Shown piece after piece: positions 1 through 64,000 of a stretch of 64,000 bases of DNA; the first letter of the stretch is position 1, and each line of letters begins with the position of its first letter. The notes beneath the pieces were generated by a model that worked only from the letters and a program-made list of their open reading frames with translations, made no database searches and was not told where the DNA came from. Source of the DNA: Streptoverticillium olivoreticuli subsp. olivoreticuli. GTDB lineage: Bacteria > Actinomycetota > Actinomycetes > Streptomycetales > Streptomycetaceae. Both the position numbers and the translations under genes were made by a program. The stretch is from contig NZ_CP031455.1 in the NCBI RefSeq assembly GCF_003391135.1, positions 5,378,001-5,442,000 of the forward strand, written 5' to 3'.

Positions 1-518
1 AGCAGGAACGCCCGGAGCGCCGACGGCAGGGAGGTGCCGATGACGGCGAGCACGGCGAGCGCGAAGGCGATGTCGGTGGCGGTGGGCACGGCCCAGCCCG
101 CCGTCGAGCCGCCGCCGGTCGTCACCACGGTGAAGTAGACGAGCGCGGGCACGGCCATGCCGCAGACCGCCGCGACGACGGGGAGGACCGCCGCCTTGGG
201 GTCGCGCAGCTCGCCCGCGACCAGCTCGCGCTTGAGCTCGATGCCCGCCACGAAGAAGAAGACGGCCAGCAGCCCGTCGGCCGCCCAGTGCTGGACCGAA
301 AGATTCAGGCCGAGGGAGCCGGGGCCGAAGTGGAACGAGCTGACCGACTGATAGCTGCCGCGCAGCGGGGTGTTCGCCCAGATCAGCGCGGCGACGGCAG
401 CGATGAGCAGCAGCACACCGCCCACGGTCTCGGTACGCAGGGCGTCGGCGAGGTAATTCCGCTCGGGCAGCGGCAACCGGCCGAGGAAGACGGAGCGGCG
501 GTTCTTGGGCGCGGCCAC
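1..518 (-). CDS. nhaA: Na+/H+ antiporter NhaA, N-terminal part (cut by window start)
   Basis: Inner-membrane antiporter that exchanges Na+ for H+ in pH and salt homeostasis. The translation from GTG at 518 gives about 172 residues with hydrophobic segments and the NhaA-typical stretches [13 protein letters not shown] and [13 protein letters not shown]. The GTG is preceded by a strong AGGAGG ribosome site. The ORF is open at base 1, so the C-terminal half is missing here. Its position beside acsA matches the Streptomyces core gene order. Family assignment is firm; ion specificity is family knowledge. Confidence 0.9.
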
Positions 519-720
519 GGCGGAGGACCTCCTGGGGTCGACTGGATACACGTGTGCTGTGTGCCGACCAGACTTCCCGGCGCGCCCATGATTCTTGTCG
601 CGTTTTTGACGCGATGAATACTTACCTTAGCCCGAAAGTGTGAGGGGCACCCGGCGCGATGCCGGGTGCCCCTCACTCGTACGGGATGTCTTCTGGCTGC
701 CCCAAGGGCTGCGCTACCTG

Positions 721-2688
<1,968 letters not shown>

Positions 2689-2916
2689 GACATCTCCCTT
2701 TCCCAGGGTGCCCGTTGCGTCCCGGTCCATAGCTCATCAGCCCGGGGTGCACTCTGACAAGGGTTGTCGGAAAAAACTGGTTTAGACCTTTGTGCGGACC
2801 GGTTGTTCGAGGTCAGACGGGTGATGCGGGGGCGGCCGGGGAGGTGCCCAGGTGCGGACCGGGCAAGGCGCCGGGGCGGCCGGAGCCCGTACCGCTCCCG
2901 GCTCGGCCGCCATCCC

Positions 2917-5244
2917 TCAGACGGCGTCGAGAACTTCCGGCCGCACTGCCTTGAAGGTCCGCGAGCGCTGGTTGAGAACATAGGCCTGGGCCTCGGCCAC
3001 GTGGAAATACATCCCCTGGAGCTGAAGCGTTCCTTCCGCCACGCGGCGGGCGACGGACGCATGGGCCATCAGGTGGTCGAGCTGCTGCATCACATTGACG
3101 AGCGCGAGGCGTTCGACGTCGTCCGCCACGGGGCGGTCGGCCAGCGCGACCTCGCCGCGGCCGAGCCGGCCGATCCGCTGCATCCGGGCCAGGCTCGGGC
3201 GGCCGTGCCGCAACCAGCGGGTGAGCGAGGTCTGCTGGGCGCCCGGCCCCTGGTCTGCGGCGTCGAGCAGCGCCTGCATCGCCCCGCATCCGGAGTGCCC
3301 GCAGACGGTGATGGTGCCGACCTCCAGCACCTCCACCGCGTACTCCACGGCGGCGCCGACCGAATCGCAGGTGCCGTCGGAGCCGGGCGGAGGCATCAGA
3401 TTGCCGACGTTGCGCACGGTGAACAGATCGCCGGGACCGCTGGAGGTGATCATGCTCGTCACCAGCCGGGAGTCGGCGCAGGTGAGGAAGAGCTGGGTGG
3501 GGCGCTGCCCTTCGAGGGCGAGCCGGGCCAGCTCGTCCCGCACCAGGGGGGCCGTGTGGCGCTGGAACGCGGTGACCCCGCCGAGGAGCTGCCGCCCGCC
3601 GCCGGTGTCCGCGGTGTCGTGGTCGACGGCGGGGCGGGTGCAGTGGTGATTGCGCCAGGGGGTCCATGGGTGGCACGCGTGGGCGCTGGACGGCTCGGCG
3701 ATCGGCTGCCCCCCGCGCCCGCGGAGGGTGACCCAACCACCCTGTGCCCGGTGGGTGTCGGTCCATGACTGCAGGGCGTCATAGGCGGCGTGATCCATGA
3801 ACGAACCTCCCAGTTCGACCACCACGCCCGCGCGGGCGGGCACTTGTGCCAGCGCCCGGGTCAGCCGTGGCACCGCGAGGAACGTCAACTGACCGCTGAC
3901 GACGACCAGGTGACCGCTCGGCCGGGCCTCGACGGTGATACGGGTGTGGGCGAGCCGCCGCAGGGAGAGGAAGGCGGCGACCACGACCCCGACCGTGAGC
4001 CCCTGGAGCACGCCGAGCAGCACCACCGACCCCAGGGTGGCCGCGTACATCGGGAAGTCCCGGTGCCGCCGCACGTGCTTGATGTGGGCGAAGCTCACCA
4101 TCTTGACGCCGACGGCCATGACCAGCGCGGCCAGCGCCGCCAAGGGGATCAGCTCCAGCACGGAAGTGAGCAGGCCCGCGCAGAGCAGCACCCACACCCC
4201 GTGCAGGACCGTGGACTTACGGGTGGCGGCCCCCGCCCTGACGTTCGCCGAGCCGCGCAGCGCGCCACCGGCGATCGGCAGCCCGCCCAGCAGCCCGGAC
4301 ACCACATTCGCCGCCCCTTGCCCGACGAGCTCCCGGTCGAGCGCGGCCGGGCCGGCCGGCGCGTCCGGCTGCTCGGCCCGCAACCGGTCGACCGCCACCG
4401 CGGACAGCAGCGACTCCATGCTCGCGACGAGGGTGACCGTCAGGACGGCCGCGAACACCCCGAGCACCGGCCCCTCCGGCAGGGCGGGCATTGCCTGGAA
4501 CTCCCACCGGGGCAGCGAGACCCGGGGCAGGGTCAGCCCGGTGGCGGCCGCGGTGGCCACGGCGACCGCGGCCAGCGGCGCCGGGACCGTGCGCAGCCCA
4601 TGGCCGAATCGCCCCGGCAGCCGGGGCCAGGCGACCAGCACGGCCAGCGTGATCGCGCCGACGAGCAGGGCCGACGGGTGCGGGTCCGTCAGCACCGAGG
4701 GAAGCGCGGCGAGATTGGCCGGTGCCGAGCTGTACGGGCTGCCGCCCAGGACGACATGGACCTGTCCGAGCGCGATGGTGACGCCGATGCCCGCGAGCAG
4801 GCCGTGCACGATGGCCGGGCTGACGGCGGGCGCGGCGCGGGCCACCCGGGCCGCGCCGAGCGCCAGTTGGGCCAGGCCCGCGAGGACGGTGATCGCGCAG
4901 GTGGCCCGCCAGCCGTACCTCTGCACCAGCTCCGCGGTCACCACGACGAGCCCCGTGGCGGCGCCGCTGACCTGGAGCGGGGCGCCGCCCAGCAGTCCCG
5001 GGACGATGCCGCCGACCGCCGCCGCGACCAGGCCGGCGCGGAGCGGGGCGCCGGTGGCCAGGGCGATGCCCAGGGAGAGCGGGACGGCGATCAGGAAGAC
5101 GACCACGGAAGCGGAGAGATCCCGCCGCCAGCCGGACCCGCCGGAGATGCGTTTTCCGCTGCGTTGTGAGTCCGTCGAGTCTGTTGTTTCCGACGTACCC
5201 GTTGTCTTCGACGTATCCGTCGTATTCGTCGACTGAGGCTGCAT
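2917..5244 (-). CDS. SulP family anion transporter fused to beta-carbonic anhydrase
   Basis: A 775-residue fusion. Residues about 40-440 are a polytopic SulP transporter, followed by a short STAS-like segment (about 440-500). The last 220 residues are a beta-class carbonic anhydrase with zinc-site motifs CADSR and CGHSGC and the VRNVGN loop. SulP proteins carry bicarbonate or sulfate; the fused anhydrase argues for HCO3-, converting CO2/HCO3- at the membrane face. The N terminus is a Ser/Thr-rich linker. A 298-bp gap (5245-5542), slightly less GC-rich, precedes it and probably holds its promoter; I see no gene there. Substrate is inferred. Confidence 0.9.
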   Translation of the reverse strand: MQPQSTNTTDTSKTTGTSETTDSTDSQRSGKRISGGSGWRRDLSASVVVFLIAVPLSLGIALATGAPLRAGLVAAAVGGIVPGLLGGAPLQVSGAATGLVVVTAELVQRYGWRATCAITVLAGLAQLALGAARVARAAPAVSPAIVHGLLAGIGVTIALGQVHVVLGGSPYSSAPANLAALPSVLTDPHPSALLVGAITLAVLVAWPRLPGRFGHGLRTVPAPLAAVAVATAAATGLTLPRVSLPRWEFQAMPALPEGPVLGVFAAVLTVTLVASMESLLSAVAVDRLRAEQPDAPAGPAALDRELVGQGAANVVSGLLGGLPIAGGALRGSANVRAGAATRKSTVLHGVWVLLCAGLLTSVLELIPLAALAALVMAVGVKMVSFAHIKHVRRHRDFPMYAATLGSVVLLGVLQGLTVGVVVAAFLSLRRLAHTRITVEARPSGHLVVVSGQLTFLAVPRLTRALAQVPARAGVVVELGGSFMDHAAYDALQSWTDTHRAQGGWVTLRGRGGQPIAEPSSAHACHPWTPWRNHHCTRPAVDHDTADTGGGRQLLGGVTAFQRHTAPLVRDELARLALEGQRPTQLFLTCADSRLVTSMITSSGPGDLFTVRNVGNLMPPPGSDGTCDSVGAAVEYAVEVLEVGTITVCGHSGCGAMQALLDAADQGPGAQQTSLTRWLRHGRPSLARMQRIGRLGRGEVALADRPVADDVERLALVNVMQQLDHLMAHASVARRVAEGTLQLQGMYFHVAEAQAYVLNQRSRTFKAVRPEVLDAV

Positions 5245-5542
5245 GGGCGTTCCCGTCTTCGTCGGGGCGGCGCGGCCGCGGATGGGACGCGGCCGTGGTC
5301 ACGGCGTGCAGCGGCGGGAGCTGGCTGCGGTGGCGGGGGTGTATCAACACTCGGTAAACGAATCGTAATGGAGAGTAAAGGTGGAGGGAAGGCCGGAAGG
5401 TCGACGAAGAGTGCGATTCCTCCTATCGAGTGAAGACGTGTCTTTATCTGCCAGCTGTTCTTCGATTTCGTTCTGTGTGGGGGGTGTTGCCTGTGTCGAG
5501 TGCGCTACGGCTGTTTCCCGCCGTTTCTTTTCGGGACTCCGA

Positions 5543-6538
5543 TCAGGCGGGCAGCGGTGCGGTGGCCGCCTGCCGCTCGTCGAGGACGAACGAGGGGTCG
5601 ACCTGGGCGGCCAGATCGGCGCCGGTCTTGGCGTTGCCCCAGCTCTCCGCGTTCTTCAGGTGGAAGTGCACCATCTGTCGCGTGTAGCGCTGCCAGTCGC
5701 GCCGCTCGTACGCGCCGTCCGCCGTCTCACGAAGCGTCCGCAGCGCCGCCCGGTTGGACTCCTCGAGCAGCCCGAAGCGGGGCGGCCGGCCCTTCTCCAT
5801 GGCCCGCACCCAGTCGGAGTGGCCGACCGTGACCAGCAGGTCGTCACCGACCTCCGCACGCAGGAAGTCGAGGTCGTCGGCTCCCTGCACCTTGTTGCCG
5901 ACCACCTTCAGGGAGACCCCGAAGTCCTGTGCGTACTCCTTGTACTGGCGGTAGACCGAGACTCCCTTGCGGGTGGGCTCGGCCACCAGGAACGTCATGT
6001 CGAAGCGGGTGAACATCCCGGACGCGAAGGAGTCGCTGCCCGCCGTCATGTCGACGACGACATACTCACCGGGGCCGTCGACAAGGTGGTTGAGGCACAA
6101 CTCGACCGCGCCGACCTTGGAGTGGTAGCAGGCGACTCCAAGGTCGGACTCGGTGAACGGGCCGGTGGCCATCAGCCGGACCGAGGCGCCGTCGTCCAGC
6201 GGCACGGTGCGGGCGCAGGCCGCGTAGACGGGGTTCTCCTCGTCCACCCGCAGCAGCCGTGAGCCCTCGCCCGGCGGGGTCGTCTTGATCATCGTGGCGG
6301 CGGAGGTGATCCGGGGGTTGCCGCCGCGCAGATAGTCCTTGATCAAAGGGAGCTGGGCGCCCATCGCGGGCAGTGCGGCGGCCTCCTCGTCGTCCAGCCC
6401 GAGCGCGGCGCCGAGGTGCTGGTTGATATCGGCGTCCACCGCGATCAGGGGGGCGCCGTCCGCGGCGAGATGGCGGATGAACAGTGAGGACAGCGTGGTC
6501 TTGCCGCTGCCGCCCTTGCCTACGAAAGCGATCTTCAT
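5543..6538 (-). CDS. CooC/MinD-like P-loop ATPase
   Basis: A 331-residue SIMIBI-class ATPase. It opens with MKIAFVGKGGSGKTTL, a deviant Walker A with two lysines, and has VDADINQHL (switch region) and VVVDMTAGSDSFASG (Walker B-like). This is the arrangement of CooC proteins, which in other bacteria help insert nickel into CO dehydrogenase, but no nickel enzyme lies nearby, so the client is unknown. I chose ATG 6538; TTG 6547 and GTG 6544 are in-frame alternatives without a clearly better ribosome site. It is divergent from the Fic-like gene across about 100 bp that probably holds both promoters. Confidence 0.8.
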   Translation of the reverse strand: MKIAFVGKGGSGKTTLSSLFIRHLAADGAPLIAVDADINQHLGAALGLDDEEAAALPAMGAQLPLIKDYLRGGNPRITSAATMIKTTPPGEGSRLLRVDEENPVYAACARTVPLDDGASVRLMATGPFTESDLGVACYHSKVGAVELCLNHLVDGPGEYVVVDMTAGSDSFASGMFTRFDMTFLVAEPTRKGVSVYRQYKEYAQDFGVSLKVVGNKVQGADDLDFLRAEVGDDLLVTVGHSDWVRAMEKGRPPRFGLLEESNRAALRTLRETADGAYERRDWQRYTRQMVHFHLKNAESWGNAKTGADLAAQVDPSFVLDERQAATAPLPA

Positions 6539-6639
6539 GTTCACCAAGCGTAGGGCGATGGCCGCAGAAAGTGAGAGCCGCGCGTGAAGAAGACCACTCC
6601 TTCGGGGGGTGTGAAGCCAAAGTGCGTACTGTTTTACCC

Positions 6640-7461
6640 ATGAGTACGACTGCCGACCCGCTCGCGGCCCTGGGTTCGCTCCCTGGCGTTGCCGACTCCG
6701 TGGACTCCGTGCGCAAGGCGGTGGACCGTGTCTACGGTCACCGGGTGATGCGCCGCCGCAGCAATGAGATCGCCTCCGAGGCCGCGCTGCGCGGAGCGCG
6801 TGGCTCCGCGGCGCTCTCCGGCGCCGACTGGGCGCTCGAAGAGGTGCGTCGCCGCACCGACTTCAGCGTCGAAGGCGAGCCGCGGACGGTGGGTGCGGCC
6901 CTGAGGCTCACTGCCGAGGCGGGGCAACTGCTGAGCGTATGGCGGCAGTCGCCGCTGCGGGTGCTGGCCAGGCTGCACCTGGTGGCGGCGGGCGGCAACC
7001 GGCCCGACGAGACGGTGGGGCGGCCCCGGCTGGCGGGCGAACCGGTCGACGAGCCGCTGATCGAGCTGGAGCTGCCGAGCGCCTCCGAGGTGTCGGGGCG
7101 GCTGGACGGGCTGGCCGAGCTGCTGATCGCGGGCAGTGGGGCGCCCGCGCTGGTGACGGCCGCCGTGGTGCACGGCGAACTGCTCGCGCTGCGACCCTTC
7201 GGATCGTGCAACGGCCTGGTGGCGCGCACCGCCGAGAGGATCGTCCTCGTCGGCAGCGGGCTCGACCCCAAGTCGGTCTGCCCCGCGGAGGTGGGTCACG
7301 CCGAATTGGGCCGGGCGGCCTACGTGGCGGCGCTCGACGGCTATGTGTCCGGTACGCCCGAGGGGGTGGCGGCCTGGATCATCCACTGTGCCCGCGCCCT
7401 GGAGCTGGGAGTGCGGGAGAGCACGGCCGTCTGCGAGGCGCTTCAGCGCGGAGCGGCCTGA
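6640..7461 (+). CDS. Fic/DOC-like protein with degenerate active site
   Basis: A 273-residue protein from ATG 6640. Near residue 190 it carries LRPFGSCNGLVAR, which aligns with the Fic motif HPFxxGNGxxxR but has Arg for the catalytic His and Cys for the first Gly. Fic enzymes AMPylate target proteins using that His, so this copy is probably inactive for that chemistry or has another role. It is mostly helical by composition, with no signal peptide or membrane segment. An orthologue sits at this place in the Streptomyces core order, often under a vague 'oxidoreductase' label; I see no oxidoreductase motif. Confidence 0.7.
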   Translation: MSTTADPLAALGSLPGVADSVDSVRKAVDRVYGHRVMRRRSNEIASEAALRGARGSAALSGADWALEEVRRRTDFSVEGEPRTVGAALRLTAEAGQLLSVWRQSPLRVLARLHLVAAGGNRPDETVGRPRLAGEPVDEPLIELELPSASEVSGRLDGLAELLIAGSGAPALVTAAVVHGELLALRPFGSCNGLVARTAERIVLVGSGLDPKSVCPAEVGHAELGRAAYVAALDGYVSGTPEGVAAWIIHCARALELGVRESTAVCEALQRGAA

Positions 7462-7574
7462 CGGGCCGGCCCCGGTCCCCTGGCCGGGGCCGAGGCGCGC
7501 TTCCGGGCCGGGGCGCCCGGGGCCGAGGAGGGCTCCGAGTCGGGAGAAGTGCTGGAAAACCTGGAGACAGGGTT

Positions 7575-7606
7575 GCGGCGGTACCGGTCAAATCCGGTAC
7601 CGCCGC
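7575..7606. terminator. Perfect 13-bp hairpin between convergent genes
   Basis: Arms 7575-7587 and 7594-7606 are perfectly complementary (GCGGCGGTACCGG with its complement) around the loop TCAAAT. It lies in the 400-bp gap (7462-7861) between the Fic-like gene (+) and the HAD gene (-), so it could stop transcription from either side. No T-tract follows, as is common in Streptomyces. I see no gene in the rest of this gap. Confidence 0.55.
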
Positions 7607-7861
7607 TGGCATGTTCGCCGGGTTACCATGCGTGCACGATGTTTGCCCATCAGGTCGAGACTTCGCTCGCCCCTGGTGCGGCTGGCCCGTAATCGACGGG
7701 TCGGCGTCGCGTGGGTGCCCGACGTTCATGCTCGGTCCGTGGGGCCGTGGTGCGTGAAGGGCTTCCTCATCGGATGTCCCTGGTCTCGCGGGCCGTTGAT
7801 TCCTTTCTACTCCTGTCGCCCACGAAGCGGAAGCCCAAGCCGCAGTTCTTTGCTTTTGCCT

Positions 7862-8707
7862 TCAAAGGCGGGCAATGCGGGCGCCGGGTGTGCGGCGTCG
7901 GCTGGCGAGCCAGACCAGGCTCGCGGTGGCGACGGCCGCGCCGACCGCGGCGGCGGTGACAAGGGCGGGGCGGGAAGGCAAAGAGAGGGCCGGAACGCGC
8001 TGCTTGAGGCGCACCGGCCGGTTGAAGGACAGGATCGGCCAGTCGCGGGCGGCCGCCTCCCGGCGCAACGCGCGGTCCGGATTCACCGCGTGCGGGTGCC
8101 CCACCGATTCGAGCATCGGGATATCGGTCACCGAGTCGCTGTACGCATAGCAGCGCGCGAGATCGTATCCCTCGGACTCCGCGAGCTCCCTGATGGCCTC
8201 GGCCTTGGTCGGGCCATAGGCGTAGTACTCGACTTCGCCGGTGAAGGCGCCGTCCTCGACGACCATGCGGGTGGCGACCACGCGGTCCGCGCCGAGGAGT
8301 TCACCGATCGGCTCGACGACCTCGGCGCCGGAGGTGCTGACAATCACCACGTCGCGGCCGGCGGTGTGGTGTGCTTCGATGAGAGAGGCGGCCTCGTCGT
8401 AAATGATCGGGTCGATGAGTTCGTGCAGAGTCTCCGCGACGAGCTCACGGACCTGCTGGACATTCCAGCCCCGGCAGAGCGCGGAGAGATACTCGCGCAT
8501 CCGCTCCATCTGGTCATGATCGGCGCCGCCGGCGAGGAAGACGAACTGCGCGTATGCGGTTCGCAGGACGGCGCGTCGGTTGATCAAACCGCCTTGGTAG
8601 AAGGACTTGCTGAAGGTGAGCGTGCTCGACTTGGCAATGACCGTCTTGTCCAGATCAAAGAACGCGGCTGTCCGGGACAGCGAGTGGTTTTCCACGGTGC
8701 CGAGCAT
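7862..8707 (-). CDS. HAD-IB phosphatase, membrane-tailed (differentiation-associated family)
   Basis: A 281-residue SerB-like HAD hydrolase. Motif I is FFDLDKT (nucleophile D18, acid D20), motif II VIVSTSG, and motif IV SDSVTDIP. A hydrophobic segment near residues 250-270 followed by basic residues suggests a C-terminal membrane anchor with the catalytic domain in the cytoplasm. HAD-IB enzymes remove phosphate from small phospho-metabolites; the substrate is unknown. Streptomyces orthologues at this locus are labelled 'morphological differentiation-associated', which is annotation history rather than something visible here. It is divergent from the Tad operon. Confidence 0.85.
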   Translation of the reverse strand: MLGTVENHSLSRTAAFFDLDKTVIAKSSTLTFSKSFYQGGLINRRAVLRTAYAQFVFLAGGADHDQMERMREYLSALCRGWNVQQVRELVAETLHELIDPIIYDEAASLIEAHHTAGRDVVIVSTSGAEVVEPIGELLGADRVVATRMVVEDGAFTGEVEYYAYGPTKAEAIRELAESEGYDLARCYAYSDSVTDIPMLESVGHPHAVNPDRALRREAAARDWPILSFNRPVRLKQRVPALSLPSRPALVTAAAVGAAVATASLVWLASRRRTPGARIARL

Positions 8708-8843
8708 AGGGGCCCTCCATTCGGCGTAAGCTGAGGCGTGTGGGTTTGCCTGAGAAGGCTCTCGGGTACACCATGGAAGTCACGGATCGTTCGCGACCGT
8801 GTCTAACCCGGCCCGACTCCTCCCCCCCCGAGTCGGCCGTGGG

Positions 8844-8878
8844 GACGACCCCCGCTCTCCCCCCCGGCGGGGGTCGTC
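8844..8878. terminator. Strong 12-bp hairpin in the leader of the Tad operon
   Basis: GACGACCCCCGC (8844-8855) pairs perfectly with 8867-8878 around a C-rich loop. It sits in the 453-bp gap 8708-9160 between the HAD gene (-) and the ssd/tad operon (+), which has no credible gene. It may be a terminator or attenuator in the operon leader. A weaker hairpin GACTC/GAGTC lies just upstream (8815-8834). Confidence 0.4.
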
Positions 8879-9002
8879 GCATGTCCGGATGTGTTTTGAC
8901 CATCCCCACCCGCCTCCTCTCCTTCCTCTCGGCCTCGCGGCGCCGTGGTCTCCTCTCCTTCATACGCGTCACGCTGCGTAATCGCCAGGCTGCTCTCCGG
9001 AA

Positions 9003-9051
9003 GTCACCGGTATAGGTGACCGGGATATTCACAACGGCTCAGTTGTCCACA
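9003..9051 (+). promoter_or_regulatory. Candidate operator and DnaA box upstream of the Tad operon
   Basis: GTCACC-N6-GGTGAC (9003-9020) is a perfect 6-bp inverted repeat. TTGTCCACA at 9043-9051 matches the DnaA-box form preferred in Streptomyces. Both lie about 110-160 bp before the first tad gene, in a locally AT-richer stretch. A single DnaA box can occur by chance in this GC range, so this is suggestive only. Confidence 0.35.
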
Positions 9052-9160
9052 GTTTTCAACCAAGATCCACATGATTTTTCAGTTCCGGGCACGGTGATTC
9101 CCCGCGCTGTTCCGCGATGTTCGTGGAAGCGAGAGCGCGTAGTGGGACGGGGAGGACATC

Positions 9161-10276
9161 GTGGCCGGATCCAGTGCATCCGATTGGCCGCCCGCCGCCG
9201 AGGCGAGACGGGCCGGTCCCTTGATCGTCGCGGAGGACGAGGCGCTGCTCGACGATCTCCTGCGGCTCTGCGCCGCGGCGGGAGCGGTGCCCGAGGTCGC
9301 GCACACAATGCCCGCGCGCAGAGGGGCTTGGGAGCGGGCACCCCTGGTCCTGGTCGGTGACGACTGCGCGGGCCGCCTCGGCAAGGACGCCGCCGCGGCC
9401 CCGGGCGAAGGGGTCGTGCTCGTCGGCAGGGACCAGGAAGACCCAGGCATCTGGCGACGGGCCGTGGAGCTCGGCGCCCGCGGGGTCGCCCTGCTGCCGG
9501 AGAACGAGGCATGGCTGGTCGACCGGATCGCCGACGCCGTGGAGGAGGGCGGGCGGCCCGCCCTGACCGTCGGGGTGATCGGCGGCCGAGGAGGAGCGGG
9601 AGCGAGCACGCTGGCGTGCGCCCTCGCCGTCGGCGCGGCCCGCTCCGAGCGGCGCACCATGCTCATCGACGGCGACCCGCTGGGCGGGGGGCTGGACGTG
9701 CTGTTCGGCGGCGAGAAGGCGGAAGGGCTCCGCTGGCCGGCCTTCGCCGACTCGCGCGGCCGGGTGGCGGGCCAGGCGCTGGAGGAGGCGCTGCCCGAGC
9801 TGCACGCGCTGCGCCTGCTCAGCTGGGACAGGGGGACGTGCGCGAGCGTGCCGCCCGACGCCATGCGGGCCGTCCTCGGCGCGGCGCGCAGGCGCGGAGG
9901 GGTGGTCGTCGTCGACCTGCCGCGGCGGCTCGACGATGCCGCCGTCGAGGCCCTCGGGCAGCTGGACATGGGCCTGTTGGTGGTGCCCGCCGAGCTGCGC
10001 GCCGTGGTGGCGGCGCAGCGTGTCGCGTCCACGGTGGGGATGGTGCTCGGCGACCTCAGGGCGGTCGTGCGCGGCCCCTGCGGGTCCGGGCTCGACGGGG
10101 AGGAGATCGCCCGCCTTCTCGGTCTGCCGCTCGCCGGTGAGCTGCCCGGGGACCCCGGTCTGCCCGCCGCGTTGGCCGCAGGACGCCCGCCGGGCTCCGA
10201 TCGCGGACCGCTCGCCCGGTTCTGCGCGGAGTTCTGGAGCCAGTTGACCGTCGACGGCAGCGGGGTCTCGCCATGA
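9161..10276 (+). CDS. Ssd/CpaE-like septum-site/Tad localisation ATPase
   Basis: A 371-residue MinD/ParA-superfamily protein starting at GTG 9161 after a strong GGAGGA site. The P-loop region GGRGGAGASTLA lacks the catalytic lysine of a Walker A, as in actinobacterial Ssd (septum-site determining) and CpaE proteins. LIDGDPLGGGLD follows. In the family it places the Tad secretion apparatus or affects septation. It is the first gene of the tad operon and its stop overlaps the tadA start by ATGA. ATP binding is uncertain given the missing lysine. Confidence 0.85.
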   Translation: MAGSSASDWPPAAEARRAGPLIVAEDEALLDDLLRLCAAAGAVPEVAHTMPARRGAWERAPLVLVGDDCAGRLGKDAAAAPGEGVVLVGRDQEDPGIWRRAVELGARGVALLPENEAWLVDRIADAVEEGGRPALTVGVIGGRGGAGASTLACALAVGAARSERRTMLIDGDPLGGGLDVLFGGEKAEGLRWPAFADSRGRVAGQALEEALPELHALRLLSWDRGTCASVPPDAMRAVLGAARRRGGVVVVDLPRRLDDAAVEALGQLDMGLLVVPAELRAVVAAQRVASTVGMVLGDLRAVVRGPCGSGLDGEEIARLLGLPLAGELPGDPGLPAALAAGRPPGSDRGPLARFCAEFWSQLTVDGSGVSP

Positions 10277-11430
10277 GCGCCGAGCTGCTGGACGCCGTGC
10301 GGCTGAGGCTCGCCGAGAGCGGTACGGAGCCCACACCGGCCCGGGTGGCGGAGGCGCTGCGCCGTGAAGGGCGGCTGCTGGGGGACGCCGAAGTGCTCGG
10401 TGTCGTCACCCGGTTGCGGTCCGAGCTGGTCGGCACCGGCCCGTTGGAGCGGCTGCTCGCCGAACCGGAGGTCACCGATGTGCTCGTCACCGCGCCCGAT
10501 CAGGTGTGGGTCGACCGGGGTTCCGGGCTGGAGCGCACGGGGGTGACCTTCCCCGACGCCGCCGCGGTGCGCCGTCTCGCACAGCGGCTCGCCGCGATCG
10601 CCGGGCGGCGTCTGGACGATGCCCGGCCATGGGTGGATGCCCGGCTTCCGGACGGGACGCGGCTGCATGCCGTGCTGCCCCCGGTGGCCGTGGGCTCGAC
10701 GTGCCTCTCGTTGCGGGTGGTGCGGCCGCGCGCCTTCACCCTGGACGATCTGGTGGTCGCGGGGACCGTTCCGCCGGGCGGTGAACGCTTGTTGAGGGCG
10801 GTGTTGGAGGCACGGCTCTCCTTTGTGATCAGTGGAGGGACCGGTAGCGGGAAGACGACGTTGCTGACGACTTTGCTCGGGCTGGTCTCTCCGGGCGAGC
10901 GGATCGTTCTGGCCGAGGATTCGGCGGAGCTGCGGCCGGACCATCCGCATGTCGTGCGGCTGGAGACGCGGCCCGCGAACCAGGAAGGAATCGGCCTGGT
11001 CACGCTGCGGGATCTGGTGCGCCAGGCGCTGCGGATGCGTCCGGACCGGCTGGTGGTCGGTGAGGTCCGGGGCCCCGAGGTCACCGACCTGCTGGCCGCG
11101 TTGAACACGGGGCACGAGGGAGGTTGTGGCACGGTCCACGCGAATGCCGCGGCGGACGTTCCGGCCCGTTTGGAGGCTCTGGGGTCCACGGCGGGCCTCG
11201 ATCGGGCGGCGCTGCACAGTCAGTTGGCGGCGGGGCTGGCCGTCGTGATCCATCTCGTCCGGGAGCGCGGAGGGCTGCGGCGCGTCGCCGAGGTGCATGT
11301 ACTGGACCGCGACCGGGCGGGGTTCGTCACGACCGTGCCCGCGGCCGTCCGCGGTCCGGAGGGGTTCGAGCGGGCGCGCGGCTGGGATCGGCTGGCGGAG
11401 CTGTGCGAGCGCGGGGGGTGTGCGCCATGA
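10273..11430 (+). CDS. tadA: Tad secretion ATPase TadA (CpaF/VirB11 family)
   Basis: The 385-residue cytoplasmic motor for Flp pilus assembly. It has Walker A SGGTGSGKTTLL, an Asp/Glu box around IVLAEDSAEL, Walker B LVVGEVRGPEV, and the His box GTVHANAA. Length and motif order are typical of CpaF. The ATG overlaps the preceding stop (ATGA), and its own stop overlaps tadB the same way, indicating translational coupling. Confidence 0.93.
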   Translation: MSAELLDAVRLRLAESGTEPTPARVAEALRREGRLLGDAEVLGVVTRLRSELVGTGPLERLLAEPEVTDVLVTAPDQVWVDRGSGLERTGVTFPDAAAVRRLAQRLAAIAGRRLDDARPWVDARLPDGTRLHAVLPPVAVGSTCLSLRVVRPRAFTLDDLVVAGTVPPGGERLLRAVLEARLSFVISGGTGSGKTTLLTTLLGLVSPGERIVLAEDSAELRPDHPHVVRLETRPANQEGIGLVTLRDLVRQALRMRPDRLVVGEVRGPEVTDLLAALNTGHEGGCGTVHANAAADVPARLEALGSTAGLDRAALHSQLAAGLAVVIHLVRERGGLRRVAEVHVLDRDRAGFVTTVPAAVRGPEGFERARGWDRLAELCERGGCAP

Positions 11431-12362
11431 CGGCCTACGCGGCGGTGCCCCACGCCGGGCTCGGGTCGGCGGCGGCGCTGGGAGCGCTGGTCATGGCCTG
11501 GTCGATGACGAGGCCGGACCAGGAAGTCCGGCGGGCCAGGCTGCTGTTCGCCGGCGGGGGCGAGATCGGGCCCGTCGGATTCGGGCTGCCCGAATGGGCC
11601 GTTGTGTGGGTCGGCCGGTTGCGGCGGCTGGCTCGGGAGCGGCGCGAGCTGGCCTGCCTCCCGGTCGGCGGTGCCTTGGCCCTGCTGGGGGAGTCCGTGC
11701 TGCCGCTGTTGGCCGCGGTGGCGGCGGTGCCGCTCGTGCGGAGGTGGCTCCGTGCCCGGCGGGCGAGGGATGAGCGCGAGCGACGGGAAGCGGCGGTGAT
11801 CGAGCTGTGCGGCGTCGTCGCGGGTGAGCTGAGGGCGGGTCGGCAGCCTGCCGAGGCCCTCTCGGGGGCTGTGGCGAGGGAGTTGGGGCGGGACTGGGCG
11901 GTGGTTCCGGCGGCCGCGCGATTCGGTGGGGACGTTCCGGAGGCGCTGCGTTCGGTGGGCCGACTGCCGGGGGCCGAGGGGCTGCAGGGCGTGGCCGCGT
12001 GCTGGAAGGTCGCGGTCGACGGTGGTGCGGGACTGGCCTCCGGGCTGGAGCGGGTGGCGGCGGCCCTGAGCGCGGAGCGTGATCAACGGGAGGAGTTGCA
12101 CGCCCAGTTGGCCGGTACCCGATCCACCGCTGTGATGCTCGCGGTGCTTCCCGTTCTGGCCCTGCTGATGGGCAGCGCGCTCGGGGCCGATCCGCTGAGG
12201 GTGTTGCTGCACACGCCGGTGGGCCTGGGCTGTCTGTGCCTCGGCGGGGCGCTTGAGGGCGCGGGGCTCGCCTGGACGGGCCGGATCGTGCGTGGCGCGG
12301 CCGGAGTTCCGGGTGCGGGGCCCGATGCCGTGCCGGATTCGGAGCGGAGGGGGATCCGGTGA
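11427..12362 (+). CDS. tadB: TadB-like inner membrane platform protein (T2SF domain)
   Basis: A 311-residue protein with N-terminal membrane segments, a cytoplasmic T2SF/GspF-like domain (CGVVAGELRAGRQPAEAL, then the ATCWKVAVDGGAGLASGLERV-type helix region), and C-terminal hydrophobic segments. With TadC it would form the membrane platform on which TadA acts. The start at 11427 overlaps the tadA stop, and the stop overlaps tadC by four bases. Confidence 0.85.
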   Translation: MTAYAAVPHAGLGSAAALGALVMAWSMTRPDQEVRRARLLFAGGGEIGPVGFGLPEWAVVWVGRLRRLARERRELACLPVGGALALLGESVLPLLAAVAAVPLVRRWLRARRARDERERREAAVIELCGVVAGELRAGRQPAEALSGAVARELGRDWAVVPAAARFGGDVPEALRSVGRLPGAEGLQGVAACWKVAVDGGAGLASGLERVAAALSAERDQREELHAQLAGTRSTAVMLAVLPVLALLMGSALGADPLRVLLHTPVGLGCLCLGGALEGAGLAWTGRIVRGAAGVPGAGPDAVPDSERRGIR

Positions 12363-13174
12363 GCGGAAATGTTATCCACAGCCTGTGGATGGTGATGTCG
12401 CTCTGCGCCGGGCTCGCGGGGGCGGCAGCGGCTCTCAAGGCGGTCCGCCGGAAGCGGGGCGCGCGCAGGAGAGCCGCGTCCCTGCTCGGCCGACGCGAGG
12501 CGGAGGCTGCTGGACGGGCGGTGGGGTCGCTGCGGTCGTGGGCGGAGCGGCTCCCCGGGATCCGTCGGTGGTGGCCGGTGGCCGGGGTTGCCGCTGGTCC
12601 CATCCTCGTCGGAGGAATCGCCGGGTGGGGGCTGGGACTCGCCGCCGTGTACGGCATGTGGCGGGTGCGACGGCGGAGGGGGAGAGCGGACGACGGTCCG
12701 GGCGCCACGTCTCCGGCAGTGCCGGCCGAAGAGGTGGAGAGGCAACTGCCGCTCGCCGCCGATCTCATGGCCGCCTGTCTCGCCGCCGGGGCGGGGCCGA
12801 GGGAGGCGGCGGAGGCGGTGGGCGCTTCCCTCGGCGGGCCGGTGGGGGAGCGGCTGGCCCAGGCGGCCGCGGAGGTCCGGCTCGGGGGCGAGCCCGCCAC
12901 GGCCTGGAGCCGGGTCGGGTCCCTCCCCCGTGCCCAGGCCCTGGCGCACTGTCTGGAGCGCGCGCAGGCGACCGGGGTGCCCGCGGTGGAGCCCATGTCC
13001 CGGCTCGCGGCCCGCTTGCGCGCCGAGCGGAGCCGGGCGGCGGGCATACGGGCCCGGCGCGCGGGCGTCCTGGTGACGGCCCCGCTGGGGCTGTGCTTCC
13101 TGCCCGCGTTCCTGACGGTCGGCGTGGTGCCCGTGGTGATCGGGCTCGCGGGCGGACTCCTGAAAGGCAATTGA
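12359..13174 (+). CDS. tadC: TadC-like inner membrane platform protein (T2SF domain)
   Basis: A 271-residue partner of TadB from GTG 12359. It has an N-terminal membrane segment, two hydrophobic segments near residues 70-100, a T2SF region (LAADLMAACLAAGAGPREA) and a C-terminal hydrophobic hairpin. The first codons contain an inverted pair of DnaA-box-like sequences (listed separately). It belongs to the tad operon. Confidence 0.83.
   Translation: MSGNVIHSLWMVMSLCAGLAGAAAALKAVRRKRGARRRAASLLGRREAEAAGRAVGSLRSWAERLPGIRRWWPVAGVAAGPILVGGIAGWGLGLAAVYGMWRVRRRRGRADDGPGATSPAVPAEEVERQLPLAADLMAACLAAGAGPREAAEAVGASLGGPVGERLAQAAAEVRLGGEPATAWSRVGSLPRAQALAHCLERAQATGVPAVEPMSRLAARLRAERSRAAGIRARRAGVLVTAPLGLCFLPAFLTVGVVPVVIGLAGGLLKGN
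12372..12388. promoter_or_regulatory. Inverted DnaA-box pair inside the tadC start
   Basis: TTATCCACA (12372-12380) is the canonical DnaA box, followed after GCC by TGTGGAT on the other strand, giving the palindrome ATCCACA-GCC-TGTGGAT. It lies within codons 5-10 of tadC, so codon content alone could produce it. It is noted for its perfect symmetry. Confidence 0.3.
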
Positions 13175-13176
13175 CG

Positions 13177-13437
13177 ATGCGTGAGACGAAAGCGGGGGAA
13201 GTGGTGATGGCGATGTCGGTGATGTCGTGGTGGTCGAATTTCCGTTCATGGCAGGAAATGCGGGTGGGGGCGCGGTCCGGGGCCGGTGCGGAGGCAGGGA
13301 TGTCCACGGCCGAATACGCCATCGGCACGCTCGCGGCCTGCGCCCTGGCCGCCGTGCTCTACAAGGTGGTCACAAGTGGCGCCGTCACCGCGGCGTTGCA
13401 GGGGCTGATCGAGAAGGCGCTCCATGCGCCGTTCTGA
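13177..13437 (+). CDS. Small Flp-type pilin (DUF4244-like)
   Basis: An 86-residue protein starting at ATG 13177, eight bases after AAAGG. The C-terminal half carries G-MSTAEYAIGTLAACALAA, matching the Flp prepilin pattern G/xxxxEY before a hydrophobic helix: Gly at -1, Glu at +5, Tyr at +6. It is therefore the likely structural pilin, processed after the Gly. The leader is unusually long (about 40 residues), and internal starts would shorten it. It overlaps the next gene by 14 bp. Confidence 0.8.
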   Translation: MRETKAGEVVMAMSVMSWWSNFRSWQEMRVGARSGAGAEAGMSTAEYAIGTLAACALAAVLYKVVTSGAVTAALQGLIEKALHAPF

Positions 13438-13768
13438 CGGTGGCTATGTGACCGCGGAGGCCGCGGTGGTGCTGCCGACGCTGACGGTGTTCGGCATGGC
13501 GCTGATCTGGGGGTTGATGGCCGCGTCCGCGCAGATCCAGTGCGTGGACGCGGCGCGGGCCGGGGCCCGGGCGGCGGCCCGGTCCGACCCTCCTTCGGTG
13601 GCCGTCGCCGCGGCAAGGGCGGCCGCGCCCGAGGGCGCGACGGTCGCTCTGGCCAGGGAGGGCGACCTGGTCCGGGTGCGCGTCGACGCCCGGGCCGCGG
13701 GGCCGGGTCCGCTGGCGGTCCGGCTGGGAGGAGAGGCGGTGGCCCTTGCGGAAGAGACCGTGGGGTGA
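13424..13768 (+). CDS. TadE-like pseudopilin
   Basis: A 114-residue protein with GYVTAEAAVVLPTLTVFGMAL at its start, the TadE signature of a short basic leader and a hydrophobic helix with Glu near the processing site. The rest is an extracytoplasmic Ala/Arg-rich domain. TadE proteins are minor pseudopilins of Tad systems. It overlaps both neighbours, consistent with one transcript. Confidence 0.8.
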   Translation: MRRSDGGYVTAEAAVVLPTLTVFGMALIWGLMAASAQIQCVDAARAGARAAARSDPPSVAVAAARAAAPEGATVALAREGDLVRVRVDARAAGPGPLAVRLGGEAVALAEETVG

Positions 13769-14102
13769 CAGCGGCATGGCGACGGCATGGGTGGCGGTGG
13801 CAGCCACGGCGTTCTGCGCGGTGTTCGCGGTGGTGCTGGCCATGGGGCAGGCGATCGAGGCCCGTCACCGGGCCGGCGGGGCGGCGGACCTGGCGGTGCT
13901 GGCGGCCGCGGACCACGCCCTCGAAGGCGAGCAGACGGCGTGCGGTCTCGCTCGGCGGGTGGCGGTGGCCCAGCACACGCGGGTGGTGCGCTGCGCCGTG
14001 AGCGGTGAGTACGCCGAAGTGTCCGCCGAGGCCGGGGCGGGCCCGTACGAAGCGCGAGTCCGCTCGCGAGCGGGCCCGGCGACGGGAGACGCTTGGCCGT
14101 GA
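13746..14102 (+). CDS. TadE/Rv3654c-like protein next to the DECH helicase
   Basis: A 118-residue protein read from TTG 13746 that overlaps the preceding gene. An N-terminal hydrophobic helix (about residues 12-35) is followed by ARHRAGGAADLAVLAAAD, a hallmark of the small TadE-like family that sits beside DECH-box helicases in actinobacteria. GTG or ATG codons further in could also be used. Its stop codon TGA merges into the tandem heptamer array that follows. Confidence 0.75.
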   Translation: MRKRPWGDSGMATAWVAVAATAFCAVFAVVLAMGQAIEARHRAGGAADLAVLAAADHALEGEQTACGLARRVAVAQHTRVVRCAVSGEYAEVSAEAGAGPYEARVRSRAGPATGDAWP

Positions 14103-14170
14103 GCCGTGAGCCGTGAGCCGTGAGCCGTGAGCCGTGAGCCGTGAGCCGTGAGCCGTGAGCCGTGAGCCGT
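14101..14170 (+). repeat. Perfect 10-copy heptamer tandem repeat (GAGCCGT)
   Basis: Ten uninterrupted identical copies of GAGCCGT fill 14101-14170, with a partial copy (GCCGT) just before. The array begins at the stop codon of the last tad gene and lies in the 246-bp gap before the convergent helicase gene. The unit length is not a multiple of three and it reads TGA in one frame, so copy-number change would not alter the protein. Confidence 0.97.
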
Positions 14171-14348
14171 GCCGGGTCGCGTCTCGCGGGTCGGCCGGAG
14201 TGGGCTCGGTGCCGGTCGGTGGTGCGGCCTCGGGGAGGGCGCAGGTCGCCTCGGGCCGCTTCCCCGCTCCCGCCTCCCTCCAGGGCCGCCCGCGGCCCGG
14301 GATCGCGCCTGAGGGGCCGTTACGCGGGCTCGGAGTGGCGGGAGTTCC

Positions 14349-16805
14349 CTACGTCTCCTCGGGAGGCTTCGGCGGGGCGCCCTTCAGGAGGTGGGTGAGG
14401 AGGCGGATGGCGGCCTTCTTGTCGAGGGGGTCGTTGCCGTTGCCGCACTTGGGGGACTGGACGCAGGAGGGGCAGCCGGATTCGCACTCGCAGGCGGCGA
14501 TTGCCTCGCGGGTGGCGGTGAGCCACTCGGCGGCGGTGTGGAAGGCGCGTTCGGCGAAGCCGGCCCCGCCCGAGTGACCGTCGTAGACGAAGACGGTGGG
14601 CAGGAGCGTGTCGGGGTGGAGGGGGACGGAGACCCCGCCGATGTCCCAGCGGTCGCAGGTGGCGAAGAGCGGCAGCATGCCGATGGAGGCGTGTTCCGCG
14701 GCGTGCAGGGCGCCGCCGAGGGCCTCGGGGTGGATGCGGGCGTCGTCGAGCTGGTCCTCGGTGACGGTCCACCACACGGCCCGGGTGCGCAGGGTGCGGG
14801 GCGGCAGGTCCAGCTTGGACTCGCCGAGGACCTCGCCGCTGATGAGCCGGCGGCGGAGGAAGGAGACGACCTGATTGGTGACTTCGACGGAGCCGAAGCA
14901 GAGCCGCGCGTCCCCCCAGGGGATCTCGGCGGTGGTCTCCAGGATCGAGACGGAGGTGGTGTCGCGGGCCGTCGTCGAATAGGGCGGGTCGGCCTGCTCG
15001 ACCAGGGCGACGGAGTCCTCCAGGTCGAGGTGGCGGACGAGATAGGTCCGGCCCTGGTGGAGGTGGACCGCGCCCTCGTGGACGGCGGTGTGCGCGGCGT
15101 CGGCGTCCACGGTGCCCAGCAGCCGCCCGGTGCCCTCCTCCACGACCTGGACGGGGCGCCCGCCCCCGCCCCGGATGTCGGTGAGGTCGACGGCGCGCTC
15201 GCGGCGCGTCCAGTGCCAGGCGGCGGCCCGGCGGCGGAGCAGCTTGCGCCCTTCGAGCTGGGTGAGGAGACCGGGGGCCTCGGGCCCGAAGAGGGAGAGA
15301 TCGGCCTCGGTGAGCGGCAGCTCGGCCGCCGCCGCGCACAGATGGGGGGCGAGGACGTAGGGGTTGTCCGGGTCGAGGACGGTGGATTCCACCGGCTGCC
15401 GGAAGAGGGCCTCCGGGTGGTGGACGAGATAGGTGTCCAGGGGGTCGTCGCGGGCGACGAGGACGGCGAGGGCGCCCCGGCCCGTACGGCCCGCGCGGCC
15501 CGCCTGCTGCCACAGGGAGGCGCGGGTGCCGGGATAGCCGCAGAGCACGACGGCGTCGAGACCGGCGACGTCGACGCCGAGTTCCAGGGCGGTGGTGGCC
15601 GACAGGCCCAGCAGCTCGCCGGAGTGCAGGGCGCGCTCGATGGCGCGGCGCTCCTCGGGGAGGTAGCCGCCCCGGTAGGCGGCGACGCGGGAGGGGAGGG
15701 AGCGGTCGACGGCGGCCAGGCGTTCCTGGGCGATGAGGGAGACGAGTTCGGCGCCGCGCCGGGAGCGGACGAACGCGACCGTGCGGACGCCCTGGACGAC
15801 GAGGTCGGTGAGGAGGTCGGCGGTCTCGGCGGTGGCGGTACGGCGGACGGGGGCGCCCTTCTCGCCGTGGAGCTCGGTGAGCGGGGGCTCCCAGAGGGCG
15901 AAGACCAGTTCGCCGCGCGGGGAGGAATCCTCGGTGATCTCCGCCACGGGCACCCCGGTGAGTCTGGAGGCGGCGGTGGCCGGGTCGGAGACGGTGGCGG
16001 AGGCGAGGAGGAAGACGGGATACGAGCCGTAGCGGGCGCAGACACGCCGGAGCCTGCGCAGCACCTGGGCGACGTGCGAGCCGAAGACGCCCCGGTAGGT
16101 GTGGCACTCGTCGATGACGACATAGCGCAGGGCGCGCAGGAAGGAGGACCACTTGGGGTGGGCGGGCAGGATCGAGCGGTGGAGCATGTCGGGGTTGGTG
16201 AGCGCGTAATTGGCGTACTGCCGCACCCACTCCCGCTCCTCGACGGGCGTGTCGCCGTCGTAGACGGCGGGGCGGACGCTCTTGCCCAGGGGCTCGGCCA
16301 GGGCCCGTACGGCGCGTCGCTGGTCGGCGGCGAGGGCCTTGGTGGGGGCGAGGTAGAGGGCGGTGGCGCCACGGCCGTTCGGGGCCTCCGCCCCGTCCAG
16401 CAGGGCGCTCAGCACGGGGGCGAGGTAGGCGAGGGACTTCCCGGAGGCGGTTCCGGTGGCCACCACCACGGACTCGCCGCGCAGGGCGTGCTCGGCCGTG
16501 AGAGCCTGGTGAGCCCAGGGGCGTTCGATGCCGGCCAGCCGGATGGCGTCGACCACTTCCGGCCGGATCTTCTCGGGCCAGGGGGCATGACGTCCCGGAC
16601 GCGGGGGCAAGTGCTCCGTATGAGTGATGCGTGCAGCCCGGTCGGCCCCGGCGGTCAGCCTGTCGAGGACCGTCCGGGGAGCGGGGTGTATGCCCGCCTC
16701 CGGCGGGAGTTGATCGTTGGCCATTGACACCGAGTGTGTCACTGGCGTGGCGGACAATGGCGCCAAGGCGTCGTGCACGCCTGCCGGTAAGTGATTGAAT
16801 GCCAT
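14349..16805 (-). CDS. DECH-box superfamily 2 helicase with DUF1998 Cys cluster (MrfA-like)
   Basis: An 818-residue helicase. Motif I is [12 protein letters not shown], motif II IDECH, motif III SATVS, with a helicase C domain ([23 protein letters not shown]). The C-terminal DUF1998 region has four clustered cysteines ([10 protein letters not shown], then SPKCGN), which in MrfA-type DNA-repair helicases bind zinc. I chose ATG 16805; ATG 16724 is an alternative and neither has a strong ribosome site. With the upstream start, codon 6 is the rare TTA. It is divergent from bldG, with only 54 bp between. Confidence 0.88.
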
Positions 16806-16859
16806 CGCGGCTGCCGATCCATGGGGGGCGACCGCTCGATGCAAGGTGCTGGAGGATCC

Positions 16860-17201
16860 GTGGACCTGTCCCTGTCGACCGAGACCGTAGGCGACCGTAC
16901 GGTTGTCCGGGTCGGTGGCGAGATTGATGTGTACACCGCGCCCAAGCTGCGTGAGCAGTTGGTCGAGCTTGTCAACGACGGCAGCTATCACCTCGTCGTG
17001 GACATGGAGGGCGTCGACTTCCTCGACTCCACCGGGCTCGGCGTGCTGGTCGGCGGCCTCAAGCGGGTGCGGGCCCATGAGGGCTCGCTGCGCCTGGTCT
17101 GCAACCAGGAGCGCATTCTGAAGATTTTCCGTATCACCGGCCTCACCAAGGTGTTCCCGATTCACACCTCGGTCGAGGACGCGGTGCAGGCGACCGACTG
17201 A
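16860..17201 (+). CDS. bldG: Anti-sigma factor antagonist BldG
   Basis: A 113-residue STAS-domain protein needed in Streptomyces for aerial growth and antibiotic production. The start is GTG 16860 after GGAGG; the longer ORF from 16791 is not supported. The phosphoacceptor is Ser57 in FLDSTGLG. Unphosphorylated BldG binds anti-sigma factors and frees their sigma factors; phosphorylation reverses this. The next gene encodes a kinase-like partner in the usual bldG-orf3 arrangement. The promoter must lie partly within the divergent helicase gene start. Confidence 0.95.
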
Positions 17202-17319
17202 CGGTCGTCGCAGGAAGACTGCCACGTGGGGGGATCCGGGCCCGAGGGTCCGGCCCTCCCTGCGAGTCCGCCCTTTTCCGGAAGAGGGGAAGGGGGCACG
17301 TACGATTGAGGGGGATGGC

Positions 17320-17784
17320 ATGGCCACCGTCGAACTGCTCTTCAGTGCCCTTCCCGAGCATGTCCGGACCGCCCGGCTGGTGGCGGCCGCGGTGGCGCGC
17401 CGGGCCGGAGTCGACGAGGCCGTGCTGGACGAGCTCCGTCTCGCCGTGGGCGAGGCGTGCTCCCGCGCGGTCGGGCTGCACATCAGCAATGGTGTGACCA
17501 GCCCGGTGCGGGTCGTGCTGATCGAGGACGAGAAGAAGTTCTCCATCGAGGTCGGGGACGACGCCCCAGGGCCGTCCGCCGCGGCGCTCGCGGCCGCGCG
17601 GGGCGCGAGCGGTGACCCGGGCTCGTCCGTGCCCGCTCAGGACGACGGCGGGGCCGACGGCGAGGACGACATGGGTCTCGCCGTGATCAGCGGCCTGGTC
17701 GACGATGTCGAGGTGACCGCCGACGAGAGCGGTGGCCTGATCCGTATGAGCTGGCCGACGACACCGGCGCACGTGCTGTCGTAG
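17320..17784 (+). CDS. Anti-sigma factor/HATPase-like partner of BldG
   Basis: A 154-residue Bergerat-fold protein of the RsbW type. The N-box region is LAVGEACSRAVGLH: the usual Asn that binds Mg2+ in E-x3-N is Arg here. MGLAVISGLVDDVEV is the G-box region. An acidic linker (residues 85-115) separates them. It follows bldG by 118 bp, as in other Streptomyces, and is expected to bind BldG; with the altered N-box, kinase activity on BldG is doubtful. Confidence 0.85.
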   Translation: MATVELLFSALPEHVRTARLVAAAVARRAGVDEAVLDELRLAVGEACSRAVGLHISNGVTSPVRVVLIEDEKKFSIEVGDDAPGPSAAALAAARGASGDPGSSVPAQDDGGADGEDDMGLAVISGLVDDVEVTADESGGLIRMSWPTTPAHVLS

Positions 17785-17973
17785 CCCGCCGTCACCGTAT
17801 TGCCGTAGCGGGCCGTCCCGGATTCGGCGTAACCGTCAGGGGTCCTGGTGAGGGCCCCCGTTTCGGCGTGCGGCAGCGCTGGCGGGGCCGGAGCGTGTCC
17901 TGGGCCGGGCCGGGGTTCCTCGCGCCGCGGGGGCGGATTTCCGCCGTGCGGCATGAGCCGCGGGTCTATTTCC

Positions 17974-18136
17974 GATCCCTTTTGATCTCCTCTTTCGATC
18001 TCCCCGCGTCGATCTTTCCTTTACGGATCCACGGTCGCGCATTCGGGATCTTTCTCCGCGATCTTTTGCCGCGCGATCATTCACTCGATCTTCACCGCGG
18101 TAAGGCCGGTTCCGTTTGCCGCGCTCTGTTTTGATC
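17974..18136 (+). repeat. GATC-rich degenerate repeat array upstream of hppA
   Basis: Within the 465-bp gene-free gap 17785-18249, GATC occurs ten times (starts 17974, 17984, 17997, 18011, 18026, 18047, 18060, 18075, 18087, 18133), mostly 10-15 bp apart and often as CGATCTT or TGATCTC in a pyrimidine-rich context. This is far denser than the surrounding sequence. The array sits 110-280 bp before hppA, where promoter or leader elements are expected. Function unknown. Confidence 0.6.
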
Positions 18137-18249
18137 TCGCCATGCTCCCTACAATCCGTCCATCTTGAGCTCAGGACGCCTGAGCGTGGCGGCTGTTCCG
18201 CGTTCGCGGTGCTGTCGCGCGCCCATGTGCCAAACGTCAAGGAGGACGA

Positions 18250-20640
18250 ATGGCGGGGCCCCTTACCCCTCGACAGGTGGACTTCACCCAGAATCTCGCG
18301 GCCGAGCTGACCCGGGGCAATCGCACGCTGGTACTGGTGATCGGGGTCGTGGCGCTCGCCGCGCTCGGGGTCGCCGTGGTGCTCGTACGGCAGGTGCTCG
18401 CGGCGCGCGAGGGCACCGACAGCATGAGAAAGATCGCCGCGGCGGTGCAGGAAGGCGCGAATGCCTATCTCGCCCGTCAGTTGCGCACCCTCGGCTTTTT
18501 CGCCGTGGCCGTGTTCTTCCTGCTCATGCTGTTGCCGGCGGACAACTGGTCGCAGCGCATCGGGCGTTCGGGCTTCTTCCTGATCGGCGCTCTCTTCTCC
18601 GCGGCCACCGGCTATATCGGCATGTGGCTCGCGGTGCGCAGCAATGTGCGGGTCGCCGCCGCGGCGCGAGAGGCCACCCCCGCCGAGGGCGAGCCCGAAA
18701 AGGATCTGACGGCCGTTTCCCACAAGGCCATGAAGATCGCGTTCCGGACGGGCGGGGTCGTCGGCATGTGCACGGTCGGGCTCGGCCTGCTGGGCGCCTC
18801 GTGCGTGGTGCTGGCGTACAAGGCCGACGCGCCCAAGGTGCTGGAGGGCTTCGGCTTCGGCGCGGCGCTGCTCGCGATGTTCATGAGGGTCGGCGGTGGC
18901 ATCTTCACCAAGGCCGCCGACGTCGGCGCCGACCTGGTCGGCAAGGTGGAACAAGGCATTCCGGAGGACGATCCGCGCAATGCCGCCACCATCGCCGACA
19001 ACGTGGGCGACAACGTCGGGGACTGCGCGGGCATGGCGGCCGACCTCTTCGAGTCGTATGCCGTGACGCTGGTCGCCGCGCTGATCCTCGGCAAGGCGGC
19101 GTTCGGCGACGCGGGCCTCGCCTTTCCGCTGCTCGTCCCCGCCATCGGGGTGGTCACCGCGATGATCGGCATCTTCGCCGTGGCCCCGCGGCGCGCGGAC
19201 CGCAGCGGGATGACCGCGATCAACCGCGGTTTCTTCATCTCGGCGGCCGTCTCCCTGGTGCTCGTCGCGGTGGCGGTGTTCGCGTATCTGCCGTCCAGCT
19301 ACGCCGACTTGAAGGGCATCGGCGACGCCGCCATCAGCGGGCACAAGGGCGACCCTCGGGTGCTGGCCCTGGTGGCGGTGGCCATCGGCATCGTCCTCGC
19401 CGCGCTGATCCAGCAACTCACGGGCTATTTCACGGAGACGAGCCGCCGGCCCGTGCGCGACATCGGCAAGTCCTCGCTGACCGGTCCCGCGACCGTGGTG
19501 CTCGCCGGCATCTCCATCGGCCTGGAGTCGGCGGTCTATTCGGCCGTGCTCATCGCGCTCGCCGTCTACGGCGCGTTCCTGCTGGGCGGCACCTCGATCA
19601 TGCTCGCGCTGTTCGCCGTCGCCCTCGCGGGCACGGGGCTGCTCACCACCGTCGGCGTCATCGTCGCCATGGACACCTTCGGCCCGGTCTCCGACAACGC
19701 CCAGGGCATCGCCGAGATGTCCGGGGACGTCGAGGGCGCGGGCGCGCAGGTGCTCACCGACCTCGACGCCGTGGGCAACACCACCAAGGCGATCACCAAG
19801 GGCATCGCCATCGCCACGGCGGTGCTGGCGGCGTCGGCGCTCTTCGGTTCGTACCGCGACGCGATCGCCACGGCGGTCGACGAGGTGCACGCGAAGTCCA
19901 CGGAGATGAACCTGAGTCTGGACATCTCGCAGCCCAACAACCTCGTGGGCCTGGTGCTGGGCGCCGCGGTCGTCTTCCTCTTCTCGGGGCTCGCCATCAA
20001 CGCGGTGTCGCGGTCGGCGGGCGCGGTGGTCTACGAGGTGCGGCGGCAGTTCCGCGAGCACCCCGGGATCATGGACTACAGCGAGAAGCCCGAGTACGGG
20101 CGCGTGGTGGACATCTGCACCAAGGACGCGCTGCGCGAACTCGCCACGCCCGGCCTGCTGGCCGTCATGGCACCGATCGCGGTCGGCTTCTCGCTCGGGG
20201 TCGGCGCGCTCGGTTCGTACCTCGCGGGCGCCATCGGCACCGGCACCCTGATGGCCGTCTTCCTGGCCAACTCCGGTGGTGCCTGGGACAACGCCAAGAA
20301 GCTGGTCGAGGACGGGCACCACGGCGGCAAGGGCAGCGAGGCGCACGCCGCGACGGTCATCGGCGACACGGTCGGCGACCCGTTCAAGGACACGGCGGGG
20401 CCCGCGATCAACCCGCTGCTGAAGGTGATGAACCTGGTGGCGCTGCTGATCGCGCCCGCGGTGGTCAAGTTCTCCTACGGGGCCGACGCCAACAGGGGCC
20501 TGCGGATCGGCGTCGCGGTGCTCGCGATCGTCGTCATCGTCGGTGCCGTCTACGTCTCCAAGCGGCGCGGCGTCGCCATGGGCGACGACGGCGAGGCGGA
20601 GCGCGCGGCGCACCCCGTGGATCCCGCGGTGGTGTCCTGA
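18250..20640 (+). CDS. hppA: K+-insensitive proton-pumping membrane pyrophosphatase
   Basis: A 796-residue polytopic H+-PPase that couples PPi hydrolysis to proton export. The substrate-site signature is visible around residues 215-265 (FTKAADVGADLVGK and DNVGDNVGDCAGMAADLFE). GNTTKAITKG carries Lys at the position that distinguishes K+-independent from K+-dependent enzymes (Ala). The ATG at 18250 follows AAGGAGG. A long GATC-rich leader precedes it and a hairpin terminator follows. The position after the bldG pair is conserved in Streptomyces. Confidence 0.95.
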   Translation: MAGPLTPRQVDFTQNLAAELTRGNRTLVLVIGVVALAALGVAVVLVRQVLAAREGTDSMRKIAAAVQEGANAYLARQLRTLGFFAVAVFFLLMLLPADNWSQRIGRSGFFLIGALFSAATGYIGMWLAVRSNVRVAAAAREATPAEGEPEKDLTAVSHKAMKIAFRTGGVVGMCTVGLGLLGASCVVLAYKADAPKVLEGFGFGAALLAMFMRVGGGIFTKAADVGADLVGKVEQGIPEDDPRNAATIADNVGDNVGDCAGMAADLFESYAVTLVAALILGKAAFGDAGLAFPLLVPAIGVVTAMIGIFAVAPRRADRSGMTAINRGFFISAAVSLVLVAVAVFAYLPSSYADLKGIGDAAISGHKGDPRVLALVAVAIGIVLAALIQQLTGYFTETSRRPVRDIGKSSLTGPATVVLAGISIGLESAVYSAVLIALAVYGAFLLGGTSIMLALFAVALAGTGLLTTVGVIVAMDTFGPVSDNAQGIAEMSGDVEGAGAQVLTDLDAVGNTTKAITKGIAIATAVLAASALFGSYRDAIATAVDEVHAKSTEMNLSLDISQPNNLVGLVLGAAVVFLFSGLAINAVSRSAGAVVYEVRRQFREHPGIMDYSEKPEYGRVVDICTKDALRELATPGLLAVMAPIAVGFSLGVGALGSYLAGAIGTGTLMAVFLANSGGAWDNAKKLVEDGHHGGKGSEAHAATVIGDTVGDPFKDTAGPAINPLLKVMNLVALLIAPAVVKFSYGADANRGLRIGVAVLAIVVIVGAVYVSKRRGVAMGDDGEAERAAHPVDPAVVS

Positions 20641-20657
20641 CGGACCCGGTCCGGCCA

Positions 20658-20693
20658 CGGGCGGGCGGCGTGCCCAGGCGCGCCGTCCGCCCG
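20658..20693 (+). terminator. Terminator-like hairpin after hppA
   Basis: A 13-bp stem, 20658-20670 with 20681-20693, containing one G-T pair and a 10-nt loop. It starts 17 bp after the hppA stop and is followed by TTCG. It fits factor-independent or hairpin-assisted termination. Confidence 0.6.
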
Positions 20694-20876
20694 TTCGCCG
20701 TCGGGCGCCGCCGCGGTGGCGAGGCCGTCCAAGGAAGTGGATCAAGGTGCGGCGAACGCCACGGCGTTCTTGGTGCAAATGGCTTCAAAAGGGGGCGTAA
20801 GGGGCGCTCGGCCCGGAGGTGGCACGGCCTGGACGTGTAAGTTCCGGGGCCGGGAGCCATCGAAGGGACCAATCCG

Positions 20877-21422
20877 GTGAACAAGAAGCTTGTGGCTGCA
20901 CTGTCCGGCGGTGCGGCACTCGTCCTGGCGCTGACGGGCTGCGGCGGCGGCGACGGCGGGAACAAGAAGCTCGACGACTGGGCCAAGAAGGTCTGCGACC
21001 AGATGCAGCCTCAGGTCAAGAAGATCCAGGACGCCAACCACTCGATCGCGGGCGTCCAGACCGAAGAGGACTCCAAGAAGGTCCAGCAGACCGACTCCGC
21101 GGCCTTCCAGGCCAACGCAGACGCGTACAGGTCGCTGGCCAGTGGCGTGGAGAACGCGGGGGCGCCGCCGGTGAAGGACGGCGAGACCAGCCAGAAGAAC
21201 GCCGTCAAGGCGCTCAACGACCTCTCCGGGGCCTACGCCGGGCTGAAGAAGCGGATCGACGGGCTGGACACGGGGGACAAGGCGAAGTTCGCCGAGGGGC
21301 TCAAGGGGATCGGCGGGGACATCGGGAAGCTCAGCAGCCAGAGTGATGACGCGCTGAAGAAGCTTCAGTCGGGGGACGTGGGGAAGGCGATGGCGAAGCA
21401 GCCCGGGTGCCAGAAGAAGTAG
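20877..21422 (+). CDS. Small secreted lipoprotein
   Basis: A 181-residue protein from GTG 20877 (GAAGGGA upstream). The signal peptide ends in the lipobox LTGC, so the mature protein should be lipid-anchored outside the membrane, beginning with a Gly-rich linker. The mature part is hydrophilic, Lys- and Gln-rich and predicted helical, with no known domain. It sits between hppA and a methyltransferase, as in other Streptomyces. Function unknown. Confidence 0.82.
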   Translation: MNKKLVAALSGGAALVLALTGCGGGDGGNKKLDDWAKKVCDQMQPQVKKIQDANHSIAGVQTEEDSKKVQQTDSAAFQANADAYRSLASGVENAGAPPVKDGETSQKNAVKALNDLSGAYAGLKKRIDGLDTGDKAKFAEGLKGIGGDIGKLSSQSDDALKKLQSGDVGKAMAKQPGCQKK

Positions 21423-21438
21423 CGGGGGTACGGGGCCG

Positions 21439-21459
21439 GCCCGGGGCGGGCCCCCGGGC
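21439..21459 (+). terminator. GC-rich hairpin after the lipoprotein gene
   Basis: GCCCGGGG (21439-21446) pairs with 21452-21459 around a 5-nt loop, 17 bp after the stop codon. It probably ends the lipoprotein transcript. Confidence 0.4.
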
Positions 21460-21513
21460 CCCCGGACCACGCTTCGCGCGCTGAGTGTCCGTGGCGCACC
21501 CGACAATGGAGGC

Positions 21514-23040
21514 GTGAGTACGCTCCTTCCCTTCGCCGACCGCGCGCGCACCGACCGGCTGCGTGGCGCCCTGCTTGCCGCGGCGTTCACCGCCGACGGC
21601 CTTCTCGACCTGCTGGGCGCGCCCGCCTATGCCGCCCTCGCGCGCAGCGAGACCGTTCCCGCGCTGCGCGCCACGCGGGGTGACGGGCCGCTGGAGACGC
21701 TGGTCCGGCTGTTCCTGCTGCAGCGGCCCGCCGCGTACGGCCGGGCCGCCGCCGCGCTGCCCGTGGACGACTGCCTCGCCGACGGCTGGCTGGTGCGCGA
21801 CGGCGACGAGGTGCGGGCGACCGTCGACGTGCGCCCGTACAGCGGCCCCGAGGGGCAGGACTGGTGGATCGTCTCCGACCTGGGCTGCGCCGTCGGCGGC
21901 GCCGGCGGGATCGGGGGCACCGCGGGCCCGGCCGGGGTGGACCGCTCGGAGCTCGTCCTCGGGGTCGGCGGGGCCTCCACCACGCTCGCCGGGATCACCG
22001 TGCGCACACCCGTGGCGAGCGCCCTGGACCTCGGCACCGGCTCCGGCATCCAGGCGCTGCACGCCGCCCAGCACGCCACCAAGGTCACCGCGACCGACCT
22101 CAACCCGCGGGCGCTGCACTTCGCCCGGCTCACCCTGGCCCTGTCCGGCGCGCCCGAGGCCGACCTGCGCGAGGGCTCGCTCTTCGAGCCGGTCGCCCAC
22201 GACACGTACGACCTGATCGTCTCCAACCCGCCGTTCGTCATCTCCCCGGGCGCCCGGCTCACCTACCGCGACGGCGGGATGGGCGGCGACGACCTCTGCC
22301 GCACGCTCGTCCAGCAGGCGGGGGAGCGGCTCAACGACGGCGGTTACTGCCAGTTGCTGGCCAACTGGCAGCACGTCGAGGGCGAGGACTGGCGCGAGAG
22401 GCTGTCGTCCTGGGTGCCGCGCGGCTGCGACGCGTGGATCGTCCAGCGCGAGGTGCAGGACGTCGCGCAGTACGCGGAGCTGTGGCTGCGCGACGGCGGC
22501 GACCACCGCTCCGCCCCCGAGGCGTACGCGGCCCGCTACGACGCGTGGCTGGACGAGTTCGCGGCCCGCAGGACCAAGGGCGTCGGATTTGGCTGGATCA
22601 CGCTGCGCAAATCGGGCTCCGAGCGGCCTTCCGTGCTGACGGAGGAGTGGCCGCACCCGGTCGAGCAGCCGCTCGGCGCATCCGTTCGGGCCCATTTCGA
22701 GCGACAGGACTTCCTGCGTTCGCATGACGACGCGGCGCTGCTCGCCACCCGTTTCCGGCTGGCCGACGAGGTCGTCCAGGAGCAGGTCGGGGCGCCCGGC
22801 GCGGAGGACCCGGAGCACGTCGTGCTCCGCCAGAACCGCGGAATGCGGCGGGCGACCAAGGTCGACACGGTGGGCGCGGGCTTCGCCGGAGTGTGTGACG
22901 GCTCTCTCAGCGCGGGACGGATTCTGGACGCGATCGCGCAGCTCGTCGGGGAGGAGGCGGTGCAGCTCCGCGACCGTACGCCGGAGGCGATCCGGCTCCT
23001 CGTGGAGCAGGGTTTTCTGCTCCCGGTGGAAGGTCGATAA
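21514..23040 (+). CDS. Class I SAM-dependent methyltransferase (PrmC/HemK-like)
   Basis: A 508-residue protein. The N-terminal 165 residues are helical. A Rossmann methyltransferase core follows, with motif I LDLGTGSGIQ and motif IV SNPPF, the latter typical of enzymes that methylate Gln or Asn side chains or adenine N6 (PrmC/HemK/RlmF group). A C-terminal extension of about 170 residues is not recognised. The GTG start has GGAGG almost abutting it, so a slightly later start is possible. Substrate unknown. Confidence 0.78.
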   Translation: MSTLLPFADRARTDRLRGALLAAAFTADGLLDLLGAPAYAALARSETVPALRATRGDGPLETLVRLFLLQRPAAYGRAAAALPVDDCLADGWLVRDGDEVRATVDVRPYSGPEGQDWWIVSDLGCAVGGAGGIGGTAGPAGVDRSELVLGVGGASTTLAGITVRTPVASALDLGTGSGIQALHAAQHATKVTATDLNPRALHFARLTLALSGAPEADLREGSLFEPVAHDTYDLIVSNPPFVISPGARLTYRDGGMGGDDLCRTLVQQAGERLNDGGYCQLLANWQHVEGEDWRERLSSWVPRGCDAWIVQREVQDVAQYAELWLRDGGDHRSAPEAYAARYDAWLDEFAARRTKGVGFGWITLRKSGSERPSVLTEEWPHPVEQPLGASVRAHFERQDFLRSHDDAALLATRFRLADEVVQEQVGAPGAEDPEHVVLRQNRGMRRATKVDTVGAGFAGVCDGSLSAGRILDAIAQLVGEEAVQLRDRTPEAIRLLVEQGFLLPVEGR

Positions 23041-23398
23041 GTCGTCCGGAAGGGTCGGGTTCACGTCAGGCCCGACTGGGCATCGTCTTCTGGGACCGCA
23101 GGTGGCGGGCCTGTCACCTGCGGTTCCTCGTGCGGTTCCGTGTCATGGGCCGTTCTGGATGCCCCTGGGCCCCCGCTTCCGGTGGCCGTGAGGCCGCCCG
23201 GGGACGCCCCGGGCGGGGTCCGGCCGCCGGTTCACTCCGGTGGTGTGCCGGTCCGGGCGGCAGACAGGACGCTTGTCGGGTTACCGTTCGAGTGGCGTTG
23301 CGGGCTTTTTCCGTTTGACACGGGGGCGGGATGTACCGTCACACTCCGCAGCGTCACCGCAGCGCCTACACCGAGTGCCGACCGGAAGAAGAGCGAAG
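23041..23398 (+). other. Upstream region of topA, no gene seen
   Basis: This 358-bp stretch holds no convincing ORF. TTGACA at 23315-23320 is a perfect -35 hexamer and a locally lower-GC stretch surrounds it (about 23280-23330), so the topA promoter is probably here. I could not place a convincing -10 at 16-19 bp spacing. topA promoters often respond to supercoiling, which the sequence alone cannot show. Confidence 0.4.
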
Positions 23399-26233
23399 TT
23401 GTCCCCGACCAGCGAGACCGCACAGGGCGGCCGCCGACTCGTCATCGTCGAGTCGCCTGCCAAGGCGAAGACGATCAAGGGCTACCTCGGCCCCGGATAC
23501 GTCGTCGAGGCGAGCGTCGGGCACATCCGTGACCTGCCGAACGGGGCCGCCGAGGTCCCGGCCAAGTACAAGGGCGAGCCGTGGGCCCGGCTCGGCGTGA
23601 ACGTCGACGCCGACTTCCAGCCCATCTATGTCGTCAACCACGACAAGAAGGACCAGGTCAAGAAGCTCAAGGAGCTGCTGGCCGAGTCCGACGAACTCTT
23701 CCTCGCCACCGATGAGGACCGCGAGGGCGAGGCCATCGCCTGGCACCTCCAGGAAGTCCTCAAGCCCAAGGTCCCGGTCCGCCGGATGGTCTTCCACGAG
23801 ATCACCAAGGACGCGATCCGCGAGGCCGTCGCCAACCCGCGCGAGCTGAACAAGAAGCTCGTCGACGCCCAGGAGACCCGCCGCATCCTCGACCGCCTCT
23901 ACGGCTACGAGGTCTCGCCGGTCCTCTGGAAGAAGGTCATGCCGCGGCTCTCGGCCGGCCGCGTGCAGTCCGTCGCCACCCGTCTCGTCGTCGAGCGGGA
24001 GCGCGAGCGCATCGCCTTCCGCTCCGCCGAGTACTGGGACCTCACCGGCACCTTCGCCACGGGGCGCGGCGGCGACGCGAGCGACCCGGGCAACATCTCC
24101 GCGCGGCTGACCGCCGTCGACGGCCGCCGCGTCGCGCAGGGCCGTGACTTCGGCTCGACCGGCCGGCTGAAGGACGGCTCGCCGGTCCTGCACCTGGACG
24201 AGGCGGGCGCCCGCGCGCTGGCCGCGGCCCTCGCCGACTCGGCGTTCTCGGTGCGGTCCGTCGAGTCCAAGCCGTACCGCCGCTCGCCGTACGCCCCGTT
24301 CCGTACGACCACGCTCCAGCAGGAGGCCTCGCGCAAGCTCGGCTTCGGCGCGAAGGCCACGATGCAGGTGGCACAGAAGCTGTACGAAAACGGCTTCATC
24401 ACCTATATGCGTACGGACTCCACCACGCTCTCCGACACCGCGATCTCCGCGGCCCGGGCGCAGGTCACCCAGCTCTACGGCGCCGACTACCTGCCGGAGA
24501 AGCCGCGCACCTACGCGGGCAAGGTCAAGAACGCGCAGGAGGCGCACGAGGCGATCCGGCCTTCGGGTGATCGTTTCCGCACGCCCGCCGAGACCGGCCT
24601 GACCGGCGACCAGTTCCGGCTCTACGAGCTGATCTGGAAGCGGACCGTCGCCTCCCAGATGAAGGACGCGACGGGCAACTCCGTCACCGTCAAGATCGGC
24701 GGCCGGGCGGGCGACGGCCGTGACGCCGAGTTCAGCGCGTCCGGCAAGACGATCACCTTCCACGGCTTCATGAAGGCCTACGTCGAGGGTGCCGACGACC
24801 CGAACGCCGAGCTCGACGACCGCGAGCGCCGCCTGCCGCAGGTCACCGAGGGCGACCCGCTGACCGCCGAGGAGATCGCCGCCGACGGCCACGCGACCAA
24901 GCCCCCGGCGCGCTACACCGAGGCCTCGCTGGTCAAGGAGCTGGAGGAGCGGGAGATCGGCCGCCCGTCGACGTACGCGTCGATCATCGGCACCATCCTC
25001 GACCGCGGCTACGTCTTCAAGAAGGGCACGGCCCTGGTGCCGTCCTTCCTGTCCTTCGCCGTCGTGAACCTCCTGGAGAAGCACTTCGGGCGGCTCGTCG
25101 ACTACGACTTCACCGCCTCGATGGAGGAGGACCTCGACCGCATCGCGCGCGGCGAGGCCCAGGCCGTGCCGTGGCTGCGCCGCTTCTACTTCGGCTCCGA
25201 GGAGGGCACGCAGGCCGGGTCGGCGGCCGACGCCGGCAACGGCGACGGCGACCACCTCGGCGGGCTCAAGGAGCTCGTCACCGACCTCGGCGCGATCGAC
25301 GCCCGCGAGGTCTCCTCGTTCCCGGTCGGCGAGGGCATCGTGCTGCGCGTCGGCCGCTACGGCCCGTACGTGGAGCGCGGCGAGAAGGACTCCGAGGGCC
25401 ACCAGCGCGCCGACGTGCCGGACGACCTGGCGCCCGACGAGCTGACCGTCGAGTACGCCGAGGAGCTGCTCGCCAAGCCGAGCGGCGACTTCGAGCTCGG
25501 CCCTGACCCGGTCAGCGGCAACCAGATCATCGCCCGTGACGGCCGATACGGCCCGTACGTCACCGAGGTCCTGCCCGAGGGCACGCCGAAGACCGGCAAG
25601 AACGCCGTGAAGCCGCGGACCGCCTCGCTCTTCAAGTCCATGTCGCTCGACACGGTCACCCTTGAGGACGCGCTCAAGCTGATGTCGCTGCCGCGCGTCG
25701 TCGGCAAGGACGCCGAGGGCGTGGAGATCACCGCGCAGAACGGCCGGTACGGCCCGTATCTGAAGAAGGGCACCGACTCGCGCTCCCTGGAGACCGAGGA
25801 CCAGCTCTTCACGATCACGCTCGACGAGGCCCTCGCGATCTACGCCCAGCCCAAGCAGCGCGGCCGCGCCGCGGCCAAGCCGCCGCTGAAGGAGCTCGGC
25901 ACGGACCCGGTCAGCGAGCGCCCGGTCGTGGTCAAGGACGGCCGGTTCGGCCCGTACGTGACCGACGGCGAGACCAACGCGACGCTGCGCCGCGACGACG
26001 ACGTCGAGACGATCACGCCGGAGCGGGGCTACGAGCTGCTCGCGGAGAAGCGGGCGAAGGGGCCGGCGAAGAAGACGGCCAAGAAGGCGCCGGCGAAGAA
26101 GACGGCGGCCGCGGCGAAGAAGACGACGGCGAAGAAGACCGTCGCGAAGAAGACGACGGCTGCCGCCAAGAAGACCACGGCGAAGAAGACGGCTGCGAAG
26201 AAGACAGCGGCGTCGAAGGCTGCGGCGGAGTAG
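23399..26233 (+). CDS. topA: DNA topoisomerase I (type IA) with Lys-rich tail
   Basis: The 944-residue enzyme that relaxes negative supercoils. It starts at TTG 23399 after GAAGAAGAGCGAAG. The TOPRIM domain begins LVIVESPAKAKTI and includes the acidic motif TDEDREGEA. The catalytic tyrosine is in FITYMRTDST. The C-terminal part has repeated topoisomerase C-terminal modules (GRYGPYV motifs, at least four) instead of Cys4 zinc fingers, then a tail of about 55 residues of KKTA/AAKK repeats typical of actinobacterial TopA and thought to aid DNA binding and processivity. Confidence 0.96.
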   Translation: MSPTSETAQGGRRLVIVESPAKAKTIKGYLGPGYVVEASVGHIRDLPNGAAEVPAKYKGEPWARLGVNVDADFQPIYVVNHDKKDQVKKLKELLAESDELFLATDEDREGEAIAWHLQEVLKPKVPVRRMVFHEITKDAIREAVANPRELNKKLVDAQETRRILDRLYGYEVSPVLWKKVMPRLSAGRVQSVATRLVVERERERIAFRSAEYWDLTGTFATGRGGDASDPGNISARLTAVDGRRVAQGRDFGSTGRLKDGSPVLHLDEAGARALAAALADSAFSVRSVESKPYRRSPYAPFRTTTLQQEASRKLGFGAKATMQVAQKLYENGFITYMRTDSTTLSDTAISAARAQVTQLYGADYLPEKPRTYAGKVKNAQEAHEAIRPSGDRFRTPAETGLTGDQFRLYELIWKRTVASQMKDATGNSVTVKIGGRAGDGRDAEFSASGKTITFHGFMKAYVEGADDPNAELDDRERRLPQVTEGDPLTAEEIAADGHATKPPARYTEASLVKELEEREIGRPSTYASIIGTILDRGYVFKKGTALVPSFLSFAVVNLLEKHFGRLVDYDFTASMEEDLDRIARGEAQAVPWLRRFYFGSEEGTQAGSAADAGNGDGDHLGGLKELVTDLGAIDAREVSSFPVGEGIVLRVGRYGPYVERGEKDSEGHQRADVPDDLAPDELTVEYAEELLAKPSGDFELGPDPVSGNQIIARDGRYGPYVTEVLPEGTPKTGKNAVKPRTASLFKSMSLDTVTLEDALKLMSLPRVVGKDAEGVEITAQNGRYGPYLKKGTDSRSLETEDQLFTITLDEALAIYAQPKQRGRAAAKPPLKELGTDPVSERPVVVKDGRFGPYVTDGETNATLRRDDDVETITPERGYELLAEKRAKGPAKKTAKKAPAKKTAAAAKKTTAKKTVAKKTTAAAKKTTAKKTAAKKTAASKAAAE

Positions 26234-26239
26234 GGGGCC

Positions 26240-26266
26240 GGGCGGGGTTTGTTCCCCACCCCGCCC
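26240..26266 (+). terminator. Terminator-like hairpin after topA
   Basis: GGGCGGGGT (26240-26248) pairs with 26258-26266, 9-nt loop TTGTTCCCC, seven bases past the topA stop. Confidence 0.6.
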
Positions 26267-26440
26267 CTTCCCGGCTGTGTCGATTTGCGGCTCCGCCGCG
26301 TGGGGGCTTCGCCCCGGACCCCGAAGCACGCTTCGCGCGCTGTCCTCAATCTCCCCCAGCTACCTCCCCCAGACTCCGTCCGGGGGTGCCCCCAGAGGTG
26401 CCCCCACGGGCTGAATTCAGTCCGTCCGGCGATTGAGGAC
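26257..26440. repeat. Dispersed Streptomyces-type intergenic repeat (copy 1)
   Basis: Most of the 310-bp topA-tmk gap. It shares CCCCGCCCCTTCCCGGCTG and TGCGGCTCCGCCGCGTG with the element at 44826-44940. It ends with the inverted pair GTCCTCAATC (26342-26351) and GATTGAGGAC (26431-26440) around a palindrome CTGAATTCAG. Related fragments (CCGGACGGGCTGGA) recur at 30050-30063, 31427-31440 and 44921-44934. It probably acts as a transcription boundary; there is no coding potential. Confidence 0.65.
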
Positions 26441-26543
26441 GCGGCCGCAGGCCGCTCCGCCGCAGGCGGCGACAAAGCCGCACCGTTCGGACGGGCGTTC
26501 CATGGAGACGCGGCGCCCCGCCGCAGGCGGATAGGCTGGCAGG

Positions 26544-29500
26544 ATGACGCGAGCCGAGCAGCCAACAGTGGAAACCCCCACATCCGGGGCACTGGCCGCG
26601 GACTCCCGCGAGCGTGCCGTACGGGCCCTGCTGCGCATTCCGCCGCTCCGGCGGCTGTGGAGCGCCCAGTTCGTCGGCGGGATCGGGGACTCCCTCGCCC
26701 TCCTGGTGCTCCTGCTGCTGTCGCTCCAGGCGGCGGTCGCGGCGGGCTCTTTCGGAGGCGGCTACCGCGGTGCCGCCCTCGCGATCGCCGCGGTCCTCGG
26801 CGCGCGGCTGCTCGCGACCCTGCTCTTCGGCGCCGTCCTGCTCGGCCCGGTCTCCTCGCTGATCGCGCCGAACGGTCCGCTGGACCGCCGCTGGACGATG
26901 CTCGCCGCCGACGGCGTGCGGCTGGCGCTGCTGGTGGTGGCGCCGCTGTGGATCGGCTGGACCGGCACCAGGGCGCTCGCGCTGCTGCTCGTATCGGCCT
27001 TCGTCATGGGCGTCGCCGAGCGGTTCTGGACCGTGGCCAAGGACGGCGCGGCCCCCGCGCTGCTGCCCAGACCTCCCACCGAGGGCGCGGCCGTACGCCC
27101 GCTGCCCGACCACTACGACGCGCTGCGCCGCCTCTCGCTGCGTACGAACTTCGTCGCCCTGCCCATAGCCGCGGCCGCGCTCGTCGTCATCACCCTGATC
27201 AGCAATCTGCTCGGCTCCGGGATCGCGTGGTTCCACGCGCACCAGGCGGCGCTGGGGTCCTTCCTCGCGGCCGCCCTGTTCGCCGGGTCGGCGACGATCC
27301 TCTACCTCCTCGAACTTCCCGGCGTGCAGTCGCCGCGCGTGCGCTCCCCTCTTGAGGGACTGCGCCGCCCCCGGACGCCGCAGGGCCCCGACACCGGACG
27401 CACGGGCGCGATCCCGGTGCTCGTCCTCGCCTGTGCCGCCGTCACGGGCGCGATCGCCGCGGCCGTCGGCGTGGCCACGCTCCAGGCCGTCGACCTGGGC
27501 GGCGGGCCGGTGGCCTTCGGGCTGCTGGTGCTCGCGCTGAGCGGTGGCCCCGTCATCGGCATCCGCACCGCGCGGAAGGTCCTGCCGGGCTTCTCGCGCC
27601 GCCGCCTGCTCGCCCTGGCCCTCACCCTGACCGGTCTCGCGCTGCTGGTCGCGGGCCTGGTGCCGGACCCGACCACGGTTCTCCTGCTGATCCTGCTCGC
27701 GGGCGTCTGCGCGGGCATCGTCGCCAACACCGGGCACGCCCTGCTCGACCAGGAGACCGAGGAGGCCCGGCGGGCCCGTACGACCGACCACCTGCACGCC
27801 GTCGTCCGCGTCACCGCGGCGCTCGGCGCGGTGATCGCGCCGCTGCTCGCCGCCGCCATCGGGCCGCACCGGCTGGAGAGCGGCAGCTTCGTCTTCGCGC
27901 ACGGCGGGGCGGCGTTCACGCTGATGCTCATCGGCGCGCTGCTGCTGCCCGTCGGCGCCGTCGTCCTCGGCAAGACGGACGACCGGCACGGCGTACCGTT
28001 CCGCCGCGACCTGATGGACGTCCTGCGCGGCGGCGACCCCGCGCAGGCGCCGTCGGGGACCGGCTTCTTCATCGCCTTCGAGGGCGGCGACGGGGCCGGC
28101 AAGTCGACCCAGGTGCAGGCCGTCGCCGACTGGATCCGGGCCAAGGGCCACGAGGTCGTCGTCACCCGGGAGCCCGGCGCGACGGCCATCGGCAAGCGCC
28201 TGCGCGCGATCCTGCTCGACGTGGGTTCCGCCGGACTGTCCGACCGGGCCGAGGCCCTGCTCTACGCCGCCGACCGCGCGGAGCACGTCGCCTCCGTCGT
28301 ACGGCCCGCGCTGGAGCGCGGCGCGGTCGTCATCACCGACCGCTACATCGACTCGTCCGTCGCCTACCAGGGAGCCGGGCGCGACCTCTCGCCGACGGAG
28401 ATCGCCCGCATCTCGCGCTGGGCCACGGACGGACTCGTCCCGCACCTGACGGTGCTGCTCGACGTCTCGCCCGAGACCGCCCGCGAGCGTTTCACGGAGG
28501 CGCCGGACCGGCTGGAGTCCGAGCCGGCGGAGTTCCACCAGCGCGTACGGACCGGGTTCCTGACCCTCGCCGCCGCCGACCCGGCGCGGTACCTCGTCGT
28601 GGACGCCGGGCAGGAGCCGGAGGCCGTCTCCACGGTCGTGCGGCACCGGCTCGACGAGGTCCTGCCGCTCTCCGCCCACGAGATCGAGACCCGGGAGCAG
28701 GCGCGCAGGGCGGCCGAGGAGGAGGCCCGGCGCAAGGCCGAGGAAGAGGCCGCGCGCAAGGCGGAGGAGGAGCGCCTGGAGCGCGAGCGCCAGGCGCAGC
28801 TCGCCAAGCTGCGGGCGGAGGAGGAAGAGCGCAAGCGGCGCGAGCAGGAGGAAGCGCGGCTGCGGGAAGAGGCGCGGGCCGCCGAGGAGGCCCGGAAGCG
28901 GGCCGAGGAAGCGCGCCTCGCCGCGGAGCAGGAGCGCCTGCGCCGCGAGGCGGAGGAGCGCACGCGCGCCGCCGAGCAGGAACGGCTCCGCAAGCAGGCC
29001 GAGGAAGAGGCCCGGCTGCGCGCGGAGGCGGAGGAACGGCGCCTGGAGAAGCAGCGCAAGGCGGAAGAGGCGCTGCTGAGGGCCGAGCGGGCGCGCATCG
29101 AGGCGGAGGCGGCGGCCGCGGCCGCAGCGGCGTCTGCTTCGGTGTCCGCTTCGGCTTCCGAGGCGCCGACGGTCGAGCGGCCGTCGCTCCGTAAGGGTGA
29201 CCAGCCGGATGCCGCTGACGGTTCCGCCGATTCCGATGAGACGCAGATTGTGGAGGCGTCGGCTCCGCCCGAGCGCGGGGCGGCCGGTTCCGGTGACTCC
29301 GACCGGACGCAAACGGTGCGCAGGCCGGTCCTCGGCAGGCCGGATCCGCGGATCGCCGACCCCGACCTGACCCCGACGGTCGAGCGGCCGCGCGTCGAGC
29401 CGCAGGCCGAGCCGGGCGCCGAGCCCCGTACGGAACCCGAAGGCGCCGTCGACGAGACGGCGGTGCTGCCGCCCGTACGGCCCGCGGCGCCGGCCGTCCG

Positions 29501-29987
29501 CCCGGAGCCGCCGCAGCGCGTCACTTGGGGGATGGAACCGGAGAAGGCCACCGGCGGCTCGGAGTCCGAGGAGACGGCGGTCCTTCCGCAGCCGGGCGCC
29601 CGCCCCGCGGCGAAGCCCGCTTCCGCTTCCGCTTCCGCGGCGGAGGCCCCCGCCTCGCCCGGCGCGGAGGACGAGACCGCGGTGCTGCCGCCCGTACGGC
29701 CGGAAGGCACCGGCCCGGCCGCTCGGGCCGACCGCCCGGAGGACCCGGCGGACCGGGTGCCGACGTGGCTGTTCCGGCCGGAGGACGACGGGGCGGACAG
29801 CGAGCGGACGCGTGAGATCCCGCAGGCCGCGGGCGAGGGCCCGGAGAGCCGGCGGCGCCGGCCGGGCTGGGCGGAACCGGCCTCCGACGACGCGCCCACG
29901 CTGGCGGACGAGCTGCTGGGCCCGCGCGGAAAGGCGCGCCGCCAGGCGGACGAGGACCGCAAGGGACGCCGCCGGGGCGGTCACTGA
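26544..29987 (+). CDS. tmk: MFS-like membrane protein fused to thymidylate kinase with long coiled-coil tail
   Basis: A 1147-residue protein in three parts. Residues about 25-475 are polytopic with major-facilitator character. Residues about 505-720 are thymidylate kinase (dTMP to dTDP): P-loop EGGDGAGKST, TREPGATAIGKRLR, and DRYIDSS. Residues about 720-865 are a highly charged coiled coil of EEEARRKAEE type. The last 280 residues are disordered and carry repeated ETAVLP, TQTV and PTVERP motifs. The fusion is known in Streptomyces at this locus. If no other tmk exists, it is the essential kinase; its membrane anchoring is unusual. Confidence 0.88.
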   Translation: MTRAEQPTVETPTSGALAADSRERAVRALLRIPPLRRLWSAQFVGGIGDSLALLVLLLLSLQAAVAAGSFGGGYRGAALAIAAVLGARLLATLLFGAVLLGPVSSLIAPNGPLDRRWTMLAADGVRLALLVVAPLWIGWTGTRALALLLVSAFVMGVAERFWTVAKDGAAPALLPRPPTEGAAVRPLPDHYDALRRLSLRTNFVALPIAAAALVVITLISNLLGSGIAWFHAHQAALGSFLAAALFAGSATILYLLELPGVQSPRVRSPLEGLRRPRTPQGPDTGRTGAIPVLVLACAAVTGAIAAAVGVATLQAVDLGGGPVAFGLLVLALSGGPVIGIRTARKVLPGFSRRRLLALALTLTGLALLVAGLVPDPTTVLLLILLAGVCAGIVANTGHALLDQETEEARRARTTDHLHAVVRVTAALGAVIAPLLAAAIGPHRLESGSFVFAHGGAAFTLMLIGALLLPVGAVVLGKTDDRHGVPFRRDLMDVLRGGDPAQAPSGTGFFIAFEGGDGAGKSTQVQAVADWIRAKGHEVVVTREPGATAIGKRLRAILLDVGSAGLSDRAEALLYAADRAEHVASVVRPALERGAVVITDRYIDSSVAYQGAGRDLSPTEIARISRWATDGLVPHLTVLLDVSPETARERFTEAPDRLESEPAEFHQRVRTGFLTLAAADPARYLVVDAGQEPEAVSTVVRHRLDEVLPLSAHEIETREQARRAAEEEARRKAEEEAARKAEEERLERERQAQLAKLRAEEEERKRREQEEARLREEARAAEEARKRAEEARLAAEQERLRREAEERTRAAEQERLRKQAEEEARLRAEAEERRLEKQRKAEEALLRAERARIEAEAAAAAAAASASVSASASEAPTVERPSLRKGDQPDAADGSADSDETQIVEASAPPERGAAGSGDSDRTQTVRRPVLGRPDPRIADPDLTPTVERPRVEPQAEPGAEPRTEPEGAVDETAVLPPVRPAAPAVRPEPPQRVTWGMEPEKATGGSESEETAVLPQPGARPAAKPASASASAAEAPASPGAEDETAVLPPVRPEGTGPAARADRPEDPADRVPTWLFRPEDDGADSERTREIPQAAGEGPESRRRRPGWAEPASDDAPTLADELLGPRGKARRQADEDRKGRRRGGH

Positions 29988-30133
29988 GACGCTCCGGCGC
30001 GCTTGAACGGCGCGGGGGTCCGTTCGCACGACCTCCGCGTCCTCGAGCACCGGACGGGCTGGACCGTGGCGTTCCATGTCAGTGCCGTGTCCCACAATGG
30101 GTAGCCGCAGGACGAACAGCTCGGAGGGCAGCC

Positions 30134-31348
30134 ATGGCGGTGTGGGACGACCTGGTCGGCCAGGACCGGGTGACGGAGCAGCTCTCCGCAGCCGCGCGCG
30201 ACGCGGACGCGCTGGTCACCGGCGCGGGCGGCGGGCCGGGCCCGGGCGAGAGTGGTGGGTCGATGACGCACGCCTGGCTGTTCACCGGTCCGCCCGGTTC
30301 GGGGCGGGCCACCGCGGCCCGCGCGTTCGCCGCCGCGCTCCAGTGCGTCAGCCCGGACCGCTCCGTGGGCGGGGTCCCCGGCTGCGGATTCTGTGACGGC
30401 TGCCACACCAGCCTCGTGGGCACGCACGCGGACGTGGAGATCGTGCGCACGGACCAGCTCTCGATCGGCGTCAAGGAAACCCGTGACCTCGTCCGCCGCG
30501 CCCAGCTGTCCCCTGCGGTCGGCCGCTGGCAGGTGATCGTCCTGGAGGACGCCGACCGGCTGACCGAGGGCGCGGGCAACGTCCTGCTCAAGGCGGTGGA
30601 GGAGCCCGCTCCGCGCACCGTGTGGCTGCTGTGCGCGCCGTCCCTGGAGGATGTGCTGCCGACGATCCGGTCCCGCTGCCGCCTGCTCACCCTGCGGACG
30701 CCGCCCGTGGCCGCGGTCGCGGACCTCCTCGTCCGCCGTGACGGCATCGAGCCCGAGATCGCCGGGCAGTCGGCGCGGGCCACGCAGGGCCACATCGGCC
30801 GCGCCCGCCGCCTCGCCACCGACGAGCGCACCCGCGCCCGCCGCACGGCCGTCCTCAGGCTCCCGCTCCGCGTCGACGACGTCGGCGGCTGCCTGAAGGC
30901 CGCGCAGGAGCTGATCGACGCCGCCTCCGAGGACGCCAAGCAGGTCGCCGAGGAGGTCGACACCAAGGAGACCGAGGAGCTGCGCGCCGCCCTGGGCGCG
31001 GCGGCCGGCACCGGCAGCCGCCTCCCGCGCGGCACGGCGGGCGCCATGAAGGAGCTCCAGGACCGGCAGAAGCGCCGCAGCACCCGCACCCAGCGCGACA
31101 GCCTCGACCTCGCCCTCGTGGATCTGACCGGTTTCTACCGCGACGTGCTGGCGATGCAGCTCGGCTCGCGCGTGGAGCTCGCCAACACCGATGTCCGCGA
31201 CGCCCTCCAGCGCGTCGCCTCGGGCTCCGGGCCGGAGGGGACCCTGCGCCGCATCGAGGCGATCATCGAGTGCCGCCGCGCCCTCGACCGGAATGTGGCA
31301 CCACTCCTCGCGGTCGAGGCGATGACGATGGCCCTGCGGGCGGGCTGA
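30134..31348 (+). CDS. holB: DNA polymerase III delta' subunit
   Basis: A 404-residue clamp-loader subunit of the AAA+ family. It opens VWDDLVGQDRV. The P-loop FTGPPGSGRATAARAF has Arg in place of the catalytic Lys, as expected for a delta' subunit that does not hydrolyse ATP. A zinc module (CGFCDGC plus an upstream Cys) and a sensor region follow, then a C-terminal collar domain. The ATG follows GGAGGG. Its place after tmk is a widespread tmk-holB pairing. Confidence 0.92.
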   Translation: MAVWDDLVGQDRVTEQLSAAARDADALVTGAGGGPGPGESGGSMTHAWLFTGPPGSGRATAARAFAAALQCVSPDRSVGGVPGCGFCDGCHTSLVGTHADVEIVRTDQLSIGVKETRDLVRRAQLSPAVGRWQVIVLEDADRLTEGAGNVLLKAVEEPAPRTVWLLCAPSLEDVLPTIRSRCRLLTLRTPPVAAVADLLVRRDGIEPEIAGQSARATQGHIGRARRLATDERTRARRTAVLRLPLRVDDVGGCLKAAQELIDAASEDAKQVAEEVDTKETEELRAALGAAAGTGSRLPRGTAGAMKELQDRQKRRSTRTQRDSLDLALVDLTGFYRDVLAMQLGSRVELANTDVRDALQRVASGSGPEGTLRRIEAIIECRRALDRNVAPLLAVEAMTMALRAG

Positions 31349-31515
31349 GCGCCGGCTGTACTCCACCGGCCGCGGTTCTGCGGGTGGTTGTCGTCCGCAC
31401 CACCGCTGCGCGGCGGTGTCCTCACGCCGGACGGGCTGGATGCGGCTGATGTGAGTGCGCATCGCAACCCGTTGGGCGCCTTCGAGCGTGAGCCGGGGGA
31501 GCTCCCGCCGCAGGC

Positions 31516-31548
31516 GGCGGACGGCCCGCAGCCGGGCTGCCGTCCGCC
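31516..31548 (+). terminator. Hairpin in the holB-protease gap
   Basis: GGCGGACGGC (31516-31525) pairs perfectly with 31539-31548 around 13 nt. It lies 168 bp after holB within the gene-free gap 31349-31754, whose distal part is less GC-rich and probably contains the protease promoter. A CCGGACGGGCTGGA repeat fragment occurs at 31427-31440. Confidence 0.4.
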
Positions 31549-31754
31549 AAGACGGCCCGGACCGGTTCCCCACGCGCGCGGGCGCCGACAGTTACGCGAT
31601 CTCACTCATACGAGGCCTAGTGGCCCGGCAACCGGTCATGCCGCACACCCATATGGATACGCTCCGTGCGGGCATCGTGATCTGTCGTAACCAACAGTCA
31701 TTCCCGCTGCTCGCGTTTTTCATGCCCCCGTCACTCCATCAGAGGGACCAGCCG

Positions 31755-33401
31755 ATGGATTCGAGCCGTCTGCTCCGCACCTCAGGCGCCGTCATCGCGA
31801 CCGCGGCACTGCTGATCTCCGGCTGTGCCCTGGAGGACTCGGCGCCGAGCGCGTCCGCGGCGGCGAGACCCCAGGCCCGGGGCGACGGCCACGCCTGGGG
31901 GTACTCCCCGGCCGCGGGCGCGATCGACACCGTCCGGTCCCGTACGGGCCTGGCGGCCCCCCTCGCGCCCCTCCCGAAGGCGCTGCCCTCCGCCCTGCGC
32001 CACTACTACGCCCAGAAGCTCGCCTGGCACGCGTGCGGCTCCGCCGGCTTCGAGTGCGCCTCCCTGACCGCGCCCCTGGACTACGACCGGCCGCGGGAGG
32101 GCGACGACATCAGGCTCGCCGTCTCCCGCAAGAAGGCGACCGGCCCCGGCGTGCACCTCGGCTCCCTGATGGTCAACCCGGGCGGCCCCGGCGGCTCGGC
32201 GGTCAACTACCTTCAGCAGTACGCGGGGGTCGGCTATCCCGCCGCCGTCCGTGCCCGGTACGACATGGTCGGCATGGACCCGCGCGGCGTCGCCGCGAGC
32301 GAGCCGGTCACCTGTCTCACCAACGCCGAGATGGACGCCTACACCCAGGTCGACCAGACGCCCGACGACGCCACCGAGGTCGACGAGCTGGTCGGGGCGT
32401 ACCGGAAGTTCGCCGACAGCTGCGCGGCCCGCACGGGCAGGCTGCTGGCCCATGTCTCGACCGTCGACGCCGCCCGCGACATGGACATCCTGCGCGCGGC
32501 CCTGGGCGACGAGAAGCTGACGTACGTCGGCGCCTCGTATGGCACCTTCCTCGGCGCCACCTATGCCGGGCTCTTCCCGTCCCGCGTCGGCCACATGGTG
32601 CTCGACGGCGCCCTGGACCCCTCCCTGGACTCGGAGCGGATCAACCTCGACCAGACCGCCGGCTTCCAGACCGCCTTCACCGCCTTCGTGCAGGACTGCC
32701 TCAAGCGCAAGGACTGTCCCCTCACCCCCGCCGCGAACGTCGCCGCGGCGGGGGACCGGCTCAGCGCGCTCTTCAAGCAGCTCGACGCCCACCCGATCCA
32801 GGCGGGGAAGACCCGCAGGCTCACCGAGAGCCTGGCCACGACGGGTGTGATCTCCGCCATGTACGACGAGGCCGCCTGGGGCCTCCTCCGCAGGGCGCTG
32901 GGTGCCGCGCAGCGCGGCGACGGCGCCCAGCTGCTCCGGCTCTCGGACGCCTATTACGAGCGGGACGGCAAGGGCGCGTACACCAACCTGATGTTCGCCA
33001 ACGCCGCCGTGAACTGCCTCGACCTCCCGCCGGCCTTCCACGACCCGGACGACGTCCGCGAGGCCCTCCCCGAGTTTCGCAAGGCGTCGCCCGTCTTCGG
33101 CGCCAGCCTCGCCTGGTCGGCTCTGACCTGCGGTTACTGGTCCTTGCCCGCCGCCGGCCGCCCCCACCGCATCCCGGCCCGGGGGGCCGCCCCCATCCTC
33201 GTCGTCGGCACCACCCGCGACCCCGCGACCCCCTACCCCTGGGCCCGCTCCCTCGCCTCCCAGCTCGACTCGGGCCGCCTCCTCACCTACGACGGCGACG
33301 GTCACACGGCCTACACCCGGGGCAGCCGCTGCATCGACACCGCGATCAACGACTACCTCCTCACGACCACCCCGCCGCCCGCCGCCCAGAAGTGCTCCTG
33401 A
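31755..33401 (+). CDS. Exported lipoprotein alpha/beta-hydrolase protease (TAP/Slp family)
   Basis: A 548-residue secreted tripeptidyl-aminopeptidase-like enzyme. I chose ATG 31755, six bases after AGAGGGA, because it gives a proper signal peptide ending in the lipobox ISGC. The longer ORF adds 100 residues without signal character. The catalytic nucleophile is Ser in GASYGT and the oxyanion region is NPGGPGGS. A C-terminal TAP-like domain holds the Asp (TTRDPATPY) and His (GDGHTAY). It would trim peptides outside the cell. Confidence 0.87.
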   Translation: MDSSRLLRTSGAVIATAALLISGCALEDSAPSASAAARPQARGDGHAWGYSPAAGAIDTVRSRTGLAAPLAPLPKALPSALRHYYAQKLAWHACGSAGFECASLTAPLDYDRPREGDDIRLAVSRKKATGPGVHLGSLMVNPGGPGGSAVNYLQQYAGVGYPAAVRARYDMVGMDPRGVAASEPVTCLTNAEMDAYTQVDQTPDDATEVDELVGAYRKFADSCAARTGRLLAHVSTVDAARDMDILRAALGDEKLTYVGASYGTFLGATYAGLFPSRVGHMVLDGALDPSLDSERINLDQTAGFQTAFTAFVQDCLKRKDCPLTPAANVAAAGDRLSALFKQLDAHPIQAGKTRRLTESLATTGVISAMYDEAAWGLLRRALGAAQRGDGAQLLRLSDAYYERDGKGAYTNLMFANAAVNCLDLPPAFHDPDDVREALPEFRKASPVFGASLAWSALTCGYWSLPAAGRPHRIPARGAAPILVVGTTRDPATPYPWARSLASQLDSGRLLTYDGDGHTAYTRGSRCIDTAINDYLLTTTPPPAAQKCS

Positions 33402-33499
33402 CCTGCGGATCCCCTCTCCCGACCGCTGTGTACGGAGCACCCCTCGAAACTGTGTAGACTTGGGCGCGCTGCTGATGCCGAACCGGTGTCCGGCAGCTT

Positions 33500-33573
33500 G
33501 CCGCCTTAGCTCAGTTGGCCAGAGCAACGCACTCGTAATGCGTAGGTCTCGGGTTCGAATCCCGAAGGCGGCT
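33500..33573 (+). tRNA. tRNA-Thr (anticodon CGT)
   Basis: A 74-nt cloverleaf without encoded CCA. Acceptor GCCGCCT pairs with AGGCGGC (discriminator T). The anticodon arm is ACGCA-CTCGTAA-TGCGT with anticodon CGT, and the T arm is TCGGG-TTCGAAT-CCCGA. TAGACT at 33455-33460 may be its -10 element. It marks the border between core genes and the accessory region. Confidence 0.97.
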
Positions 33574-33580
33574 CAGGTGA

Positions 33581-33611
33581 AGCCCAGGTCAGATTCTTTC
33601 TGACCTGGGCT
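33581..33611 (+). terminator. Strong terminator after tRNA-Thr
   Basis: A perfect 13-bp stem (AGCCCAGGTCAGA, 33581-33593, with 33599-33611), loop TTCTT, followed by TTCTTGTTGTG. It starts seven bases after the tRNA. One of the clearest intrinsic terminators in the window. Confidence 0.9.
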
Positions 33612-33818
33612 TTCTTGTTGTGCCGGGCGCGGGGCGCGGCGAACAGATCACAGCGCCGGGCAGGGCCTGCCGCAGGGGCCGGTGGCTACAGTGGATTTGA
33701 TCAGCATCGGACGTGCGGTGATGGATTCGGCGCGATCACGGGGGCGGTAAAACGGAGCTTGTTCTTTCACTTCGTGTTTCGGTGTTCCCGTGGCGCGCGA
33801 AGGAAAGGAACGCCCCCC

Positions 33819-34505
33819 ATGTCGCCCCACCTCAAAGCCGCTGTCGACGCGGTTTTTCGCCCCGTCGATCTGCACCACACATGCATGGCGGGGCTGGACG
33901 CGACGCTCACCATACGGGCCACCGACACCGACTTCCTGCGCCAATTCGGGGGCACCGCCGACGAGTTGTGCGGCCGCCATCTGTACGACCTGCTGGAGCC
34001 CGGCGCGTCGGAGGTGCTGGACCGGCAGTTCGCCGGGCTCTCCTCGGGCGGGCATCCCCGCTTCACCGAGCAGGTCGTCGGATATCGCCAGGACCGAACT
34101 CCCTTTTCGGCGGACATCACCGGCATCGCCATTCATAGTTCCCATTGCCCGCCTGATGCCACCACCTACCTCATTGCCGTATTTCCGGCCGATGATCCTG
34201 CTCCGCCGCCCGCCAAGTCGCTCCTCTCCCCGGTGGACGCGCGCATTCTGGAAGGCATCGCCAAAGGCACCTCCAATCTTCAGCTCGCGGTGCAGCTCTA
34301 CCTCAGCAGGCAGGGCGTCGAGTACCACGTGGGGCGGATGCTCCGGCAGCTGAAGGTGCCCAACCGTGCGGCTCTCGTGGCCCGCGCGCACTCCCTCGGG
34401 ATGTTCGGCGCCGGCACCTGGCCGCCTCGCGTACTGCCGCAGTTCGTCAAGGGAACCGAACAAAGCGCACGCCGGTGTACCGATTCGGGCATGGTCACCT
34501 TCTAG
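33819..34505 (+). CDS. PAS-LuxR transcriptional regulator (PimM-like)
   Basis: A 228-residue regulator. Residues about 15-125 form a PAS-type sensor domain, and residues about 138-200 a LuxR helix-turn-helix (LSPVDARILEGIAKGTSN, then LSRQGVEYHVGRMLRQL). This layout is that of the PimM/AmphRIV/NysRIV class that activates antibiotic clusters. ATG 33819 follows AGGAAAGGA; the longer ORF from 33615 has no support. A near-perfect PimM-type operator lies 16 bp downstream of its stop, before mqnE, so it probably activates the following operon. I saw no TTA codon in the part I read. Confidence 0.85.
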   Translation: MSPHLKAAVDAVFRPVDLHHTCMAGLDATLTIRATDTDFLRQFGGTADELCGRHLYDLLEPGASEVLDRQFAGLSSGGHPRFTEQVVGYRQDRTPFSADITGIAIHSSHCPPDATTYLIAVFPADDPAPPPAKSLLSPVDARILEGIAKGTSNLQLAVQLYLSRQGVEYHVGRMLRQLKVPNRAALVARAHSLGMFGAGTWPPRVLPQFVKGTEQSARRCTDSGMVTF

Positions 34506-34520
34506 CAAAGCGGCTGTGGT

Positions 34521-34536
34521 GTGGGGAATTCCCTAG
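34521..34536. promoter_or_regulatory. PimM-type PAS-LuxR operator upstream of mqnE
   Basis: GTGGGGAATTCCCTAG matches 15 of 16 positions of the published PimM-class consensus CTVGGGAWWTCCCBAG; only the first base differs. It is 65 bp before the mqnE start and 16 bp after the PAS-LuxR stop, a sensible place for activation of mqnE by the neighbouring regulator. A small hairpin GTGCCC-TTGT-GGGCAC (34563-34578) follows in the leader. Confidence 0.7.
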
Positions 34537-34600
34537 ACCTGCCTCCGGGAGGATGCGAGCACCGTGCCCTTGTGGGCACTCACGGAGGGGGTAGCTGGGT

Positions 34601-35764
34601 ATGGACGCTGGGCTGAAGCGTGAGCTGGAGGAGAAGGTCCACGCGGGTGTGCGGTTGACCCGTGAGGACGGTATCGCCCTCTATGAGTCCGACGACCTGG
34701 CGTGGCTGGGCGGTCTCGCCCATGAGGTGCGGACGCGCAAGAACGGTGACGTCGTCCACTTCAACGTCAACCGCCACCTCAACATGACGAATGTGTGTAC
34801 GGCGTCGTGTGCGTACTGCTCGTTCCAGCGGAAGCCGGGTGAGAAGGACGCTTACACGATGCGGATCGAGGAGGCCGTCCGCCTGGCGAAGGCGATGGAG
34901 AACGAGAACCTCACCGAGCTGCACATCGTCAATGGTCTGCATCCGACGCTGCCGTGGCGGTACTACCCGCGTTCGCTGCGTGCGCTGAAGGAGGCGCTGC
35001 CGAGCGTGTCGCTGAAGGCGTTCACGGCCACCGAGATCCAGCACTTCGAGAAGATCTCCGGCATGCCGGCCTCCGAGATCCTGGATGAGCTGATCGATGC
35101 GGGTCTTGAGTCGCTGACCGGTGGTGGTGCGGAGATCTTCGACTGGGAGGTCCGTCAGCACATCGTCGACCATGACACCCACTGGGAGGACTGGTCGCGC
35201 ATCCACCGCCTCGCGCATTCCAAGGGGTTGAAGACTCCGTCGACGATGCTGTACGGGCATATCGAGGAGCCCCGGCACCGGGTGGATCATGTGCTGCGGC
35301 TGCGTGAGCTGCAGGACGAGACCGGTGGTTTCCAGGTCTTCATCCCGCTGCGCTATCAGCACGATTTCGTGGACATGAAGGACGGCAAGGTCCGTAACCG
35401 TCTCCAGGCGCGGACGAGTATGGCGACGGGTGCGGAGGCGCTGAAGACGTTCGCGGTGTCGCGTCTGCTGTTCGACAATGTGCCGCATGTGAAGGTGTTC
35501 TGGGTGATGCACGGTGTGCAGACGGCTCAGCTGGCGTTGCAGCACGGTGCGGATGACATGGATGGTTCGGTCGTCGAGTACAAGATCACGCATGATGCGG
35601 ACAATTACGGTACGCCGAACAAGCTGACGCGTGATGATCTGCTGGATCTGATCCGGGACGCGGGTTTCCGGCCGGTGGAGCGGAACACGCGGTACGAGGT
35701 GATCCGTGAGTATCCGGGTCCGGACGCGTCGCTGCGCGAGTCGCCCCAGCCCATGCGCGTCTGA
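34601..35764 (+). CDS. mqnE: Aminofutalosine synthase (radical SAM) MqnE
   Basis: A 387-residue radical-SAM enzyme that joins 3-enolpyruvyl benzoate to SAM, giving aminofutalosine, in the futalosine route to menaquinone. The cluster-binding cysteines are C66, C70, C73 (CTASCAYC). ATG 34601 follows GGAGGGGG. The whole sequence reads as a standard actinobacterial MqnE. Codons are richer in GGT, CGT and GAT than in its neighbours, as in highly expressed genes. It heads a group with a ferredoxin, mqnA and mqnC. mqnB and mqnD are not in the window. Confidence 0.93.
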   Translation: MDAGLKRELEEKVHAGVRLTREDGIALYESDDLAWLGGLAHEVRTRKNGDVVHFNVNRHLNMTNVCTASCAYCSFQRKPGEKDAYTMRIEEAVRLAKAMENENLTELHIVNGLHPTLPWRYYPRSLRALKEALPSVSLKAFTATEIQHFEKISGMPASEILDELIDAGLESLTGGGAEIFDWEVRQHIVDHDTHWEDWSRIHRLAHSKGLKTPSTMLYGHIEEPRHRVDHVLRLRELQDETGGFQVFIPLRYQHDFVDMKDGKVRNRLQARTSMATGAEALKTFAVSRLLFDNVPHVKVFWVMHGVQTAQLALQHGADDMDGSVVEYKITHDADNYGTPNKLTRDDLLDLIRDAGFRPVERNTRYEVIREYPGPDASLRESPQPMRV

Positions 35765-35806
35765 ATCCCGACCGAGTACCCAACGAAGACGATCGGCGGA
35801 TCCCTT

Positions 35807-37005
<1,199 letters not shown>

Positions 37006-37081
37006 GCCGGACGTGACCGGTGACGAGCCGGTGAGCTCCGGCGTGATCGAAAAGCCGACGAACTCTGGAAAGGGCAGCGAT

Positions 37082-38284
37082 ATGCCGACGTTCGAAGAGC
37101 AGCACCCAGGACTGACGGCCGTACTGGACCGTGCCGCTGCCGGTGGCCGGATCTCTCCGGAGGAGGCTCTCGATCTGTATCGCTCCGCGCCGTTGCATGC
37201 TCTGGGTGCGGCGGCCGATGCCGTGCGTCGTAGGCGGTATGCGGGTGTGGAGCACATCGCGACGTACATCATCGAGCGGAACATCAATTACACGAATTCG
37301 TGTGTGACGGCGTGCAAGTTCTGTGCGTTCTATGCCCCGCCGAAGAGTGACAAGGTGTGGACGCGTGGTCTGGACGACATCTTGCGCCGGTGCGCGGAGA
37401 CGGTCGAGCTGGGCGGCACGCAGATCATGTTCCAGGGTGGGCACCACCCGGATTACGGGGTGGAGTATTACGAGGAGCACTTCGCGGCGATCAAGAAGGC
37501 GTTCCCGCAGCTGGTGATCCACTCCCTGGGTGCGTCCGAGGTGGACCACATGGCGCGGATCTCGGGTGTGTCGGCGGAGGAGGCGATCCGCCGTATCCAT
37601 GCCGCGGGCCTGGACTCCTTCGCGGGTGCGGGTGCGGAGCTGCTTCCGGCGCGGCCGCGGACGGCGATCGCTCCGTTGAAGGAGTCGGGTGAGCGGTGGC
37701 TGGAGATCATGGAGCTGGCTCACACGATGGGTGTGGAGTCGACGTCCACGATGCTGATGGGTACGGGTGAGACGAACGCGGAGCGGATCGAGCACTTGCG
37801 GATGATCCGTGAGGTGCAGGACCGTACGGGTGGTTTCCGTGCGTTCATTCCGTACACGTATCAGCCGGAGAACAACCATCTGAAGGGCCGTACGCAGGCG
37901 ACGTTGTTCGAGTACTTGCGGATCATTGCGGTGGCCCGTCTGTTCCTGGACAACGTGGCGCATATCCAGGGGTCGTGGCTGACGACGGGCAAGGAGGTCG
38001 GTCAGATGTCGTTGCACTACGGTGCGGACGATCTGGGTTCGATCATGCTGGAGGAGAACGTGGTCTCCTCGGCGGGTGCGAAGCACCGTTCCAACCGTAT
38101 GGAGATCATTGACCTCATCCGTAAGGCGGGGCGGGTGCCGGCGCAGCGTGCGACGACGTACGAGCACCTGCTGGTGCATGACGACCCGGCGGACGACCCG
38201 GTCGACGACCGGGTGGTCTCGCACCTGTCGTCCACCGCGATCGAGGGCGGCACCGCACACCCTGAACTGAAGCTCATATCGTGA
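37082..38284 (+). CDS. mqnC: Cyclic dehypoxanthine futalosine synthase (radical SAM) MqnC
   Basis: A 400-residue radical-SAM enzyme that cyclises dehypoxanthine futalosine. The cysteines are C74, C78, C81 (CVTACKFC). The start ATG 37082 follows GGAAAGGGC; the ORF extends upstream to 36887 but overlaps mqnA there. The sequence is a full-length standard MqnC with T-ending codons like mqnE. Its stop overlaps the MFS start by GTGA, so the exporter is translationally coupled to it. Confidence 0.93.
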   Translation: MPTFEEQHPGLTAVLDRAAAGGRISPEEALDLYRSAPLHALGAAADAVRRRRYAGVEHIATYIIERNINYTNSCVTACKFCAFYAPPKSDKVWTRGLDDILRRCAETVELGGTQIMFQGGHHPDYGVEYYEEHFAAIKKAFPQLVIHSLGASEVDHMARISGVSAEEAIRRIHAAGLDSFAGAGAELLPARPRTAIAPLKESGERWLEIMELAHTMGVESTSTMLMGTGETNAERIEHLRMIREVQDRTGGFRAFIPYTYQPENNHLKGRTQATLFEYLRIIAVARLFLDNVAHIQGSWLTTGKEVGQMSLHYGADDLGSIMLEENVVSSAGAKHRSNRMEIIDLIRKAGRVPAQRATTYEHLLVHDDPADDPVDDRVVSHLSSTAIEGGTAHPELKLIS

Positions 38285-39723
38285 CGCAGAGCGGCCGCAA
38301 GTGGCTGATCCTCGCGATCTGTTGCATGAGCCTGTTCATCGTCGGGCTCGACACCACGATCGTGAACCTCGCCCTCCCTTCCATCCAGAGCGATCTGCGC
38401 GCGTCGGCGTCGGGCCTCCAGTGGACGGTCGACGCCTACACCGTGGTGCTCGCCAGTCTGCTGATGCTGTCCGGGTCGATGGCCGACCGGTTCGGCAGGC
38501 GGCGCACGTTCCAGACCGGACTGCTGCTTTTCGGACTGGCGTCGCTGCTGTGCAGTCTCGCGCCGGACACCGGTTCGCTGGTCGCCTTCCGGATGCTCCA
38601 GGCGGTCGGCGGGGCGATGCTCAACCCGGTCGCGATGTCGATCATCGTCAACACCTTCACCGACCTGAAGGAGCGGGCCAGGGCGATCGGTATCTGGGGC
38701 GGGGTCGCGGGCATGAGCCTGGCCTTCGGACCGGTCGTCGGCGGCGCGCTGGTCGACGCGAGCGGCTGGCGCTCGATCTTCTGGATCAACGTGCCCGTGG
38801 CCGCGCTCGCCCTGGGGCTCACCGCGCTGTTCATCCCGGAGTCCAAGGCGCCGCGCCCGCGCAGGCTCGACCCGGTCGGGCAGCTGCTGGTGATCGCGCT
38901 GCTCGCGGCGCTGACGTTCGGGATCATCGAGGGGCCGGGCAAGGGCTGGGGATCGCCGCTGATCGTCGGCTGCTTCACGGTCGCCGTCGGCTCGGCCGCC
39001 GCCCTGGGGTGGTACGAGCGGCGCCGGCCCGAACCGCTGCTGGACCTCCGGTTCTTCCGGAGCGTGCCGTTCACCGGCGCGATCGTCTCCGCGGTGTGCG
39101 GCTTCGCCGCGCTGGCCGGCTTCCTTTTCCTCAACTCCCTCTACCTCCAGGACGTACGGCACTATTCGCCGCTGCGGGCGGGGCTGCTCACCCTGCCGAT
39201 GGCGGCGATGACCCTGGTCTTCGGCCCGCTGGCGGGGCGGATCATCGGGGCGCGCGGGCCGCGGGTCCCGATGATGGCGGCCGGGGGCGGGATCGCGCTG
39301 TGCGCCCTGCTGCTGTGCCGCCTGGAGGCGGACACCCCGATCCGGTTCCTCGTCGTCGCCTATGTGCTCTTCGGCATCGGCTTCGGCATGCTCGACGCGC
39401 CCATCACCTACTCCGCGGTCTCCGGAATGCCGCGCTCGCAGGCGGGTGTCGCGGCGGCGGTCACCTCGACCGGGCGGCAGGTGGGGGCGTCGCTCGGGGT
39501 CGCCGTGCTCGGTTCGGTGTCGACGGCCCGTATCCGGGGGCCGTTCGCGAGTGGCTTCCCCGCGGCGAGCCATCTGGGCTGGGGAATCATGGCCGGCTGC
39601 GGATGCGCGGTGCTGGTCCTGGCCGTGGTCACCACCAGCGCCTGGGCGCGGCGGTCCGCGGAGCCGGCACCTCAGCAGCAGCAGGAGTCGGCCGGGTCGT
39701 CGGCCGTCGGCCGCGGTCACTGA
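38281..39723 (+). CDS. MFS drug/metabolite exporter (DHA2, 14-TM type)
   Basis: A 480-residue polytopic membrane protein. Motif A is GSMADRFGRRR, motif C-like GVAGMSLAFGPVVGGAL, and motif D1 CCMSLFIVGLDTTIVNLALP, placing it with EmrB/QacA-like proton-driven exporters. It starts with a GTGA overlap on mqnC. In a biosynthetic cluster it most likely exports the product or provides resistance; the substrate cannot be told. Confidence 0.9.
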   Translation: MTQSGRKWLILAICCMSLFIVGLDTTIVNLALPSIQSDLRASASGLQWTVDAYTVVLASLLMLSGSMADRFGRRRTFQTGLLLFGLASLLCSLAPDTGSLVAFRMLQAVGGAMLNPVAMSIIVNTFTDLKERARAIGIWGGVAGMSLAFGPVVGGALVDASGWRSIFWINVPVAALALGLTALFIPESKAPRPRRLDPVGQLLVIALLAALTFGIIEGPGKGWGSPLIVGCFTVAVGSAAALGWYERRRPEPLLDLRFFRSVPFTGAIVSAVCGFAALAGFLFLNSLYLQDVRHYSPLRAGLLTLPMAAMTLVFGPLAGRIIGARGPRVPMMAAGGGIALCALLLCRLEADTPIRFLVVAYVLFGIGFGMLDAPITYSAVSGMPRSQAGVAAAVTSTGRQVGASLGVAVLGSVSTARIRGPFASGFPAASHLGWGIMAGCGCAVLVLAVVTTSAWARRSAEPAPQQQQESAGSSAVGRGH

Positions 39724-39825
39724 ACTGCTGTTCCCGAAGAGTTTTTTCCGTCAGCACCTTTTTGGTCATCACCTTTTCTCACGGCACTTTTGCACGGCAC
39801 AAAAACGTCTCAGGAGGCTTGGACC

Positions 39826-40863
39826 ATGGCACGAACCGAGATGCCCATCGAGGCGCAGCTCCGACCTTTCTACAAGGCCCATTACCACTTCCAATTCCTG
39901 AGCGCTGCCTTTCAGTTCGGGCTCTTCACGATCCTGGAGCAGGAGCCGGGCATCGTCGCCAAGGACATCGCGATACGGCTGGACCTGAAGGAGCAGCCGA
40001 CGCGCATCCTGCTGCTGGGCTGCACCGCCACGGGCCTGATCCGCAAGGAGGACGGCGGTTACTACAACACCCCGCTCACCCAGCCGCTCAGCGCTGACCC
40101 GGACCAGGCGCCGGGTTCCTTCATCCCGTGGGAGCAGCAGGGCATCTACCGCGCGATGTCGTGGTTCCCCGAGGCGCTGCAGGCGGACACCAACATCGGT
40201 CTCCAGCGGGAGATCCCGGGCACGGCGCCGACGCTTTACGGGCGCCTCGCCGGGAACCCGGAGCTGGAGTCCACCTTCCACACCATGATGGGCGCGGTCA
40301 GCCGGCTCGTCGGAGAGGAGATCGCCGGGAAGCTCGACCTCTCGGCGCACCGCCACCTGCTCGACGTCGGCGGTGGCACGGCCATCAACGCGTCCACGCT
40401 GGCCGCGCGTTGGCCCGAGCTGCGGGTGACCATCGGCGACCTGCCGTCGGTCGCGGCGGCGGCGAACGAGAAGGTCGCGGAGATGGGGCTGTCCGACCGG
40501 GTCTCGGCCGTCCCCCTCGACGCCTTCAACGACGAGTTCCCCACCGGCTGCGACGCGATCCTCTTCGCGCACTTCCTGGAGATCTGGTCCGCGGAGCGGA
40601 TCCGGGAGCTGCTGGCGAAGGCGTCGCGGGCGCTGGAGCCCGGGGGCGCCGTCTTCGTCGTCACGCCGCACCAGAACGACGAGGAGACGGGGCCGGAGCG
40701 GGCGGCGTACCTCTCGGCCTACTTCCACACGATCGCCTCGGGCGAGGGCATGGTCTATACGGGGCGGGAGTACGAGCAGTGGTTCGTTGAGGCGGGGCTG
40801 GAGCCTTCAGGGCGTGTCATGTTGGGTGCGGATACGGTGGTTATCTGCGGGCGTAAGGCTTGA
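39826..40863 (+). CDS. SAM-dependent O-methyltransferase (Methyltransf_2 type)
   Basis: A 345-residue enzyme with an N-terminal winged-helix dimerisation domain (residues about 12-95) and a C-terminal Rossmann domain with motif I LLDVGGGTAIN. Relatives methylate phenolic or other hydroxyls of small molecules in antibiotic pathways. CAGGAGG is placed well before ATG 39826. The catalytic region AHFLEIW lacks the usual base His of classical O-methyltransferases (HxxHDW type), so the reaction is uncertain. It follows the MFS gene by 102 bp of T-rich spacer. Confidence 0.85.
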   Translation: MARTEMPIEAQLRPFYKAHYHFQFLSAAFQFGLFTILEQEPGIVAKDIAIRLDLKEQPTRILLLGCTATGLIRKEDGGYYNTPLTQPLSADPDQAPGSFIPWEQQGIYRAMSWFPEALQADTNIGLQREIPGTAPTLYGRLAGNPELESTFHTMMGAVSRLVGEEIAGKLDLSAHRHLLDVGGGTAINASTLAARWPELRVTIGDLPSVAAAANEKVAEMGLSDRVSAVPLDAFNDEFPTGCDAILFAHFLEIWSAERIRELLAKASRALEPGGAVFVVTPHQNDEETGPERAAYLSAYFHTIASGEGMVYTGREYEQWFVEAGLEPSGRVMLGADTVVICGRKA

Positions 40864-40871
40864 TGACGGCG

Positions 40872-40908
40872 AAGGGGCGGGCGGGGGTTTCTCCCCTGCC
40901 CGCCCCTT
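40872..40908. terminator. Bidirectional terminator between convergent operons
   Basis: A 16-bp stem (40872-40887 with 40893-40908, one G-T pair), loop TTTCT, with A-rich start and T-rich end on either side. It separates the plus-strand mqn/methyltransferase operon from the minus-strand AmCP operon. Confidence 0.85.
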
Positions 40909-40944
40909 CCCGCAACTGGGGGACAAGCCCCCGGACCCCCTGCC

Positions 40945-41934
40945 TCAGGCGCGCAGCGCCTCGGTCACCTGGTTCACGATCGCCGTCGCCGTGATGCCGT
41001 TGCGTTCCACGAGGTGGCTCTGGCCGCCCGTGCCGCGTGCGAAGTGGTCGCCGAGGGCGACGCGGCGGACGGGGGTGGGGACGCCGAGTTCGGCGATCGT
41101 CTCGGCGGTCGCGGAGCCCAGGCCGCCCGCCGCCCAGTGCTCCTCCACGGTGACGACGGCCTTCGTCGTACGCGCCGCCGTGACCAGCGCCCGGGTGTCC
41201 AGCGGCTTGACCGTGTGGAAGTTGAGCACCGCCGCCTCGATGCCCGCGCCGGCGAGCGTGCCGGCCGCTTCGAGCGCGGCGAGCACGGGGTACGGGCCGG
41301 TGGCCACCAGCGTCACGTCGTCGCCCTCGCGCAGCCGCTGGGCCTCGCCGAGCCGCAGGGGCGGGGCGCCGGCCGGGAGGTCCGGGGTGGCGTTGCGGCC
41401 CAGGCGGATGTAGACGGGGCCCGGGAGTTCCTGGGCCTGCCGGATGAGAGCCTCGGTGGAGGCGGCGTCGGTGGGGACCACGACCGTGAGGTTCGGGAGC
41501 AGCCTGGTGATGGCCAGGTCCTCCAGCGAGTGGTGCGTGGAGCCCAGGTGGCCCGCGGCGAGGCCGCCGTGGGTGGCGGCGATCCGTACGGGCAGGTTGT
41601 TCAGGGCGATGTCCAGCTTCAGGGACTCCAGCGCCCGTGTGGTGGCGAACGTCGCCATCGTGTTGACGAACGGCAGCCGCCCGGCCTTGGCCAGGCCCGC
41701 GGCCACGCCCATCAGGTTCTGCTCGGCGATGCCGAGGTTGACGTAGCGGGCGGAAGTGCCGCCGAAGTCGACGCCGTTGAACAGTCCGGTGTCGCTGTCC
41801 AGGCACACCACCCGCTCGTCGGCGGCGAGGAACTCCACGAGCAGGTCGCGGTAGACCTCGCGGCTGGAGGGGATCGCGGGGGCCGGGGCGGTTTCCGCCG
41901 GGGCCGGGTGGGCTTCGGTCGCCACGGTGGTCAT
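40945..41934 (-). CDS. Transketolase, C-terminal subunit (pyrimidine-binding and C domains)
   Basis: A 329-residue half-transketolase. After a Pro/Ala-rich N terminus it has the Pyr domain with YVNLGIAEQNLMG (catalytic Glu), GLAAGHLGSTHHSLEDLA, and the C-terminal domain. ATG 41934 overlaps the stop of the N-terminal subunit (ATGA), so the two halves are made together. Split transketolases accompany AmCP clusters for azabicyclic amino acids, where they add a two-carbon ketol unit to a LysW-bound glutamate semialdehyde; that role is inferred from context. Confidence 0.9.
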   Translation of the reverse strand: MTTVATEAHPAPAETAPAPAIPSSREVYRDLLVEFLAADERVVCLDSDTGLFNGVDFGGTSARYVNLGIAEQNLMGVAAGLAKAGRLPFVNTMATFATTRALESLKLDIALNNLPVRIAATHGGLAAGHLGSTHHSLEDLAITRLLPNLTVVVPTDAASTEALIRQAQELPGPVYIRLGRNATPDLPAGAPPLRLGEAQRLREGDDVTLVATGPYPVLAALEAAGTLAGAGIEAAVLNFHTVKPLDTRALVTAARTTKAVVTVEEHWAAGGLGSATAETIAELGVPTPVRRVALGDHFARGTGGQSHLVERNGITATAIVNQVTEALRA

Positions 41935-42809
41935 GCCTGTGCCGCCTTCCTGGACTGGGCGCGCAGGATCGCCAGCGCCCGCTTCTTCGGTCGCTCGCCG
42001 AGGCGGGCGTAGTGGCTGCGCGCCTGTCCCTCGATGTAGGGCAGGCCGCGGCCCTTGACCGTCCGCGCGATCAGCACGGTCGGCCGGTCCGCGTCGTACG
42101 GGATGCCGTCGAGCGTGGCGCGGAGCAGGGCGATGTCGTGCCCGTCCACCTCGTGCACGTTCCACCCGAAGCTGTGCCAGCGGTCGGCCAGCGGCTCCAG
42201 GGCGACGGCGTTCTCGGTCGGGCCGGTGATCTGGAGGCTGTTGCGGTCCACGACGGCGACGAGCCGGCCGAGGCCGAGCGAGCCGGCCGCCATCGCGGCC
42301 TCCCAGTTGGAGCCCTCCTGGAGCTCGCCGTCGCCGAGGAGGACGAAGGTGCGCCGGGGAGAGGCGTCGAGCCGGGCCGCGAGGGCGAAGCCGACGCCCA
42401 GCGGCAGCCCGTGCCCGAGGGAGCCGGTGGGCATCTCGACGCCGGGCACGGCCGGGTTGGGGTGCGCGGAGAAGAGGCTCTCCGGCCTGCCGTACGTGGC
42501 CAGGTCCTCGGCGGGGAAGAAGCCGCGCTCCGCCAGGGCGGCGTAGAGGCCGATCGCGCCGTGGCCCTTGCTCAGCAGCAGCACGTCGCGCTCGGGGTCG
42601 TCGGGCGCCGCGGGGTCGATGCGCAGCACCGAGCGGTAGAGCGTCACCAGGATCTCGACGAGGGACATCGAGCCGCCGAGGTGACCTCCCTCCGCGGAGC
42701 CGCACATCTCCACGATCAGCTCGCGGACGCGCAGGGCGTGTTCCTCGGGCGCGAGGTCGCCGGTCCATGCGCTGCCCGCGGGGGAACCGGTGGGGGGAGT
42801 GGCACTCAT
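41931..42809 (-). CDS. Transketolase, N-terminal subunit (TPP-binding domain)
   Basis: A 292-residue half carrying the thiamine-diphosphate site GDGELQEGSNWEA...VDRN, SKGHGAIGLYAALAERG and the HPN-P-GVEMPTGSLGHGL loop. It overlaps lysK by one base (TGATG) and the partner subunit by four. Two-gene transketolases occur in archaea and in secondary metabolism, unlike the single-chain primary enzyme. See the partner subunit for the inferred reaction. Confidence 0.92.
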   Translation of the reverse strand: MSATPPTGSPAGSAWTGDLAPEEHALRVRELIVEMCGSAEGGHLGGSMSLVEILVTLYRSVLRIDPAAPDDPERDVLLLSKGHGAIGLYAALAERGFFPAEDLATYGRPESLFSAHPNPAVPGVEMPTGSLGHGLPLGVGFALAARLDASPRRTFVLLGDGELQEGSNWEAAMAAGSLGLGRLVAVVDRNSLQITGPTENAVALEPLADRWHSFGWNVHEVDGHDIALLRATLDGIPYDADRPTVLIARTVKGRGLPYIEGQARSHYARLGERPKKRALAILRAQSRKAAQA

Positions 42810-43933
42810 CAGCTTTCCTCGGATACGTGCGGGGCGGTGGCCCGTGCCGGGAGGGAGGCGCCGAGCTCACGCAGGGCGGCGGACAGCACCTCGATGCCGC
42901 CGAGGTAGTCGGACAGCACGACGTGCTCGTCGTCCGCGTGGTCGAGCCTGCTGTCGCCGGGGCCGTAGGTGGCCATCGGGACGTCCCAGACCTCGGCCAG
43001 GGTGTTCATGTCGGAGGTCGCCGTCTTCACCTTCATGGACGGCTTGGCGCCCTGCTCCCGGATGCCGGCCGTGAGGGCCCGGACGACCGGGTCCGTACGG
43101 CCCACGCGGCACGCCTCGACGGTGTTGACGACCGTGATCCGGCCCTCGGGCACGGCCTCGTTCAGCCGGTGCACGAGCTTGTGGTGGTCGAAGCCGGGCG
43201 GGATGCGGATGCTGAACTCCGCCTTCGCCGTGGTGATGTCGCCGTTGATCGACACGAGCGTGGGGCCCGGCTGGTCGAAGGAGCCGTGACCCGCGTCCGG
43301 TCCCAGCAGCTCCAGCAGCGCCGACCAGGCGCCCGCGGCCAGCTCCGTCGCCTTGGGCAGCGGGTTGCTGGGGTGGGTCGCCTCGCACTCCACCTCGTAG
43401 AGCAGGTCGAGCTTGCCCTTGTAGCCGAGCACGACGGTCGACCAGCCGCTCGGCTCGCCGATGACGAACGCGTCCGGCCTGGGGTGGGTGCGGCGGATGT
43501 GCATCGCGCCGCGCGACAGCGCCGTCTCCTCCTCCACGGCGCCCACGACCACGACCCGGCCCCGGAAGTCCGTCGCGGTGGCGGCCGCGCAGACCATGGT
43601 GGCCAGCGGGGTCTTGGCGTCCACGGCGCCGCGCCCGTAGAGCCGCCCCTCGGAGGCGTAGACGGGCAGGTCGCCGGTGACGGTGTCCATGTGGCCGAGC
43701 AGCATCACCGTCGGCCCGTCGCCGCGGACGATCTCGCCGACGGCGTTGCCCGCCTCGTCGACCCGGGCGTCGAAGCCGAGCTCCGTCATGCTCTCGGCCA
43801 GGAAGGCGGCGAGCTCCCCCTCCTCGTACGAGGGGGACGGGATCTCCAGCATGCGGCGCAGCATGCCGACCGCGTACGACTCCGTGCACGTGGAGGCGCC
43901 CGCTCGTGGTGTGCGGCTGATCGGCGTGCTCAT
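42809..43933 (-). CDS. lysK: LysK-like M20 hydrolase releasing product from the carrier protein
   Basis: A 374-residue M20 metallohydrolase. Metal-site motifs are GHMDT (H81, D83), GRGAVDAK (D105) and GAVEEET. By length and neighbourhood it is a [LysW]-lysine hydrolase rather than ArgE: it sits in an operon with lysW, X, Y and Z. It would cleave the isopeptide bond to the C-terminal Glu of the carrier and free the finished amino acid. Its ATG overlaps the lysZ stop (ATGA). Confidence 0.85.
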   Translation of the reverse strand: MSTPISRTPRAGASTCTESYAVGMLRRMLEIPSPSYEEGELAAFLAESMTELGFDARVDEAGNAVGEIVRGDGPTVMLLGHMDTVTGDLPVYASEGRLYGRGAVDAKTPLATMVCAAATATDFRGRVVVVGAVEEETALSRGAMHIRRTHPRPDAFVIGEPSGWSTVVLGYKGKLDLLYEVECEATHPSNPLPKATELAAGAWSALLELLGPDAGHGSFDQPGPTLVSINGDITTAKAEFSIRIPPGFDHHKLVHRLNEAVPEGRITVVNTVEACRVGRTDPVVRALTAGIREQGAKPSMKVKTATSDMNTLAEVWDVPMATYGPGDSRLDHADDEHVVLSDYLGGIEVLSAALRELGASLPARATAPHVSEES

Positions 43934-44808
43934 CGGCGTGCCTCTTCCCCGGCCGTCGCGGGCCTGTCGGTCGTGTCCGTCGCCGCCGGATCGTCGGCGA
44001 TCACGATCTCGGTGGCGTGGCCCGCCAGCGCGGCCCGTACGGGGCCGGGCCGGCGGCCGTCGGCTATCAGGACGCGCCGCGCCCCGCCGAGCAGTGCCTC
44101 CCGGGCCGCGATGAGCTTGAGGCCCATGCCGCCGCCGACGTGCGGCGGCGCCCCGGTGGGCGGTACGGCGCAGACCGCCAGCACGGAGCTCTCGTCCGCC
44201 GGGTCCGCGAGGACGCCCGGCGCGCCGGTCAGCAGGACCAGCGTCTGCGCCCGGAGCGCCCCGGCGACGGCCGCGGCGGCGCGGTCGGCGTCGGTGTTCA
44301 CCGGACGGCCGTCCTCCGCGAGGGCGGGCGGGGAGATCACCGGCACCGAACCGGCGTCCAGCAAGGTGTGCAGCAAAGCCGTGTTGACCTCGGTCACGCG
44401 GCCGCTGTGGTCGTCGCGGACCAGCACCTTCCGGCCGTCGACGATCGCGCGGTGCGCGGACTTGCGCCTGGCCCTCAGCAGGCCGCCGTCGAGGCCGGTG
44501 AGCCCGACGGCGGAGACGCCCTTGTCGACGAGGGCGGCGACGAGGCGGGGTTTGGCGAGCCCGGCGAGCGCGAGGTGGACCACTTCCAGGGTCGCGGCGT
44601 CGGTGTGACGGGCGGATACGCCGTCCGGCGAGGTGAGGCGGCGGGTCGGGACGTTCATGCGGTGGGCGAGGTTCTCTATGTCGGCGGAGCCGCCGTGCAC
44701 AAGGGCCATGCGGGAGCCCTCGTGCGTCATTGTCGCTATGTCCTCGCAGATGGCGAGGGGGTCCACGGCTGCGTTGCCGCCGCATTTGACGACGGTGGTG
44801 TGCTGCAT
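43930..44808 (-). CDS. lysZ: LysZ-like carrier-bound acyl kinase
   Basis: A 292-residue amino acid kinase. VVKCGGNAA, LVHGGSADIENLA, NTDADRAAAAVAGAL and the GGGMGLKLIAA segment match the NAGK/LysZ family. It would phosphorylate the side-chain carboxylate of an amino acid held on LysW. In this operon the substrate is most likely LysW-glutamate, since a transketolase follows. The gap to lysY upstream (133 bp) contains a dispersed repeat. Confidence 0.88.
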   Translation of the reverse strand: MQHTTVVKCGGNAAVDPLAICEDIATMTHEGSRMALVHGGSADIENLAHRMNVPTRRLTSPDGVSARHTDAATLEVVHLALAGLAKPRLVAALVDKGVSAVGLTGLDGGLLRARRKSAHRAIVDGRKVLVRDDHSGRVTEVNTALLHTLLDAGSVPVISPPALAEDGRPVNTDADRAAAAVAGALRAQTLVLLTGAPGVLADPADESSVLAVCAVPPTGAPPHVGGGMGLKLIAAREALLGGARRVLIADGRRPGPVRAALAGHATEIVIADDPAATDTTDRPATAGEEARR

Positions 44809-44825
44809 GCTTTTCGGCCTTTCGG

Positions 44826-44940
44826 CTTCTGGGGGTGGCGGGTTCTTTCCCCAGCCCCGCCCCTTCCCGGCTGGATCCGATATGCGGCTCCGCCGCGTGA
44901 GGGGGAAAGCCCCCAGACCCCCGGACGGGCTGGATTCGGC
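44826..44940. repeat. Dispersed intergenic repeat (copy 2) between lysY and lysZ
   Basis: Shares CCCCGCCCCTTCCCGGCTG and TGCGGCTCCGCCGCGTG with copy 1 after topA, and ends in CCGGACGGGCTGGA. Unusual inside an operon: it separates lysWXY from lysZK-tkt and might attenuate or process the message. Confidence 0.6.
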
Positions 44941-44941
44941 G

Positions 44942-45979
44942 TCAGTTCGGGTGCAGGCCCGTGAATTCCAGGCCCAGGGATTCCGGCCAGCCCTGGCGGA
45001 TGTTCAGGCACTGGACCGCGTTGCCCGAGCCGCCCTTCACCAGGTTGTCGAGCGCGCCCACCACCACCGCGCTGCCCGGTTCGTCGCCGACCGAGAAGCC
45101 GACGTCGCAGAAGTTCGACCCGGAGAGGATCTTCGGCTCCGGCAGCCGGTAGAGGCCGCGCTTCTGGGCGACGACGCGTACGAACCGCTCGTCCGCGTAC
45201 GCCTCGCGGTACGCCCGGCGCAGGGCGCGCTCGTCCGTGCCCTCGGTGAGCTGTACGCGGCAGAGCACCTGCACGCCGCGTACGGCCTCCACCCCGGTGG
45301 CGCTCATGGCGACCGGCAGCCCGGTGGACTGGGCGATCTCCGCCTGGTGGCGGTGGCTGTTGGGCGCGAAGATCCGCATGGCGCCGCTGCGTTCGGCGTG
45401 GATGTTGGACGAGCCCGCCGAGATGCCGGAGCCGCTGGAGCCGGTGCGAGCGTCGACCTGGATGCCGCCCGTGAGCAGCCCGGCCTCGCTGAGCGGGCGG
45501 AGCGCGAGGATGCCGGCGGTCGCCATGCAGCCCGGTACGGAGATGCGGTCGCTCTCCCGGATCTCCTCGCGGTGCCACTCGGGGAGGCCCGTGACGAAGG
45601 TGGGGATGAGCTCGGGGGCGGTGTGCGGGGTGCCGTAGTGGCGCTCGTAGACCAGCGGGTCGCGCAGCCGGAAGTCGCCGGAGAGGTCGATGACCTGCTC
45701 GGCGAGCCCGAGGAACTCGGGCATCCGGCCCATGGTCTCCTTGTGCGGCGTGGCCAGGAAGAGGACGTCGAAGCGGCCCTCGGCCTCCGCCAGCCGGTCG
45801 TTGGCGACGAAGGTCAGGTCGGTCGCCCCGCGCAGGTTGGGGTGCGGGCCGTCCACCCGCTTGCCCGCGAAGCGGTTGGAGGTCGCGACGGTCACCTCCA
45901 CGCGGGGGTGGCCGATGAGGAGCCGTAGGAGTTCGCCGCCGATGTATCCGGAGGCTCCGACAACCGCTACTCGCAGCAT
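44942..45979 (-). CDS. lysY: LysY-like carrier-bound acyl-phosphate reductase
   Basis: A 345-residue NADP-dependent reductase of the ArgC/LysY family. It opens VAVVGASGYIGGELLR, and the catalytic Cys151 is in VPGCMATAG. It would reduce the LysW-bound acyl phosphate to the semialdehyde, the acceptor for the transketolase. It overlaps lysX by 13 bp. The operon has lysW and lysX, so I read it as LysY and not as arginine-pathway ArgC. Confidence 0.88.
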   Translation of the reverse strand: MLRVAVVGASGYIGGELLRLLIGHPRVEVTVATSNRFAGKRVDGPHPNLRGATDLTFVANDRLAEAEGRFDVLFLATPHKETMGRMPEFLGLAEQVIDLSGDFRLRDPLVYERHYGTPHTAPELIPTFVTGLPEWHREEIRESDRISVPGCMATAGILALRPLSEAGLLTGGIQVDARTGSSGSGISAGSSNIHAERSGAMRIFAPNSHRHQAEIAQSTGLPVAMSATGVEAVRGVQVLCRVQLTEGTDERALRRAYREAYADERFVRVVAQKRGLYRLPEPKILSGSNFCDVGFSVGDEPGSAVVVGALDNLVKGGSGNAVQCLNIRQGWPESLGLEFTGLHPN

Positions 45980-46845
45980 GATTCAGACCTTGTCATGAGA
46001 TGTTCGACGATCCGGTCGGCCACGTCCACGCGGTCGCCCATGGCCCGCTGGAAGCCCGAGAACTCGACGCCGTGGTTGACCTCCAGGACCACCACCTCGC
46101 CGTCGTCGCTCTCGATCAGGTCGACGCCCGCGATGTCGGCCGCCACGGTCTTCGCGGCCATGACGGCGAGTTCGGTCATCCCGGGCGAGGGAGTGAACGC
46201 CTCCGTGGTCGCGCCGCGCGCCACATTGGTGCGCCACTGGCTGCCACGGCGGTAGGTGGCGCCGAGCACCTCGCCGCCCACGACGACCATGCGGATGTCG
46301 CGGTCGGGCTTGGCGATCAGTTCCTGGACGTAGACGATGTGCGACTGCGGGGCCGGGAGGGCGGCGATGTACTCCATCACCGTCTCGGCCGTCCGCCGGT
46401 CCGGCAGCAGGGTCACCAGGCGGCCCCAGGAGCCCACGAGGGGCTTGACCACGGCGGGGTAGCCGATCTCCTCCAGGGCGTCGAGCGCGGCCTCGGGCGT
46501 GAGGGCGAGCGCGGTGCGCGGAGTGGGCAGGCCGGCCCGGCGCAGGGCCACGGAGGTCTGCCACTTGTCACCGCAGACCTCGGTGGCCGCCGCCGAGTTG
46601 ACCACGATGGCGCCGGCCGCCTCCAGGGCGCGCGCGGCGTACAGGGCACGGGCGTGACCGATCTCGCGGTTGAGCACGATCCGCCGCGGCGGCCGCTGCG
46701 CGTGCAGAAGACTCCACGACGCCCGGCTGTCGACGTACTCGCAGTGGGCGCCCCGTCGTTCGAAGGCGTCGAGAAGCCGCTTCTCATCCGCTCTCATACG
46801 GGATGCGAGCATGACGAAGGGGCCCGGGCGCGTGGAGGAGGTCAC
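45967..46845 (-). CDS. lysX: LysX-like ATP-grasp ligase (carrier-protein loading)
   Basis: A 292-residue ATP-grasp ligase from GTG 46845, whose start overlaps the lysW stop (GTGA). VVKPLVGSWGRLV (ATP-binding loop), VQELIAKPDRDIRMVVVG and the metal-binding VLEVNHGVEFSGF are visible. LysX/ArgX enzymes attach the amino group of an amino acid to the C-terminal Glu of LysW. Specificity is not readable with confidence; glutamate is inferred. Confidence 0.9.
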   Translation of the reverse strand: MTSSTRPGPFVMLASRMRADEKRLLDAFERRGAHCEYVDSRASWSLLHAQRPPRRIVLNREIGHARALYAARALEAAGAIVVNSAAATEVCGDKWQTSVALRRAGLPTPRTALALTPEAALDALEEIGYPAVVKPLVGSWGRLVTLLPDRRTAETVMEYIAALPAPQSHIVYVQELIAKPDRDIRMVVVGGEVLGATYRRGSQWRTNVARGATTEAFTPSPGMTELAVMAAKTVAADIAGVDLIESDDGEVVVLEVNHGVEFSGFQRAMGDRVDVADRIVEHLMTRSESCCE

Positions 46846-47006
46846 TCGCCCCAGTCCTCTTCGATCTCCGGGGCCAGCACGAGCTCCACCGGGTCGACGG
46901 AGATGAGCTCGAGCTCGCTGGAGCAGCCGGCGCACTCCACGATCTCACTCACCCGGGGGTTCTCCATGAGGGCCACGGAACCTTCGCACTCCGGACACTT
47001 CGCCAT
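46842..47006 (-). CDS. lysW: Amino-group carrier protein LysW/AmCP
   Basis: A 54-residue acidic carrier. The N-terminal zinc ribbon is CPEC...CAGC (C4, C7, C25, C28) and the C terminus is EDWGE, the invariant attachment tail whose last Glu carries the substrate. Streptomyces make lysine through diaminopimelate, so a LysW operon marks AmCP secondary metabolism, as established for vazabitide A. It is the first gene of the minus-strand operon, divergent from the sulfotransferase. Confidence 0.95.
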   Translation of the reverse strand: MAKCPECEGSVALMENPRVSEIVECAGCSSELELISVDPVELVLAPEIEEDWGE

Positions 47007-47040
47007 GAAAACTGCTCTCCCATCGCACTGTTGCGGAATC

Positions 47041-47066
47041 GCGCACTTGACATGCACTTGATGCGC
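47041..47066. promoter_or_regulatory. Direct/inverted repeat in the lysW-sulfotransferase divergent region
   Basis: GCACTTGA occurs at 47043-47050 and 47054-47061, an 11-bp period (one helical turn), flanked by GCGCA and TGCGC as an outer inverted repeat. It lies 35-60 bp upstream of lysW in the 324-bp gene-free divergent region 47007-47330, a likely operator. No regulator is assigned. Confidence 0.4.
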
Positions 47067-47254
47067 GGACCAAGGCTAGGGGCCCCGCTCCGGGGCGGGC
47101 ATCCACTCGTTTGATGATTCGCGCGGGTCGATTCCGTTGACCGGGACTGGCATTTCCTGATGGCGCGTCGACGCGCGTCCACAACTTCTCAACGGCAGGC
47201 TGACCCGGCCCGCTTCAATTCCCGTCCGCGGGGCCCGCCGCGGTCGGTCGGCCA

Positions 47255-47284
47255 TTGCTACTGGCGCACCGTTCAGGTTAGGTT
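47255..47284 (+). promoter_or_regulatory. Candidate promoter of the sulfotransferase-cysCDN operon
   Basis: TTGCTA (47255-47260), 17-18 bp, then TTAGGT/TAGGTT (47278-47284) resemble a housekeeping -35/-10 pair, about 47 bp before the start codon. Moderate match only. Confidence 0.35.
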
Positions 47285-47330
47285 GAGGCGCCCGTGTGCA
47301 GTATCGGAAGAGTGTGCAAGGAGTGTCATT

Positions 47331-48062
47331 TTGCGGTCCGCTGAAGCCCCAAGAATTCTGGCCCTCTGGAGCGCTCCACGCTGCCGCTCCACCGCATTCT
47401 TCCGCATGATGTCGGAGCGCGGTGATTTCCGGTTGCTGCACGAGCCGTTCTCGTACCTGATGGAATTCGGCTCGGTGGACGCGGCCGGCCGGAAGGTGGC
47501 GGACGAAGCCGGTCTGCTCGCCCGTATACGGGAACTCGCCGCGGACGGCCCGCTTTTCTTCAAGGACACCACCGACGAGCGCTACCCCGGACTGCTCGCG
47601 GACCCGCCGTTCCTGGCGGAGGACGCGCTGCACACGTTCATCATCCGGCACCCGCGCGAGACGATCGCCTCGTACCACGCCATCAACCCCGAGGTGCAGC
47701 TGCACCAGATCGGATTCGAGGCGCAGTACGAGCTCTTCGAGCGCGTCCGGGAGCTGACCGGGACCGTGCCCGCCGTGGTCGACGCCGCGGACCTCGTGGA
47801 GGCGCCGGAGCGGACCGTGCGGGCGTACTGCGCCGCCGCCCGCATCCCGTACCTCCCCGAGGCGCTCCAGTGGCGCAGCGGCAGCCGGGAGGAATGGGCG
47901 CCGACCGAGAAGTGGCACCGGGACGCGAGCGCGAGCAGCGGTTTCGAGAAGAAGGAGCGGGCGGACCGGGTCGACGTGGACGGACACCCCGTCCTGTCGA
48001 AGTACCTGGAACACCACCTACCGTTCTACGAGAAGCTGCGCGCGCACCGGCTGGGTGGCTGA
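47331..48062 (+). CDS. PAPS-dependent sulfotransferase
   Basis: A 243-residue enzyme. I chose TTG 47331 because AAGGAG lies at 47318-47323 and the protein then begins just before the core; the ORF continues to 47160 without support. LWSAPRCRSTAFFRM is the 5'-phosphosulfate loop, and FIIRHPRETIASY is the 3'-phosphate-binding region with Arg and Ser. It would transfer sulfate from PAPS to a hydroxyl. The next three genes make PAPS, strongly supporting the role. In AmCP clusters a sulfate ester serves as leaving group for aziridine closure; that step is inferred. Confidence 0.82.
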   Translation: MRSAEAPRILALWSAPRCRSTAFFRMMSERGDFRLLHEPFSYLMEFGSVDAAGRKVADEAGLLARIRELAADGPLFFKDTTDERYPGLLADPPFLAEDALHTFIIRHPRETIASYHAINPEVQLHQIGFEAQYELFERVRELTGTVPAVVDAADLVEAPERTVRAYCAAARIPYLPEALQWRSGSREEWAPTEKWHRDASASSGFEKKERADRVDVDGHPVLSKYLEHHLPFYEKLRAHRLGG

Positions 48063-48104
48063 CATGGGGGCGGATGCCGTGACCGGTGCGGTGAGGAACA
48101 AGGG

Positions 48105-48683
48105 GTGCGGAAGGTGACAGTGACGCAGTGCACGTGCGACGTGCCGGAGCGGACGGGTGCCACGGTGTGGCTGACGGGTCTGCCGAGTGCCGGCAAGACC
48201 ACGATCGCCAAGGCTCTCGCGGAGCGGCTGCGCGGCGAGGGGCATCGGGTCGAGGTGCTGGACGGTGACGAGATCCGCGAGTTCATCTCCGCGGGCCTCG
48301 GCTTCAGCCGCGCGGACCGGAACACCAATGTGCAGCGCATCGGCCTGATTTCGGAGGTGCTCGCGCGCAACGGCGTGAAGTCGATCGTGCCGGTGATCGC
48401 GCCCTACGCCGATTCCCGGGAAGCGGTGCGCAAGCGCCACGAGGTCTCGGACACGGCCTATCTCGAGGTGCACGTGGCGACTCCGGTCGAGGTGTGCTCG
48501 GAGCGCGACGTGAAGGGGCTGTACTCCATGCAGGCGGCGGGCCGGATCTCGGGTCTCACGGGGGTCGACGACCCCTACGAGGCGCCGGAGTCGCCGGATC
48601 TGCGGATCGAGTCGCACACCCAGACCGTGGCGGAGTCCGCCGCCGCTCTGTACTCGCTGCTCACGGAGAGGGGTCTGGTGTGA
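48105..48683 (+). CDS. cysC: Adenylylsulfate (APS) kinase
   Basis: A 192-residue P-loop kinase that phosphorylates APS to PAPS. Walker A is GLPSAGKTT; DGDEIREF and the GFSRADRNTNVQRIG stretch are CysC signatures. GTG 48105 follows GAGG; GTG 48114 is an alternative. The stop overlaps cysD (GTGA). A kinase making PAPS, with no PAPS reductase nearby, points to sulfation and not cysteine synthesis. Confidence 0.93.
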   Translation: MRKVTVTQCTCDVPERTGATVWLTGLPSAGKTTIAKALAERLRGEGHRVEVLDGDEIREFISAGLGFSRADRNTNVQRIGLISEVLARNGVKSIVPVIAPYADSREAVRKRHEVSDTAYLEVHVATPVEVCSERDVKGLYSMQAAGRISGLTGVDDPYEAPESPDLRIESHTQTVAESAAALYSLLTERGLV

Positions 48684-49627
48684 GTGACACCCGTTCGACG
48701 GCCTTCGCGCCTGTTGCGGACACCGCGGATCAGTACGCGCTGTCGCACCTGGACGTCCTGGAATCCGAAGCGGTGCATATATTCCGTGAGGTGGCGGGCG
48801 AGTTCGAGCGGCCGGTGATCCTGTTCTCCGGCGGCAAGGACTCCATCGTGATGCTGCACCTGGCGCTGAAGGCGTTCGCGCCCGCGCCGGTGCCGTTCAC
48901 GCTGCTGCACGTGGACACCGGGCACAACTTCCCCGAGGTGCTGGAGTACCGCGACCGCACGGTGGCCGAGCACGGACTGCGGCTGCACGTCGCCTCCGTG
49001 CAGGACTACATCGACCGGGGCGTGCTGCGCGAGCGGCCCGACGGCACCCGCAACCCCCTGCAGACGGTCCCGCTCACGGAGGCCATCCAGGAGCACCGCT
49101 TCGACGCGGTGTTCGGCGGCGGGCGGCGCGACGAGGAGAAGGCCCGCGCCAAGGAGCGCGTCTTCTCCCTGCGCGACGAGTTCTCGCAGTGGGACCCGCG
49201 GCGCCAGCGGCCCGAGCTGTGGAACCTCTACAACGGGCGGCACGCTCCCGGCGAGCACGTCCGCGTCTTCCCGCTGTCCAACTGGACCGAGCTGGACGTG
49301 TGGCAGTACATCGCCCGCGAGAAGATCGAACTCCCCGAGATCTACTTCGCCCATGAGCGCGAGGTCTTCGCGCGTAACGGCATGTGGCTGACCGCGGGCG
49401 AGTGGGGCGGCCCCAAGGACGGCGAGCCCGTCGAGGTGCGCCGGGTGCGCTACCGCACGGTGGGCGACATGTCCTGCACCGGTGCCGTCGACTCCGACGC
49501 CACGACGCTCGACGCGGTGATCGTGGAGATAGCGGCCTCCCGGCTCACCGAGCGGGGCGCGACGCGCGCCGACGACAAGATGTCCGAGGCCGCGATGGAA
49601 GACCGCAAGCGCGAGGGGTACTTCTAG
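48680..49627 (+). CDS. cysD: Sulfate adenylyltransferase subunit 2
   Basis: The 315-residue PP-loop subunit of ATP sulfurylase, which makes APS. The ATP site is LFSGGKDSIVML; HVDTGHNFPEV and GGGRRDEEKARAKER follow. The start overlaps cysC and the stop TAG abuts the cysN ATG. Its C terminus EDRKREGYF is typical. Confidence 0.95.
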   Translation: MSDTRSTAFAPVADTADQYALSHLDVLESEAVHIFREVAGEFERPVILFSGGKDSIVMLHLALKAFAPAPVPFTLLHVDTGHNFPEVLEYRDRTVAEHGLRLHVASVQDYIDRGVLRERPDGTRNPLQTVPLTEAIQEHRFDAVFGGGRRDEEKARAKERVFSLRDEFSQWDPRRQRPELWNLYNGRHAPGEHVRVFPLSNWTELDVWQYIAREKIELPEIYFAHEREVFARNGMWLTAGEWGGPKDGEPVEVRRVRYRTVGDMSCTGAVDSDATTLDAVIVEIAASRLTERGATRADDKMSEAAMEDRKREGYF

Positions 49628-50905
49628 ATGACCAGCACCACCGGGCAGCAGGCCACGACCCTGCTGCGTTTCGCGACGGCGGGTTCCGTGGACGACGGCA
49701 AGTCGACTCTGGTCGGCCGGCTGCTGCACGACTCCAAGTCCGTCCTGGCCGACCAGCTCGAGGCCGTCGAGGACGCCTCCCGCCGGCGCGGCCAGGAAAC
49801 ACCCGACCTCGCCCTCCTCACCGACGGGCTGCGGGCGGAGCGTGAGCAGGGCATCACGATCGACGTCGCGTACCGCTACTTCGCCACCCCCCGGCGCCGG
49901 TTCATCCTCGCCGACACCCCCGGCCACGTGCAGTACACCCGCAACATGGTCACCGGCGCCTCCACCGCCGAGCTCGCCGTGGTCCTGGTCGACGCCCGCA
50001 ACGGCGTCGTCGAGCAGACCCGCCGCCACGCCGCCGTCGCCGCCCTCCTGCGCGTCCCCCACGTGGTACTGGCCGTCAACAAGATGGACCTCGCCGACTA
50101 CGCCGAGCCCGTCTTCGCCGCCATCGCCGCCGAGTTCACCTCCTACGCCGCCTCCCTCGGCATCCCCGACGTCACCGCCATCCCCATCTCCGCACTCGCC
50201 GGCGACAACGTCGTCGAACCCTCCGCACACATGGACTGGTACGGCGGCCCCACCGTCCTCGAACACCTCGAGACCGTCCCCACCGGCCACGACCCCTCCA
50301 CCGACCCCGCACGCCTCCCCGTCCAGTACGTGATCCGCCCGCAGTCCGCCGAACACCCCGACTACCGCGGCTACGCCGGCCAGATCGCCTCCGGCGTGCT
50401 CCGCGTCGGCGAACCCGTGACCGTGCTGCCCTCGGGCCGCACCAGCACCATCGCCGGGATCGACGCCCTGGGCCGCGCCACCGACACCGCCTGGGCACCC
50501 CAGTCCGTGACCGTCACCCTCACCGACGACATCGACGTCTCCCGCGGCGACACCATCGCCCCCACCACCGGCGCCCCGGCAGTCACCCAGGACGTCCAGG
50601 CCACCGTCTGCCACGTCGCCGACCGCCCCCTGACCCCCGGCCAGCGCGTCCTGCTCAAGCACACCACCCGCACCGTCAAAGCGGTCGTCAAGGCCATCCC
50701 CTCCCGCCTGACCCTCGACGACCTCTCCCAGCACCCCGACCCCGGACAGCTCACCACCAACGACATCGGCCGCATCACCCTCCGCACCGCCGAACCCCTC
50801 GCCCTCGACACCTACACCGACTCCCGCCACACCGGCTCCTTCCTCCTCATCGACCCCGCCGACGGCACCACCCTCGCCGCCGGCATGGCGGGAACCGCGG
50901 GGTGA
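49628..50905 (+). CDS. cysN: Sulfate adenylyltransferase subunit 1 (GTPase)
   Basis: The 425-residue EF-Tu-like GTPase that drives APS formation by CysD. G1 is GSVDDGKST, G3 DTPGH, and G4 NKMD. The C-terminal beta-barrel domains are complete and there is no fused CysC, consistent with the separate cysC. From about 49900 the codon use becomes extremely C-rich (GCC, ACC, CCC), unlike cysD. Two hairpins follow. Confidence 0.95.
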   Translation: MTSTTGQQATTLLRFATAGSVDDGKSTLVGRLLHDSKSVLADQLEAVEDASRRRGQETPDLALLTDGLRAEREQGITIDVAYRYFATPRRRFILADTPGHVQYTRNMVTGASTAELAVVLVDARNGVVEQTRRHAAVAALLRVPHVVLAVNKMDLADYAEPVFAAIAAEFTSYAASLGIPDVTAIPISALAGDNVVEPSAHMDWYGGPTVLEHLETVPTGHDPSTDPARLPVQYVIRPQSAEHPDYRGYAGQIASGVLRVGEPVTVLPSGRTSTIAGIDALGRATDTAWAPQSVTVTLTDDIDVSRGDTIAPTTGAPAVTQDVQATVCHVADRPLTPGQRVLLKHTTRTVKAVVKAIPSRLTLDDLSQHPDPGQLTTNDIGRITLRTAEPLALDTYTDSRHTGSFLLIDPADGTTLAAGMAGTAG

Positions 50906-50908
50906 CCC

Positions 50909-50933
50909 GTGGGCCCGGCACGGCCGGGCCCAC
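50909..50933 (+). terminator. Hairpin directly after cysN
   Basis: GTGGGCCCGG (50909-50918) pairs perfectly with 50924-50933, loop CACGG, three bases after the cysN stop. Confidence 0.65.
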
Positions 50934-50995
50934 AACGGCCTTCGCGAGTATGAACAGTTCGTTTCGGATCCCCGGCGGTCCGGCCGCGGCGGACA

Positions 50996-51030
50996 ACGGC
51001 CCCGGCGTCCCATGTGGACGCCGGGGCCGT
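50996..51030 (+). terminator. Perfect 15-bp hairpin, second terminator after cysN
   Basis: ACGGCCCCGGCGTCC (50996-51010) pairs perfectly with 51016-51030 around CATGT. With the first hairpin it isolates the sulfation operon from the regulator gene. The rest of the 510-bp gap 50906-51415 is less GC-rich around 51100-51330 and probably contains the regulator's promoter; no gene is seen. Confidence 0.8.
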
Positions 51031-51415
51031 CGCGGTGCGGCAACTCATGGGAAACCGCCGCCATCCCGGAGATCCGTGTGAAGGCCATCCAACTGGCGGA
51101 ATCCTTGGCAAAACAGCGCAGCCGGATAATTGCCTGAATGGCCCGATGTATATACCCGTTTTCCGCTCCCGGCGGGCCTTTCGGTGAGCTTGGTCACGCC
51201 CTCCACGGACTCCGGACGTCTGGCTCCATGAAGTAGATTGACGAGCGGTGCTGCGGGGGACACCGCGTTTCTGGGTGCTTTGCGGCCTTGTGATAAAAGG
51301 CAGAACGAGTGGTCGGCCGCGTGGTGAGCCAATTCTGTTGCACTTGTTGGCGTACCGCCCTGCGGATGGTCACCGCTTTGCCATGGGATTACGTAACCTG
51401 GGGGTGCGGGGCGCG

Positions 51416-52099
51416 GTGGCGATCAAAGTGGTCATCTGTGATGAGACGCCGATCATTCGAAATGGGCTGAAGACCTTCCTGGAGGCCGCCCAGGACATCG
51501 AGGTCGTCGATGTCTCGGACAGCGCGATGAGTGCCCTGATGCTCATCCGCACGCACCGGCCCGACGTGGTCGTCACCGGCATCAAGTTCCAGGGGATGTC
51601 CGGGATCGAGCTGATCCGCCGGCTCGCCCGGTTCGACGACGGCGACGTGCCGGCCCCCCGCTCCGTGGTGTTCAGCATGGACTGCGCCGACGACGTGATC
51701 ACCGAGGTGCTGCACGCCGGGGCCAACGGGGTGCTGATCGGCGACGCCAAGCGCGAGGAGGTCGCCAGCGCCGTGCGGACCGTGGCGCGCGGCGGCACCG
51801 CCCTGGCCTCCGAGGTGGCGGGCCGCCTCGTCGAGTGGTTCCGCGGCCGCGAACTGCGGCCGGCCGCCGAACTGCGGCCCTCGGTCGGCTCGCTCACCTC
51901 GCGCGAGCGCCAGGTGCTCACGCTGATCGGCCGGGGGATGTCGATCGACGAGGTGGCGACGGAGCTGTGCATCGGGGTCAGCACGATCCGCACCCACCTG
52001 CACCGGCTGCGCAACAAGCTCGACCTGAAGGACCGGGCCCAGCTCGTCTCCTTCGCCTACCGGGCCGGTCTGATGCAGAGCCCGGCCGAGGCGTGTTGA
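51416..52099 (+). CDS. NarL/LuxR-type response regulator with atypical receiver
   Basis: A 227-residue regulator with an N-terminal receiver-like domain and a C-terminal LuxR HTH (LTSRERQVLTLIGRGMSID, then GVSTIRTHLHRLRNKL). In the receiver the phosphoacceptor position is Gly55 (PDVVVTG where families read PDVVLMD), and the usual Lys is Gly (VLIGDA), so it cannot be phosphorylated in the standard way. I chose GTG 51416. ATG 51383 is in frame and would add 11 residues including a TTA Leu codon; neither start has a good ribosome site. It is a probable pathway regulator, as no sensor kinase is adjacent. Confidence 0.83.
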   Translation: MAIKVVICDETPIIRNGLKTFLEAAQDIEVVDVSDSAMSALMLIRTHRPDVVVTGIKFQGMSGIELIRRLARFDDGDVPAPRSVVFSMDCADDVITEVLHAGANGVLIGDAKREEVASAVRTVARGGTALASEVAGRLVEWFRGRELRPAAELRPSVGSLTSRERQVLTLIGRGMSIDEVATELCIGVSTIRTHLHRLRNKLDLKDRAQLVSFAYRAGLMQSPAEAC

Positions 52100-52252
52100 G
52101 ACGATCTGGACGGCCGTCAGCCGGGCGTTGACGTGAGGGAGCCCGGGTCGACGGGTGGTCGCCCGGCAGGTCAACCGCGGAGTGGATGCGGCATTACGGC
52201 GGCCCTGCCTACGCTCTGGCGATATCACTGCGGATAAACCAGAGGGTCGACC

Positions 52253-52450
52253 ATGGCTGAGGCTGCCGAAGCGGCGCTGGATTCTTGGACAATTGTCGTC
52301 AACCACGAGGACCAGCATTCGATCTGGCCCGCCGGACGCGAACTTCCGCCGGGCTGGAACGAAATAGGTTTCACCGGTGACCGGCAGGCGTGTCTGGACC
52401 GGATATCCACCGTGTGGAAGGACCTGCGGCCGCTGAGCCTGCGTAGCTGA
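52253..52450 (+). CDS. MbtH-like NRPS accessory protein
   Basis: A 65-residue protein with the family signature NHEDQHSIWP...LPPGWNEIGF and a late WKDLRP. MbtH proteins bind adenylation domains and help them fold and work. AGAGGG precedes ATG 52253. It lies just before the A-PCP gene, its likely partner. The gap upstream (153 bp) may carry the operon promoter. Confidence 0.95.
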   Translation: MAEAAEAALDSWTIVVNHEDQHSIWPAGRELPPGWNEIGFTGDRQACLDRISTVWKDLRPLSLRS

Positions 52451-52487
52451 TCCGACCGACCGTGGAAAATGCGCAAAGGGTTCGAGA

Positions 52488-54284
52488 ATGACAACGACCG
52501 TTGAATCGGTGCACCCGGCCGAATCCGTGCACGCGGCCTTCGAGCGGTGCGCGGCGGCCACCCCGGACGCGGTGGCGATCTCCTCGGGGGACACCCGGGT
52601 CGGCTACGCGGAGCTCGACGCGCGGGCCAACCGGCTCGCCCACCACCTGCGCGCCCTGGGCGTCGGCGTGGAGAGCCCGGTCGGCATCTGCGCGGAGCGG
52701 TCCGTGGAGACCGTGGTCGCCCTTCTCGCGATCCTCAAGGCGGGCGGCCACTACGTCGCGCTCGACCCGCGCCAGCCGCGCGAGCGCCACGCGACCCTGG
52801 TGAAGGAGGCGGGCCCGGACCTGATCCTCACTCAGGAACGCCTCCTTCCGCAGGTGTCCGGGCTCGCCCGGACCGTGGTCCTCGACGACCCCGAGCTCGA
52901 CCGCACCGTGCTCTCCGGGCTCCCCGCCACCGCCCTCGGCACAGAGGTGCGCCCCGGCCACGCCGCCTACGTCGCGTACACCTCCGGCTCGACCGGCGCG
53001 CCCAAGGGCGCGTGCGTCCCGCACCGCGCCGTGCTCCGCCTCGTCCAGCGCAACAACTTCCTGACGGCCGGGCCCGACGACGCCTTCCTGATGTTCGCGC
53101 CGCTCGCCTTCGACGCGTCGACGCTGGAGATCTGGGCGCCCCTGCTCAGCGGTGCCCGGCTCGCGATCCTCCCGCCCGGGGAGCCCTCCCTCGACGAGCT
53201 CGCCGACGCGGTCGTCCAGGAGGGCGTCACCGTGCTGTGGCTGACCGCCGGGCTCTTCCACCAGATGGCCGAGGGGCCCGTCGCCCGGCTGACCACGGTC
53301 CGGCAGCTGCTGGCGGGCGGGGACGTCCTCTCGCCCCACCACATCAACGCGACGTTCGCCGCGCTGCCCGGCGTCCGGGTCGTCAACGGCTACGGACCCA
53401 CCGAGAACACCACGTTCACCTGCTGCCACATCATGGAAGAGCCGGTCGGCGACGGGCCCGTGCCCATCGGTCTGCCCGTCACCGGCACCACCGTCCATGT
53501 GCTCGACGAGCGGCTGCGGGAGGTCCCCGACGGCGCCACCGGTGAGCTCTACGCCGGTGGGGCCGGGGTGGCCCGGGGCTATGTGGGGCGCCCCGACCTG
53601 ACCGCCGACCGCTTCCTGCCCGACCCGTACGCCGCCGGGCCCGGCGCGCGGATGTACCGCACCGGCGACCTCGTCCGCCGCCGCGCCGACGGCGTGGTGG
53701 AGTTCCTCGGCCGGATCGACAACCAGGTGAAGGTGCGAGGCTTCCGCATCGAACCCGGCGAGATCGAGGCGGCGTTGGTGGGCCGGCCGGGCGTCAAGGA
53801 CGCCTGCGTCGTGGTCCACACCCACCCGGAGTCCGGCAAGCGCCTGGTCGCCTTCTTCGTCGCCGACGACAGCGTCCTGCCCGCCGGGCTGCGCGAGGCC
53901 GTCGCCGCCGCCCTGCCGCCCTACATGGTCCCCTCGCTCCTCGCCCGCGTCGACGCCCTGCCGCTGACCCGCAACGGCAAGGTCGACCGGGCCGCCCTGG
54001 AGGCGCGCGAGATCCGCGAGCGGCCGGAGACCAACGCCGACTTCCGGGCGCCGGGCACCGCGCTGGAGCGCGAACTCGCCGCGCTCTGGGCCGGGCTGAT
54101 GGGCCTGGACGAGGTCGGCGTCGACGACGACTTCTTCGAGCTGGGCGGCCACTCGCTGATGGTCACCCGGATCGTCGCCCACGTCGCGGAGCGGCACGGC
54201 GTGGAGCTCCGCCCCCGCGACCTCTACCTGAGCTCGACCGTGGCCGAACTCGCCGAGGCCATCGAGGGGTCGGCGGCGGGCTGA
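52488..54284 (+). CDS. NRPS adenylation-PCP didomain, valine-like specificity
   Basis: 598 residues: A domain about 15-505 (YTSGSTGAPKG, NGYGPTE, YRTGDL, NGKVDR), then a PCP with phosphopantetheine Ser556 in LGGHSL. There is no C or TE domain. My hand-read ten-residue code is D-A-L-W-L-G-G-T-F-K, very close to the classic valine code D-A-F-W-I-G-G-T-F-K, so valine or a similar branched amino acid is likely. It may load the amino acid for tailoring or hand-off to the C-A-PCP enzyme downstream. Confidence 0.92.
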   Translation: MTTTVESVHPAESVHAAFERCAAATPDAVAISSGDTRVGYAELDARANRLAHHLRALGVGVESPVGICAERSVETVVALLAILKAGGHYVALDPRQPRERHATLVKEAGPDLILTQERLLPQVSGLARTVVLDDPELDRTVLSGLPATALGTEVRPGHAAYVAYTSGSTGAPKGACVPHRAVLRLVQRNNFLTAGPDDAFLMFAPLAFDASTLEIWAPLLSGARLAILPPGEPSLDELADAVVQEGVTVLWLTAGLFHQMAEGPVARLTTVRQLLAGGDVLSPHHINATFAALPGVRVVNGYGPTENTTFTCCHIMEEPVGDGPVPIGLPVTGTTVHVLDERLREVPDGATGELYAGGAGVARGYVGRPDLTADRFLPDPYAAGPGARMYRTGDLVRRRADGVVEFLGRIDNQVKVRGFRIEPGEIEAALVGRPGVKDACVVVHTHPESGKRLVAFFVADDSVLPAGLREAVAAALPPYMVPSLLARVDALPLTRNGKVDRAALEAREIRERPETNADFRAPGTALERELAALWAGLMGLDEVGVDDDFFELGGHSLMVTRIVAHVAERHGVELRPRDLYLSSTVAELAEAIEGSAAG

Positions 54285-54361
54285 CCCCGGCCGTACCGCC
54301 CGCCGCCGACCACCGCGACCCGCCGCCGGTGCCCGTTCCGCCGTCCGACATGAGGTGAAGG

Positions 54362-55138
54362 ATGACTTCCGACCGACGTCCCTCGAAATGGCTGCTGCGC
54401 CGCCCGAAGGACGACAGTCCCGTGCGCGTCTTCTGCTTCCCCTACGCGGGTGTCGGCGCGTCGATGTACGCCAAGTGGCCGCGGACCATCGGGCCGGCCG
54501 AGGTGTGCCTCGTCCAGCTGCCGGGCCGGGAGAACCGGCTGCGGGAGCCGCACTTCGGCACGTACGAGGAGCTGACCGAAGGGCTGCTGGAGGGCCTCGA
54601 ACCCCACCTGGACCGCCCGTTCGCCTTCTTCGGGCACTGCAGCGGTGCCCTGCCCGCCTTCGCAGCGGCGGCCGAACTGGCCCGCCGGGGGCAGCGGGTC
54701 CCGGACCGGCTCTTCCTCTCCTCGCAGGTGGCCCCGCACGAGGGCCCGTACGGCCGGCTGCTCGGCCTCCGGCACGACGAGCTCGCCGACGAGCTCATCG
54801 CGCTGACCCGGGCCATGGGCGGCGAACCCCACCCGGACCTCGTCGACCTCGGCGTGGACGTCCTCTCCGCCGACATCGAGGCCAACCGGCGCTACCGGCT
54901 GGACGCGCCGCTGCGGCTGCCCACCACCCTCACCACCATCGGCTGGCGCGAGGACACCGTCATCCCCGCGGAGATGACGGCCGGCTGGCGGGAGTACGCC
55001 CCCGACGGCGACACCCGCGAAGTCCTCCTGGACGGCGGCCACTACGCCTTCCTGGACGCACCGGAGGCGCTCGTCGCCGAGCTGGCCGCCGACCTGGCCG
55101 CCCTCGCCCCCTCGAAGACGGAGGCCGACCGGACATGA
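54362..55138 (+). CDS. Type II thioesterase with Cys nucleophile
   Basis: A 258-residue alpha/beta hydrolase of the GrsT/TEII family (CFPYAGVGASMY, LPGRENRL). The nucleophile elbow reads GHCSG, so residue 93 is Cys where nearly all relatives have Ser; D198 and H227 complete the triad. TEIIs clear misloaded acyl groups from carrier domains; a Cys variant could favour transfer or a different release. RBS GAGGTGAAGG precedes the ATG. Its stop overlaps the M20 gene (ATGA). Confidence 0.9.
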   Translation: MTSDRRPSKWLLRRPKDDSPVRVFCFPYAGVGASMYAKWPRTIGPAEVCLVQLPGRENRLREPHFGTYEELTEGLLEGLEPHLDRPFAFFGHCSGALPAFAAAAELARRGQRVPDRLFLSSQVAPHEGPYGRLLGLRHDELADELIALTRAMGGEPHPDLVDLGVDVLSADIEANRRYRLDAPLRLPTTLTTIGWREDTVIPAEMTAGWREYAPDGDTREVLLDGGHYAFLDAPEALVAELAADLAALAPSKTEADRT

Positions 55139-56463
55139 GCACCCTGGAGAACCCCGGCGCCGTCGCGCTCACCCAGCGGCTGATCCGCTTCGACACCACC
55201 AACCCGCCCGGCGACGAGGCCGCCTGCGTGCGGTACGTGGCGGAACTGCTCCGTGCCGCCGGGCTGGAGACGCGCCTGCTCGGCCGCGAACCCGCACGGC
55301 CCAACCTGATCGCCCGGCTGCCCGGCCGCGGCGAGGCGCCCCCGCTGCTGCTGCACGCCCACGTCGACGTGGTACCCACCGAGAACCAGCGCTGGAGCCG
55401 CCCGCCGTTCGGCGGCGAGCTCGTGGACGGCGAGGTGTGGGGGCGCGGCGCGGTCGACATGAAGGGCCAGCTGGCCATGATGCTCGACGCCGTGCTGCGG
55501 CTGCGGGCCACGGGCACCCCGCCCGCCGGTGACGTCCTCCTCGCCGTCGTCTGCGACGAGGAGGCGGGCAGCGCGGCGGGCGCGAAGTTCCTCGTGAACG
55601 AGCACCCCGAGGTGTTCGCCGGGGTCCGTTACGCGATCGGCGAGGACGGCGGCGCGAGCCTGGGCCTCGGCGGTCACGTGCGCTTCCACCCGATCGTGGT
55701 CGCCGAGAAGCGGGCCGTGTGGGTGCGTGCCGTGCTGCGCGGCATCGCCGGGCACGCCTCCCGGGTCACCGGCAGCGCGGGCGCCGCGTACAAGCTGACC
55801 CGGCTGCTCGGCGCCATCGACGGCGGCGGGCTCGGCACCGTGCTGACCCCGGCCGTCGACACCATGCTCGCCGAGCTGGCCCGCGTCCTGCCGGAGCGCG
55901 AGGGCCGCCGGATCGCGGCCTTCCGCGCCGACCCGGCCGACACCTCCGCCCTCGACGGCTTCGACGAGCGCGACATCCGCTACCTGAGCTCGATCGTGCA
56001 GCACACCGTCAACGCCACGGTGATCCACGGCGGCACCAAGACCAATGTGCTGCCGAGCGAGATCTCCGTGGAGCTCGACGGGCGGGTGCTGCCCGGCGAC
56101 TTCGGCACCCCCGGCTTCCTCGCCGAACTGCGCGCGAAGTCCGGTGTCGACATGGACCTGGAGGTCCTCGTCGAGGGCGAGCAGATGCCGCAGCCGAAGC
56201 TCGGGGCGTTCTACGAGCGGCTCGCCGGGGTGCTGCGCGAGCAGGACCCGGGCGGCGTGCCGATCCCCATGGTGACCACCGCGTCCACCGACGCGCGGCT
56301 CTTCCCGCAGCTGGGCATCGAGACCTACGGCTGGCTGCCGCTGCGCCAGTCCACCGGCACGTCGTACCGCGACATGCTGCACGTCGCGGACGAGCGCATC
56401 GCCGTCGAGGACCTGGAGTTCGGCGCCCACTGCTTCCACGAACTGCTGCGCGACCATGAGTGA
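55135..56463 (+). CDS. M20 family metallopeptidase/deacylase
   Basis: A 442-residue M20 dipeptidase/ArgE-like enzyme. HAHVDVVP, GRGAVDMKG and VCDEEAGS are the metal-site motifs, with the lid domain in the middle. It is clearly distinct from the LysK-like copy at 42.8 kb, so this cluster has two M20 hydrolases; this one may remove a protecting acyl or peptide group late in the pathway. It overlaps TEII by four bases and the GNAT by eight. Confidence 0.88.
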   Translation: MSTLENPGAVALTQRLIRFDTTNPPGDEAACVRYVAELLRAAGLETRLLGREPARPNLIARLPGRGEAPPLLLHAHVDVVPTENQRWSRPPFGGELVDGEVWGRGAVDMKGQLAMMLDAVLRLRATGTPPAGDVLLAVVCDEEAGSAAGAKFLVNEHPEVFAGVRYAIGEDGGASLGLGGHVRFHPIVVAEKRAVWVRAVLRGIAGHASRVTGSAGAAYKLTRLLGAIDGGGLGTVLTPAVDTMLAELARVLPEREGRRIAAFRADPADTSALDGFDERDIRYLSSIVQHTVNATVIHGGTKTNVLPSEISVELDGRVLPGDFGTPGFLAELRAKSGVDMDLEVLVEGEQMPQPKLGAFYERLAGVLREQDPGGVPIPMVTTASTDARLFPQLGIETYGWLPLRQSTGTSYRDMLHVADERIAVEDLEFGAHCFHELLRDHE

Positions 56464-57409
56464 GGCGACCACCGCCGTCGACGTGGCGCCGCTGCCTCCC
56501 GGCCGCGCGGCGGCCGCCCGCTGGGCGGGCCCGGTCGCGGGGCTGACGCGGGCCGCGTACGCGCTGTCCGACCCCTACCCCGGCCTGCCCGTCCCCGACG
56601 GCGCGCGGGAGACGGAACCCGCCGTCCTGCGCGACATCGAGCGCGGCACCCGGGTGTGGCTGGCCACCGGACCGGACGGCAGGCTCGCCGGCGCCCTGCG
56701 GGTCACCGACCACGGGGCGGCGGGCTGGGAGGTCCACCGCGTCTCCGTGGCCCCCGTCCGGCAGGGCCAGGGCATCGCCCGCGCCATGCTGACGGCCGTC
56801 GAGGAGGCGGCCCTGGCGCAGGGCGTGCCGCGGCTGTGGCTCGACGCGGTCGTGGAGCGCTGTCTGCCGGGCGTCTACGGCCGGCTGGGCTTCCGGGCCG
56901 TACGCCACTGGTCCGCCGCCGACAAGCCGCTGTCCGAGACCACGCTGGAACGCGTCCCCGGCGCACCGCCGCACACCGGCGCGCTGCCCCTGGTGGACGA
57001 CCCGCTGGGGCCGTCCGACCCGGCGATCGTCTGGCTGCCCGCGGACGGGCGGCTGCTGGCCGCCGTCGAGACGGCCGGGCGCCCGTCGGAGCTGCTGGAC
57101 CGGGCCTGCGACCGCGCCGGGGTCCCGGGCGCGGCCGGGCTGGACGTCTGGCCCGGCGCGGGCGAGGACGGCCGGGCCCGGCTGACCGCGCTGCTCACCG
57201 GGCTCGCGGGCGTCCATGGCCGCTCCGGGACGCCGGGGCACGAGATCTTCGCCTTCCCCGGCGGCCGGGAGAGCGTGCCCGCCCACCTCATGCCACGCAC
57301 CCTCCACCCCGGGCTGCGGGCCGTCCTGCGCCTCGCCCCGGGCCGGACGCACCGGCCGGTGCCGGCCGCACCCTCCGTTCACGGAACCGTTGGAGCAAGT
57401 CCGAGTTGA
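56456..57409 (+). CDS. GNAT N-acetyltransferase
   Basis: A 317-residue protein. Residues about 20-165 form a GNAT fold with the acetyl-CoA loop VSVAPVRQGQGIARAML. The C-terminal half (about 175-300) resembles a second, degenerate GNAT-like unit. It could mask a reactive amino group of the AmCP-derived intermediate, with the adjacent M20 enzyme removing the acetyl later. This is inference from order only. Its stop overlaps the next gene (TTGA). Confidence 0.75.
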   Translation: MSEATTAVDVAPLPPGRAAAARWAGPVAGLTRAAYALSDPYPGLPVPDGARETEPAVLRDIERGTRVWLATGPDGRLAGALRVTDHGAAGWEVHRVSVAPVRQGQGIARAMLTAVEEAALAQGVPRLWLDAVVERCLPGVYGRLGFRAVRHWSAADKPLSETTLERVPGAPPHTGALPLVDDPLGPSDPAIVWLPADGRLLAAVETAGRPSELLDRACDRAGVPGAAGLDVWPGAGEDGRARLTALLTGLAGVHGRSGTPGHEIFAFPGGRESVPAHLMPRTLHPGLRAVLRLAPGRTHRPVPAAPSVHGTVGASPS

Positions 57410-57999
57410 GAACACAGACCGCACACACGACGCCCACGCGCCTGGACCTGACGGCGTTCGCCAACAACACCGGCATCACCACCGAGGACCGGCTGTCCGA
57501 CGGCGCGTTCAACATCTGGGGCAACACCTTCCCGGCCGAGGAGCTGCCCGCGGGCGGCGAGATCACCGTCGACGGCATCCCCTTCCGCTTCCCGGCCCCG
57601 GCCGCGGGCGCGCCGGACAACGTCCGCTGCGCCGGTCAGCTCCTGGAGCTGCCCGCCGGGCGCTACGACTGGATCCACGTCCTGGCCGCCGCCGAGCGGC
57701 GCACCGAGGACTTCGTCCAACTGCACTACACGGACGGGTCCGTGGACCCGGAGTGGCTGCGGATCTCCGACTTCTGGCCGCAGACCGGGGCCCGCTTCGG
57801 GGAGAGCGCCGCCTTCTCCTGCACGCGGCTGCACTACCCCCGGCACGTCCAGCGCTCCATGGGGCCGACCATCTGGCGGCAGCGCGTACCCGTGACCCGG
57901 CAGCGGGAGCTGACGGCGCTCACGCTGCCCGACAACCCCGCGATCCATGTGTTCGCGATGACCCTCGCGCCCACGACACCGCCGGAGGCAGCGGAGTGA
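57406..57999 (+). CDS. Unassigned protein, first of a coupled pair (candidate aziridine-forming subunit)
   Basis: A 197-residue protein whose best start is TTG 57406, overlapping the GNAT stop, with GGAG ten bases before. No signal peptide, membrane segment or known domain. Aromatic and beta-rich segments (GAFNIWGNTFPAEEL, GRYDWIHVLAAAE, HYTDGSVDPEWLRISDFW) suggest a beta-sandwich, carbohydrate-binding-like fold. It is coupled (GTGA) to the next gene. In vazabitide and azinomycin a two-subunit enzyme of novel fold (Vzb10/11, AziU3/U2) closes the aziridine by sulfate elimination; this pair is a positional candidate, with homology unverified. Confidence 0.6.
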   Translation: MRTQTAHTTPTRLDLTAFANNTGITTEDRLSDGAFNIWGNTFPAEELPAGGEITVDGIPFRFPAPAAGAPDNVRCAGQLLELPAGRYDWIHVLAAAERRTEDFVQLHYTDGSVDPEWLRISDFWPQTGARFGESAAFSCTRLHYPRHVQRSMGPTIWRQRVPVTRQRELTALTLPDNPAIHVFAMTLAPTTPPEAAE

Positions 58000-59021
58000 C
58001 CACCCTCATCGACGACGTGCGCGGCTGGCGCCACGACCTGGCCGGCTGCCTGCACGCCTGCATGGCGACCCTGCTGGAGCACCGCGGTGTGGCACCGCTG
58101 GAGACGCTGGGCGCCGCCTGGCGCTTCCGCCACCTGCCCGGTGACATACGGCGCGAGGAGTACTTCTACCCCCGTGCCCCCGGTGAGTCGCTGCTCGGCG
58201 CGCTCGCCCCGTACCACCCGGTGCGCTCCGTCTGGCACAGCCCGGCCGACGCCGCCGAGGGCTGGGCGCAGGTCCGGGCCGAGGTCGGGGCGGGGCGGCC
58301 GGTGGCCGTCGCGGTGGACAACTTCGAGCTGCCCTTCCGGCCCGCCTACCGGGACGTGCACTCCAACCACATGGTGATCGTGCACGGCTTCGACGAGGAC
58401 GCGGGCACCGTCCACGTCCTCGACGCCATCCCGCCGCACTTCCACGGGGACATCACCCTCCGGCAGCTGACCGCCTCCCGCGACTCGGGCAACGCCGCGG
58501 TGCACGACCGGGACATGTTCTTCACGGACGTGCACATAGGCAACCGCTGGCTGTCCGTCGAACTCGACGCGAACCCCGAGGACTTCCCCGCCTTCGACCG
58601 GCCGCACATCCGCGACGTCGTCGAGCGGAACCTGCGCGGCTACCACGAGCCCGCGCAGGGCGACGGATACGCGGGCCTCGACGGGCTGACCGCGTTCTTC
58701 GCCGACATGGGCAAGCGGCTCGCGGCGGGCGAGACCGTACGCGACGAACTGTTCGTCGTCGCGGGCGCGGCCCTGGCCAACACGGCCGTCCACGCCGACT
58801 GGCTGGCCCTCGCCGGACGCGCGCTCGACCACCCCGGCCTGACCGAGCAGGGCCGGGCCGTCGAGCGGATCGCCCACCACTGGTCCGCGATCCGGATCAT
58901 GGCGGCGCTCACGCAGTCCGAGGGGCTCGGCGCGGCGCGTTTCACCAGGCGCGCCCACATCCTCCTGAAGGACCTGGAACAGGTGCTGGCAGGACTCGCA
59001 CACGAAGGAGCGGAACTGTAA
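57996..59021 (+). CDS. BtrH-N-like protein, second of the coupled pair
   Basis: A 341-residue protein from GTG 57996. The N terminus (DLAGCLHACMATLLEHRGV, C18 and C22) and HSNHMVIVHGFDEDAGTVHVLDAIPP resemble the N-terminal domain of butirosin BtrH, a papain-like acyltransferase. The C-terminal 130 residues are helical. Two readings: an acyltransferase acting on a carrier-bound chain, or the partner of the preceding gene in aziridine formation. It overlaps DegT by one base (TAATG). Confidence 0.65.
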   Translation: MTTLIDDVRGWRHDLAGCLHACMATLLEHRGVAPLETLGAAWRFRHLPGDIRREEYFYPRAPGESLLGALAPYHPVRSVWHSPADAAEGWAQVRAEVGAGRPVAVAVDNFELPFRPAYRDVHSNHMVIVHGFDEDAGTVHVLDAIPPHFHGDITLRQLTASRDSGNAAVHDRDMFFTDVHIGNRWLSVELDANPEDFPAFDRPHIRDVVERNLRGYHEPAQGDGYAGLDGLTAFFADMGKRLAAGETVRDELFVVAGAALANTAVHADWLALAGRALDHPGLTEQGRAVERIAHHWSAIRIMAALTQSEGLGAARFTRRAHILLKDLEQVLAGLAHEGAEL

Positions 59022-60415
59022 TGGCTGTTGCCGCATCTCAGGGGGCCACCAGGTCGCCCGACAAGCTCGCCATGCAGGGCGGCGCCCGGTCCGTCCCGCG
59101 CTCGCTGCGCATCCCGGCCTGGCCGCGGGTGACCGAGGCCGACGAGGCGGCGGTCGTGCGGGCCGTGGCCAGCGGCCGCTTCACCTCGGCGTCCTCGGGC
59201 GAGCAGGAGATCGAGTCGCTGGAGCGCGAGTGGGCCGAGGCCGTCGGCGCCAAGCACTGCGTCATGGTCAGCAACGGCACCGCCGCGATCTCCGTGGCCC
59301 TCGGCGCCCTCGACATCCAGCCGGGCGACGAGGTGATCGTGCCCGCGCTCAGCTTCATCGCCTCCGCCGTGGCGCCGCTGCACATCCTCGCGGTGCCCGT
59401 CTTCGTCGACATCGACCCGCGGACGTTCAACGTGACGCCGGAGGCCGTCGAGGCCGCGATCACCCCGCGCACCCGCGCCATCGTGGTCGTCCACCTGCAC
59501 GGCCTGCCCGTCGACATGACGGAGATCCTGGCGGTCGCCGACAAGCACGGCATCCCCGTCGTCGAGGACGCCGCCCAGGCGCACGGCGCCCTTTACCAGG
59601 GCCGTGCGGTCGGCTCGCTGGGCGCGATCAACACCTTCAGCCTCAACGTCAGCAAGAACCTCGCCACCTGCGGCGAGGGCGGTCTCATCACGACCGACGA
59701 CGACCGGCTGGCCCGCCGCGCGCTGATGCTGCGGCAGTTCGGCGAGCTCATCCCCAAGCAGGGCGAGCGCTCCTACGTTGGCCACATGCTCGGCTTCAAC
59801 CACAAGCCGAACGCCATCCAGGCGGCCTTCACGCGCAGCCAGCTGGAGCGGCTCCCCGAAGAGGCCAAGATCCGCGACGAGAACGTCCGGTACTTCCTGG
59901 ACCGGCTCTCCGCCCTGCCCGGCCTCCTCACCCCGTACGTCCCCGAGGACCGCACGCACGCCTGGCACATCCTGCGCTTCCGTGTCGACCCCGCGGCGCT
60001 CGGCCTCGACGCCTCGCTCGCCGGCCCGCTGCGCGCCTCGCTGATGCGGGCCCTGCGCGCCGAGGGCGTGCCCGCCGGGCACTACCAGATGATGTCGCTG
60101 CCACAGCAGCGCGTCTTCCAGGAGCAGTTGGGCTACGGCGGCTTCCCCTGGCAGCTGCCGGGTGTCGAGGCGCGGCAGTACCGCGCCGAGGACCAGCCCG
60201 TCACGCTGGCCGTCATCGACGACTCCTTCGCCATCCAGAAGGCCCACCTGTCGCCCGACGCCCGGCCGCTGCTCTCCGCCTACGCGGACGCCTTCGAGAA
60301 GGTCTGGCAGCACCGCGAGGTGTGGACGCGCTACGCCGCGTCCATGGAGCACCGCACGCCGTGGGAGAAGGCCGCCGAGATCGCCGAGGCCGAGCGGGCG
60401 GAGGCGGGCCTGTGA
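59021..60415 (+). CDS. DegT/DnrJ/EryC1/StrS family PLP aminotransferase
   Basis: A 464-residue fold-type I aminotransferase. NGTAAISVAL, VVEDAAQAHGA and SLNVSKNLATCGEGG, with the PLP lysine in VSKN, are clear. The C-terminal extension of about 60 residues is longer than in most sugar aminotransferases. The AmCP route needs an aminotransferase to aminate the keto group left by transketolase, and this is the only one in the window, so it is the best candidate. Confidence 0.88.
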   Translation: MAVAASQGATRSPDKLAMQGGARSVPRSLRIPAWPRVTEADEAAVVRAVASGRFTSASSGEQEIESLEREWAEAVGAKHCVMVSNGTAAISVALGALDIQPGDEVIVPALSFIASAVAPLHILAVPVFVDIDPRTFNVTPEAVEAAITPRTRAIVVVHLHGLPVDMTEILAVADKHGIPVVEDAAQAHGALYQGRAVGSLGAINTFSLNVSKNLATCGEGGLITTDDDRLARRALMLRQFGELIPKQGERSYVGHMLGFNHKPNAIQAAFTRSQLERLPEEAKIRDENVRYFLDRLSALPGLLTPYVPEDRTHAWHILRFRVDPAALGLDASLAGPLRASLMRALRAEGVPAGHYQMMSLPQQRVFQEQLGYGGFPWQLPGVEARQYRAEDQPVTLAVIDDSFAIQKAHLSPDARPLLSAYADAFEKVWQHREVWTRYAASMEHRTPWEKAAEIAEAERAEAGL

Positions 60416-60747
60416 GCGCGGAGGACGGCGCGGGCGCCGACCCGGTGCGGGACGAACTCACCGCCATCTGGCAGGACGTCTTCAAGGTCACCGCCGAGGA
60501 GATCGACCCCGACGAGGGCTTCTTCGAGCTCGGCGGCACCTCCTTGCAGGCGGTGCAGCTGATGACCCGCATCGAGAAGGCCTTCGACGTGAAGGTCCCG
60601 CTCCCGGTGATCTTCACGGAGGGCAGCGTCTCGGGCCTGACGGCGATCGTCGAGGAGGAGCTGCTGTCCGGCGCGGACGCGCTCACCGACGAGGAGGCGC
60701 TGCGCCTGCTCGAAGAACACCAGGAAGCCGGCGAAGAGCACCGCTGA
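60412..60747 (+). CDS. Free-standing peptidyl/acyl carrier protein
   Basis: A 111-residue protein from GTG 60412 (GTGA overlap with the aminotransferase). The carrier domain spans residues about 12-85 with the phosphopantetheine Ser in LGGTSLQAV, followed by an acidic tail. A discrete carrier beside an aminotransferase suggests that a substrate is modified while bound, or is passed to the BtrH-like protein or the NRPS. Confidence 0.88.
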
Positions 60748-60787
60748 CCGCGGCCGCAGGCGAACGAGTACGAGGTTGACGAGGGAC

Positions 60788-63700
60788 ATGGCTGAAACAG
60801 AGCGAGGCACCGCGGGTACGGCAGGCCTCTCCGACGTCAAGCGCAAGCTGCTGGAGATGAAGCTGCGGCAGAAGCGCGCGGAGAAGGCGGAGCGCGACCG
60901 GATCGTCGCGGTGGACCGGGACGGCAAGCTCGCCGTCTCCGAGCAGCAGCGCTATCTGTGGTTCCTCCACCAGGTGGCACCGGAACTCCCGGTGTACAAC
61001 GTGCCGTTCGCGCTGCGGCTGCGCGGTGAGCTCGACACCGCCGCGCTCACCGCCGCGCTGACCGCCCTGGTCGCCCGGCACGAGAGCCTGCGCACCCGCT
61101 TCGGCGGTGAGCGCGGCGTGCCCTTCCAGACGGTGGACGACCCGGCTCCCCGGCCGCTGCCGGTCACCGGCCTCGGGGCCGAAGGCGACCGCGAGGAGCG
61201 GTTGCGGCGGCTCCTCGACGAGGAGGCCAGGCGCCCGTTCGACCTGGAGACGGGCCCGGTCTTCCGCTCCTCGCTCTTCAAGGTCGCCGACGGCGATCAC
61301 GTGCTGCTGCTCGTCATGCACCACATCGTCACCGACGGCTGGTCCGTCGGCCGGGTGACCGAGGAGCTCGCCGCGCTGTACGAGGCGGAGCGCACCGGGA
61401 CCCCGGCCGAGCTCCCGGAACTCGCCGTGCAGCCCGCCGACTTCGCCGCCTGGCAGCAGCGGTGGCTCACCACCGACGCGCCCGCCGGGCAGGTGGCCTA
61501 CTGGCGCAACGCCCTGGACGGCCTGCCGACCGTCGACTTCCCCGCCGACCGGGCCCGCCCCGCGCAGCCCACCTGGGCCGGGGCCACCCTGGAGCGCGAC
61601 CTGCCGGCGGAGCTCGGCGAGCGGCTGCGGGAGTTCGCCGCCAAGGAGCGCGCCTCGCTGCTCTCGGTGATGCTGTCCGCGTTCGCCGTCGTGCTCGGCC
61701 GCTACACCGGCCAGCCGGAGCTGTCCCTCGGCTCCGTCTTCAGCGGCCGCACCCGGCCCGAGACGGACCCGCTCGTCGGCTTCTTCGCCAACACCCTGGT
61801 GCTGCGCCCGGACCTGACGGGCAACCCCACCTTCGGCGAGCTGGTCGCCCGCTCCAACCGCGGCGTCCTCGGCGCCCTGGAGCACCAGGACGTCCCCTTC
61901 GGCACCCTGGTGCAGGAGCTGCGCCCGGAGCGCGACCCCAGCCGCAACCCGCTCTTCCAGATCAGCTTCACCCTGCTCACCGGGTCGATCGTGGGCGCCT
62001 TCGCGTTCGGCGGCCTGGAGGTCGAGGAACTGCCCGTCCAGCAGGGCAGTTCGCGCTTCGACCTGGCCTTCCAGGTCGTCGACCGGCCCGGCAGCGACCT
62101 GGGCATCTGGATCGAGTACGCCACGGACCTCTTCGAGCGCGACCGCATGGAGCGGCTCGTCGAGCACTTCCACAGCGTCCTGGAGCAGGCCGTCGCCGCG
62201 CCGGAAACCCGCGTCGACGGCTTCGAGGTGCTCCCCGCGCACGAGCGGGACCGCGTCCTGCGCGAGTGGAACCCCACCCCGGTCGCCCGGCCCGCGGACG
62301 AGGCGCTGCTGCACGAGCTCGTGGCCCGGCACGCCGCCGAGCGCCCCGCCGCCGTCGCCATGCGCTTCCAGGGCGAGCAGCTCGACTACGCCGCGCTCGA
62401 CGCCCGCGCCAACCGGCTCGCCCACCTGCTGCGGACCCGCTGGGGCACCGGCCCCGACCAGGTCGTGGGCGTACTCCTCGACCGCGGCCTCGACCTGCCG
62501 GTCGCCCAGCTGGCCGTCCTCAAGGCCGGTGGCGCCTGGCTGCCGATCGACCCGCAGTACCCGGCCGACCGGATCGCCCACCAGCTCGCCGACGCGGGCG
62601 TCCGCACCGTACTGACCAGCAAGGACCTGGCCCACCTGGTGACCGGCCCGGTCGACCACTGGTGCATGGACGACGCCGCGGGCGAGCTCGCGGACCTGCC
62701 CGCCGAGGCGCCCGCCGTCGACGTCCGCCCCGACCACCTCGCGTACGTCATCTACACCTCGGGGTCCACCGGCAAGCCCAAGGGCGTGCTGATCTCCCAC
62801 CGGGCCGCGGTGGACTTCGTGGAGGGCGTCCGCGAGCTGTTCCGGATCACCCCGGACGACCGGCTGCTGCAGTTCGCCAACCCCGCCTTCGACGTCAGCG
62901 TCTTCGACTTCTACGCGGCCCTCTGCTCGGGCGCGGCCGTCATCGGCGCCCCGCGCGAGCGGCTGCTGGACCCGGACGCGCTCCAGGAGCTGCTGCGCGC
63001 GGAGCGGGTGACCGTCGCGGACGTGCCCCCGGCCGTGCTGCGGCTGCTCGACCCGGCGCCGCTCACCGCGCTGCGGGTGCTCTTCGTGGGCCTGGAGGCG
63101 TTCCCCGCCGAGCTCGTCAACCGGTGGAGCGCGCCCGGCCGCGAGTTCCACAACGGCTACGGCCCGACCGAGGCCACCGTCGCCTGCGTCGACTATCTCT
63201 GCCCGCCCGAGGGCCTCACCTCGGCGCCGCCGATCGGCCGCGCCATGGCGGGCCACCGGGCGTACGTCCTCGACGCCGCCTTCCGGCCGGTGCCGGTCGG
63301 CGTCCCCGGCGAGCTGTACGTGGCCGGCACCGGGCTGGCGCGCGGCTACCTCGGCCGCCCCGACCTCACGGCGGAGCGCTTCCTGCCCGACCCCTTCGCG
63401 CAGGAGCCCGGCGAGCGGATGTACCGCACCGGTGACGTGGTCCGCTGGCGGCCCGACGGCAACCTCGAGTTCCTCGGCCGCGCCGACCGCCAGGTGAAGA
63501 TCCGCGGCCTGCGCATCGAACTGGGCGAGGTCGAGCACGCGCTCACCGGCCTGCCCGCCGTGCGCCAGGGCATCGTCGTGGTGCAGGACCCGGGCACCCC
63601 GCAGGCCCGCCTGGTCGCCTATGTGGTGGCCGAGCCGGACAGCGCGCCCGGGCTCGACGGCGAGCGCGTCCGCCAGGACGTCGCCGACCGGCTGCCGCTG

Positions 63701-64000
63701 CACATGGTGCCCTCGGTCGTCGTCCTGCTGGACGCCCTGCCGCTCACCGCCAACGGCAAGGTCGACCAGAAGCGGCTGCCGCTGCCCGAGGCACAGGGCG
63801 AGCAGGGGCACACCCCGCCCGCGACGCCCACGGAGCGGAAGCTCGCCGCGCTGTGGACCGGTCTGCTGGGTGTCGACGGCGACCGCCTCGGCGTGCACGA
63901 CAGCTTCTTCGGCCTCGGCGGCAACTCGCTCAACCTGATCCGGCTGACCACCGCCGTCAAGCAGGAGTTCGGCGTCACGCTGGAGGTGCGCCGCCTCTAC
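60788..64000 (+). CDS. NRPS condensation-adenylation-PCP protein (3' end beyond the window)
   Basis: 1071 residues visible, still open. An N-terminal helix (about 16-42) may be a docking segment. C domain about 45-470 with the catalytic HHIVTDG near residue 178; A domain about 500-985 ([30 protein letters not shown]); PCP with Ser1047 in LGGNSL. My hand-read A code is D-V-F-D-F-G-G-V-A-K, which I do not recognise as a standard amino acid and could fit an unusual monomer. ATG 60788 follows GAGGG. Confidence 0.93.

Follow-up and report, generated by a model that had tools for sequence, protein, structure and literature searches.

A LysW carrier-protein operon within a putative fused-aziridine dipeptide gene cluster of Streptoverticillium olivoreticuli

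The LysW operon and its flanks

The window, the whole 64,000-nucleotide stretch of DNA that was analysed, carries on its minus strand a seven-gene operon, lysW-lysX-lysY-lysZ-lysK-tktN-tktC (40945–47006), in which every gene is intact and has a family match, the scans having used ranges a few residues short of the final gene limits. The amino-group carrier protein LysW (46842–47006; 54 aa, ending in EEDWGE) scores 54.0 bits against TIGR01206 (cut-off 53.2), lies over the cut-off of PF21344, and is the sole LysW match in the genome. It is followed by the ATP-grasp LysW-glutamate ligase LysX (45967–46845; TIGR00768 over cut-off, TIGR02144 just under with 260.8 against 275.6, PDB matches 3vpd and 1uc8), the ArgC-type semialdehyde-forming reductase LysY (44942–45979; TIGR01850, the ArgC family, at 343.7 bits and over cut-off) and the LysW-linked glutamate kinase LysZ (43930–44808; NF010659 and TIGR00761 over cut-off). 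A LysK-like M20 hydrolase (42809–43933; TIGR01902 over cut-off, NF003367 just under with 348.7 bits against 363), which probably releases the product from LysW, precedes the N-terminal (tktN, 41931–42809; PF00456) and C-terminal (tktC, 40945–41934; PF02779 and PF02780) halves of a transketolase. The initial annotation had described a carrier ending in EDWGE in a tight operon with overlaps of 1–13 bp and one gap, and this is borne out by both the sequence and the family matches, with LysW, LysX, LysY and LysZ all in one operon. The overlaps read from the sequence are 4 bp (lysW/lysX), 13 bp (lysX/lysY), 4 bp (lysZ/lysK), 1 bp (lysK/tktN) and 4 bp (tktN/tktC), the sole internal gap is the 133 bp from lysY to lysZ, and no terminator-like sites were found in 40600–47400. 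The same gene order, divergent from sulfotransferase and cysC genes, recurs in six Streptomyces loci, and hence the arrangement is not one of chance.

On the plus strand, a sulfotransferase gene of uncertain start codon (47325–48062; PF19798) is followed by genes for the APS kinase CysC (48105–48683; PF01583), the sulfate adenylyltransferase small subunit CysD (48680–49627; a PF01507 domain positioned between cysC and cysN) and its GTPase subunit CysN (49628–50905; PF00009 and PF22594). The sulfotransferase, which presumably uses PAPS, has no close relative among solved structures (best match CurM, E 0.031); its gene adjoins lysW in seven relatives. Both a sulfotransferase and the PAPS-supply genes are thereby present, as azabicyclo[3.1.0]hexane clusters require. 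The strand continues with a LuxR-type response regulator (51404–52099; PF00072 and PF00196), an MbtH-like NRPS chaperone (52253–52450; PF03621), an NRPS A-PCP didomain protein (52488–54284; PF00501, PF13193 and PF00550) with the valine-like code DALWLGGTF(K), and a type II thioesterase (54362–55138; PF00975). A second M20 hydrolase (55135–56463; PF01546), which perhaps removes a protecting acyl group, and a GNAT acetyltransferase (56456–57409; PF00583), perhaps for amino protection or self-resistance, come before homologues of the aziridine synthase AziU3 (57996–59021; BtrH_N family, PF14399; PDB 8gs1/7wuw, E 4.3e-47) and its partner subunit AziU2 (57409–57999; PDB 8gs1/7wuw, E 1.5e-48). A DegT/DnrJ-type aminotransferase (59021–60415; PF01041), the probable C6-aminating enzyme, is followed by a C-A-PCP-TE synthetase (60788–64000, continuing beyond the window to 64876; PF00668, PF00501, PF00550 and PF00975) with the code DVFDFGGVA(K), the final K of both adenylation codes being assumed. 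Past it, beyond the window, lie two acyl-CoA-dehydrogenase-like proteins, ACAD1 and ACAD2. No polyketide synthase was found among the window genes scanned.

To the left of the operon, and converging with it tail to tail, is an mqnE-fdx-mqnA-mqnC-MFS-OMT cassette (34601–40863). Second copies of mqnE, mqnA and mqnC are found in the same genome, and this duplicated futalosine-gene cassette looks like a separate neighbour.

Distribution of AziU2/AziU3 and the adenylation code

The window proteins of the putative AziU2/AziU3 aziridine synthase pair are 49% (AziU2) and about 36% (AziU3) identical to the structurally solved azinomycin proteins. Across the family, 33 columns of AziU2 and 45 of AziU3 are at least 97% identical (41 rows, 40 of them different). 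Of 295 Streptomyces genomes, 20 (counting the present one) gave an AziU3 match, and every one of these has LysW as well, whereas LysW was matched overall in 43 of the 295 (41 above cut-off); in a draw across the phylum, AziU3 was matched in two of 396 genomes, this one and one other, both with LysW. Among 39 distinct AziU2/U3 stretches, the DegT enzyme was matched in 35, the sulfotransferase in 31 and CysC in 10.

The nearest cluster is that of genome G102 (assembly 95% complete, in 1420 contigs), with identities of 71% for AziU2, 76% for AziU3, 79% for DegT, 74% for the C-A-PCP-TE protein and 83% for ACAD1, while ACAD2 reaches just 52% over a 131-residue piece at a contig end. A separate contig holds LysW (78%), LysX (80%), LysY (86%), LysZ (80%), the sulfotransferase (73%) and CysC (76%), and no lysK, transketolase, cysD/N, MbtH or A-PCP genes were seen on the G102 contigs examined. 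Among the relatives compared alongside G102, MbtH matches occur in the azinomycin-like loci only. A plasmid relative, in Streptomyces sp. NBC_01237, has a close, 70% identical LysX together with tktN/tktC and DegT, and gave no AziU match within the 28.8 kb examined.

The C-A-PCP-TE adenylation code DVFDFGGV(A/T) is found in 22 of the 39 stretches, and 21 of those 22 also have ACAD1. It may be a signature of the azabicyclic amino acid. The remaining 17 stretches have either other codes (five) or none in the stretch (12), and therefore AziU2/U3 clusters probably make several products, of which DVFDFGGV marks just some. Three of the 12 codeless stretches are azinomycin-like loci that were later read as Thr-like: as a control, these loci (L131, L133 and L132; read in L198, L199 and L200) gave DFWSVGMVH, which is near the textbook threonine code. 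The final unit of azinomycin B derives from threonine according to PMC9570651. We suggest that DVFDFGGV(A/T), together with AziU2/U3 and the dehydrogenase pair, could serve as a marker for further azabicyclic (DNA-alkylating) dipeptides and could be of use in tests of second-ring closure.

Proposed route to a fused-aziridine dipeptide

The operon is very probably the carrier-protein half of a cluster of about 26–28 kb (40945 to 67390 or 68602 in window numbering) for a dipeptide containing 1-azabicyclo[3.1.0]hexane, a fused aziridine, and we predict a valyl-azabicyclic dipeptide as its product. The gene identities come from sequence, and steps 1 to 8 of the following scheme are modelled on homologous enzymes from vazabitide and azinomycin biosynthesis. 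We propose that LysX would couple the amino group of glutamate to the Glu residue at the C-terminus of LysW (step 1), after which LysZ would phosphorylate the side-chain carboxylate and LysY reduce it to the semialdehyde (steps 2 and 3). Addition of a two-carbon unit by TktN/TktC (step 4) and amination of C6 by the DegT enzyme (step 5) would give LysW-bound 2,6-diamino-5,7-dihydroxyheptanoate (DADH), to be freed by LysK (step 6). With PAPS supplied by CysD/N/C, the sulfotransferase would sulfate the hydroxyl adjacent to the C6 amine (step 7), and AziU3/AziU2 would then allow that amine to displace the sulfate and close the aziridine (step 8); an N-acyl group is possibly put on by the GNAT enzyme and later taken off by the second M20 enzyme. 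The last two steps are conjectural, as are the loading order and the precise product. We envisage that the C-A-PCP-TE synthetase would load the aziridine amino acid and that the ACAD-like pair would desaturate it at C-alpha/C-beta on the PCP, so that the aziridine nitrogen could add and the pyrrolidine ring close (step 9). Valine from the valine-type A-PCP protein would then be coupled, and the dipeptide released, by the C and TE domains (step 10).

The initial annotation stopped at a DADH-type building block. The two-part transketolase and the PLP aminotransferase (DegT) do co-occur with the LysW genes as a DADH-type pathway requires, but the plus-strand genes appear to carry the pathway on to a sulfated, aziridine-closed amino acid. 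That the pathway nevertheless ends at DADH, or at a non-aziridine derivative used directly by the neighbouring NRPS genes, is unlikely: seven related loci do carry DegT and the lysW–tktC genes but show no sulfotransferase or AziU in the stretch examined, whereas here intact sulfotransferase, cysCDN, aziU2 and aziU3 genes form one contiguous run with the other cluster genes.

Somewhat less likely still is a joint pathway with the left-hand cassette, by which an O-methylated dihydroxynaphthoate would cap the valyl-azabicycle in an azinomycin-like hybrid, and we rejected, as the main reading, a cluster that takes in the left flank. If true, the product would be a DNA cross-linker resembling azinomycin, but with a naphthoate drawn from menaquinone biosynthesis and not made by a polyketide synthase. 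The duplication of mqnE, mqnA and mqnC fits such a role, a similar gene set has been tied to the PM100117/118 naphthoquinone unit (PMC4763440), and azinomycin likewise combines an azabicycle with a methoxy-naphthoate and a valine-derived unit (PMC9570651). Against it, the cassette occurs in full, along with its LuxR-type regulator, in genome G255, which shows no azabicycle-gene match in the 20 kb examined, no AziU3 match, and a sole LysW-like match that is below cut-off. Moreover, G102 has one fdx match only in its incomplete assembly, none of 49 LysX loci (flanks of up to 10 kb) has a match to mqnE, fdx, mqnA or mqnC, and cassette and operon converge tail to tail. Nor does either adenylation code look like one of the aryl-acid type.

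A second, primary route to arginine or lysine is highly improbable and was rejected: the LysX, LysY and LysZ families do serve lysine or arginine synthesis elsewhere, and a Deinococcus plasmid carries a homocitrate synthase gene alongside lysW, lysX, a kinase gene and one of argC type, but here transketolase halves lie inside the operon, the arg/dap search (which covered argC and dapF) placed argC at 2.61 Mb and dapF at 6.90 Mb, and the window LysX falls in a group with LysX of three Streptomyces loci (100/97), away from Deinococcus, Thermomicrobium and archaeal rows (98/88). With the ArgB-like protein near that argC 35% identical to the window LysZ, a primary-metabolism LysX in a strain deprived of its normal arg or DAP genes is not what was found, and the secondary metabolism by vazabitide logic first proposed for the operon is supported.

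Comparison with known azabicyclic systems

Judged from its genes, the cluster is of the azabicyclo[3.1.0]hexane type, of the azinomycin, vazabitide and ficellomycin kind, and its complete-looking set for a putative DNA-reactive aziridine peptide makes it a further member of a known antibiotic family and no new type of system. Hasebe and co-workers in 2016 reportedly described, for vazabitide A, LysW-carried glutamate, LysX/Y/Z, a transketolase, an aminotransferase and an azabicyclic NRPS product. The window shares LysW/X/Y/Z, transketolase, aminotransferase and NRPS with that cluster as described, and the product may be vazabitide A itself, an analogue or new. LysW-type clusters without AziU, perhaps s56-p1-like, share lysW, X, Y, Z, K, tktN, tktC and DegT with the window and, unlike it, show neither a sulfotransferase nor AziU2/U3 in the stretches examined. 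Ficellomycin contains an azabicyclohexane ring system (PMC6804068), the feature that by description it has in common with the predicted product. AlkZ-type genes occur in five ficellomycin/vazabitide-like clusters (PMC9040887); no AlkZ-type DNA glycosylase was found beside the present cluster, and self-resistance of this type within it was dropped. The genome's two full matches lie at distances of about 380 kb and 1.2 Mb.

The azinomycin route proceeds through a two-part transketolase, DADH sulfation and displacement to the aziridine (PMC9570651), and AziU3/U2 is functionally an aziridine synthase (PMC12559475). Two azinomycin-like loci of one genome, L131 and L190, have AziU2/AziU3, a sulfotransferase, a two-part transketolase, LysW-type, cysCDN and ACAD-like genes, as does the present cluster. 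The cluster is nevertheless not that of azinomycin: compared with the azinomycin B proteins (PDB 7wuw, 7wux and 8gs1) the low AziU2 and AziU3 identities stand out, no polyketide synthase is among the scanned window genes, and the C-A domain code DVFDFGGVA is not Thr-like. The locus appears to hold a complete-looking aziridine-warhead set whose lineage lies far from that of azinomycin (AziU3 36%).

The LysW operon and primary metabolism

The minus-strand operon at 40945-47006 consists of seven intact genes in the order lysW, lysX, lysY, lysZ, lysK, tktN, and tktC, which overlap by 4, 13, 4, 1, and 4 bp and are interrupted by a single gap of 133 bp between lysY and lysZ. The initial annotation of a seven-gene LysW/transketolase operon with overlaps of 1-13 bp and one gap is therefore borne out, as is its LysW ending in EDWGE, the C-terminus being EEDWGE. 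This amino-group carrier protein is the sole LysW match in the 8.81-Mb genome.

On sequence grounds, we conclude that the operon serves no primary metabolism. The search for arg and dap genes, made for argC and dapF, found a separate argC at 2,609,834-2,610,853 and dapF at 6,903,519-6,904,349, and LysZ of the window is 35% identical to the ArgB-like protein near the 2.61-Mb argC. In a LysX tree of 65 rows, the window groups with Streptomyces loci L006, L007, and L008 (support 100/97), and the four non-actinomycete rows (Deinococcus, Thermomicrobium, and two archaea), to which we assigned the label “primary”, form a group of their own (98/88). The earlier assignment to secondary metabolism thus agrees both with the genome's own argC and dapF and with the placement of LysX apart from the rows so labelled. 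Loci bearing homologs of the azinomycin AziU proteins occur in more than one clade, requiring six changes, and one of them, L130, is placed beside the non-actinomycete rows (93/84, modest support). The LysZ tree is weaker evidence because the rows labelled primary do not all group together and a number of its branches are long.

Neighboring genes and their distribution

Divergent from lysW, the plus strand encodes a sulfotransferase (PF19798), CysC/CysD/CysN, a response regulator, MbtH, and an A-PCP didomain, followed by a type II thioesterase, an M20 hydrolase, a GNAT protein, and homologs of AziU2 (57409-57999, E 1.5e-48 to the solved AziU2, 8gs1/7wuw) and AziU3 (57996-59021, E 4.3e-47 to the solved AziU3), next to which lies a DegT aminotransferase. 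The AziU2 and AziU3 alignments (41 rows each, 40 different) contain 33 and 45 columns, respectively, that are at least 97% identical; those of AziU3 include C18, H122, and D143, which might make up a Cys-His-Asp set in this BtrH_N/C39-like family. A C-A-PCP-TE synthetase (60788-64876) ends past the window and is followed by two acyl-CoA-dehydrogenase-like proteins, ACAD1 and ACAD2 (64934-66088 and 66260-67390). Directly after this pair come AzlC/AzlD (67418-68602; L002:8419-9600 in the stretch past the right end), a pair of the branched-chain amino acid transporter family that could export, or give protection from, a valine-containing product; they had no matches in the relatives' stretches examined, and the nearest relative's contig stops before that point.

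Of the 295 genomes of the genus, 20, the host among them, carry AziU3 (E 1e-20 or better) and 43 carry LysW, 41 of these above the cut-off; all 20 AziU3 genomes have LysW. A phylum-wide draw gave AziU3 in two of 396 genomes (the host and one other), both with LysW, and named loci place AziU2/U3 in other genera as well, namely Herbidospora, Micromonospora, Catellatospora, and Sphaerisporangium. The nearest relative, in genome G102, matches at 83% (ACAD1), 79% (DegT), 76% (AziU3), 74% (C-A-PCP-TE), and 71% (AziU2), together with pieces cut by contig ends (GNAT, 73% over 33 residues; ACAD2, 52% over 131 residues), and another contig carries cysC, the sulfotransferase, and lysW to lysZ at 73-86%. 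No lysK, transketolase, cysD/N, MbtH, or A-PCP was seen on the G102 contigs fetched. The LysX search of named genomes gave 49 loci, including two archaeal and two partial Bacteroidales matches. The Thermomonospora/Actinomadura LysW clusters L029, L033, and L046 have transketolase halves and a distant LysK (36-37%), with no match to AziU, sulfotransferase, or DegT, and possibly represent another product class.

The left flank (33615-40863) contains a LuxR-type regulator, mqnE, a ferredoxin named by eye from sequence, mqnA, mqnC, an MFS exporter, and an O-methyltransferase. Its mqn genes are second copies, since mqnE- and mqnC-type genes are also found at 4.73-4.75 Mb together with one MqnA-like gene; the match at 5.76 Mb, a third from the VitK2_biosynth family, is taken for mqnD. 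The O-methyltransferase has close relatives in seven other genomes of the 295; six of these were examined, and one (G255) has the whole cassette. We propose that the cassette is probably a separate small cluster, because in G255 it adjoins genes that seem unrelated by eye, G102 has a single ferredoxin match and nothing else of it, and no match to mqnE, fdx, mqnA, or mqnC occurs at any of the 49 LysX loci. Its product is probably an O-methylated futalosine-pathway compound; in PMC4763440, the naphthoquinone unit of PM100117/118 is tied to gonM1-gonM4 and a ferredoxin, a set related to this one. The same O-methyltransferase and MFS exporter (72-80% identical) are adjacent in four other genomes (L143-L146, the reading frame of L146 having one TAG stop), with no mqn genes in the stretches covered (9 kb only for L144). 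Two genomes (L147 and L148) have a second mqnE-fdx-mqnA set arranged differently from the window cassette, with a thioesterase-like gene in between and, in L147, mqnC.

Adenylation codes

Alignment to the A domains of the window gave the residues at nine of the ten textbook code positions, the final K being assumed. The A-PCP code, DALWLGGTF, departs from DAFWIGGTFK, the textbook code for valine, by two conservative changes, and we know of no code that matches DVFDFGGVA of the C-A-PCP-TE. The one other A domain of the cluster seems to be of valine type, which makes DVFDFGGV(A/T) the best candidate here for the azabicyclic or DADH-derived (2,6-diamino-5,7-dihydroxyheptanoate) amino acid.

Both AziU2 and AziU3 are present in 43 stretches, 39 of them distinct after removal of four duplicates. 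DVFDFGGV(A/T) was read in 22 of the 39, with ACAD1 in 21 and ACAD2 in 18 of these; the other 17 comprise five with different codes (L118, L119, L120, L129, and L130) and 12 with no code within the stretch. Any code was found in only 10 of 29 lysX/lysW loci without AziU2/U3, some from poor alignments, absence being judged within the stretch rather than genome-wide for the named genomes. Among these 29 are primary-type loci, L187, which shares a contig with L006, and two loci from AziU3 genomes, L188 and L189; L189 is the one locus of the 29 that reads DVFDFGGVA, and its source genome, G002, has AziU2/U3 on another contig. The code DVFDWGGVA was read in L015. The association of the code with AziU is therefore suggestive and falls short of proof. 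A different type of AziU2/U3 cluster is seen at L119:1915 (DVLQCGLIV) and L120:1651 (DVLHCGLID); these two have no ACAD1 match in the stretch and possibly make a different azabicycle product.

The azinomycin-like loci L131, L133, and L132, whose AziU3 is 94, 86, and 79% identical to the solved fragment, gave DFWSVGMVH with the C-A-PCP-TE query in longer stretches (L198, L199, and L200), the last residue in L198 being read as V with the A-PCP query. This code is close to that for Thr. The last unit of azinomycin B derives from threonine, as stated in part of PMC9570651, and therefore the code reading behaves.

Proposed chemistry

In the azinomycin route outlined in PMC9570651, transketolase extension is followed by amination, which gives DADH, and then by sulfation and displacement, and an amino-group carrier alternative from the vazabitide work is mentioned there; PMC12559475 describes AziU3/U2 as functionally an aziridine synthase. 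Homologs for each of these steps, for the carrier route, and for AziU3/U2 are present in the window. Chemical reasoning and the joint presence of ACAD1 and the code lead us to infer that the dehydrogenase pair would act by desaturation on the PCP, after which the aziridine nitrogen would close the ring. The chemistry and the gene set are of a known kind, and the cluster is divergent from that of azinomycin.
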